DNA of 36,498 bases from Clostridia bacterium (GTDB taxonomy: Bacteria; Bacillota; Clostridia; Oscillospirales; RGIG577): assembly GCA_017513095.1 (NCBI GenBank), contig JAFWDJ010000023.1:1-36498 (forward strand), given 5' to 3'. Of the stretch, positions 1-36,498 are shown piece by piece (within the stretch, counting starts at the first letter, position 1; each line of letters starts with the position of its first letter). Under the pieces are notes generated by a model. The model searched no databases. It worked only from the letters and a program-made list of their open reading frames with translations, and was not told the origin of the DNA. The position numbers and the translations under genes are program-made.

Positions 1-131
1 CAAAGGCGCAATTTATTCTATTACTTATAGTTGCCTCGATATGAGGCATCATTCGAGATATCTTTGTGCGTCATCAAATTCCGCGGCCGAGCCGCTCCAA
101 GACTTCGGCTTCCTATAGAAGTGACTTTGGC

Positions 132-195
132 GGCCAAGCCGTGTCGGGCGCATCGTGCGCCCGTCTGATTTTGATTGCGCCATCTTCCGATGATG
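132..195. repeat. 64-bp dispersed repeat, copy 1
   Basis: A 64-base stretch that recurs exactly at 589-652 in the same orientation. Its core is the palindrome GGGCGCAtcgTGCGCCC, followed by a T-rich segment and a GATGATG end. After the shared part both copies run into similar but not identical G-rich sequence (ggggacggggggaa). No coding potential is credible; it looks like a REP-type intergenic repeat. Confidence 0.85.
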
Positions 196-315
196 CGATG
201 TTGCCGACGGCGGCAAAAAACAAGGGGGACGGGGGGAAATCGGCGCTAAGCGCTGATGTGAGCTTACATTTAGAAGAAGCCCCGCGAGCCTCAGCCGATT
301 TCACCCGGAAATTTT

Positions 316-339
316 GGTTCTTTTGTTTCCAAAAGAACC
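316..339. repeat. Perfect 10-bp inverted repeat
   Basis: GGTTCTTTTG and its exact complement CAAAAGAACC are separated by four bases. It sits in the gene-free left end, with no T-tract that would make it a clear terminator. Probably part of a dispersed intergenic repeat. Confidence 0.7.
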
Positions 340-510
340 CCCGCGGGAGGCGGCAAAAAGTCTTTAGAACGGAGTTCTGAAAAGAATATATGTTGAAGCA
401 GAATGCAAAGGCGGAAGTAAGGTGAAAGGTAGGTTAAAAGCTTTAGGAAAAAGCATTTTGTGTTTGAAGCATATAACCGGACACCCCGTCAGGATGCGGC
501 GCTAAAAACA

Positions 511-561
511 CCTCATCCGTCACGGCTTACGCCGTGCCACCTTCCCCTCGGAGGGGAAGGC
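511..561. repeat. Dispersed repeat related to the right-end array, inverted
   Basis: This segment (CCTCATCCGTCACGGC ... GGGGAAGGC) is close to the reverse complement of the unit near 36291-36342. It ends in the hairpin CCTTCCCC-tcgga-GGGGAAGG followed by CTTTTT, so it could act as a forward terminator, although no forward gene precedes it. The rest of 1-761 holds the other repeats listed and nothing I would call a gene. Confidence 0.75.
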
Positions 562-588
562 TTTTTGCGCAAAAAACGCATCCCCCAC

Positions 589-652
589 GGCCAAGCCGTG
601 TCGGGCGCATCGTGCGCCCGTCTGATTTTGATTGCGCCATCTTCCGATGATG
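589..652. repeat. 64-bp dispersed repeat, copy 2
   Basis: Exact second copy of 132-195, same orientation, 457 bp downstream. Here it directly follows the hairpin repeat at 511-561, whereas copy 1 follows unrelated sequence, so the two repeat types can occur independently. Confidence 0.85.
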
Positions 653-728
653 AATGACGTCGAGGCCGCCAAACCAAAGGGGACGGGGGGAAGGCTCTAT
701 ATGGGACAAAGCCCACGGGGGACAATAG

Positions 729-749
729 GGGGGCGCACGATGCGCCCCC
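729..749 (-). terminator. GC-rich hairpin past the 111-aa gene
   Basis: GGGGGCGCA-cga-TGCGCCCCC is a perfect 9-bp stem 13 bases beyond the stop codon of the minus-strand gene ending at 762. No T-run follows on the minus strand, so termination is uncertain. The core resembles the palindrome of the 64-bp repeats. Confidence 0.4.
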
Positions 750-761
750 ATATACCCTTGC

Positions 762-1097
762 TTACAGCGGCAGCTTTAACAGCAGCACCGCCGCGATTGC
801 GGCGATCACGGCCGCCCACATCACCCACCTTATCCTCAATTTTCCCCTGCCGCGCTTTCTTTTCTTCTGCGCCGTATAATACTTCGCCGTATAGGCATGA
901 AGCACCCTTCGCGCCTCCTTTACGACCTCGTCGGAATCGTTTATATACCCCGACGCGCCCTTGGGCGACAGAATAAATATAGCCTGTTCAAAGAGATCGC
1001 TTTCCACGTCCGATACGACGACTACGCTCCTTCCGATACCGTTAAGCATTCGCGCCACTTCCTTTGCTTCGTTTTCTCTTGTGCATATTTTTAGCAC
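762..1097 (-). CDS. Small protein with a C-terminal membrane anchor, unknown function
   Basis: A 111-residue product that I do not recognise. The first ~70 residues look like a small soluble alpha/beta fold (hydrophobic strands around VVVVSD and AIFILS). A basic stretch KKRKRGRGK follows, then a single transmembrane segment of about 18 residues at the extreme C-terminus, so it is probably tail-anchored with its bulk in the cytoplasm. It lies 37 bases after the spoIIE stop on the same strand and is likely co-transcribed with it. The start is uncertain: the GTG at 1097 has no clear ribosome site, whereas an ATG at 1049 (residue 17) is preceded by AAAGGAAG. A role tied to sporulation would be guesswork from the neighbour. 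Confidence 0.6.
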   Translation of the reverse strand: MLKICTRENEAKEVARMLNGIGRSVVVVSDVESDLFEQAIFILSPKGASGYINDSDEVVKEARRVLHAYTAKYYTAQKKRKRGRGKLRIRWVMWAAVIAAIAAVLLLKLPL

Positions 1098-1134
1098 CCG
1101 GGCGCGATTTTATAACAGCTTCGATTTAAAAGTT

Positions 1135-3462
1135 TTATATTATGCACACGAGCGCGCTCATATCGTCGAGCGCCGCCTCGGGCGACGAATTGCGCGCACA
1201 GCGCACTATCTCGCGCGCCAGGTGATGCGCGCCGTAATACTCAAATCTTTTTAACATATCGCATAAAAAGGCGTCGCCCGCCGAAAGGACCCCGTCGGAC
1301 ACCATGACAATGATATCGCCGCGCTCCAGCGTAAGCGTCGACTTGTGCATCTGCGCCTCCTCCAAAACGCCGGCCGGCAGCGTCGCGGGATCGATGCGGA
1401 TAACGCGGCCGCCCTTTAAAACGTACGTCGGCGCCGCGCCGAGCTTTAAAAATTCGCACCTGCCCGTATAGAGGTCTATCACACTTATGTCAACCGCCGT
1501 TACGCTCTCCTCGTCGGATTTGAGCATCATCGCGGAATTGAGCACGGCCACCGCCGTATCGCTGTCGAAGCCCGCCGTGATTATGCGCCGTATCACGCCC
1601 GCGGCGATACGGGCGTCCGCGGCCGCGGCGGTACCGCTGCCCATGCCGTCGCAAAGGCCCAAAACGAGCTTCCCCTTATCCGTCTTAAAGGCGTCGGCCA
1701 TATCTCCCGACTCACGCTCGCCCTCCTTCGCCGCCCCGAAGCAGGCGTAAACGGGCGACAGCGGCTCCGGCACGCTCATTGTAATGCGCAAAATGCCGCC
1801 GCGCCGCGAAACGCTCACCCGCGACAGCGACACGCCGCAGATAAACGACGCCTCGCGCCTTAAAGCGTCGCGGTCGAGGCATAGCGTCTCGCTTTCGAAA
1901 AAGTCAAGCTCCGCGCTCACGCGGCCGCCCTCGCGCTCCATCACGATAACGCTTCGCGGATACACCGACAAGCTGCCTAAGTATTCGATTATCTTCTCCT
2001 CCGCTTCGATATTGAAGCCGATCCCGTGTGAGAACTCTCGCGCAACGCCCGTCATCGCCCCCGAAAGCGACGAATAATGGCGCAGCGTCAGCCTCCTTTC
2101 GCGCCGCAGCTTCGCGGCGAGCTTCCGCCGCATGAGCCAGTCGCGGTACGCGTCGTTTAACGCCTCGGTGAATATATCGATATGAAGGCACGTCGTGCGA
2201 AAAAGCGGCGGAAAATCCTCCTCGTAGACCGTCTTCTTCTTCGAAAGCTCTCCCGTCACGGCGTTGAGCGCGTCTATCGTATCGGAATAGCGCTCCTGCC
2301 AGCAGACCTCGAGCATCACGCACGTCCGGCAGGCGCGCCGCCCCGTCATCTCAAAAACCGTGGCGATATTGTTTAAATTCGTCTTCTGTATCCTGTCATG
2401 CGCCGCGTATACGGCATCGCACACGTCGCGATACCCTTCGGCAAGGCGCCACAGCCTGTCGCAGACAAGCTCCCGCATCCGTTTGTCGTACCGCGCGCCG
2501 CGGTTTTTCGGCATGATTGCGTCACGTATGCGAACGAGCGCCTCGGCGGGACACAGCGTGGCCGCCGCCGCGCCCGCAAGCGCGCAGAGCGTCATGTTCG
2601 CGGCCTCGTGCGGCGCGAAAAAGTAATAAAACGCGGCTGCCGAAAAAAGAAACGCGCATACCGTACCGAGCGGCCTTTTTATCCCCGCAAGCACGCCGCA
2701 CAGAACGGCCGCCGCGGGACAAACGACGCACACGCCCGCCATCGACTTATCAGAAAGGCTCAAAAACAGCCCGAACATCACGCCCGAAAGCGCGCCCGCG
2801 CCCCACGCGCCCGACGCCGAGATAAGAAGCGCCGCGGCGAACGAAAGCATAAGCCCCGGACTTGCCCCGTCGAAATCAAAGCGCGAAAGCGAAAAGAAAA
2901 ACGCCGACATGAGGAAAAGAAATCCCGTCACCGCGCGCCCGCCGCACGCCTTCTTCATGCGAAAGCAGCGAATCGCCGAAAGCCCCTCCGAAAAAAAATA
3001 AACGCCGAGCGCACAGAGCGCGCATTCCGCCGATAGGCGCAAAAGCGACGCGGCGCTCATGTCAAGCAGCGCCCAGAGTAAAAACGACGGCAAAAAAAGC
3101 GCGCCCGCGCCGATGATCGGCCGCGCCGCCGCGTGAAGTCTTCGTTTCCCCAAGGCCGCGTTTATTATGAATATTACGCCCAGCGCGATAATATATCTAT
3201 GTACGAGCATCTCCCCCGCGAGAGTCAGATACCCCAAAACGGCCGCGCCGAGCGATACCGCCGCGCGCCTGCCGCGCGCGTACGCGGCGAAAACGCATAA
3301 CCCGAACGGCGCGGCATCACAAAGCATTACGGCGCGCGAAAGAAAGAACGCGAGCATCGCGGGCAGTATGTATTTGTAAACGATATCCGAACGAACAAGC
3401 CCGAAAAAGGCGCGTCCGACGCTCTTTTCTTTGACCTTTATAAAAATATCCTCAAGCTGCAT
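1135..3462 (-). CDS. spoIIE: Stage II sporulation protein E (PP2C-type phosphatase)
   Basis: SpoIIE dephosphorylates the anti-anti-sigma factor SpoIIAA at the asymmetric septum and so releases sigma-F in the forespore. The 775-residue product has the family layout: a multi-pass hydrophobic N-terminal region over roughly the first 300 residues, a central region with CRTC and VCW cysteines, and a C-terminal PP2C domain from about residue 595. Metal-binding motifs are visible: DGMGSG (Asp about 605), VSDGV, and DDMSAL near the C-terminus. Length is a little below the 827 residues of B. subtilis SpoIIE. I place the start at ATG 3462 because GGAGGTG lies seven bases upstream; an upstream in-frame TTG at 3486 has no such site. 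This gene is the best evidence that the organism sporulates. Confidence 0.95.
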   Translation of the reverse strand: MQLEDIFIKVKEKSVGRAFFGLVRSDIVYKYILPAMLAFFLSRAVMLCDAAPFGLCVFAAYARGRRAAVSLGAAVLGYLTLAGEMLVHRYIIALGVIFIINAALGKRRLHAAARPIIGAGALFLPSFLLWALLDMSAASLLRLSAECALCALGVYFFSEGLSAIRCFRMKKACGGRAVTGFLFLMSAFFFSLSRFDFDGASPGLMLSFAAALLISASGAWGAGALSGVMFGLFLSLSDKSMAGVCVVCPAAAVLCGVLAGIKRPLGTVCAFLFSAAAFYYFFAPHEAANMTLCALAGAAAATLCPAEALVRIRDAIMPKNRGARYDKRMRELVCDRLWRLAEGYRDVCDAVYAAHDRIQKTNLNNIATVFEMTGRRACRTCVMLEVCWQERYSDTIDALNAVTGELSKKKTVYEEDFPPLFRTTCLHIDIFTEALNDAYRDWLMRRKLAAKLRRERRLTLRHYSSLSGAMTGVAREFSHGIGFNIEAEEKIIEYLGSLSVYPRSVIVMEREGGRVSAELDFFESETLCLDRDALRREASFICGVSLSRVSVSRRGGILRITMSVPEPLSPVYACFGAAKEGERESGDMADAFKTDKGKLVLGLCDGMGSGTAAAADARIAAGVIRRIITAGFDSDTAVAVLNSAMMLKSDEESVTAVDISVIDLYTGRCEFLKLGAAPTYVLKGGRVIRIDPATLPAGVLEEAQMHKSTLTLERGDIIVMVSDGVLSAGDAFLCDMLKRFEYYGAHHLAREIVRCARNSSPEAALDDMSALVCII

Positions 3463-3499
3463 AAAAAAACACCTCCGGCGCGGCAATAACTGTAAAACA

Positions 3500-3535
3500 A
3501 TTATACTTCCCGCCCGGGAGGTGTTTTTGTCTTAA
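3500..3535 (-). promoter_or_regulatory. Candidate spoIIE promoter with 0A-box-like site
   Basis: On the minus strand TATAAT lies at 3505-3500, 38 bases before the spoIIE start, and there is no good -35 hexamer at normal spacing. About 25 bases further upstream the complementary strand reads TTTTGTCTTAA, two mismatches from a Spo0A box (TTTTGTCGAA). In B. subtilis spoIIE is a sigma-A promoter activated by phosphorylated Spo0A bound near -40, so the geometry fits. The short stem ACTTCCC/GGGAGGT at 3510-3527 lies between the two sites. Confidence 0.35.
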
Positions 3536-3556
3536 TATGTTGTTTACATAAAAAAT

Positions 3557-4510
3557 CTACATAATTTCTCGATGCGTTTTTTCTTCGGCATTCACGCGCT
3601 TTGCCACGATATACCGCGGACGGCGCTTGAGCTCGTCGTAAATGCGCGAAACGTAGTATCCGATCATGCCGAGGCTCAGCATTATTATGCTGCCCGAGAA
3701 AAGCAGGATGAGTATTACCGTCGTAAAGCCCTCGAGCGACTGCCCCATAAAGAACCTTACGAGCGTCTGCACGGCAAGTATTATCGTAAATATGAGAAAA
3801 ACGAAGCCGCATACGGTAACTATCTGCATCGGCGACGACGAAAACGACGAAACGGAGCTCATGCCGTATTTTAAGAGCATGAAAAACGACCACTTCGTCT
3901 CCCCGCGCTCCCTCGGCTCCACGTCGAACCCCACCTGCGCCGTTTCAAAGCCTATCCAGTGCGACAGCGCCCGAAAGAACGTAAAGCGCTCGGGAAGCCG
4001 TAAAAGCTCGTCCACCGCCGTGCGCGAGAGCAGCTTAAAATCGGACGAGCCCGTAAGGTCAAGGTCCGTCGCCCTGTTGAAAAAGCGGTAGAACACCTTC
4101 GCGAACATCCGCGAGCCAAGGCTTTCGCTGCCGCGGCTTCGCTTTATGCCCTCGACTATCTCGACCGACGGATTTTCGCGCCACAGCTCGTACATTCGGC
4201 GCGCGGCCTCGGCCGGATGCTGCATATCGGCGTCCATCACGATGCAGGCGTCGGTATCGACATGCGAAAGACCCGCGAATATGGCGGCCTCCTTGCCGAA
4301 ATTCTTTGAAAAGCTCACGCCCGAAACGCGCGCGTCCGCGCCTGCTGCGCGCTCGATCTCGCGCCACGTCGCATCCGTCGAGCCGTCGTCCACGAATATG
4401 AAGCGAAGGCCGGCGTCGGACCCGTCGAACGCGCGGCTTATCTTCTCAATCGCCGCGGATATGTTCTCGGCCTCGTTATAGGCCGGTATGACAAATGAAA
4501 GCGACTTCAT
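3557..4510 (-). CDS. Family 2 glycosyltransferase, membrane-anchored (DPM1/GtrB-like)
   Basis: The 317-residue protein starts directly with the GT-A fold (SFVIPAYNEAENI), carries DDGSTD and the DXD-like DADMQHP motif, and has SDFKLLSR and ERFTFFRAL typical of polyprenyl-phosphate glycosyltransferases of the DPM1/GtrB/YkcC group. Two transmembrane helices follow at about residues 230-300. Such enzymes move a sugar from a nucleotide donor to a polyprenyl phosphate on the inner face of the membrane, for later use in wall or surface glycan decoration. No GtrA-type flippase or partner transferase is adjacent, so the sugar and end product are unknown. The gene is divergent from the polysaccharide deacetylase at 4637 and upstream of spoIIE on the same strand. 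Confidence 0.9.
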   Translation of the reverse strand: MKSLSFVIPAYNEAENISAAIEKISRAFDGSDAGLRFIFVDDGSTDATWREIERAAGADARVSGVSFSKNFGKEAAIFAGLSHVDTDACIVMDADMQHPAEAARRMYELWRENPSVEIVEGIKRSRGSESLGSRMFAKVFYRFFNRATDLDLTGSSDFKLLSRTAVDELLRLPERFTFFRALSHWIGFETAQVGFDVEPRERGETKWSFFMLLKYGMSSVSSFSSSPMQIVTVCGFVFLIFTIILAVQTLVRFFMGQSLEGFTTVILILLFSGSIIMLSLGMIGYYVSRIYDELKRRPRYIVAKRVNAEEKTHREIM

Positions 4511-4559
4511 AATACGATCTCTTTTCTTAAAGCTTTAAATATTATTTTATCATAAATTT

Positions 4560-4590
4560 TCACGGATTTGTCGTCATCCGTGATTTTTTT
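4560..4590 (+). terminator. Forward terminator-like hairpin in a divergent promoter region
   Basis: TCACGGAT and ATCCGTGA pair around an 8-base loop and are followed by seven T. The orientation is forward, yet the region lies between divergent genes, with no forward gene upstream for about 4.5 kb. It could stop a short leader transcript of the deacetylase or block antisense transcription. No T-run is present on the minus strand. Confidence 0.65.
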
Positions 4591-4636
4591 GCCCGCCGCG
4601 TCATATAAATCATAGAAAAAAGGGGGTCCCGACTAT

Positions 4637-5506
4637 ATGTACGGTCTTATAAAAGCCAAAAGAGCCGCCCTGATACTTTTTGTTCTCGGCGCGCTGCTTC
4701 TTTCGGGCGCGATATACGCCCGGTGCTGCGCGGCAGTCTCGGCTCGTCCCGCCGAATCGCGCGAGGTGCCGATAATCATGTACCACAGCGTACTTATAGA
4801 TTCCGCGCGCACGGGCGACTACGTCGTAACGCCCGAAACGATCAGAGCCGATCTTTTATACCTCTCTCGTCACGGATACGAAACGGTGTTCATCCGGGAC
4901 CTTGCCGACTTTGCCGAAAGCGGCGCGGACTTGCCGAAAAAGCCCGTCGTGATCACCTTCGACGACGGCTTTCTTAACAATATATCATACGCCCTGCCGA
5001 TGCTCGAAGAGTATTCGATGAAGGCGGTCATCTCGCCCGTCGGCGCGTACTGCGACGTATATACAGAAGACCCCGACCGAAACCTCTATTATTCGTACAT
5101 GACGTGGGACGATATAAAAAGCGCCGCCGAAACGGGGCGCATAGAGACGGGCAATCACTCCTACGATATGCACTCGCGCCGGCCGCGCCTCGGCGCGTCG
5201 CGTATGGACGGCGAAAACGAGGCGGATTACGCGCGCAGGCTTACGGAGGACACCGCGAAGATGCAAAACAAGCTCCGTGAAAACTGCGGCGTCGACTGCA
5301 CCGTATACACATACCCGTTCGGCGCCGTATCGCCCGAGGCGGCCGAAACGCTTAAATCCCTCGGCTTTCGCGCCGCGCTCACCTGCCGCGAGGAGATAAA
5401 CACCGTAACGCGCGGCGACACGGACGCGCTTTATTCGCTCGGACGCTTCAACCGCCCGGGGCTGTTGTCGACGGAGGAGTTTATGGCACGCGCAGGAATA
5501 AAATAG
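4637..5506 (+). CDS. Membrane-anchored polysaccharide deacetylase (NodB domain)
   Basis: A 289-residue protein with one N-terminal transmembrane segment (about residues 12-30) and an extracellular NodB-type carbohydrate esterase 4 domain. Family motifs are present: IMYHS at about 47, TFDDGF at about 106 with the metal and catalytic aspartates, NHSYDMH at about 173 with both metal-binding histidines, and YPFG near 229. These enzymes hydrolyse N-acetyl groups from peptidoglycan or related glycans outside the membrane. Spore-forming relatives use them for cortex muramic-lactam formation (PdaA/PdaB), but the sequence alone does not decide between sporulation and lysozyme resistance. A GGGGG ribosome site lies about ten bases before the ATG. 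It converges on the 31-residue gene at 5539-5634. Confidence 0.9.
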   Translation: MYGLIKAKRAALILFVLGALLLSGAIYARCCAAVSARPAESREVPIIMYHSVLIDSARTGDYVVTPETIRADLLYLSRHGYETVFIRDLADFAESGADLPKKPVVITFDDGFLNNISYALPMLEEYSMKAVISPVGAYCDVYTEDPDRNLYYSYMTWDDIKSAAETGRIETGNHSYDMHSRRPRLGASRMDGENEADYARRLTEDTAKMQNKLRENCGVDCTVYTYPFGAVSPEAAETLKSLGFRAALTCREEINTVTRGDTDALYSLGRFNRPGLLSTEEFMARAGIK

Positions 5507-5537
5507 CGCGCCGAAAATATTTTTTCGGCGCGCTATT
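5502..5537. terminator. 16-bp hairpin between convergent stop codons
   Basis: AATAGCGCGCCGAAAA pairs exactly with TTTTCGGCGCGCTATT around a 4-base loop. The deacetylase stop codon lies inside the left arm, and the right arm ends two bases before the stop codon of the minus-strand small gene. The T-rich part is in the loop-proximal stem, so it is not a textbook terminator, but position and symmetry suggest it serves both genes. Confidence 0.65.
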
Positions 5538-5538
5538 G

Positions 5539-5634
5539 TCAGTCGCAGTCGCCAAGCATATACGTGATTATAACTATAATAATGAAGACCCACAGCACAT
5601 TGCCGCAGTCGCAGTTGTCTTTCTTAAAGCTCAT
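5539..5634 (-). CDS. 31-residue cysteine-flanked single-TM peptide
   Basis: A complete small gene that length cut-offs would miss. The peptide begins MSFKKDNCDCGN, has one hydrophobic helix of about 14 residues rich in I and V, and ends YMLGDCD. Three cysteines therefore frame the membrane span, two before it in a CDC motif and one in the terminal DCD. Support for translation is strong for its size: AAGGAGAG lies six bases before the ATG, the TGA is followed at once by the hairpin at 5502-5537, and nothing else overlaps it. Layout recalls the tiny YjcZ/YhjR-type sporulation peptides of Firmicutes (short polar or Cys/Gly-rich head plus one helix), but I cannot assign the family with confidence. 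Confidence 0.7.
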   Translation of the reverse strand: MSFKKDNCDCGNVLWVFIIIVIITYMLGDCD

Positions 5635-5747
5635 GAGCGTCTCTCCTTATGAAATGATCGTCCGGCCGCTTCGGCCTTCGCCATATAATACGCCGCGCCC
5701 CTTTATTTTGTTACGGCTTTGTTGTATCATTGTACGGGGTGACAAAA

Positions 5748-6575
5748 ATGAATGAAACGACGCTCATAGAGAACGCGAAGAACTTCGATATAAAGCAGAT
5801 ATTCGAATGCGGGCAGGCTTTCCGCTTCAATCCCGCGCCGGACGGCGGATACGAGGGCGTGGCCTTCGGGCGCTATCTTCACGTAGAGCAGCCGGACGCG
5901 GGCGTGCTTATTCACGCCCCGAAAAAGGATTACGACGCGATCTGGCACACGTATTTCGACATGGACCGCGATTATCAGGCGATAATCGACGCGCTCTCGC
6001 GCGGCGACGACGTGATGCGCGCCGCGGCCGCATACGGAAGCGGCATACGCGTCTTAAATCAGGACACGTTCGAGTGCCTCATCTCGTTTATCATCTCGCA
6101 GAGCAACAACATCCCGCGCATCAAGGGCATAATCGAGCGCCTGTGCGAGAATTTCGGCGAAAAGCTTGCCTCGCCCGACGGACGGACGTTTTACGCCTTC
6201 CCCACACTCGAACGCTTAAGCGAGGCTTCGACAGACGACCTTTGTGTAATCCGCGCGGGCTTTCGCGCGAAGTACATACGCGACGCCGTGGACAAAATAT
6301 GCTCAGGCGACGTGGACCTTTCGGCCCTTCGCGGCATGGACGTTCTTTCGGGACGCGAGGAGCTTAAAAAAATAAACGGCGTGGGCGACAAGGTCGCGAA
6401 CTGCGTGCTTCTTTTCGGCGCGGGCAAGGCCGACGCCTTCCCCGTTGACACGTGGATTAAAAAGGCGCTTTTAAAATTCTACGGCGGCCGCGGCTTCGAC
6501 CCGTCGGTATTCTCCCCCTACTGCGGCCTTGCGCAGCAATACCTTTTTTATTACGCAAGGGAAAATAAGATTTAG
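5748..6575 (+). CDS. ogg: 8-oxoguanine DNA glycosylase/lyase (OGG1 type)
   Basis: A 275-residue base-excision repair enzyme that removes oxidised guanine opposite cytosine and nicks the strand through a Schiff base. The N-terminal OGG domain includes FECGQAFRF. The helix-hairpin-helix motif GVGDKVANC carries the nucleophilic Lys at about 215, and FPVDTW carries the catalytic Asp at about 234. Their 19-residue spacing equals that of human OGG1 (Lys249, Asp268). ISFIISQSNNIPRIKGII is the family signature before the HhH region. Start chosen at ATG 5748 because GGGGTGA precedes it; a TTG at 5730 would add six residues. Stands alone, transcribed away from the small minus-strand gene at 5539-5634. 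Confidence 0.92.
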   Translation: MNETTLIENAKNFDIKQIFECGQAFRFNPAPDGGYEGVAFGRYLHVEQPDAGVLIHAPKKDYDAIWHTYFDMDRDYQAIIDALSRGDDVMRAAAAYGSGIRVLNQDTFECLISFIISQSNNIPRIKGIIERLCENFGEKLASPDGRTFYAFPTLERLSEASTDDLCVIRAGFRAKYIRDAVDKICSGDVDLSALRGMDVLSGREELKKINGVGDKVANCVLLFGAGKADAFPVDTWIKKALLKFYGGRGFDPSVFSPYCGLAQQYLFYYARENKI

Positions 6576-6689
6576 GGCGCCAAAAAAGGGCCAGACCGCC
6601 GAAAAAAATAAAAATTAAAATAGTTAAATAGAACGTACATGTATTACACGCGGTAAGAATATCCGCATATTATTTCAAATTAACTCTTG

Positions 6690-6716
6690 CGCCGTAACCT
6701 TGGGTTACGGCGTTTT
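6690..6716 (+). terminator. Terminator after the DNA glycosylase
   Basis: CGCCGTAACC-ttg-GGTTACGGCG is a perfect 10-bp stem followed by TTTT. It lies about 115 bases after the ogg stop codon. The T-run is short, so it may instead be the first helix of the structured region that follows. Confidence 0.6.
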
Positions 6717-6821
6717 CGGCTATATGCCGATTGACTCGCTACCGTATAACGATACGCCCTATCCACCCCTAAAAATCCGCAAGCGTATTTTTAGGGGGCC
6801 CCGGACTCGCCAATCGACAAT
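6713..6821 (+). other. Structured non-coding segment, unassigned
   Basis: Several nested complementarities: TCGGC/GCCGA near 6715-6730; CGATTG (near 6728) with CAATCG (near 6811); and a perfect 11-bp stem CCCCTAAAAAT (6766-6776) with ATTTTTAGGGG (6787-6797) enclosing CCGCAAGCGT. GACTCGC occurs twice, at each foot of the outer pairing. No ORF of note crosses it. With the terminator at 6876-6931 it could be a small RNA or a mobile-repeat remnant; I do not recognise a known riboswitch. Confidence 0.4.
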
Positions 6822-6875
6822 TCTGACCTCTTTTTTGACACCCTGTTTTCTTCCAAAAATATGTTTAAAAAAATC

Positions 6876-6931
6876 ATGAGCTTTTCGGGCTGTTTTTATG
6901 TCATAATCACGAAAAGCTCATTTTTTCGTTT
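6876..6931 (+). terminator. Strong forward terminator upstream of the permease
   Basis: ATGAGCTTTTCG pairs with CGAAAAGCTCAT (12 bp) around a 22-base loop that itself holds TTATG/CATAA, and is followed by six T then another five. It precedes the promoter at 6949-6977, so it ends an upstream transcript rather than attenuating the permease mRNA. Confidence 0.8.
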
Positions 6932-6948
6932 TTGCGCTCAAAAAAGTG

Positions 6949-6977
6949 TTGATAATCTTCTTTTATAACGATATATT
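6949..6977 (+). promoter_or_regulatory. Sigma-A promoter for the permease gene
   Basis: TTGATA and TATATT are separated by 17 bases in an AT-rich stretch. The predicted leader before the ATG at 7050 is about 65 bases and ends with the ribosome site GGGAGG. Confidence 0.55.
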
Positions 6978-7049
6978 ATTTTTAATAAGTAAAGAGCTTT
7001 TTAACTTTGTTGATAATAAAAAATATATATTGCTAAAGGGAGGATAAAA

Positions 7050-8315
7050 ATGACAACACCACAAATTATAGCTCTCGTCGTGTTTATTCTCGTTATGGCC
7101 GCTATCGTATCGGAGAAGATACACCGTGCCGCCGCAGCCGTTGCGGGCGCGATAATCCTTATCTTCTTCGGTATCATAGACTTCAACGAAAGTCTCGGCT
7201 TTATCGACTTTAACACCCTGGGCGTACTCATCGGCATGATGACCTTCGTCGGCGTCGTCAAGGAATCGGGACTATTCGAGTACCTGGCGATAAAATCGGC
7301 CAAAATAGCGAAGGGCAACCCGTGGCGCATCATGGTAATATTCGTTATAATCACGGCGGTGCTTTCGGCGCTGCTCGATAACGTAACGACCGTACTTCTT
7401 ATCGGCCCCATGACGCTCACGATATGCGCAATGCTTGAGATAAACCCGATACCGTTCCTCATGACGCAGATCCTCGCGTCCAACGTCGGCGGTACGGCAA
7501 CCTTAATCGGCGACCCGCCGAATATCATGATAGGCAGCGCGGCCGACCTCTCGTTCGGCGACTTTATCGTGAATCTGCTCCCCGTCGTAGTCGTGATCCT
7601 CGTCGTGTTCATCCTCATCTTCAAGGTCATGTACGGCCGAAAGATGAAGGTAACCCAGGACGCTATGGCAAGCGTAATGGAGCTTGACGAGAAAAAGGCG
7701 ATAAAAGACCGTCCGCTCTTTATTAAGAGCGTCGTTATGATCGTCATCGTAGTTGCGGGCTTCGTGCTCCACGGCTCCATCGGCGTAAGCTCGTCGGTTG
7801 TGGCTCTCACCGCCGCGGCTGTAATGCTCATCATCGGCAAGCAGGAGGTCGAGCACATCCTCTGCTCCATCGAGTGGCCGACCATACTCTTCTTCGTGGG
7901 CCTCTTCGTAGTCGTAGGCGGCATGGAGAAGGTGGGCATTATAACCGCCCTTGCGAACTTCCTCATGAACGCAACGCACGGCGAAATGATGATGGCTATG
8001 ATACTCATCGTTATAGTTTCGGCCGTAGTTTCCGCGATACTCGACAACATCCCCTTCGTTGCCACGATGATCCCCGTTATCATAACGATGGAGGCAAGCG
8101 GCATGGACGTTATGCCCCTCTGGTGGGCGCTCTCGCTGGGCGCGTGCCTCGGCGGCAACGGTACGCTCATCGGCGCGTCGGCAAACGTCGTTCTCTCCGG
8201 TATATCGAAGCGCGAGGGTTATCCGATCACGTTCATAAACTTCCTGAAGGTCGGCTTCCCCATGATGCTCGTTTCCGTAGCGATAGCGGCCGTTTACCTC
8301 GTGATCCGCTATTGA
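7050..8315 (+). CDS. ArsB/NhaD-family inner-membrane permease
   Basis: A 421-residue polytopic protein with about eleven hydrophobic segments and the inverted-repeat architecture of the ion transporter superfamily. Paired signature motifs in both halves are clear: DNVTTVLLIGP with NVGGTATLIGDPPNIM in the first, and DNIPFVATMIPV with LGGNGTLIGASANVV in the second. Members exchange anions or sodium with protons (arsenite efflux, NhaD Na+/H+ antiport) or carry dicarboxylates. There is no arsR, arsC or arsA next to it, so arsenite is not favoured and the substrate remains open. GGGAGG lies six bases before the ATG. The next gene follows after 26 bases and is probably in the same transcript. Confidence 0.9.
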   Translation: MTTPQIIALVVFILVMAAIVSEKIHRAAAAVAGAIILIFFGIIDFNESLGFIDFNTLGVLIGMMTFVGVVKESGLFEYLAIKSAKIAKGNPWRIMVIFVIITAVLSALLDNVTTVLLIGPMTLTICAMLEINPIPFLMTQILASNVGGTATLIGDPPNIMIGSAADLSFGDFIVNLLPVVVVILVVFILIFKVMYGRKMKVTQDAMASVMELDEKKAIKDRPLFIKSVVMIVIVVAGFVLHGSIGVSSSVVALTAAAVMLIIGKQEVEHILCSIEWPTILFFVGLFVVVGGMEKVGIITALANFLMNATHGEMMMAMILIVIVSAVVSAILDNIPFVATMIPVIITMEASGMDVMPLWWALSLGACLGGNGTLIGASANVVLSGISKREGYPITFINFLKVGFPMMLVSVAIAAVYLVIRY

Positions 8316-8341
8316 TTAGTCAGTAAAGGAGTGTTTTTTAA

Positions 8342-8833
8342 ATGCCTAACAACGTAAGACTCGACAACGCCGCATTCGACGGCATGGCTACCGAAATGGC
8401 GCTTCGCCAATTAGGCGGCGCCGACATAAAGAAGATGGTGGGACAGCAGTTCCAGATAGACTTCCCGCTCGAGGCCGGCTATAAATTAAGATACGTCTAC
8501 ACGATAAACACGAACAACGCGCTCTTTTTGCAGCGCCTTCTGCCCTACGCAATGCGTCCCGAAAAATTCGCAACGCAGAAGGAGCTCATAAAGTATATAA
8601 AGGACGACGTAAATCAGTTCAAGAACGCTCAGAAGAGCAAGAACTTCGCTTCGTTCGTTACCGCTTTAAACAAGCTTCACGAGCTTGCGTACAGCGCCGA
8701 GGATACGTTCCTCAACTTCAACGTGGACGCGGCAAAGGTACAGCACCTCACCTCCACGATAGAAACGCTGCTCTCCGACATGGAAGCAACTCAGAGCGCA
8801 TCCGACAAGATCGTACTCGACGAAAAGGAATAA
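8342..8833 (+). CDS. Unknown 163-aa helical protein coupled to the permease
   Basis: I do not recognise this family. The product is soluble-looking, without signal peptide or membrane span, predicted mostly helical, lysine- and asparagine-rich, with an acidic C-terminus (VLDEKE). AAGGAG lies upstream of the ATG, and the gene begins 26 bases after the permease stop. A strong terminator closes the pair at 8844-8880, so the two genes form a closed unit. It could be a cytoplasmic partner or regulator of the permease, but this is inferred from position only. Confidence 0.8.
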   Translation: MPNNVRLDNAAFDGMATEMALRQLGGADIKKMVGQQFQIDFPLEAGYKLRYVYTINTNNALFLQRLLPYAMRPEKFATQKELIKYIKDDVNQFKNAQKSKNFASFVTALNKLHELAYSAEDTFLNFNVDAAKVQHLTSTIETLLSDMEATQSASDKIVLDEKE

Positions 8834-8843
8834 TTTAATACGA

Positions 8844-8880
8844 AAGCCCCCGCGGAATGACCGCGGGGGCTTATTTTTTT
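8844..8880 (+). terminator. Terminator of the permease operon
   Basis: AAGCCCCCGCGG-aatga-CCGCGGGGGCTT is a 12-bp perfect stem followed by A and seven T. The stem is nearly identical to the one at 11755-11785 beyond the next gene. Confidence 0.93.
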
Positions 8881-8888
8881 GTCCGATG

Positions 8889-8917
8889 TTGCATAAATCA
8901 TGGCGGCATGATAAACT
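8889..8917 (+). promoter_or_regulatory. Putative promoter of the Fn3/LRR protein gene
   Basis: TTGCAT and TAAACT with a 17-base spacer, immediately after the preceding terminator and about 57 bases before the ATG at 8974. Confidence 0.4.
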
Positions 8918-8973
8918 TTATCTTAATAATAGCGCACAAACAAAGGAAAAAGCACACGGAAAGGACGGTTTTT

Positions 8974-11742
8974 ATGAAAAAGAAGGTTTTAAGCCTCATC
9001 GTGGCACTCGTTATGGTGCTTACGATGCTTCCCGTGATGGGTCTGGCGACGGATACGCCGCCGGCGGTGACCATCACGCAGGTAAGCTTCGCCGACGGCG
9101 CTGTAAGCCTTGCATGGCAGGGACAGGACGGCGTTGACGGCTACCGCGTATACCGCAAAACGGGCACCGGCAAGTGGACGAGCATCTTATCCTCCACGAC
9201 GGACACGTCGTACAGCGACGCGACCGTGACCGAGGGCAAGACGTATTCGTATACTGTCCGCTCGTATGTCGGCAGCACGTGGAGCACGGGCTACAACGAC
9301 ACGGCTGTCACGATAACGGCGAAAGCCGTTGAACCGCGGCCCGTAACGATAACGTCGATAAGCTACGCAAGCGGCGCGGTCAGCCTCGCATGGCAGGGGC
9401 AGGACGGCGTTGACGGCTACCGCGTGTACAGAAAGACCGGCACGGGCAAATGGACGACTGTGCTTTCCTCCACGACGGACACATCGTACAGCGACGCGAC
9501 CGTGACGGAAGGCAAAAAGTATTCTTATACTGTCCGCTCGTATGTCGGCAGCACGTGGAGCACGGGCTACAACGATACGGCGGTGACGATCACGGCGAAA
9601 GCCGTTGAACCGCTGCCCGTAACGATTACTTCGATAAGCTACGCAAACGGCGCTGTAAACCTCGCTTGGCAGTGGCAGGACGGCGTCGACGGCTACCGCG
9701 TATACCGCAAGGCCGGCACGGGCAAGTGGACGAGCATCTTATCCTCCACGACGGACACATCGTACACCGATGCGACCGTGACGGAAGGCAAAACGTATTC
9801 GTATACTGTCCGCTCGTATGTCGGCAGCGCATGGAGCACGGGATATGCCGACACGGCCGTAACGATTACGGCGAAGACCGCAGAGCCTCTGCCCGTAACG
9901 ATAACGTCGATCGACGGCGAAAACGGTGAGGTCAGCCTCGCATGGCAGGCACAGGACGGCGTCGACGGCTACCGCGTATACCGTAAGACGGGCACGGGCA
10001 AGTGGACGACCGTTTTATCCTCCACGACGGCGACTTCATACAAAGATACGACCGTAACGGCAGGCACGACGTATTCATATACCGTCCGTTCAAAAGTGGG
10101 AAGCACGTACAGCACCGGCTACGCCGACACGGCGAAGTCGGTAAAGGTCTCGCCCGCCGCACCGCCCGCCGCCGTGAACATAAACATGATAACGCAGAGC
10201 AGCACGGACGGCATAACAATAGCCTGGGACGCCCGGGACAACATCGACGGCTGCCGCGTATACAGAAAGTCGGGCAGCGGAGGCTGGAAGACGGTACTCG
10301 CCAATACAACGGACACGACGTTCACCGATCCCGACGTAACGCCCGGAGTGACGTATTATTATACGGTGCGCGCCGTGAAGAACGGCGTGTGGAGCACGGG
10401 ATATGGCGACACGGCAAAGAGCTTCAGGGCGGGCACGCCGCATCTATGGATCAATGACGGATACGTATACGGTTTTGATGCGTTCTACCAGGATTTTTAC
10501 GACGGCAACGGAACCGATCTGGTAATTCCCGAGTCGTATGAAGGTATACCCGTGACGTGTATAAGCGGCTTTGCGTTCATGGGCGAAGACTCTCTTACTT
10601 CGGTGACTATTCCGTCAAGCGTGACGACTATAGGCGAATATGCGTTCGCCGAATGCTCCAATCTTGCGACGGTGACTATTCCCGAGGGCGTGACGAGCAT
10701 AGGCTGCAATGCGTTCGAAAACTGCCGCGCTCTTACTTCGATAACCATACCGTCGAGCGTGACAAGCATAGACACCTCGGTGTTCGCTGACTGTGACAGT
10801 CTTAAGTCTATCAAGGTCGCCGCGGGCAATACCGCGTATACTTCGGTCGACGGCGTTTTATATACAAAGGATATGAAAACGCTCCTTATGTATCCGGGCG
10901 GCAAAAGCGGTGCGTATACCGTTTTGTCAGGCGTGACAAGCATCGCAGAAGGAGCATTCTCCTGCTGCGACGGTATTACTTCGGTCGAAATCCCCGAGGG
11001 CGTGACGAGCATAGGCAGCTATGCGTTCTACACCTGCCGAAACCTTACGTCGGCGACTATACCGTCGACCGCGGCGAGCATCGGCGAGCTTGCGTTCGCG
11101 TGGTGCCAAAGTCTTACGTCTATCAATGTTGACGAGGGCAATACCGCGTATGCTTCGGCTGACGGCGTTTTATTCACAAAGGATATGAAAACGCTCATAA
11201 CGTGCCCGGGAGGCAAAAGCGGAGAATACACCGTCCCGACGGGCGTGACGGCCATAAGCGACAATGCATTCGCCTCCTGCGCCGGTCTTACGTCTGTAAC
11301 TATACCGTCGACCGTGACGAACATCGGCGTGTTTGCGTTCGCGTGGTGCGAAGGTCTTACGTCTGTGACTATACCCGAAGGCGTTATGATCATAGACAGC
11401 GGCGCGTTTAACGGCTGCACCGGCCTTACGTCTGTGACGCTGCCGTCGAGCGTAATGAAATTAGGCAGCTATGTGTTCTATGAATGCACAAGGCTTAAGT
11501 CTATAAGTATTCCATCGGGCATAATGAATATAGGCGACTTTACGTTTAACGGCTGCACCGGCCTTACGTCTATAACGATGCCCGCGAGCGTGATGAGCAT
11601 AGACTTTAGTGCGTTCCATGGCTGCAGCAGCCTTAAAGACGTATACTACGCCGGAACACAATCCAGGTGGCAGAGCATACGCATAGATTCATATAACGAC
11701 CCCCTCCAAAACGCCGCCATCCACTTTGACAGCGCAAACTAA
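8974..11742 (+). CDS. Secreted Fn3-repeat and BspA-like LRR surface protein
   Basis: The 922-residue precursor opens with a signal peptide (MKKKVLSLIVALVMVLTMLP, cleavage near residue 25). Five fibronectin-III-like repeats of 92 residues follow (about 32-490), each with AWQ..DGVDGYRVYRK and YSYTVRS; the first four are nearly identical and the fifth has diverged. From about 490 to the end there are BspA/LRR_5 repeats of about 23 residues (TSVTIPSSVTTIGEYAFAEC type), closing with the YYAGTQSRWQSI cap. Such proteins bind host or polysaccharide ligands. No SLH, LPXTG or other anchor is visible, so it is probably released or held non-covalently. The start at 8974 places the signal peptide first and has AAGGACGG upstream; an in-frame ATG at 8857 lies inside the upstream terminator and is not credible. 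Confidence 0.92.
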   Translation: MKKKVLSLIVALVMVLTMLPVMGLATDTPPAVTITQVSFADGAVSLAWQGQDGVDGYRVYRKTGTGKWTSILSSTTDTSYSDATVTEGKTYSYTVRSYVGSTWSTGYNDTAVTITAKAVEPRPVTITSISYASGAVSLAWQGQDGVDGYRVYRKTGTGKWTTVLSSTTDTSYSDATVTEGKKYSYTVRSYVGSTWSTGYNDTAVTITAKAVEPLPVTITSISYANGAVNLAWQWQDGVDGYRVYRKAGTGKWTSILSSTTDTSYTDATVTEGKTYSYTVRSYVGSAWSTGYADTAVTITAKTAEPLPVTITSIDGENGEVSLAWQAQDGVDGYRVYRKTGTGKWTTVLSSTTATSYKDTTVTAGTTYSYTVRSKVGSTYSTGYADTAKSVKVSPAAPPAAVNINMITQSSTDGITIAWDARDNIDGCRVYRKSGSGGWKTVLANTTDTTFTDPDVTPGVTYYYTVRAVKNGVWSTGYGDTAKSFRAGTPHLWINDGYVYGFDAFYQDFYDGNGTDLVIPESYEGIPVTCISGFAFMGEDSLTSVTIPSSVTTIGEYAFAECSNLATVTIPEGVTSIGCNAFENCRALTSITIPSSVTSIDTSVFADCDSLKSIKVAAGNTAYTSVDGVLYTKDMKTLLMYPGGKSGAYTVLSGVTSIAEGAFSCCDGITSVEIPEGVTSIGSYAFYTCRNLTSATIPSTAASIGELAFAWCQSLTSINVDEGNTAYASADGVLFTKDMKTLITCPGGKSGEYTVPTGVTAISDNAFASCAGLTSVTIPSTVTNIGVFAFAWCEGLTSVTIPEGVMIIDSGAFNGCTGLTSVTLPSSVMKLGSYVFYECTRLKSISIPSGIMNIGDFTFNGCTGLTSITMPASVMSIDFSAFHGCSSLKDVYYAGTQSRWQSIRIDSYNDPLQNAAIHFDSAN
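9067..10430 (+). repeat. 276-bp tandem repeats encoding Fn3 domains
   Basis: Units begin at 9067, 9343, 9619 and 9895 with 276-bp period and long stretches of identical DNA; a fifth, diverged unit starts at 10174. High nucleotide identity between units 1-4 points to recent duplication or gene conversion and makes copy number prone to change. Confidence 0.9.
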
Positions 11743-11754
11743 CCCCCAACACAA

Positions 11755-11790
11755 AAAGCCCCCGCGGTTATACCGCGGGGGCTTTAACTT
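11755..11790. terminator. Bidirectional terminator between convergent genes
   Basis: AAAGCCCCCGCGG-ttata-CCGCGGGGGCTTT, a 13-bp stem with T-runs outward on both strands (TTTAACTTT forward, TTTTTGTG reverse). It serves the Fn3/LRR gene and the minus-strand gene ending at 11810. Confidence 0.9.
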
Positions 11791-11809
11791 TCACATGATC
11801 CAAACAGAG

Positions 11810-12079
11810 CTACTCATCGCGGGAAACTTCCTTAAGCATCCCTTCTCTTTTCTCCATCTCCACTATATTTATGATCCAGCCGGCGTATTTTAAGGCGTTG
11901 TCCTCGTCGTCGCTGCCGCGCGCGTCGGAGAACTTGTTGTAAATATTTACGACCTCGTTTACCAAAAAAAGATACTCATACACCGACTCGTCCGCCACGG
12001 TCGACGACGCAAGCGTTTTAAGCGCCTCGTCGACGCGCCGCTGCGCGGCGAGGATATTATTCACTCTGTCCATCATCAT
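11810..12079 (-). CDS. Unknown 89-aa protein at the end of the synthetase operon
   Basis: A short, acidic, helical protein with no recognisable motif, signal peptide or membrane span. It begins 33 bases after the thrS stop on the same strand, so it is probably the last gene of the hisS-aspS-thrS transcript. Three consecutive ATG codons open it; AAGGA at 12087-12083 is best spaced for the second (12076) or third (12073), so the first one or two Met may not be used. The bidirectional terminator at 11755-11790 closes the operon. A role in translation is only suggested by position. Confidence 0.7.
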   Translation of the reverse strand: MMMDRVNNILAAQRRVDEALKTLASSTVADESVYEYLFLVNEVVNIYNKFSDARGSDDEDNALKYAGWIINIVEMEKREGMLKEVSRDE

Positions 12080-12112
12080 CAGTCCTTTGTATGTGCGAAA
12101 TCCGAAAAAAGC

Positions 12113-14056
12113 CTATGCCTTCGGGGCAATGGCGCGCGTCTTCTCCTCCTCGAGCACGCGGCCTAAGAACGCCGAAAGCTCCATCGCGCCGAGGTCGCCC
12201 AGATTGCGCGAACGAACGGCCACCTTGCCCTCGGCTCTCTCCTTCTCGCCCACGATCACCATATACGGTATCCTCTCCATCTGGGCCTCGCGAATCTTAT
12301 AGCCGATCTTTTCGTTGCGCTCGTCGAGCGTGACTCTCATGCCCGTCTCTTCTATGGCCTTTTTCACCTCTGCCGCGTAATCCGCGAAATTCTGCGATAT
12401 CGGCATTACTCTGATCTGCTCCGGCGAGAGCCACAGCGGAAGCGCGCCCATGTACTTCTCTAAAAGCAGCGCTATCGTGCGCTCGTAGCAGCCTATCGAT
12501 GTGCGGTGAATGATGTAGGGGCGCTTCTTCTGGCCGTCGCGGTCAACGTAGAACATATCGAACTGCTCCGCAAGCATCGGGTCTATCTGTATGGTTACGA
12601 GCGTGTCCTCCTTGCCGAACGCGTTCTTTATCTGAATGTCGAGCTTCGGGCCGTAGAACGCCGCCTCGCCTATGCCCTCCTTATATTCTATGCCGAGATG
12701 GTCGAGTATCTGCGCCATGAGCGCCTCGGCGTTGTCCCAAATCTCGTCCGTGCCGATGTACTTCTCCTTGTCGGCGGGGTCGCGGCGCGAAAATCTGAAC
12801 GAAAGGTCCTCATAAAGGCCGAGCGTCGTCATCATGTATTTCACAAGGTCAAGGCATCCGCGGAACTCCTGTTCAAGCTGCTCGGGCATGAGGATAAGAT
12901 GTCCCTCGGATATCGTGAACTGCCTTACGCGGATAAGGCCGTGCATCTCGCCGGAGGCCTCGTTTCTGAAAAGCGTCGACGTCTCGCCGTAGCGTATCGG
13001 CAGGTCGCGGTACGAATGCAGGTCGTTCTTATAAATCATATACTGGAACGGACACGTCATCGGACGAAGCGCGAATACCTCGTCGTCCTTCTCGGGATCG
13101 CCCAATACGAACATTCCGTCACGGTAGTGGTCCCAGTGTCCCGACAGCTTGTAAAGGTCGCTCTTCGCCATATACGGCGTGCGCGTGCGAACGTAGCCGC
13201 GGCGCGTCTCCTCGTCCTCAACGAAGCGCGAGAGTATCTGGAAAAGAAGCGTGCCCTTCGGCATGAGAAGCGGCAGGCCCTGACCGATATAGTCGTTCGT
13301 CGTGAAGAATTTAAGCTCGCGTCCTATCTTGTTGTGGTCGCGAAGCTTCGCCTCCTCAAGCTTCTTTAAATGCTCCTCAAGCTCGCTCGCCTTTAAGAAC
13401 GAAACGCCGTAGATGCGCTTTAACATCTTGTTTTTCTCGCTGCCGCGCCAGTACGCGCCCGTAACGGACAAAAGCTTTATCGCCTTTATCTTCGACACGT
13501 CCATAACGTGCGGGCCCGCGCAGAGGTCTAAAAACTCGCCCTGGCGGTAGAACGATATCGTCTCACCCTCGGGCAGGTCGTTTATAAGCTCCACTTTGTA
13601 CGGCTCGTCCGCCATAAGCTTTAACGCCTCGCCGCGCGGCGCCTCGAAGCGCTCGAAAACAGGCTTTTCCTTTATAATTTTCTTCATCTCGGCCTCGATC
13701 TTCGTAAGCGAATCGGCGTCGAGGGCGATATCGGTGTCAAAGTCGTAGTAAAAGCCCGACGCCGTGGCGGGGCCAATGGCAAGCTTCACGTCGGGATAAA
13801 GGCGCTTTACCGCCTGCGCCATAATGTGCGAGGTCGAATGCCATACGGCGCGCTTTCCCTCCTCGCTGTCGAAGGTGCACACCTCAAAATCGCAGTCGCC
13901 GTCGATTATGTGACGAAGATCGACTACTTCGCCGTTTACCTTCGCGCAGAACGCCGCGCGCGCAAGACCCTGCGATATCTTCTGCGCCGCCTCGAACGCG
14001 CTCATGGGCGCTTCAAGCTCCAGCACGCTTCCGTCTTTAAGTTTAATGTTTATCAT
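12113..14056 (-). CDS. thrS: Threonyl-tRNA synthetase
   Basis: Class II synthetase that charges tRNA-Thr and edits misactivated serine. The 647-residue product has an N-terminal TGS domain (about 1-60), an editing domain with HSTSH and CAGPH, and the catalytic core. Visible motifs are RYGETSTLFRNEASGEMHGLIRVR (motif 2 region) shortened here to its halves RYGETSTLFRNEASG and MHGLIRVRQF, the zinc ligands in RPMTCP, EGHLIL and IHRTSIG, and motif 3 around GCYERTIALLLEKY. An anticodon-binding domain ends the protein. Many thrS products read MNCPxH where this has MTCPFQ; the zinc cysteine is kept. Start at ATG 14056 because GAAGGTG is six bases upstream; the GTG at 14065 overlaps that ribosome site. 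Confidence 0.95.
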   Translation of the reverse strand: MINIKLKDGSVLELEAPMSAFEAAQKISQGLARAAFCAKVNGEVVDLRHIIDGDCDFEVCTFDSEEGKRAVWHSTSHIMAQAVKRLYPDVKLAIGPATASGFYYDFDTDIALDADSLTKIEAEMKKIIKEKPVFERFEAPRGEALKLMADEPYKVELINDLPEGETISFYRQGEFLDLCAGPHVMDVSKIKAIKLLSVTGAYWRGSEKNKMLKRIYGVSFLKASELEEHLKKLEEAKLRDHNKIGRELKFFTTNDYIGQGLPLLMPKGTLLFQILSRFVEDEETRRGYVRTRTPYMAKSDLYKLSGHWDHYRDGMFVLGDPEKDDEVFALRPMTCPFQYMIYKNDLHSYRDLPIRYGETSTLFRNEASGEMHGLIRVRQFTISEGHLILMPEQLEQEFRGCLDLVKYMMTTLGLYEDLSFRFSRRDPADKEKYIGTDEIWDNAEALMAQILDHLGIEYKEGIGEAAFYGPKLDIQIKNAFGKEDTLVTIQIDPMLAEQFDMFYVDRDGQKKRPYIIHRTSIGCYERTIALLLEKYMGALPLWLSPEQIRVMPISQNFADYAAEVKKAIEETGMRVTLDERNEKIGYKIREAQMERIPYMVIVGEKERAEGKVAVRSRNLGDLGAMELSAFLGRVLEEEKTRAIAPKA

Positions 14057-14074
14057 AATATTCACCTTCTATGA

Positions 14075-15856
14075 TTATTGCTCCGAGGTGGCTTCGCGCT
14101 TTATAATCGCAATGCCCAGCTCGTCTAATTGCTTTTCGTCTACCGTATCGGGCGCGCCGCTCATAAGCTCGGAGGCGTTCTGCACCTTCGGGAACGCGAT
14201 AACGTCGCGTATCGACTGCGAGCCCGTCATGAGCATCACGAGCCTGTCAAGGCCGTAAGCCATGCCGCCGTGCGGGGGTGCGCCGTATTTGAAGGCTTCA
14301 AGCAGAAAGCCGAAGCGCTCCGCCGCCGTCTCCTTCGAAAGGCCTATTACGGAGAACATCTTCTCCTGCATCTCCTCACGGAATATTCTTATCGAGCCGC
14401 CGCCGAGCTCCACGCCGTTTAAAACTATATCGTAAGCCTTCGCGCGCACGCGGCCGGGGTCCGAGTCAAGAAACTCTACGTCCTCGTCCATCGGCGCGGT
14501 GAAGGGATGATGCATCGCAACGTATCTGCCCTCCTCCTCGTCGAATTCGAGGAGCGGGAATTCGGTGACCCAAAGGAAATTGTACGTGTTTGCGTCCAAT
14601 ATGTCAAGGCGGCGCGCGACCTCGCACCGAAGCGCGCCGAGCGCGTCGAATACCACCTTATCCTTATCCGCAACGAATAATAACAGATCGTTCTCGCCTG
14701 CGTCCATCGCGGAAAGTATAGCCGCGCGCTCATCGTCCGACAAGAACTTTGCGATAGGCGAGGATATGCCGTCGCGCGTCACCTTCATCCACGCAAGGCC
14801 CTTCGCGCGGTACGTTTTAACGTATTCGCCGAGCGAATCTATCTCTTTTCGCGATATTTTGTCCGCGTAGCCCTTTACGTTTATCGCGCGGACCGAGCCG
14901 CCCGCCTCAATCGCGCCCTTAAACACGCCGAAGCCGCAGTTTTTCACGATTTCGCTTATATTTTTAAGCTCAAACCCGAATCTCGTGTCGGGCTTGTCGC
15001 TTCCGAAGCGCTCCATGGCCTCGCGGTAAGGCATACGAAGGAACGGCGTCGAAAGCTCGACGTTTAAAACTTCCTTGAAAACGCGCTTTATAAAGCCCTC
15101 GTTTGCCGTCATAACGTCGTCTGCGTCGACGAACGACATCTCAACGTCGATCTGCGTAAATTCGGGCTGACGGTCGGCGCGAAGGTCCTCGTCTCTAAAG
15201 CATCGCGCTATCTGGAAGTACCTGTCGAAGCCCGATATCATAAGGATCTGCTTATAAAGCTGCGGCGACTGCGGCAGCGCGTAGAACGAGCCGTTCTTTA
15301 CGCGGCTCGGCACGAGATAGTCGCGCGCGCCCTCGGGCGTCGATTTCTGAAGCATCGGCGTCTCTATCTCAAGAAAGCCGTTCTCGTCGTAATAGTCGCG
15401 CGCTATCTTCGATATGCGGTGGCGAAGCATGATCTTTCGCTGCATATCGGGACGCCTCAAATCGAGATAACGGTACTGAAGACGAAGATTGTCGTTTACG
15501 TCCGAGTTCTCCACGATCTCGAACGGCGGCGTCTGCGCCTTCGATAAAAGCGTCACGCTCGACGCGAGTAACTCCACGTCGCCCGTCGGGATGTTGGGAT
15601 TCTTATTTGAGCGCTCGCGTATTTTGCCCGTCACGCATACGACGTATTCCGAGCGCAGCGAGAACGCGAGGTCGAAGTATTCCCTTGATATCGTCTCCTC
15701 CTCAAAGACCACCTGGCATATGCCCGTGCGGTCGCGAAGGTCGATAAATATAAGACTGCCGATGTCGCGCTGCTTCTGTACCCAGCCGCACAGCACGGCG
15801 TCCGTGCCCACGTCGGCCATACGAAAGCCGCCGCAGTAATGTGTTCGCTTTTGCAT
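14075..15856 (-). CDS. aspS: Aspartyl-tRNA synthetase
   Basis: A 593-residue class II synthetase of bacterial type. It has an N-terminal OB-fold anticodon-binding domain (about 1-105, VLCGWVQKQRD and FIDLRDRTGICQ), motif 2 as FRDEDLRADRQPEFTQID, a GAD insertion domain in the middle, and motif 3 as GLDRLVMLMTGSQSIRDVI near 530-550. It charges tRNA-Asp and, in bacteria lacking AsnRS, may also mischarge tRNA-Asn; which applies here cannot be read from this window. GAGGTG lies five bases before the ATG. It sits 24 bases after hisS and 18 before thrS, so the three are one operon. Confidence 0.96.
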   Translation of the reverse strand: MQKRTHYCGGFRMADVGTDAVLCGWVQKQRDIGSLIFIDLRDRTGICQVVFEEETISREYFDLAFSLRSEYVVCVTGKIRERSNKNPNIPTGDVELLASSVTLLSKAQTPPFEIVENSDVNDNLRLQYRYLDLRRPDMQRKIMLRHRISKIARDYYDENGFLEIETPMLQKSTPEGARDYLVPSRVKNGSFYALPQSPQLYKQILMISGFDRYFQIARCFRDEDLRADRQPEFTQIDVEMSFVDADDVMTANEGFIKRVFKEVLNVELSTPFLRMPYREAMERFGSDKPDTRFGFELKNISEIVKNCGFGVFKGAIEAGGSVRAINVKGYADKISRKEIDSLGEYVKTYRAKGLAWMKVTRDGISSPIAKFLSDDERAAILSAMDAGENDLLLFVADKDKVVFDALGALRCEVARRLDILDANTYNFLWVTEFPLLEFDEEEGRYVAMHHPFTAPMDEDVEFLDSDPGRVRAKAYDIVLNGVELGGGSIRIFREEMQEKMFSVIGLSKETAAERFGFLLEAFKYGAPPHGGMAYGLDRLVMLMTGSQSIRDVIAFPKVQNASELMSGAPDTVDEKQLDELGIAIIKREATSEQ

Positions 15857-15880
15857 ATCTGCACCTCTGTATTTTTAAGT

Positions 15881-17149
15881 TTATATGTTTGTCTGTTTAA
15901 TAAGCGCCGCTGCGAAAGCCGTATCGGAAAGGTCTATATCCGTCTTTTCGCCCTTTTTCATGTCTTTAAGCTGCGCCCTGCCCGACTCCATCTCGCTTTC
16001 GCCGATGACTATGGAGAAGCGCGCGCCGAGGCGGTCGGCGTACTTCATCTGCGCCTTTAAGCTCTTTTTCATAAGATCCGTTTCAACGGACACGCCCGCG
16101 CCGCGAAGACGCGCCGCAAGGCCCGAGGCGTAAACGCCCGCCTCGCTGCCCATCGAGGCTATATATACGTCGCACGGCTTGTTTTCGCCCATGAAAAGGC
16201 CCTGCGCCTCCATAACCAAAAGAAGCCTCTCTATGCCCATCGCAAAGCCGAGCCCCGCGCAGTCTATATCGCCAAGCTCGCGCGCGAGGTAATCATAGCG
16301 GCCGCCGCCGCATACGGTGGACTGCGCGCCTATGTCGCCCGACACGAACTCGAACACGGTCTTCGAGTAATAATCGAGGCCGCGCACTATCGTGGGGTCA
16401 ACCGTGAACTTGATGCCCGCCGCCGTAAGGTGGCGCTTCGTCTCCTCAAAGTGCTCGGAGCACTCGCCGCAGATGTAATCGAGTATCGAGGGCGCGCCCG
16501 CGGCTATCTCCTTACACGATTCGTTCTTACAGTCGATTATGCGCATCGGATTCTTTGAAAGCCTCTCGCGGCAGGTGTCGCACAGGCCGTCAATATGCGC
16601 GGTGAAGTATTCCACGAGCGCCTTCGAGTGCTCCTTTCGGCACGTGCGGCAGCCGAGCGAATTTATTATAAGGTGTAAATTCTTTACGCCGAGGCGCGAG
16701 AATATCGAATTTGCAAGGCTTATTACCTCCGCGTCCGACGCGGGCGACGGACTGCCGAGCAGCTCCACGCCGAACTGATGGAACTCCCTGAGTCTTCCCG
16801 CCTGCGGCTTTTCGTAGCGGAAGCAGGAGATGAGATAATAAAGCTTTAGCGGAAGCGCGCCGCCGTAGAGCCCGTGCTCCACGAACGAGCGCATAACGCC
16901 CGCCGTACCCTCGGGGCGAAGCGTCAGGCTTCGGTTGTCCTTATCCGAAAACGTATACATCTCCTTCTGAACGACGTCGGTCGTATCGCCCACGCCGCGC
17001 TGAAAAAGCTCCGTATGCTCGAACGTCGGAAAGCGTATCTCCTTGAAGTTGTAGTCGCGGCATACGCCTCTTACAACGTCCTCGACGTACTGCCATTTAA
17101 AGCTCTCGTCGGGAAGTATATCCTTTGTGCCTCTCGGCATTTTTATCAT
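15881..17149 (-). CDS. hisS: Histidyl-tRNA synthetase
   Basis: A 422-residue class II synthetase. Motifs in order: MPRGTKDILP at the N-terminus, RPEGTAGVMRSFVEH, motif 2 FRYEKPQAGRLREFHQFGVE, an insertion domain with regularly spaced cysteines (CRTC, CDTC, CKNESC, CGEC) that may bind metal, the histidine-specific VRGLDYYSKTVFE, and motif 3 GLGFAMGIERLLL. A C-terminal anticodon domain follows. The start at ATG 17149 is set by AGGAGG seven bases upstream; a longer in-frame start at 17227 would read through the mgsA terminator. It leads the hisS-aspS-thrS operon with only about 35 bases between terminator and start codon, so there is no room for a T-box. Confidence 0.96.
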   Translation of the reverse strand: MIKMPRGTKDILPDESFKWQYVEDVVRGVCRDYNFKEIRFPTFEHTELFQRGVGDTTDVVQKEMYTFSDKDNRSLTLRPEGTAGVMRSFVEHGLYGGALPLKLYYLISCFRYEKPQAGRLREFHQFGVELLGSPSPASDAEVISLANSIFSRLGVKNLHLIINSLGCRTCRKEHSKALVEYFTAHIDGLCDTCRERLSKNPMRIIDCKNESCKEIAAGAPSILDYICGECSEHFEETKRHLTAAGIKFTVDPTIVRGLDYYSKTVFEFVSGDIGAQSTVCGGGRYDYLARELGDIDCAGLGFAMGIERLLLVMEAQGLFMGENKPCDVYIASMGSEAGVYASGLAARLRGAGVSVETDLMKKSLKAQMKYADRLGARFSIVIGESEMESGRAQLKDMKKGEKTDIDLSDTAFAAALIKQTNI

Positions 17150-17183
17150 TGCGGTTCCTCCTGTGGTATAGAAAAAATAGGGA

Positions 17184-17207
17184 TAAAACCGCGCCGTAAA
17201 GCGCGGT
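17184..17207 (-). terminator. Terminator between mgsA and hisS
   Basis: On the minus strand ACCGCGC-tttacg-GCGCGGT followed by TTTTATCC, starting 37 bases after the mgsA stop. The short T-run suggests partial read-through into hisS is possible. Confidence 0.7.
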
Positions 17208-17243
17208 CTTATCGCGTGATATTCCAAAATTGCGTCTTTATGC

Positions 17244-17657
17244 TTATCTTATGGCCTTTTTCGGGTTTACAATGTCGCGCCAGTCAAGGTCGCCGCGTCC
17301 GAGTCCCTGAACGAGCACCTCCGCCGTCGCCACGTTCGTGGCTATGGGGATATTGTGAACGTCGCAGAGCCTGAGTATGCTCGTCGCGTCGGGCTCGTGC
17401 GCTCTCGGGGTCAGGGGGTCGCAGAAAAACAGCACAAGGTCGATCTCGTTATACGCGATACGCGAGCTTATCTGCTGTGCGCCGCCCTGAGCGCCGCTTA
17501 AGAACTTGACTATATCAAGACCCGTCGCTTCATGTACAAGCTTGCCCGTCGTGCCCGTCGCGCAGAGCGAATGCTTTGCGAGTATGGGCTTGTACGCAAT
17601 GCAGAAGCGGACCATAAGCTCTTTCTTCTTATCATGGGACAACAACGCAATATTCAC
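17244..17657 (-). CDS. mgsA: Methylglyoxal synthase homologue lacking the catalytic Asp
   Basis: Methylglyoxal synthase converts dihydroxyacetone phosphate to methylglyoxal and phosphate. The 137-residue product aligns without gaps to MgsA: SHDKKK (His8, E. coli His19), [15 protein letters not shown] for phosphate binding, [14 protein letters not shown] (Asp80, His87, Asp90; E. coli Asp91, His98, Asp101) and [13 protein letters not shown]. The glycine-rich loop reads SGAQGGAQQ where E. coli has SGPMGGDQQ, so the proposed catalytic base Asp71 is Ala60 here (codon GCA, minus strand 17480-17478). The enzyme may be inactive, altered or regulatory. Translation starts at GTG 17657, with GGGTGG four bases upstream. 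Clustering with minD is common in Clostridia. Confidence 0.9.
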
Positions 17658-17739
17658 AAAACCACCCTTTCTGTATCTTCGGTCTGTCAAAAAAGTTTTT
17701 TGCCGGCCTGTTTTACTTTATCTTAATTTATGCTTAATC

Positions 17740-18501
17740 TTATCTTAATCGTCTGTTTCTTATCTTCAGTATCGGTACGCGCTCGCCCTCGAGCCTTCGC
17801 GCGATATTTGAAAACGCCCGCGCCGACATAAGGCTTTCGTCGTCCATTACGTCCATGCGCCTGTTCTGGTATGCCGATATGTTCTCGTCATAGGGCACCA
17901 CGCCAAGAAGCGGCAGCCCCACCGTATCCATAATTTCATCTATGTTCTTGCTGTATCCGCGGCTTATGTGGCGCGTGCGCACCATGTTGACTATAAGGCG
18001 CACGTCGGAAACTCCGCGTCCGATTATCGCGTCGGCCGCCTTCTGCGCGTCGCGCAGCGCGAACGTCTGCGGTATCGTGACAATAACGGCCCTGTCGGCC
18101 GCCGAAATCGCGCAGTCGAAGGCATGTCCCAGCCCCGCGGGGCAGTCGAGCAGCATATAGTCGTACTCCGTCTCAAGCTCGCGCAGAAGCGTTGCGAACG
18201 AGGCCGGCGCAAAATCGGCCTTTTTCTCGTCCTGCGGCGCGCACAGAAAGGAGAGATTCTTATATTTCGGATGGCGTATCACCGCGTCGCGCACGTCGCA
18301 TATGCCGTTTATCGCGTCCGCCGAATCAAACACCGCGGTCTCTCCGAGCCCCAGCGCCAAATCGAGATTGCGAAACCCGAAATCGCAGTCTACCGCGAGC
18401 ACGCGCTTTCCCCCGCGCGAAAGAGCCGCGCCGAGACAGGCGCACACCGTGGTTTTTCCCGTGCCGCCCTTTCCGGAAGCAATAGCTAAAACGGCGCTCA
18501 T
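17740..18501 (-). CDS. minD: Septum site-determining ATPase MinD
   Basis: A 253-residue ParA/MinD-type ATPase. It has the deviant Walker A GKGGTGKTT at about 10-18, the MinD switch sequence DCDFGFRNLDLALGL, and Walker B LLDCPAG. MinD recruits division inhibitors to the membrane and keeps the Z-ring at midcell. The C-terminus ends VPILKIRNRRLR, a short alternating hydrophobic/arginine stretch that could act as the membrane-targeting helix, although it differs from well-studied tails. AGGAGG lies four bases before the ATG. minC and minE are not adjacent; mgsA follows after 82 bases. Other ParA-like roles (flagellar FlhG) are less likely given the RNLDLALG motif and the mgsA neighbour. Confidence 0.88.
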   Translation of the reverse strand: MSAVLAIASGKGGTGKTTVCACLGAALSRGGKRVLAVDCDFGFRNLDLALGLGETAVFDSADAINGICDVRDAVIRHPKYKNLSFLCAPQDEKKADFAPASFATLLRELETEYDYMLLDCPAGLGHAFDCAISAADRAVIVTIPQTFALRDAQKAADAIIGRGVSDVRLIVNMVRTRHISRGYSKNIDEIMDTVGLPLLGVVPYDENISAYQNRRMDVMDDESLMSARAFSNIARRLEGERVPILKIRNRRLR

Positions 18502-18539
18502 ATTTCCTCCTACGTTGTAAAGTGACTTTTCATCTTAAT

Positions 18540-18568
18540 ATAATATCATATTAAAAATAGTTATTCAA
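18540..18568 (-). promoter_or_regulatory. Putative minD promoter
   Basis: On the minus strand TTGAAT (18568-18563) and TATTAT (18545-18540) are 17 bases apart, giving a leader of about 30 bases before AGGAGG and the minD ATG. Confidence 0.5.
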
Positions 18569-18660
18569 TGCTTACGCTATAATTTTTATGCAGGATATTA
18601 TGTAAAACGAAGGCGTTTCAATTCTTTTTTGAATAGTAATAATTATTATCGTTTATTTGC

Positions 18661-18689
18661 TTTACATTATCTGTTTTTAATTGTATAAT
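18661..18689 (+). promoter_or_regulatory. Sigma-A promoter of the dehydratase operon
   Basis: TTTACA and TATAAT with a 17-base spacer, a near-consensus promoter in very AT-rich DNA, about 80 bases before the activase ATG. The 269-base divergent gap to minD holds only this and the minD promoter as far as I can see. Confidence 0.7.
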
Positions 18690-18770
18690 AACAATGTATG
18701 TACTTAAATATAAAGGCACTTAATTGTATAAAATCATAAATATGCTCATCGCATAAATACGGAGGAAGAA

Positions 18771-19571
18771 ATGATAACACTCGGCATCGACATAGGCTCC
18801 ACAACGTCAAAGGCCGTTCTTATGGAGAACGGACAGAAGGTACTCGCAAAAAATATAGTCCCCTTAGGCACCGGCACGAGCGGCGCGCAGACCGTATTCG
18901 ACAACGTTTTGAAAATGGCGGGCATAACTCCCGAAGAGATAGATTACGCGCTTTCCACCGGCTACGGCCGATACAGCTTTGAATTTGCGAAGCGCCAGAT
19001 AAGCGAGGTGTCCTGCCACGCTAAGGGCATACGCTTTCTCGTGCCCACGGCGCGCACGATAATAGACATCGGCGGACAGGACGCGAAGGCGCTGTCGCTC
19101 GCTCCTAACGGCGCTTTAATGAACTTCGTTATGAACGACAAATGCGCGGCCGGCACGGGACGCTTCCTTGACGTCATGGCACGCGTGCTCGACGTAAAGG
19201 TCGAGGACATGGGCGATATATCCGAGCTTTCGCAAAAGGAGATAACGATAAACAACACCTGCACCGTATTCGCGGAGTCCGAGGTAATATCGAGGCTTTC
19301 CTCGAAGGAGAAGATAGAGGACATCATCGCGGGCATTCACGCCTCGGTGGCAAAGCGTGTAAGCGGTCAGGCGCTTCGCGTCGGCGTAACAGACGACGTT
19401 GTAATGAGCGGCGGCGTTGCCAGAAACCGCGGCATCGTGCGCGCTATGGAAAAGGAAATAGGCCATAAGATAGCCGTTCCCGAGGACTGCCAGCTTGCGG
19501 GCGCGCTGGGCGCGGCGTTATTCGCGTGGGATGAGCTTTTAAAAGAGAAAAAGGCGGAAGAAAACAGGTAA
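18771..19571 (+). CDS. hgdC: (R)-2-hydroxyacyl-CoA dehydratase activating ATPase
   Basis: A 266-residue ASKHA-fold ATPase of the BadF/BcrA/HgdC family. It works as a homodimer holding one [4Fe-4S] cluster between subunits and, on ATP hydrolysis, injects a low-potential electron into the dehydratase. Evidence: phosphate-binding GIDIGSTTSKAV at the N-terminus, IDIGGQDAK, Cys125 in NDKCAAGTGRFLD and Cys164 in NNTCTVFAESE (spacing 39, the same as Cys127 and Cys166 of Acidaminococcus HgdC), and MSGGVARN. GGAGG precedes the ATG by five bases. It heads the operon that continues to the dehydratase subunits at 20287-23963. Confidence 0.95.
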   Translation: MITLGIDIGSTTSKAVLMENGQKVLAKNIVPLGTGTSGAQTVFDNVLKMAGITPEEIDYALSTGYGRYSFEFAKRQISEVSCHAKGIRFLVPTARTIIDIGGQDAKALSLAPNGALMNFVMNDKCAAGTGRFLDVMARVLDVKVEDMGDISELSQKEITINNTCTVFAESEVISRLSSKEKIEDIIAGIHASVAKRVSGQALRVGVTDDVVMSGGVARNRGIVRAMEKEIGHKIAVPEDCQLAGALGAALFAWDELLKEKKAEENR

Positions 19572-19619
19572 AAGACCGCCAAAGCTTTCCCCGCACCGAG
19601 GACGGGCAGGTGTTTTTCC

Positions 19620-20237
19620 ATGATATTTTTTCTTGAGATCATCGGCACGATAGCCTTCGCCATATCGGGCGCCGTCGTGGGGATACAAAAAAAGATGGAC
19701 GTATTCGGCGTCACAATACTCGCCATGGCCACGGCCGTCGGCGGCGGAATAATCCGCGACGTAATTCTGAGCGTCACGCCGCCCGCCGCGTTTCGGGCGC
19801 CGGTCTACGCGCTGTCGGCATTCGGCGTGGGCATAGCCGTATTCATAATCGAAGCGGCGCACCTGTTTGAGAACAAGCCGAAAAGCTACGATACCGTGCT
19901 TTTGTGGATGGACTCCATAGGACTCGGCATCTTCACGGTAAGCGGAATGCAGGCCGCAAGCTCCGCCGTTGAAGGCGCGAACGCCTTCCTTTTAGTGTCC
20001 GTCGGAGTGATAACGGGCGTCGGAGGCGGCATCCTTCGCGACGTACTCGCGAAAAGCATACCGTTCATCTTCGTAAAGCACTTCTACGCCACCGCGTCGA
20101 TAATCGGCGCCGTCGTGTGCGTCGTGCTGTGGCGCTTCTGGGACGAGGTACCCTCGATGTTCGTCTCGGCGGGCCTTATAGTCGCGCTTCGCATCATCGC
20201 CGCGCGCTACCGCTGGAAGCTGCCGCGGATTAAGTAG
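19620..20237 (+). CDS. TRIC-type cation channel family protein (UPF0126)
   Basis: A 205-residue membrane protein with about seven transmembrane helices and the duplicated glycine-rich motif of the family, GGGIIRDV near residue 41 and GGGILRDV near 138. Prokaryotic TRIC homologues form trimeric monovalent cation channels; the E. coli relatives are YadS and YicG. Physiological roles in bacteria are poorly defined. It lies 48 bases after the activase and 49 bases before the first dehydratase subunit, so it is part of the operon although the family has no known link to 2-hydroxyacid fermentation. Ribosome site GCAGGTG lies upstream of the ATG. Confidence 0.9.
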   Translation: MIFFLEIIGTIAFAISGAVVGIQKKMDVFGVTILAMATAVGGGIIRDVILSVTPPAAFRAPVYALSAFGVGIAVFIIEAAHLFENKPKSYDTVLLWMDSIGLGIFTVSGMQAASSAVEGANAFLLVSVGVITGVGGGILRDVLAKSIPFIFVKHFYATASIIGAVVCVVLWRFWDEVPSMFVSAGLIVALRIIAARYRWKLPRIK

Positions 20238-20286
20238 GGACAAATTAAAACTCAACATATAAAATAAATATCAGGGAGGTTTTGTA

Positions 20287-21540
20287 ATGAGTGAGCAGCA
20301 AGTAAAAAAGCCGAAGAGGCCTATGTCCAAATCGCTTATCATGGTACGCCAGCAGCTTGCCGACCTTTATACGGAGGCGGGCGAGGCAAAGGCGCGCGGT
20401 GAAAAGATAGGCTGGGCCGCTTCGATATTCCCGCAGGAGATATGCGAAACGCTCGGACTCGTGGTGCTCTATCCCGAGAACCACTCCGCAGGCATAGCGG
20501 CGCGCCATCAGGCGGACCCGTTTTTACAGCGCGCCGAGGGCGAGCTTGAGTACAACAACGACATATGCTCCTATGCGAAGATAAATCTGTCATACATCGA
20601 CACGAGAAATCTCGAAGCGAACAATATGCCGCTGCCGGATTTCATGCTTATCGCGAACAACATCTGCAATCAGGTAACGAAATGGTACGAGAACATCGGC
20701 AAAAGATACAACGTGCCCGTATACATGCTCGATATGTCGTTCAACCATCAGAATTTCGTAACGGATTCGCGCCTCAAGTATATCCGCGCACAGATGGACG
20801 ACATCATCGCTTCTCTTGAGAAGCTTACGGGCAAAAAGTTCGATCAGGACCGCTTCCGCGAGGTAATGGAGATATCCGCCGAGAACAAGGACCTCTGGAT
20901 AAAGGCAAACGAGCTTATGGCAAACAGCCCCGCGCCCTTAAACGGCTTCGAGCTTTTCAACTACATGTCGGCAATGGTATGCTGCCGCGGCAAGCGCTCG
21001 ACGACCGAGATAATGAAGCAGCTCATCGCGGAGATCGAGGAGCACATCGCAAAGGGCGACTCCACCTACCCCGGCGAGCAGAAGTACCGCATATTCTGGG
21101 AGGGCATCGCTTGCTGGCCGCACTTCTCGCATAACTTCAAGGTAATGAAGCGCCTCGGCATGAACATCGTTGCTACCGCATACGTGCGCGCGTGGGCGCT
21201 CGACTACGTTCCCGGCGACCTCGACAGCCTCATAAAGGCGTACACCTTCACGCCGTCGAACAACACGCCGGTAGAGACGCTCGTTGAACGCCGCAGCCGC
21301 GATTTACTCAAATTCAAGTGCGACGGCATGATCTATCACTTAAACAGAAGCTGCAAGGTAATGGCAATGCAGCAGTCCGAGATACAGCGCCGCCTGACGG
21401 AAATGACGGGCATCCCCTACGTATCGTTCGACGGCGACCAGTCCGACTTCAGAAACTACTCCGAGGCGCAGTTCGAAACGCGCATGGAGGCGTTCTGCGA
21501 GATAATGGACCAGCACAAGGCCGTAAGAGACGCCAAATGA
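20287..21540 (+). CDS. 2-hydroxyacyl-CoA dehydratase alpha-type subunit, copy 1
   Basis: A 417-residue iron-sulfur subunit of the HgdA/FldB/HadB family, which with a beta subunit eliminates water from (R)-2-hydroxyacyl-CoA through a ketyl radical. Family sequence is clear: IGWAASIFPQE, YPENHSAGIAARH, ANNICNQVTKWYE, EGIACWPH, YHLNRSCK and VSFDGDQSDFRNYSEAQ. The cysteines in NNIC, IACWP and RSCK sit where cluster ligands are expected. It recalls phenyllactyl-CoA dehydratase FldB more than 2-hydroxyglutaryl-CoA dehydratase, so an aryl- or branched-chain lactate substrate is a reasonable guess. GGGAGG precedes the start. It differs from copy 2 in LIANNIC instead of LCANNIC. No CoA-transferase lies in the window. 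Confidence 0.93.
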   Translation: MSEQQVKKPKRPMSKSLIMVRQQLADLYTEAGEAKARGEKIGWAASIFPQEICETLGLVVLYPENHSAGIAARHQADPFLQRAEGELEYNNDICSYAKINLSYIDTRNLEANNMPLPDFMLIANNICNQVTKWYENIGKRYNVPVYMLDMSFNHQNFVTDSRLKYIRAQMDDIIASLEKLTGKKFDQDRFREVMEISAENKDLWIKANELMANSPAPLNGFELFNYMSAMVCCRGKRSTTEIMKQLIAEIEEHIAKGDSTYPGEQKYRIFWEGIACWPHFSHNFKVMKRLGMNIVATAYVRAWALDYVPGDLDSLIKAYTFTPSNNTPVETLVERRSRDLLKFKCDGMIYHLNRSCKVMAMQQSEIQRRLTEMTGIPYVSFDGDQSDFRNYSEAQFETRMEAFCEIMDQHKAVRDAK

Positions 21541-21573
21541 GAGAATCAACAAAAAATATAAGGAGAATTTGAA

Positions 21574-22839
21574 ATGAGTGAGCAGCAAGTAAAAAAGCCC
21601 AGGCGCCCCATGTCAAAGTCGCTTATAATGGTGCGCCAGCAGCTTGCAGACCTTTATAAGGAGGCGCAGGAGGCAAAGGCCCGCGGAGAGAAGATAGGCT
21701 GGTCGGCCTCCATATTCCCGCAGGAATTATGCGAGACTCTGGGCATCGTGGTAGTTTATCCCGAGAACCATTCCGCAGGCATCGCGGCGCGCCATCAGGC
21801 GGAGCCGTATCTGCAGCGCGCCGAGGGCGAGCAGGAGTACAACAACGACCTCTGCTCATACGCAAAGATAAACCTTGCGTACATCGAGTCGAGAGACCTG
21901 CCCGAGCACAATATGCCCATGCCCGACTTCCTTCTGTGCGCGAACAACATCTGCAATCAGGTAACGAAATGGTACGAGAATTTAAGCCGCAAGTACGACA
22001 TCCCGCTTTTTATGCTCGATATGTCGTTCAATCATCAGAACTTCGTAACGCCCTCGCGCGAGAAGTACATACGCGCCCAGATGGACGATATTATAGAGCA
22101 GCTTGAAAAGCTTACGGGCAAAAAGTTCGACCAGGACCGCTTCCGCGAGATCATGGAGATTTCGACCGAGAACAAGGATCTGTGGATAAAGGCAAACGAG
22201 CTTCTTACGAACATCCCCGCGCCGCTTAACGGCTTCGAGCTTTTCAACTACATGTCGGCAATGGTATGCTGCCGCGGCAGACGCTCCACCACCGAGATAA
22301 TGAAGCAGCTCATCTCGGAAATAGAGGAGCACATAAAGAACGGCACCTCGACGTATCAGGGCGAGCAGAAATACCGCGTTTACTGGGAGGGCATCGCATG
22401 CTGGCCGCACGTTTCGCACAACCTTAAAATAATGAGAAAGCTCGGTATGAACATGGTCGTAACGGCTTACGTGCGCGCATGGGCGCTCGACTACATCCCC
22501 GGCGACCTCGACAGCCTCGCGCGGGCGTACACCTTCAACGCAAGCAACAACACGCCTATTGAGACGTTCGTCGAACGCCGCAGCCGCGACCTTATAAAGT
22601 TCAACTGCGACGGCATGATATACCACTTAAACAGAAGCTGCAAGGTCATGGATATGCAGCAGGCCGAGGTTCAGCGCCAGATACAGGCGAAGACGGGCGT
22701 TCCGTTCGTATCGTTCGACGGCGACCAGTCCGACTTCAGAAATTATTCCGAGGCGCAGTTCGAGACCCGCATGGAGGCTTTTGCGGAACTGATGGATGAA
22801 TTTAAAGCAACGAAGAAAAATAAGGAGGCGCAAAAATAA
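21574..22839 (+). CDS. 2-hydroxyacyl-CoA dehydratase alpha-type subunit, copy 2
   Basis: A 421-residue paralogue of the preceding gene, alignable without gaps until the C-terminal tail; by eye about four in five residues are the same, and the first nine residues are identical. All conserved cysteine motifs are present (LCANNICNQ, CCRGRRS, IACWPH, NRSCK). The extra Cys in LCANNIC resembles the characterised FldB protein. Only 33 bases separate it from copy 1, with AAGGAGA before the ATG, and its stop overlaps the start of the beta subunit by one base (TAATG). That coupling suggests this copy is the regular partner of beta, with copy 1 an alternative subunit giving different substrate range. 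Confidence 0.93.
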   Translation: MSEQQVKKPRRPMSKSLIMVRQQLADLYKEAQEAKARGEKIGWSASIFPQELCETLGIVVVYPENHSAGIAARHQAEPYLQRAEGEQEYNNDLCSYAKINLAYIESRDLPEHNMPMPDFLLCANNICNQVTKWYENLSRKYDIPLFMLDMSFNHQNFVTPSREKYIRAQMDDIIEQLEKLTGKKFDQDRFREIMEISTENKDLWIKANELLTNIPAPLNGFELFNYMSAMVCCRGRRSTTEIMKQLISEIEEHIKNGTSTYQGEQKYRVYWEGIACWPHVSHNLKIMRKLGMNMVVTAYVRAWALDYIPGDLDSLARAYTFNASNNTPIETFVERRSRDLIKFNCDGMIYHLNRSCKVMDMQQAEVQRQIQAKTGVPFVSFDGDQSDFRNYSEAQFETRMEAFAELMDEFKATKKNKEAQK

Positions 22840-23963
22840 TGGCTAATCTTGAAGAAAGACTCAATGAAGTAAAATTAATCGCCAAGGGCCCCAAGGCGCA
22901 GTTCAAAAAATACATAGCGGCAGGCAAAAAGGTAATGGGCTGCTTCCCGATGTACGTTCCCGAGGTAATAGCTCACGCCGCAGGCATGGTACCGATGGGC
23001 ATGTGGGGCGCACAGACGGAGCAGAAGCTCTCGAAGCTCTATCTGCCCGCGTTCGCGTGTCCGCTCATGCAGTCGAATATGGAGCTCGGCCTTCGCGGCA
23101 CTTACGAGGGCATGACGGCCGTTATGATCCCCACGATGTGCGACACCTTCCGCTGCGTTTCGCAGAACTGGAAGTCCGGCGTCAAGATCCCCACGATCTC
23201 GTTCAGCTTCCCGCAGAACAGAAAGCTCGAGGCCTCCGTTGAGTTCCTTGAGACCGAATACAACTATGTAAAGGAACGCATCGAAGAAATCCTCGGCACG
23301 AAGATAACCGACGAGGCGCTTGAAAAGAGCGTTAAAATCTACAACGAGCACGCGAAGCTCATGATGAAGTTCGCGGACCTCGTGCCCGACCATCTCGACG
23401 TTATCACGCCCACCGTTCGCCACTGGGTAATGAAGAGCGCGATGTTCGTTGACAAGACGGAGCACATCGAGATAATGAAGGACATCATCGCAGGCCTCGA
23501 GGCAAGACCCGCATACAACTGGACGGGCAAGCGCGTAGTGCTCACGGGCATCACCGCCGAGCCGGAAAGCTTCCTTCAGATATTCGAGGACAACGGCCTC
23601 GCCGTTGTTGCCGACGACCTCGGCCAGGAAATGCGCCAGTACCGCACGCTCATCCCCGACGAGGGCAAGACCGTTATGGAGCGCATCGCGCGTCAGTGGA
23701 ACAAGCGTTTCGCGTGCCCCCTCGCTCACGACGAGAAATTCTCGCGCGGCGACCATCTTTTGGACCTCTGCGCAAAGACGAAGGCAACGGGCGTCGTTGT
23801 CTGCCTTATGAAGTTCTGCGACCCCGAGGAATACGACTTCCCGCTCTACAACAAGCAGCTTCGCGAAGCCGGCATCCCCTCGCTCTCGCTCGACGTAGAC
23901 CAGCAGCCCACGAATTACGACCAGGCCCGCACGAGACTTCAGGCCTTCGCGGAAATTCTGTAA
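22839..23963 (+). CDS. 2-hydroxyacyl-CoA dehydratase beta subunit
   Basis: A 374-residue subunit of the HgdB/FldC/HadC type that completes the dehydratase heterodimer and carries the second [4Fe-4S] cluster. Motifs are KKVMGCFPMYVPEVIAHAAG, MWGAQTE, CDTFRCVSQNWK, SFPQNRKLEA, DDLGQEMRQYRTL and MKFCDPEEYDFP, with cysteines in GCFP, CDTFRC and KFCD as likely cluster ligands. It closely follows FldC in layout and length. The ATG overlaps the stop of alpha copy 2 by one base, with AAGGAGG about ten bases upstream, so it is translationally coupled to it. A strong terminator follows, so the operon ends without acyl-CoA dehydrogenase, Etf or CoA-transferase genes. Confidence 0.94.
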   Translation: MANLEERLNEVKLIAKGPKAQFKKYIAAGKKVMGCFPMYVPEVIAHAAGMVPMGMWGAQTEQKLSKLYLPAFACPLMQSNMELGLRGTYEGMTAVMIPTMCDTFRCVSQNWKSGVKIPTISFSFPQNRKLEASVEFLETEYNYVKERIEEILGTKITDEALEKSVKIYNEHAKLMMKFADLVPDHLDVITPTVRHWVMKSAMFVDKTEHIEIMKDIIAGLEARPAYNWTGKRVVLTGITAEPESFLQIFEDNGLAVVADDLGQEMRQYRTLIPDEGKTVMERIARQWNKRFACPLAHDEKFSRGDHLLDLCAKTKATGVVVCLMKFCDPEEYDFPLYNKQLREAGIPSLSLDVDQQPTNYDQARTRLQAFAEIL

Positions 23964-23978
23964 GGATAATTCTTTTTC

Positions 23979-24013
23979 AAAAAACGAGCCCACCTGCACG
24001 GGCTCGTTTTTTT
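23979..24013 (+). terminator. Terminator of the dehydratase operon
   Basis: CGAGCCC-acctgcac-GGGCTCG, extended by A:T pairs and followed by seven T, 22 bases after the beta-subunit stop. Confidence 0.93.
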
Positions 24014-24057
24014 CGCCCTTTTTACCAAAACTATGCCCAAAACAAGCACGTTTTATG

Positions 24058-24085
24058 TTGAAACGACGGTTTTATGTGTTATACT
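24058..24085 (+). promoter_or_regulatory. Sigma-A promoter of the zinc-ribbon protein gene
   Basis: TTGAAA and TATACT with a 16-base spacer, about 65 bases before the ATG at 24151. The same hexamers and spacer occur at 32405-32432 ahead of the SLH protein. Confidence 0.65.
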
Positions 24086-24150
24086 ATACTTGAGATAATA
24101 TTCAAAAAAACAACGCGCCCACGCGCGTATTACGAAAGGAGATACATAAA

Positions 24151-25749
24151 ATGTCGCTGTTAGATGATCTGTTTGGCGGCGGTTCTTCCGAAAAATCCGC
24201 CCCGAAGAATTTTACTCCTCCCTGTCCGCTCTGCTCCGGAGACTGCATGATAGCGCCGGAGGCCTGCAACGAGTGCCTTCCCTATAAGGAAAGGCTCAAC
24301 GACGCGCTTTACAACGTAGAGCATATAGACGAATTTCTCGACCGATACGAGGTCACCGGCGCGGCCGGCTCCGCCGATTCGGGCACGACGAAATGCCCGT
24401 ACTGCGGCGCGCCGAGCGCCGACCCGTTCAAATGCGAATACTGCGGCATGCAGCTTAAGGAGGGCGACGGAAAAATACGCGTCGCGAGCGCGAACGACAT
24501 CCCCGACCCCATCATCGAGGCACGCGACATAGTATACGACCGTCACGCCGAAATAGTATCAAAATACGGCGGAGCAACGTCCTCCGACGCCGCTCCCACG
24601 GGCGGAAGCCTTCTTTCCATGCTGCTCGGTCTCTTCACCGCCGAGGACGAGTCCTCACCCGAGGGCCTCGGCACGCGCATGAGCAAGGAGGAGATGACCG
24701 AGGCGGCAAAGCTCTACGGCGTTTCACTCTCAACCTACATAAACGGCCTCGACAACGGAAAATACTTAACGCTCGAACGCCGCAGGCAATACGAAAAGGC
24801 AAGACAGGCCGAGGGCAGCCGTCCCTCCGGCGCAGAGGAGGACCTCTTCTCCGGCATGGGCATGGGCACAGGCTCCGCCGCGGGAATGCTGATGGGCAGT
24901 CTTATGGGCGGCTCAGGCGCCCCCGGCGGTCAGCAGATGTCCGGCTTCGACGTGGCGCAGCAGATGTTCGGCCAGAGCGCGGCTCAGCAGATGTTCGGCA
25001 TGGGCGGCGCACGTCCCGTCTATCCGCAGGGTCAGCGTCCTCAGGGCTATCCTCAGGGATACCCGCAGGGTCAGCGTCCTCAGGGATACCCGCAGGGTCA
25101 GCGTCCTCAGGGTCAGCGTCCGCCGCATCCCGGCGCGCCGTATCCGGGCGGCCCGCGCCCCGGTCAGGGAATGCCCCCGAGGCCGAATCAGGCGGGCGGC
25201 ATGGGCTTCGGTCAGCCGCCGCGTCCCGGTCAGGCGGCCGCGAATGCCGCTCATAACATGCAGCAGCGGCCCACTCAGGCTGTCCCGAAGCCGACACAGA
25301 GCGCCGCGAGACCCACTCAGGCATCGACGAGCGCATCCCAGGGCATACCGCGCCCCACTCAGGCGGCACAGCGTCCGACTCAGGCAAGCCCCGGCGCACA
25401 GAGACCGACTCAGCCCGGCCCCGGCGCACAGAGACCGACTCAGCCCGGCCCCGGCATGCAGCGCCCCACTCAGGCAAGCCCCGGCGCACAGAGACCTACT
25501 CAGCCCGGCCCCGGCATGCAGCGCCCCACTCAGCCCGGCCCCGGCATGCAGCGTCCGACTCAGCCCGGCCCCGGCGCACAGAGACCGACTCAGCCCGGCC
25601 CCGGCATGCAGCGTCCCACTCAGGCAAGCCCCGGCGCACAGAGACCCACTCAGCCCGGCGCGCAGCGTCCCGGAGCGTCGAATCCGCAGAAGCCCGGCGC
25701 GGGCGGCCCTCAGAAGCCCTCGGGCGGCGGCCTCTTCGGGAAAAAATAA
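24151..25749 (+). CDS. Zinc-ribbon protein with long Pro/Gln/Thr repeat tail, unknown function
   Basis: A 532-residue protein that I cannot assign. Residues 25-42 hold five cysteines (CPLC, C32, CNEC) and residues 82-98 form a classic zinc ribbon CPYC-x9-CEYC. A helical, acidic segment (about 110-230) ends in LTLERRRQYEKARQAEG. A Gly/Met-rich linker (MGMGTGSAAGMLMGSLMGG) and QQMFGQSAAQQMFG follow. From about residue 290 the chain is low complexity: PQGQRPQGYPQGY units, then QRPTQPGPG/QRPTQASPG units to residue 504, and a basic GGGLFGKK end. There is no signal peptide, so it is probably cytoplasmic, with a disordered tail. AAGGAGA precedes the ATG. The next gene begins 48 bases later with its own ribosome site, so co-transcription is likely. 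Confidence 0.85.
   Translation: MSLLDDLFGGGSSEKSAPKNFTPPCPLCSGDCMIAPEACNECLPYKERLNDALYNVEHIDEFLDRYEVTGAAGSADSGTTKCPYCGAPSADPFKCEYCGMQLKEGDGKIRVASANDIPDPIIEARDIVYDRHAEIVSKYGGATSSDAAPTGGSLLSMLLGLFTAEDESSPEGLGTRMSKEEMTEAAKLYGVSLSTYINGLDNGKYLTLERRRQYEKARQAEGSRPSGAEEDLFSGMGMGTGSAAGMLMGSLMGGSGAPGGQQMSGFDVAQQMFGQSAAQQMFGMGGARPVYPQGQRPQGYPQGYPQGQRPQGYPQGQRPQGQRPPHPGAPYPGGPRPGQGMPPRPNQAGGMGFGQPPRPGQAAANAAHNMQQRPTQAVPKPTQSAARPTQASTSASQGIPRPTQAAQRPTQASPGAQRPTQPGPGAQRPTQPGPGMQRPTQASPGAQRPTQPGPGMQRPTQPGPGMQRPTQPGPGAQRPTQPGPGMQRPTQASPGAQRPTQPGAQRPGASNPQKPGAGGPQKPSGGGLFGKK
25258..25660 (+). repeat. 27-30-bp imperfect tandem repeats encoding QRPTQ units
   Basis: In-frame DNA repeats built on CAGCGCCCACTCAG plus GCAAGCCCCGGC or CCCGGCCCCGGC segments; units from about 25375 onward are nearly identical. 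They encode the disordered PTQ tail and are prone to slippage. There are no unique spacers, so this is not a CRISPR array. Confidence 0.9.
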
Positions 25750-25797
25750 CTTAAGCGGAGAAACTTCACATAAAAATCGCGTGAAAGGAGAAACAGC

Positions 25798-28700
25798 ATG
25801 AAAAAGCGGGTACTTTCACTTATCATGGCGCTTGCATTCTGTCTTACGCTGCTGCCCGCCGCAATGGCCGCGGACGACGTCGCTCCGGCGGACCCTCCGG
25901 CGGTATCGGCTTCGCCGGACACGCAGACCGCGTCGGATACGGACAACCCCTCCGGCACGGATAATACATCGAACACGGATAATCCGTCGAACACGGATAA
26001 CACATCCGACACGGATAACCCGCCGAATACGGACAACTCATCCGACACGGATAACGCGTCGGACACGAACAACACATCCGACACGGATAACGCGTCGGAC
26101 ACGAATAACACATCCGATACGGACAATCCGTCGGATACGGATAACACATCCGACACGGACAATACATCGAACACGGATAACTCATCCGACACGGATAACT
26201 CATCCGATACTGATAATCCGTCGGATACGGATAACACATCCGACACGGATAACGCGTCGGACACGAACAACACATCCGATACGGACAACTCATCCGACAC
26301 GAATAACCCGTCGGATACCGATAATCCGTCGGATACGGACACATCCGACGGCACCGACACCGACGACGCGCAGCCGCCCGAGAACACGGACGACGAGGAC
26401 GAAAACACGGCCATGCTCGCGGAAAGCGGTACGATCATCTGGTGGACTCAGTACGTATACGGCGTCCCCGTTCCCGTTGACGGCGAGGCGGCCGCGGCGG
26501 ACACGGCTTCGGTCGCTGTCGACTCCGGCTATAACGACTGCTGCACCGTCACGTCTTATTACACGCACGGCGACGGCGCCGTCGTTACACTGGACGAGGG
26601 AGATATCTTCGAGGGCGGCGAGCAGTACACCGTGCACGCGATACTTACCCCTCTGCCCGGATATATATTTGAAGAAGGCGATTATCCGAGCGTAGTTATA
26701 AACGGCTACACGGCCGACAGCGTCGAACCGCTTTCGGACGGCACCCTTGATGCAGCGTATACCTTCCCCGCCGCGGACGAGACGGTCTGGGGCTGGATCG
26801 GCGACCCGAACGGCGATATCACCGACTCCTACTGGGAGATAGACCCCTCGACGGGTGAGCTTACTCTGTACGGAAAAGTCTCCTCCAACACCAACACCAT
26901 GTATATCCACTATCGCGAGGCGGACGGCATGAACATCCGCGCGCCTTGGGCGCTCTATTCCGACGAGATCACGAGCGTCAAGGTCGACGGGTATATAAGA
27001 AAGCTTAACGGCAATATGTTCCGCGGCCTTAAAAACGTCACCTCCGCGTACTTTTACGGCGATATTGAGTTTAACGGCGACGTCTTCTATAACTGTCCGA
27101 AGCTGAGCCGGGTATTCTTCGCGGGAGACGTCGTATCGAACTCTGGCCGCGCCTTCAGCAGGACGGGCCTCGAACGGGTGTCCTTCACAAACGACGTTAC
27201 GATAAACGCCGAGATGTTCGACTCATGCGACGAGCTTACCAAAGTCTATTTCGGCGGTACGACGGTGCTCGGCAGCGACGGAAGCGGCGGTAAACAGATC
27301 TTCCCCTATTCCGGCGTTGAAGAGATAGTCTTCGCCGGCCCGACAACGCTTTATAAAAACTCGCTGGGCTTTACGCAGCATCTTTCAAGCGTCGTCTTCG
27401 AAGGCGACGTGACGATAGGCTCACGGGGCTTTTCAAGCTCGACTGCGCGCCCAAGTCCGCTTACGCGCCTCGAATTCAACGCGGACGTAACGCTGGCAGA
27501 GGACGCGTTCGATAATCTCGGCACGAATACTCTTAAGGCGGTCGTATTCAAACGAAACGGCCCGTGCTATAACTTCGCCGTCAATATAAAACGCTTAAGC
27601 CCGAATATATACATATACGTACCGAATAATGAAAGCTCCCTTGGTTTCTATAAGCAGGTGCTCGTAAACGCCGACGCAAGCGACTACGCGGACCGCGTAT
27701 ATCCCTTAAGCCTTTCGTCGGGCCCCTGCGGCGACAGCGCCGAATGGAGCTACGACGACGCAAGCCAAAGGCTTACGATAACGGGCACGGGCGCGGTAAG
27801 CGCGTCGAACTGGATGAATTACTCCGATGAAATCCGGGAGGTCGTCATATCCGAGGGCATAACCCTCGTATCCTCGAAGGCGTTTACGGCCCTTTCCGCG
27901 CTTGAGACCGTATCGCTTCCGTCAACGCTCGAGCAGATATTCTCAAACGCCTTCGATGGCGACGACGCGCTGACCTCGATAACATATAACGGCGAGCCCG
28001 AGGACTTTTATACGAACGTCACCGTCAACGGCAGCTACAACAGATATTTTTATCCGTTCCTCTTCCTTAATAATATACCCGGCACGAATATCTCGTGGCA
28101 GGTGCTCTCCGGAAACGCTATCCAGTTTAAGGGGACGGGCGTCATTACGGGTTTTACGGGCGACGAGCGCCCGTGGGCCGCGTACGCGGACAAAGCGCCC
28201 ACTATTTCAATAGGCGAGGGCATTACCCAGATCGGCGGCGGCGCCTTCGACGGATTTTCAAACGCAAACACCGTCCGTCTTCCCTCTACTCTTACGTATA
28301 TCGGCCCCAACGCCTTTTTGGGGCTTAAAGAGGGCCCGGGGGCAAACCTCGGTTTCGGCGGCACGATAGCTCAGTGGGACGCGCTGAACATAGCCGAAGG
28401 CAACGAATGGCTCTTCTCTGCCGAGCTGCACGTTGACACCGCCTCGTCTCACCCGGACAGAAGCGGTGTGCTTTCGGACGGCACGACCGAACTTACCTGG
28501 CATATTTACTCCGGCGTTCTTTCAATATACTCGGACAGCGCCGCGTGGGCAATGCCCGACTTCGCGTCTGCCTCCGACGCGCCGTGGTACGCTTTCCGCG
28601 ACGAGATATACATGGTCTACGTTCAGGGAAACGTGACGAAGATAGGAAAGAACGCCTTCCGCGGATGCACGCATTTAAGAGAGGCGAACGTCTCATACTC

Positions 28701-29859
28701 CAACGTCACGACGATAGGCGCGGCGGCCTTCGACGGCTGCACAAGGCTCAATACCGTATCTCTCCCCGAAACGCTCAAAACGATAAAGTCCTACGCCTTT
28801 CGCAACTGTCCCGCGCTGAGCGAGGCCGTATTCGTGGGAACGCAGGCCATGTGGGACCGCGTGAACAAGGGCGACTCGAACGAGGCGCTTACATCCGTTC
28901 TCACGTGCGATCTCTGGTCGGTCAGCTGGCGCATAGCCGGCGATATTCTGTACGTATTCGAGAACAACACGCTTGACAACTTCGGCGAGGGCTACGCCTC
29001 GGCCTCGGATACGCCGTGGTACAAGTACAGAAACGACATTACGAAGATAGTCATCTGCCCCGACCCCACAGGCCTCTGCACGGACGACGAATTCCCGACT
29101 ATCGGCCGAAACGCCTTTGGCGGCCTTGCGAACGTCACGACCGTGGAGCTCCCCGAAAGCCTTACACTCATCGAGAACGCGGCGTTCTGCGACTGCACGC
29201 TCCTCGAGACCGTCGTGTTCGACGGCTCGGCCGAAGAGTGGGCCAACGTAACTATAGAAAATTACAACGCCCCGATAAATAACGCGCAGCTCGTAACGGC
29301 GGGCGGCGTGACCATAACGGCGCAGCCCGAGGACGCTTACGGCGCCGTGGGCACGACCGTCTCCTTCCACGTCGGCGCGGACGGCAAGGGCTTAACGTAC
29401 AAGTGGCAGTACTCCGCGAACGGCTCATACTGGGCCGACGCGACCAAGTTCGCGGGCTGGGACACCGACACCGTGAGCGCGGGCGTTATCGCGAGCCGAA
29501 ACGGCATGTACTTCAGATGCATCGTAACCGATAAATACGGCAATTCCGAAACAAGCGACCCTGCACAAATGTTCGCCGCCGGCGCATCCATTACGTCACA
29601 GCCCGAAGACGTATACGCCGCCGTGGGAAGCTGCGTTTCCTTCCACGTTGACGCGGACGGCGAGGACTTAACGTATAAGTGGCAGTACTCCGCGAGGGGC
29701 GTATCGTGGGCCGACGCGACCAAATTTACCGGCTGGGATACCGACACAGTCGAAGCCAAGCTCCTCGCAACGCGCGACGGCATGTATTTCAGGTGCATCG
29801 TAACCGATAAATACGGCAATTCCGAGACAAGCGACCCCGCACAAATGTTCATCTCATAA
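25798..29859 (+). CDS. Large secreted SDTDN-repeat, LRR and Ig-like surface protein
   Basis: A 1353-residue precursor with a signal peptide (MKKRVLSLIMALAFCLTLLP, cleavage after AMA near 24). Residues about 50-181 are 22 hexapeptides of the form N(P/T/S/A)S(D/N)TD, an extended acidic stalk comparable in kind to SD-repeat regions of staphylococcal surface proteins. A globular region (about 205-310) and BspA-like LRR_5 blocks with YNGEPEDFY and AQWDALNIAEGN caps run to about 1170. Two Ig-like domains of about 92 residues close the protein, both with QPEDxYxAVG, LTYKWQYSA and GMYFRCIVTDKYGN. No SLH, LPXTG or other anchor is visible. AAAGGAG precedes the ATG by seven bases. A ligand-binding or adhesion role is inferred from the family. 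Confidence 0.92.
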   Translation: MKKRVLSLIMALAFCLTLLPAAMAADDVAPADPPAVSASPDTQTASDTDNPSGTDNTSNTDNPSNTDNTSDTDNPPNTDNSSDTDNASDTNNTSDTDNASDTNNTSDTDNPSDTDNTSDTDNTSNTDNSSDTDNSSDTDNPSDTDNTSDTDNASDTNNTSDTDNSSDTNNPSDTDNPSDTDTSDGTDTDDAQPPENTDDEDENTAMLAESGTIIWWTQYVYGVPVPVDGEAAAADTASVAVDSGYNDCCTVTSYYTHGDGAVVTLDEGDIFEGGEQYTVHAILTPLPGYIFEEGDYPSVVINGYTADSVEPLSDGTLDAAYTFPAADETVWGWIGDPNGDITDSYWEIDPSTGELTLYGKVSSNTNTMYIHYREADGMNIRAPWALYSDEITSVKVDGYIRKLNGNMFRGLKNVTSAYFYGDIEFNGDVFYNCPKLSRVFFAGDVVSNSGRAFSRTGLERVSFTNDVTINAEMFDSCDELTKVYFGGTTVLGSDGSGGKQIFPYSGVEEIVFAGPTTLYKNSLGFTQHLSSVVFEGDVTIGSRGFSSSTARPSPLTRLEFNADVTLAEDAFDNLGTNTLKAVVFKRNGPCYNFAVNIKRLSPNIYIYVPNNESSLGFYKQVLVNADASDYADRVYPLSLSSGPCGDSAEWSYDDASQRLTITGTGAVSASNWMNYSDEIREVVISEGITLVSSKAFTALSALETVSLPSTLEQIFSNAFDGDDALTSITYNGEPEDFYTNVTVNGSYNRYFYPFLFLNNIPGTNISWQVLSGNAIQFKGTGVITGFTGDERPWAAYADKAPTISIGEGITQIGGGAFDGFSNANTVRLPSTLTYIGPNAFLGLKEGPGANLGFGGTIAQWDALNIAEGNEWLFSAELHVDTASSHPDRSGVLSDGTTELTWHIYSGVLSIYSDSAAWAMPDFASASDAPWYAFRDEIYMVYVQGNVTKIGKNAFRGCTHLREANVSYSNVTTIGAAAFDGCTRLNTVSLPETLKTIKSYAFRNCPALSEAVFVGTQAMWDRVNKGDSNEALTSVLTCDLWSVSWRIAGDILYVFENNTLDNFGEGYASASDTPWYKYRNDITKIVICPDPTGLCTDDEFPTIGRNAFGGLANVTTVELPESLTLIENAAFCDCTLLETVVFDGSAEEWANVTIENYNAPINNAQLVTAGGVTITAQPEDAYGAVGTTVSFHVGADGKGLTYKWQYSANGSYWADATKFAGWDTDTVSAGVIASRNGMYFRCIVTDKYGNSETSDPAQMFAAGASITSQPEDVYAAVGSCVSFHVDADGEDLTYKWQYSARGVSWADATKFTGWDTDTVEAKLLATRDGMYFRCIVTDKYGNSETSDPAQMFIS
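25945..26340 (+). repeat. 18-bp tandem repeats encoding the SDTDN stalk
   Basis: Twenty-two in-frame 18-bp units such as ACATCCGACACGGATAAC, varying mostly at the second residue (Pro, Thr, Ser, Ala) and in the Asp/Asn choice. Because the period is a multiple of three, open frames also appear on the other strand, which explains a spurious minus-strand ORF here. Confidence 0.92.
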
Positions 29860-29871
29860 CCCAACTCCCGC

Positions 29872-29908
29872 ACGGCGCGGCCGGGACTTCTCCCGCCGCG
29901 CCGTTTTT
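29872..29908 (+). terminator. Terminator of the SDTDN/LRR protein gene
   Basis: ACGGCGCGG and CCGCGCCGT form a 9-bp stem, continued by CGGGA/TCCCG inside, and are followed by TTTTTA. It begins 13 bases after the stop codon. Confidence 0.9.
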
Positions 29909-29991
29909 ATTCCCCGGGGCTGTTAACTTTTACAATATTGTGCTAAAATAAAAACGAACGCACACGGCGATACGAAGGGCAGGTGGATTCC

Positions 29992-31107
29992 ATGAAATAC
30001 ACGCGCCGTCTTTTCGGGCTTGGGAACATATACGACACGAAAGCGAGCGACGAGCTTTTCGCGCTCGCAATGCGCGAGAACGCGCGCTTCCAATACGACA
30101 ACTGCGCCGATTACAGGCGCATACTCGACGAATTCTCGTTCTCGCCCGATATGATACGCGGCACGGACGACCTTGCGCGCCTGCCGTTTCTGCCGACGCT
30201 CTATTTTAAGCACCACGACCTTTTCAGCCTTCCCGACAGCCGGATGCTGATACGCGCGACGTCGTCGGGCACGAGCGGCGCCATGTCGAACGTCGGCTTT
30301 GATTTAAAGACTCTCGCCTTCGGCGCGCGCATGGTAATAAACGTGGGACGGTATCATAAGCTCTGGTCGCCCGTGCCCACGAATTATATAATCTTCGGCT
30401 ACCAACCGACGAAAACCAATAAGACCGCCGTAAGCAAAACGGCGCTCGGCTTTACCTTCTTTGCTCCCGCGAAAAGCCGCACCTTCGCGCTCGAAATAAC
30501 GAAGAACGGCTACGAGCTCTCATGGGAGCGCGTCACAGACGCGCTGAAGCTCGCCTCGCGCTCACGCTTTCCGCTTCGCACGATAGGCTTCCCCGCGTAC
30601 ACCTACTTTCTTCTTCGCGACCTAAAGGCGCGCGGAGTAACATACAAAATGCCGCCCGGCAGCATGGTGACTTTGGGCGGCGGATGGAAGCAGTTCTACG
30701 CCGAGCAGCCCGACAAAAAGGAGTTCTACGCGCTCGTGCGCGACGTACTCGGCATAGACGAGGATCATGTCATCGAATTTTTCGGCGCGGTCGAGCATCC
30801 GATACTCTACACCGACTGCCGCTTCCATCACTTCCACATACCCGTTTACAGCAGGGTGATAATACGCGACCCCGACGACTTCTCGCCCGTCGAATGCGGG
30901 CGCGCGGGCCTTATAAACCTGCTCACTCCGATGATGCAGAGCGGCCCGCTCTTAAGCGTTATGACGGACGACCTCGGCATTCTTCACGACGAGGGATGTC
31001 CCTGCGGCGCGCCGTCGCCGTGGCTTGAAATAATCGGGCGCGTGGGTATTTCGGACGTAATGACGTGCGCCGCGGGCGCGCAGGAATATTTAAAGGAGCA
31101 GTCATGA
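29992..31107 (+). CDS. luxE: LuxE-like acyl-protein synthetase
   Basis: A 371-residue member of the LuxE family, which activates a carboxylic acid with ATP and passes the acyl group to a cysteine and on to the partner reductase LuxC. The ATP-phosphate loop ATSSGTSGAMSN near residue 85 is clear, as are FPAYTYFLL, VTLGGGWK, FFGAVEHP and a C-terminal CPCGAPSPWLEI segment. In luminous bacteria LuxE and LuxC supply fatty aldehyde to luciferase, but no luciferase or LuxD is here, so the aldehyde must serve another purpose such as lipid or glycan modification. Start at ATG 29992 because GCAGGTGG is just upstream; a GTG at 29983 is inside that site. Its stop overlaps the luxC start (ATGA). Confidence 0.88.
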   Translation: MKYTRRLFGLGNIYDTKASDELFALAMRENARFQYDNCADYRRILDEFSFSPDMIRGTDDLARLPFLPTLYFKHHDLFSLPDSRMLIRATSSGTSGAMSNVGFDLKTLAFGARMVINVGRYHKLWSPVPTNYIIFGYQPTKTNKTAVSKTALGFTFFAPAKSRTFALEITKNGYELSWERVTDALKLASRSRFPLRTIGFPAYTYFLLRDLKARGVTYKMPPGSMVTLGGGWKQFYAEQPDKKEFYALVRDVLGIDEDHVIEFFGAVEHPILYTDCRFHHFHIPVYSRVIIRDPDDFSPVECGRAGLINLLTPMMQSGPLLSVMTDDLGILHDEGCPCGAPSPWLEIIGRVGISDVMTCAAGAQEYLKEQS

Positions 31108-32387
31108 TTCTATACAGAGGAAAGCTTTACGACAACAGCCGCCAAAGCGAGCTTATCGCCTCACTTCGGGACGACCTTTACGCACCCCTGCGGTGCGGCG
31201 GGACGCTTTCGCCGCAAACGGTGATAAACGCCTGCGACAGACTCATGCGGCGAGTCCTTGACGGCGAGTTCGACTCCGTGATAAAGCCGTTTCTTAATGC
31301 ATTCAACGTAAGCGAGGCGCAGTTTAACGATATGACGGCGCTCTTTTCAAAAGAGGGCCTCGAGTACAAATGCGCCGTCGAGCTCTGCGACGGCGAGAAG
31401 GTCATCGACGGGCGCATAATCCGCAAAAGATACCCGCTCGGCGCGCTTTTGCACATCGCGGCCGGAAACGTGGACGCGCTGCCCGCGTACAGCGTCATCG
31501 AGGGGCTTCTTTCGGGCAATATAAACGTACTTAAGCTCCCGATGGGCGATTCGGGCCTCTCGGTGCTCCTTCTTTACGAGCTTATAAAGGAGGAACCCGC
31601 ACTTTCGGATTATATCTACGTCTTCGACGTGCCCTCGACGGAGACGGCGACGCTGAAAGCACTTGCCGACCTCTGCGACGGCGTAGTCGTATGGGGCGGC
31701 GACGCGGCGGTAAAGGCCGCGCGCACGATGGCTGACGTCGATACGAAGATAATCGCATGGGGGCACAAGCTCTCGTTTGCCTACGCCGAGCCCGACGCCT
31801 CCGACGCGGAGCTTTATGCTCTCGCTAAGTCTATATGCGACACGAATCAGCTTCTCTGCTCGTCGTGTCAGGGCATTTTCGTTGATACCGACTCAAAGGA
31901 GACGCAGCGCGCCTTCGCGCGGCGCTTCTTTGAAATCCTTAAGGCGGCGAACGAAAACTCGCGTCCCGCCGATTACGGCATGAGGGCGAAGAACGCGATA
32001 AACCTCTACAACGAACGCCTCGAACGTCACGCCACGGGCTCCGAAATCTTAAAAGAGGGCGCCGTGAGCGTCATAATAGCCGAGGACGAGACGCTTTCGC
32101 TTTCGTATCTTTACCGCAACGTGTGGGTAAAGCGCCTGCCGCGCGAACGGCTCTATACGCTCAAAAAATACAAGGGCTGCCTTCAGACGGCCGCCGTGCT
32201 CACTCGGGACCGCGAAACGCGTGAAGAGATAGCGAGAACGCTCGCGCTTATCGGCGTGGTGCGCATAACGTCGGGCGGCAATATGTCGCGCACGGTGCGC
32301 GGCGAGGCGCACGACGGCACGTACGCGCTGCGCGAATACAGCCGCATCGTCGAAACCGAGCTGTTCCCGCCTTCAAAATCTTCGTAA
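31104..32387 (+). CDS. luxC: LuxC-like acyl-CoA/acyl-enzyme reductase
   Basis: A 427-residue protein of the LuxC family in the aldehyde dehydrogenase fold, reducing a thioester-bound acyl group to an aldehyde with NADPH. Recognisable segments: GALLHIAAGNVDALPAYSVIEGLLSGN, NVLKLPMGDSG, VVWGGDAAVKAARTM, and LLCSSCQGIFV holding the likely nucleophile Cys255 (Cys252 is close by). GGNMSRTVRGEAHDGTYAL closes the catalytic core. The ATG overlaps the luxE stop by four bases and has AAGGAG five bases upstream, so the two subunits are made together. An upstream in-frame start at 31065 lies within luxE without a ribosome site and is not favoured. I see no clear terminator before the promoter of the next gene. 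Confidence 0.9.
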   Translation: MILYRGKLYDNSRQSELIASLRDDLYAPLRCGGTLSPQTVINACDRLMRRVLDGEFDSVIKPFLNAFNVSEAQFNDMTALFSKEGLEYKCAVELCDGEKVIDGRIIRKRYPLGALLHIAAGNVDALPAYSVIEGLLSGNINVLKLPMGDSGLSVLLLYELIKEEPALSDYIYVFDVPSTETATLKALADLCDGVVVWGGDAAVKAARTMADVDTKIIAWGHKLSFAYAEPDASDAELYALAKSICDTNQLLCSSCQGIFVDTDSKETQRAFARRFFEILKAANENSRPADYGMRAKNAINLYNERLERHATGSEILKEGAVSVIIAEDETLSLSYLYRNVWVKRLPRERLYTLKKYKGCLQTAAVLTRDRETREEIARTLALIGVVRITSGGNMSRTVRGEAHDGTYALREYSRIVETELFPPSKSS

Positions 32388-32404
32388 AAATATACAAAAT
32401 AGGT

Positions 32405-32432
32405 TTGAAAAAAACGTTTGACGTGGTATACT
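32405..32432 (+). promoter_or_regulatory. Sigma-A promoter of the SLH protein gene
   Basis: TTGAAA and TATACT separated by 16 bases, 49 bases before the ATG at 32481, with AAGGAGG in the leader. Identical hexamers and spacing to the promoter at 24058-24085. Confidence 0.65.
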
Positions 32433-32480
32433 TAACTTATCGTGCGAATATTATGTAAATTTAAATAAGGAGGAAAACAT

Positions 32481-35400
32481 ATGCACAAAAGGTCATCAAA
32501 GCTTCTGGCCGTCATACTTGCGCTTCTCTTTGCCGTAAGCATGTTCTCGGCGGCCATGGCATATTCCACAGATGATTCGTTTAATCTGGAGGAATATGAT
32601 TATTCCGACGACTTTTACGACACCTATGAGGACGTATACGTAATGTTCATGCCCGGATATGTCGAAATGACGCAGGGCGAGACGCTTTCCGTTGACGGCA
32701 TCGTCTCGGGCGATGACGGCACCGTATCGTATACGTGGAGAAGCGACAACAGCTCCGTAGTCTCCGTATCCGGCAGGGGTGCGACCGCCACGCTAAGGGC
32801 CATCGGCCCCGGCACGGCAAGCGTATCGCTTACCGCGACGAGAAAGAGCGACGGCGACTACGACGTTGACGTTCTCACCGTTACCGTAACGGGCAAATCG
32901 ACCCCCGTTAGGGCTACGGGCGGCGACTCCGTCGTAATGAAGGCCGGCGAAAGCAAGGCTATCTCCGTAAGGCCCTCGGGCGGCAGCGGACACTACGTTT
33001 ACGAATGGGAGGCCGGCGGCAGCGCGGGCGTAAATGACGTAAACAGCCCGAGCAACACGCTGTACGGCCGCTACGCCGGCGCGGGCAGCGTAATATGCAC
33101 CGTATCCGACGAGAACGATCCTACCAACTACGCGGTCGTTACCTGGGACGTTACCGTTTCGGACAATGCAAAGCCTTTAACCGTAAAGCTCGATAAGACG
33201 AGATTCAATCTCGAGGCGGGCAGCGCGACTACCCTCACCGCGACCGCGAGCGGCGGCAGCGGCAACTACGATTATTATTGGGGCAACGACAACAAGGCGC
33301 TTGTAAACATTTCGGGCGACGGCGATTACGTCACCGTTGAGGCGGCTCCCACCATAATGGCGGGCTCTACCACGGCGCAGGTAAGCGTGACCGCAGTCGA
33401 CCTTGACACTAACAAGACGAGTGAAACGGTCTACTGTATATTCACCGTAACGGGCAAGGAAGCGAGCTACAGCACAACAGGCTCCGCTACCGTCGGCGTG
33501 AATTACTCGATGTCCGACATAGCGCTCGATATCTCCCGCGCGTTCTCGAATCATTTCTCAAGAACGCTCAGCGCATCCGCGAGCATCCGTTTTGACACGC
33601 CGAGCGACAGCGTGGGCTCCCTCAGATTAAGGGACGGCACGATAGTACGCTCCGGCGCAAGCTACACCTACTCGCAGCTTCAGATGATGAACTTCACGGC
33701 CGCATCGAGCGGTACGTTCCTTACCGGCTACACGCTCACGGACGGCTCCGCGGTAATGTCGGGTACGATCTCGATAAAATGCTCCGGCGGCTCCTCCGTA
33801 AGGGACGCGTACTTAAGCGCCTCGAGCCTCGGCCTTGAAAGATATTCGAGCAGATTCTTAAGCATCACCGTAACGCCCTCGAATGCGAATTACACCGTAT
33901 CGTGGTCCACGAGCAACTCGAACGTTGCCAAGATCACGGGCAGCGGCAATAACGTAACCGTAGTTTCTCAGGGCAACACCGGCAGATCAACGATAACAGC
34001 AACTGTAAGAGACGCGAACGGCGCGGTACTGACGCGCAGCTGCGAGGTCACCGTAAGCAGCTCGGGCGGCGGCGGAGGCGGCGGCTCCTCCATGCGCACG
34101 TATAATCCCAGCCTTACCGTAACGATGGGCTCCGATTACTACGGCACGAGCATTTCCGACAGCATACAGAAGCAGTGGCGCAGCGTATTCGGCTCGATAC
34201 TCCCCGAAAGCGCACAGATGGGCTTCAATTCGAACGGCACTACGAGATACGGCGAGCTTCGCCTCTACAACGGCAGAAGCATGCGCTACACCGACTCGTA
34301 CACGTTCGGCGATTTCATTGATATGTACTTTGAGCCCTACGCTGTCGGCACGTACTCCGTCCCGTATTACATCAACTACGACGGCTGCACGATGAGCGGT
34401 ACGATGAGCATCCAGATCAAGGGCTCCAGCCTCTCCGTTTCGATTGACCCGAGCTCCGTAACGATGTCCACGTACAACAACCGCAATATTTATGTAAACG
34501 TATCGCCCTCGAACGCGTACTACCGCGTATCGTGGAGTTCGAGCAACTCGAATCTCGTTTCCGTATCGGGCAGCGGCAGCTCCGCGAAAATTACGACATA
34601 CGGCAAGACGGGTACCGCCACGGTAACGGCGACCGTTACCGACAACAACGGCAACAAGATATCGCGCAGCTGCTCCGTAAAGGTCAGCGGCAGCTCCAAC
34701 TCGTCGCTTTACGACCCCACGGTATACACGACTCTCGGCGTGAACTACACCGGCACCGGCACCTCCGACGCAATGTACGCGCAGTTCAAGAATGTATACG
34801 GCGTTGAGCTTAACCGCAGCAGCGCGCGCATAAGCTTCTCGAATACGGGCAACAACAACGTAGGCGTTATGAGGCTGTCGAACGGCACCGCGATACGCGC
34901 GAATACATCGTATACGTTCAGCGAATATATCGCGATGTACACCGAGCCGATAGCAACGGGCACGTTCTCCATCCCGTACACGCTCACCTACAACAATAAG
35001 ACGCTCTCCGGAACGGTAAGCGTAGTTATAAGCGAAGGCTCCGTAAACTGCACGCTCAACCTGCCGAATAGTCAGGCGTACCTCTTCTCCGATCCGCTTT
35101 CCGGCTCGAACGGCGCGGCGCTTCTCGCAAACGCGATACACAACGCCCTGGGCACGTCGTGGAACGACATACGCTTCTCGACGTACAGCGACAGCACGGG
35201 TACGCTCTATCTCAACAGCGGCCTTGCGGCTTTAAGCCAGAGCGCGAAGATAACTTCAAGCGATATGAACAACCTCTATTTCGTACCGCAGCGTCCCGGC
35301 ACGTTCAGCGCGAACTTCTCGGTATACAATAAGAGCGGCACGAAGATATCGAGCGGTACTCTCCGCATAGTCGTTCCCTCCGGCGGCTCGTCCGGCTTCA

Positions 35401-35876
35401 CCGACGTAAGCCCCAACGCCTACTATGCCGAGGCGGTAACTTGGGCCGTTGAAAATCAGATAACGACGGGTACGTCCGAGACCACCTTCTCACCGGCAAG
35501 CACCGTGACCCGCGCTCAGGCGGTAACGTTCCTGTGGCGCGCACACGGCAGACCCGAGGCAGGCACGATGAACCCCTTCAACGACGTGGCTCCCGATGAG
35601 TATTATACTCAGGCAGTGCTCTGGGCGGTTAAGCAGGGCATCACTACCGGCACGTCCGATACGACGTTCTCGCCCGACGCAACGCTCACTCAGGATCAGA
35701 TGCTCACGTTCCTCTGCCGCGCGAACGGCGACTTCGCGGGCGGCGAGAGCTGGTCCGAGCAGGCCATGACCTGGGGCCAGCATAACGGCCTCTTCGACGG
35801 CATGCCCTCTCAGGTAAGCGCGAAGAGCCCCTGCCCGCGCTGCGACGTGGTATATTATCTTTGGAAAATGCGTTAA
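32481..35876 (+). CDS. SLH-anchored Ig-like (Big_2) surface protein with a repeated unnamed module
   Basis: A 1131-residue precursor with a signal peptide (cleavage after AMA near residue 27). Residues about 50-330 are three Ig-like/Big_2 domains (VSYTWRSDNSSVVSVSG, GGSGHYVYEWEAGG, GGSGNYDYYWGND). Then a module of about 105 residues occurs four times (DNA near 33468, 34101, 34710 and 35046), each with a helix followed by GxLRLxxG and a YTF..MYFxP..GTFSIPY segment; Big_2-like domains with WSxSNSN separate the first three. From about 972 there are S-layer homology domains: FTDVSPNAYYAEAVTWAV, FNDVAPDEYYTQAVLWAV, and a third, weaker one ending at the C-terminus. SLH domains bind pyruvylated secondary wall polymer, so this protein is held on the wall and may be a major S-layer component. 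AAGGAGG precedes the start. Confidence 0.93.
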   Translation: MHKRSSKLLAVILALLFAVSMFSAAMAYSTDDSFNLEEYDYSDDFYDTYEDVYVMFMPGYVEMTQGETLSVDGIVSGDDGTVSYTWRSDNSSVVSVSGRGATATLRAIGPGTASVSLTATRKSDGDYDVDVLTVTVTGKSTPVRATGGDSVVMKAGESKAISVRPSGGSGHYVYEWEAGGSAGVNDVNSPSNTLYGRYAGAGSVICTVSDENDPTNYAVVTWDVTVSDNAKPLTVKLDKTRFNLEAGSATTLTATASGGSGNYDYYWGNDNKALVNISGDGDYVTVEAAPTIMAGSTTAQVSVTAVDLDTNKTSETVYCIFTVTGKEASYSTTGSATVGVNYSMSDIALDISRAFSNHFSRTLSASASIRFDTPSDSVGSLRLRDGTIVRSGASYTYSQLQMMNFTAASSGTFLTGYTLTDGSAVMSGTISIKCSGGSSVRDAYLSASSLGLERYSSRFLSITVTPSNANYTVSWSTSNSNVAKITGSGNNVTVVSQGNTGRSTITATVRDANGAVLTRSCEVTVSSSGGGGGGGSSMRTYNPSLTVTMGSDYYGTSISDSIQKQWRSVFGSILPESAQMGFNSNGTTRYGELRLYNGRSMRYTDSYTFGDFIDMYFEPYAVGTYSVPYYINYDGCTMSGTMSIQIKGSSLSVSIDPSSVTMSTYNNRNIYVNVSPSNAYYRVSWSSSNSNLVSVSGSGSSAKITTYGKTGTATVTATVTDNNGNKISRSCSVKVSGSSNSSLYDPTVYTTLGVNYTGTGTSDAMYAQFKNVYGVELNRSSARISFSNTGNNNVGVMRLSNGTAIRANTSYTFSEYIAMYTEPIATGTFSIPYTLTYNNKTLSGTVSVVISEGSVNCTLNLPNSQAYLFSDPLSGSNGAALLANAIHNALGTSWNDIRFSTYSDSTGTLYLNSGLAALSQSAKITSSDMNNLYFVPQRPGTFSANFSVYNKSGTKISSGTLRIVVPSGGSSGFTDVSPNAYYAEAVTWAVENQITTGTSETTFSPASTVTRAQAVTFLWRAHGRPEAGTMNPFNDVAPDEYYTQAVLWAVKQGITTGTSDTTFSPDATLTQDQMLTFLCRANGDFAGGESWSEQAMTWGQHNGLFDGMPSQVSAKSPCPRCDVVYYLWKMR

Positions 35877-35909
35877 AAACGCATCGTGAACACAACAGCA
35901 CCCATCCGA

Positions 35910-35940
35910 GGCGCCCGCATCCCGCGGGCGCCCCTTTTTT
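35910..35940 (+). terminator. Terminator of the SLH protein gene
   Basis: GGCGCCCGC-atccc-GCGGGCGCC, a 9-bp perfect stem followed by CC and six T, 34 bases after the stop codon. Confidence 0.93.
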
Positions 35941-35954
35941 GCCCCCAAAGCCTC

Positions 35955-36370
35955 CCCCTCCTATTGCCTCCCCCTCGGGGGGACGGTGGCCGCCGTGCGG
36001 CCGGATGAGGGGCAGCGCCACTCGGCGCGTGCGTCCCCAAAGGCTCCCTCCCCGAGGGAGCTGTCGGCGCAGCCGACTGAGGGAGTCGCAGCCTCGCCCC
36101 CCCTCAGCAGGGCGTGATGGTTTACATATTGCCTTCCCCTCGTGAGAATGTGCCCGCCGTGCGGTCGGATGAGGGGCAGCGCCATCGGCGCGTGCGTCCC
36201 CATTGGCTCCCTCCCCGAGGGAGCTGTCGGCGCAGCCGACTGAGGGAGTCGCAGCCTCGCCCCCCTCAGCAGGGCGTGATGGATTACATAAAGCCTTCCC
36301 ATCGGGGGAAGGTGGCACGGCGTCAGCCGTGACGGATGAGGGGCAGCGCCACTCGGCGCGTGCGTCCCCC
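35955..36370. repeat. Three-unit ~165-bp intergenic repeat array
   Basis: The anchor GATGAGGGGCAGCGCC begins at about 36004, 36168 and 36335, spacings 164 and 167. Units contain the segment at 36042-36120 and 36205-36283 with the hairpins CTCCCTCCCCGAGGGAG and GTCGGCGCAGCCGAC. The third unit breaks off after GCGTGCGTCCCC. A relative in opposite orientation lies at 511-561. No gene is credible in 35941-36498. Confidence 0.85.
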
Positions 36371-36378
36371 CCGTCCTT

Positions 36379-36455
36379 CGTAGGGAGGCGTCCCCTGACG
36401 CCTCCGCGTGTCTCAGCCGTGTTTTCACGGAGGCATGAAGGCATGCCTCCCTACG
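36379..36455. repeat. Nested inverted repeat with four GGAGGC arms
   Basis: The outer arms CGTAGGGAGGC and GCCTCCCTACG are exact complements 55 bases apart. Inside, GGAGGCGT/ACGCCTCC and GGAGGCAT/ATGCCTCC form two further hairpins, giving a cruciform-like layout. It has no coding content and looks like a small non-autonomous repeat; no target-site duplication is obvious. Confidence 0.75.
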
Positions 36456-36498
36456 GGCGCACGACTGATAACTCATTGCACAAATAAGCTCCTCTGCC

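Follow-up and report, generated by a model that had tools for sequence, protein, structure and literature searches.

A luxE-luxC gene pair of a Clostridia bacterium as a probable two-subunit carboxylic-acid reductase

Two overlapping genes of a Clostridia bacterium, luxE and luxC, most probably encode a two-subunit carboxylic-acid reductase in which an acyl relay from LuxE to LuxC turns a free acid into an aldehyde. They lie on the forward strand of a stretch of 36,498 nucleotides that is called the window below. The first gene (29992-31107) specifies a LuxE-type acyl-protein synthetase of 371 amino acids and the second (31104-32387) a LuxC-type acyl reductase of 427 amino acids. The initial annotation had described them as a LuxE-LuxC pair forming a self-contained acid-to-aldehyde unit. 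The coordinates, the families and the 4-nt overlap of the pair were all confirmed, and the idea of a self-contained unit is supported by the families, both catalytic cysteines, the folds, the gene coupling and the co-inheritance of the two genes.

The luxE gene starts with ATG at 29992, with AGGTGG 5' of the start, and stops with TGA at 31105-31107. The luxC gene starts with ATG at 31104-31106, with AAGGAG 5' of the start, and its stop codon is at 32385-32387. Both starts are preceded by a good ribosome-binding site, and the mechanical list of open reading frames puts both starts further 5', at GTG 29983 in the luxE frame and GTG 31065 in the luxC frame. The luxE stop and the luxC start share the four nucleotides ATGA (31104-31107, forward strand), and from this overlap we infer that the two genes are translationally coupled. 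LuxE matches Pfam PF04443 with an E value of 7.7e-40 (137.4 bits, cut-off 24.9), and LuxC matches PF05893 with an E value of 3.4e-52 (178.1 bits, cut-off 21). Against the NCBIfam equivalogs of the luminous enzymes, LuxE reached 81.5 bits (NF052244, cut-off 550) and LuxC 49.6 bits (NF052251, cut-off 750); since both cut-offs were widely missed, the substrate and the acceptor may differ from those of the luminous enzymes. The clade profiles nevertheless have the luminous pair of PDB 7xc6 as their best matches, LuxE at an E value of 1.5e-43 and LuxC at 8.1e-32. The host genome, which is 97.7% complete and comprises 45 contigs totalling 1.99 Mb, carries one copy of each gene and presumably belongs to an anaerobe, as its relatives are Clostridia. 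Judged by the dN/dS values obtained with two genus mates, 0.09-0.11 for LuxE and 0.11-0.19 for LuxC, both genes are under purifying selection.

Loss of the catalytic cysteine had been named beforehand as evidence against the assignment; C359 of LuxE and C252 of LuxC are both present. The LuxE tail cysteine C359 is found in 40 of the 41 aligned rows, and the single row without it has a gap at this position and is taken to be L034, a locus cut by a contig end. The residue is also invariant in 11 divergent LuxE rows, including proteins from Streptomyces, a Salmonella plasmid and Chloroflexota, and it aligns with C364 of 7xc6_E, the residue that passages of PMC8301110 give as the acylation site of Photobacterium phosphoreum LuxE. 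LuxE numbering is one lower in alignment A1 and in the LuxE model, both of which start without the Met. The catalytic cysteine of LuxC occurs in 42 of 42 aligned rows and aligns with C285 of 7xc6_A; the same passages (PMC8301110) call the Lux reductase site Cys286, numbered on another protein. The AlphaFold2 model of LuxE has a mean pLDDT of 87.1, with a confident core and values mostly below 50 over the last 19 residues, and this low-confidence C-terminal tail would fit a mobile arm carrying C359. The LuxC model has a mean pLDDT of 92.1 with no stretch below 50, and its best Foldseek match among solved structures is the LuxC chain 7xc6_A (TM 0.72).

The best match of LuxE in a structure search was PaaK, of the phenylacetate-CoA ligase family (2y27, Z 28.8, rmsd 3.0 A over 317 residues); the luminous 7xc6_E was absent among the matches listed, which has no bearing on the fold. 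Unlike PaaK, the window LuxE has no C-terminal domain, since Pfam found PF04443 alone and not the PaaK C-terminal AMP-binding domain PF14535, and the protein ends 21 residues past the GR motif, its short tail bearing the acceptor cysteine. Because the fold is closest to the PaaK CoA-ligases, release to CoA or another thiol could occur. LuxE also carries a set of residues, C276, H282, C336 and C338, that is invariant in 43 LuxE rows. This set extends to the distant rows L086 and L088, which have the tail cysteine in common with the window LuxE as well. The 11 divergent rows all keep C276, H282 and C338, and one of them lacks C336. By profile alignment the PaaK of PDB 9s3l has the same C...H...CxCG pattern, whereas only the His of the set aligns in the luminous 7xc6_E. 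We take this set to be zinc-binding in PaaK enzymes. The simplest reading of the alignments is that it represents an ancient metal site that most LuxE proteins retain and that the luminous LuxE compared has lost, and the PaaK-type set in the clostridial proteins suggests that the luminous LuxE is a derived form.

The reaction steps can be inferred by analogy from work on the luminous LuxE and LuxC. LuxE would use ATP to convert the free acid to acyl-AMP and would then load the acyl group onto its own C359 in the mobile C-terminal tail. The tail would pass the acyl group to C252 of LuxC, a step for which we presume physical contact between the two proteins, and LuxC would set the aldehyde free by NAD(P)H-dependent reduction of the thioester. 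LuxEC, as we call the pair, is inherited and probably transcribed as its own unit, and the users of the aldehyde would be encoded elsewhere.

The light reaction is rejected, as the luciferase family was not found in the host genome. A luciferase elsewhere in that genome had been set out in advance as evidence against the non-luminous assignment; the search with Bac_luciferase PF00296 gave 0 matches in this 97.7% complete genome, and its control was positive in 10 of 14 genomes. LuxD (PF02273) was found in none of 62 LuxEC genomes, the host included, in a search without any positive control match. G572 is apparently the genome of L007, counted twice, so these 62 handles stand for at most 61 genomes.

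The distribution of the pair was explored in 84,980 species genomes. The scan gave 49 loci, 45 of them clear relatives (49-86% identity) and four partial matches (L050-L053) that were excluded. Of the 45 loci L005-L049, 37 gave both genes as called reading frames; contig ends truncate L026 and L034, and in L024, L025, L028, L030, L036 and L049 LuxE or both genes were lost to overlapping open reading frames, LuxE being found by tblastn. Among close relatives the pair stands as a unit of two genes in Clostridia, in some Bacilli and on one Chloroflexota plasmid, where LuxE is 48% identical. Within the window's order a LuxE profile match was seen in 137 of 295 genomes, near full-length in 12 and partial in the others. 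The class (391 genomes) gave matches of at least 37% identity in 13, the host included, and in a phylum draw of 398 genomes six matched at E values up to 1e-20, namely the host and five at 27-31% identity. This patchy distribution suggests that a self-sufficient LuxEC unit may have moved horizontally. LuxEC as phage or plasmid cargo was rejected: on one IMG/VR contig a Mu-like phage appears to interrupt a LuxE gene, a faecal record without annotation that bears the label phage matches at 53% identity, and one pair lies on the Chloroflexota plasmid. On this evidence LuxEC does not appear to be a phage gene.

The two genes are inherited together. In all 42 pairs compared, for which the LuxC start was picked by a motif, the genes share a strand and LuxE comes first; the exact 4-nt overlap is seen in 26 pairs, two overlap by 14 nt, 10 have a gap of 20 nt or less and four a longer gap. 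The LuxE and LuxC trees, which are quick trees with long branches flagged, have 29 of 39 splits in common, and the distances of the two proteins are correlated (Mantel r 0.89, a value that none of 999 permutations reached). Of the two proteins LuxC is the faster-evolving one, by a factor of about 1.5.

The genes around the pair are far less constant. A gene for a BspA-type leucine-rich-repeat surface protein (25798-29859, forward strand, PF13306) lies upstream and a gene for an SLH/Big_2 surface protein (32481-35876, forward strand, PF00395 and PF02368) downstream, both outside the unit. Between the BspA-like gene and luxE, a hairpin followed by a U-run (29872-29904, forward strand; -32.6 kcal/mol and z -3.62 for the fold of 29866-29920) is the probable intrinsic terminator of the BspA-like gene. 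The consensus scan did not report this hairpin, and it found no consensus promoter 5' of luxE. A promoter-like site 3' of luxC (32405-32432, forward strand), a consensus match only at 10 of 12 positions, probably serves the SLH gene. An operon with the BspA-like gene is unlikely, given the strong hairpin between and the absence of that gene here in the genus loci L054 and L005. The window also has a gene for a zinc-ribbon-like protein and, at 18771-23963, HGD-D (2-hydroxyacyl-CoA dehydratase) genes. In the genus mate G001 (L054), luxEC likewise follows a zinc-ribbon-like protein and 2-hydroxyacyl-CoA dehydratase genes, with no BspA-like gene between and a different gene, not SLH-type, downstream of luxC. 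In L005 a homologue of the SLH-type gene follows luxC, and the upstream gene differs and is not BspA-like. The earlier description of the pair as lying between two secreted-protein genes is therefore right for the window and carries over only in part to its genus mates: L005, unlike G001, has the SLH-type gene, and neither has the BspA-like gene at this place. A tie to the 2-hydroxyacyl-CoA dehydratase genes was rejected; they adjoin luxEC in G001 and in none of the other clustered loci, and are read as genus synteny.

The comparison of gene neighbourhoods across relatives that the initial annotation had proposed bore out the recurrence of LuxE with LuxC and brought no widely conserved neighbour. 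When 649 open reading frames of 49 loci, many of them with short flanks, were clustered, LuxE and LuxC alone recurred widely, and the next-largest cluster covered 8 loci; this set still contained L003 and L004, repeats of L054 and L005. A further 12 whole-genome loci (L129-L140, at least 37% identity) had no widely recurring neighbour either, and the flanking genes scanned in 25 relatives were mixed, unrelated or without any match. No neighbouring gene indicates the product of LuxEC.

We tentatively take the substrate to be an aliphatic (fatty) acid of medium or long chain. In a rather less probable reading, the aldehyde would be short, branched or aromatic, or a dehydrogenase would turn it into an alcohol, and the product would serve as a small metabolite for release or as a precursor. 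The closest folds of LuxE bind phenylacetate, 2-hydroxyisobutyrate or aminohydroxybenzoate, which speaks for such a product, although fold similarity does not fix the substrate. The same reading draws on a second type of locus that looks biosynthetic, in which LuxE adjoins a fusion of LuxC with a PaaK-like domain. This fusion is accompanied by a free PaaK, a GNAT protein and an exporter in one Clostridia genome and on a Streptomyces plasmid, and a Salmonella plasmid has LuxE, the LuxC-PaaK fusion and a free PaaK. This cluster is nevertheless a separate type and was not seen beside the pairs of the window clade.

That LuxEC supplies fatty aldehyde to plasmalogens or ether lipids, beside PlsA or by recycling free fatty acids, is an unlikely reading for which there are several points on each side. 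The lysoplasmalogenase reaction frees a fatty aldehyde. In L090 (G107), LuxE, LuxC and a gene of the YhhN family follow one another with 4-nt overlaps, which is the one suggestive link to plasmalogens, a mycobacterial YhhN protein having lysoplasmalogenase activity (PMC9052158). However, YhhN is present in only 6 of the 62 LuxEC genomes and was not found in the other 56, the window's genus among them; it adjoins LuxEC in L090 and L031 alone, and the sister copy in L031 is broken. Passages of PMC9702350 indicate that bacteria used long-chain aldehydes, not alcohols, for plasmalogens, and that anaerobes obtain plasmalogens from the diacyl lipid, which they reduce directly. The search for plasmalogen genes proposed with the initial annotation did find a candidate in the host, a protein of 1428 amino acids with BadF-type and DUF2229 domains (an HGD-D domain was not named by Pfam) that we take to be PlsA-like from its domains. 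Its association with LuxEC is not significant: a PlsA-like (DUF2229) protein is present in 35 of the 45 LuxEC genomes, and the background of 295 genomes from the order has it in 201 (Fisher p=0.23); this background contains clade members, of which dropping six changes nothing. In the order draw itself the figures are 11 of 12 genomes with near full-length LuxE against 190 of 283 others (p=0.11). Ten of the 45 LuxEC genomes, of unstated completeness, have no PlsA-like match, and with a PlsA-like protein in 201 and a near full-length LuxE in 12 of the 295 genomes, most PlsA-like genomes do without LuxEC. It is improbable, too, that LuxEC travels horizontally among strict anaerobes as an independent unit that makes aldehydes from free fatty acids, for a second ether or vinyl-ether lipid route or for an aldehyde signal; such a proposal would take the LuxE-LuxC-YhhN triplet as the visible trace of the lipid or signal link.

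It is equally doubtful that glycans or proteins of the cell surface are modified with the aldehyde, on the model of the flagellin glycan islands that contain LuxE and LuxC. There is precedent in passages of PMC7874193 and PMC4875605, which report both genes from the flagellin glycosylation islands of Aeromonas and of Enterobacteriaceae. The window's order itself has a distant homologue, with about 23-29% LuxE identity, that points the same way: it is a single-chain LuxE-LuxC fusion within a cluster of NeuB, an AMP ligase, a thioesterase, TPP enzymes (transketolase) and an SDR, and L086 and L088 group with it in the tree. Neither this type nor the LuxC-PaaK type is that of the window, but both point to LuxE and LuxC acting jointly as a module. 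Against the reading, no ACP, ketoreductase or NeuB was found among the flanking genes scanned in 25 relatives, the sole glycosyltransferase there was a peptidoglycan transglycosylase (L027), and NeuB, ACP, ketoreductase and sugar glycosyltransferase genes of the glycan or fatty-acid biosynthetic type are absent among the window neighbours. The sugar or protein modification suggested earlier finds no sugar-synthesis cluster in the scanned flanks, although the distant type does lie in a NeuB cluster. Predicted signal peptides are commoner in first-flanking genes (23 of 65) than in others (66 of 347, p=0.005), and also with the window removed (21 of 63, p=0.018), in a test that leaves out the near-identical loci L010, L039 and L042, the repeats L003 and L004 and reading frames below 110 amino acids; the predictor is crude and kinship is uncorrected, so this enrichment is treated as a lead.

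The window pair resembles the luminous LuxE-LuxC fatty acid reductase of Photobacterium phosphoreum (PDB 7xc6) in its two families, its acyl-transfer cysteines and its LuxC fold, and differs from the luminous lux system in that no luciferase was found, in the missed equivalog cut-offs and in the C276/H282/C336/C338 set of its LuxE. The LuxE and LuxC of the glycan islands and the NeuB cluster are likewise side by side or fused, with no luciferase gene among those reported or scanned. A role of LuxE-LuxC outside luminescence is already known, judging from the passages on flagellin glycan islands (PMC7874193, PMC4875605), and the stand-alone, widely scattered clostridial LuxEC is a variant of this non-luminous LuxE-LuxC. 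No paper on stand-alone clostridial LuxEC was among the matches listed from the titles and abstract starts of open-licence literature. Enzymes known from luminous marine bacteria are kept as a pair of genes by gut-type Clostridia, in the genome examined without a luciferase. Identifying the acid used by LuxEC would reveal an aldehyde source for gut and rumen; it might also account for the role that LuxE-LuxC had before luminescence.

Upstream of luxE, the window carries a gene for a zinc-ribbon-like protein (24151-25749; weak match to PF13248) with a long Pro/Gln/Gly-rich repeat tail, and between that gene and luxE lies the gene of a BspA-like LRR protein whose N-terminal region (25798-26500) carries a long tract of Asp/Asn/Thr/Ser repeats. 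In the genus mate G001, a homologue of the zinc-ribbon-like protein is encoded immediately upstream of luxE. The window also harbors a 2-hydroxyacyl-CoA dehydratase gene set (18771-23963), composed of an activator, a membrane protein with a glycine-transporter domain, and three HGD-D subunits, two of which are similar to each other; the set, with its doubled subunit, is likewise present in G001.

On an IMG/VR contig (locus L094, 1431-10200), a Mu-like transposable phage appears to have inserted inside a LuxE gene, both parts of which are visible. The faecal scaffold MT835565.1 (L154) carries a LuxE gene of 53% identity at 10001-11083; this unannotated scaffold is labelled 'Bacteriophage sp.' in its record.

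Other loci with LuxE matches differ in their arrangement. At L090 (8893-12049), LuxE, LuxC and a YhhN-family gene follow one another with a 4-nt overlap at each junction; YhhN is broken in the sister locus L031. At L084 (7729-10047), LuxE and LuxC are fused in one chain of 772 aa, surrounded by a NeuB/TPP-enzyme/SDR/AMP-ligase cluster. Frames of 780 and 785 aa with a match to LuxE lie at L142 and L143.

In a further arrangement, LuxE adjoins a protein of 800-880 aa in which LuxC is joined to a PaaK-like AMP-binding domain. It recurs in L139 (7853-15761), L140 (89-3688), L141 (6475-11889), L151 (7977-12854) and L152 (4185-11626), and is present in Clostridia as well as on one plasmid each from Streptomyces and Salmonella. 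A free PaaK accompanies it in L139, L151 and L152, and a GNAT protein in L139, L141 and L152; L139 and L152 additionally have an exporter of the MATE or MFS type. This arrangement of LuxE with the LuxC-PaaK-like fusion looks like an uncharacterised biosynthetic cluster.
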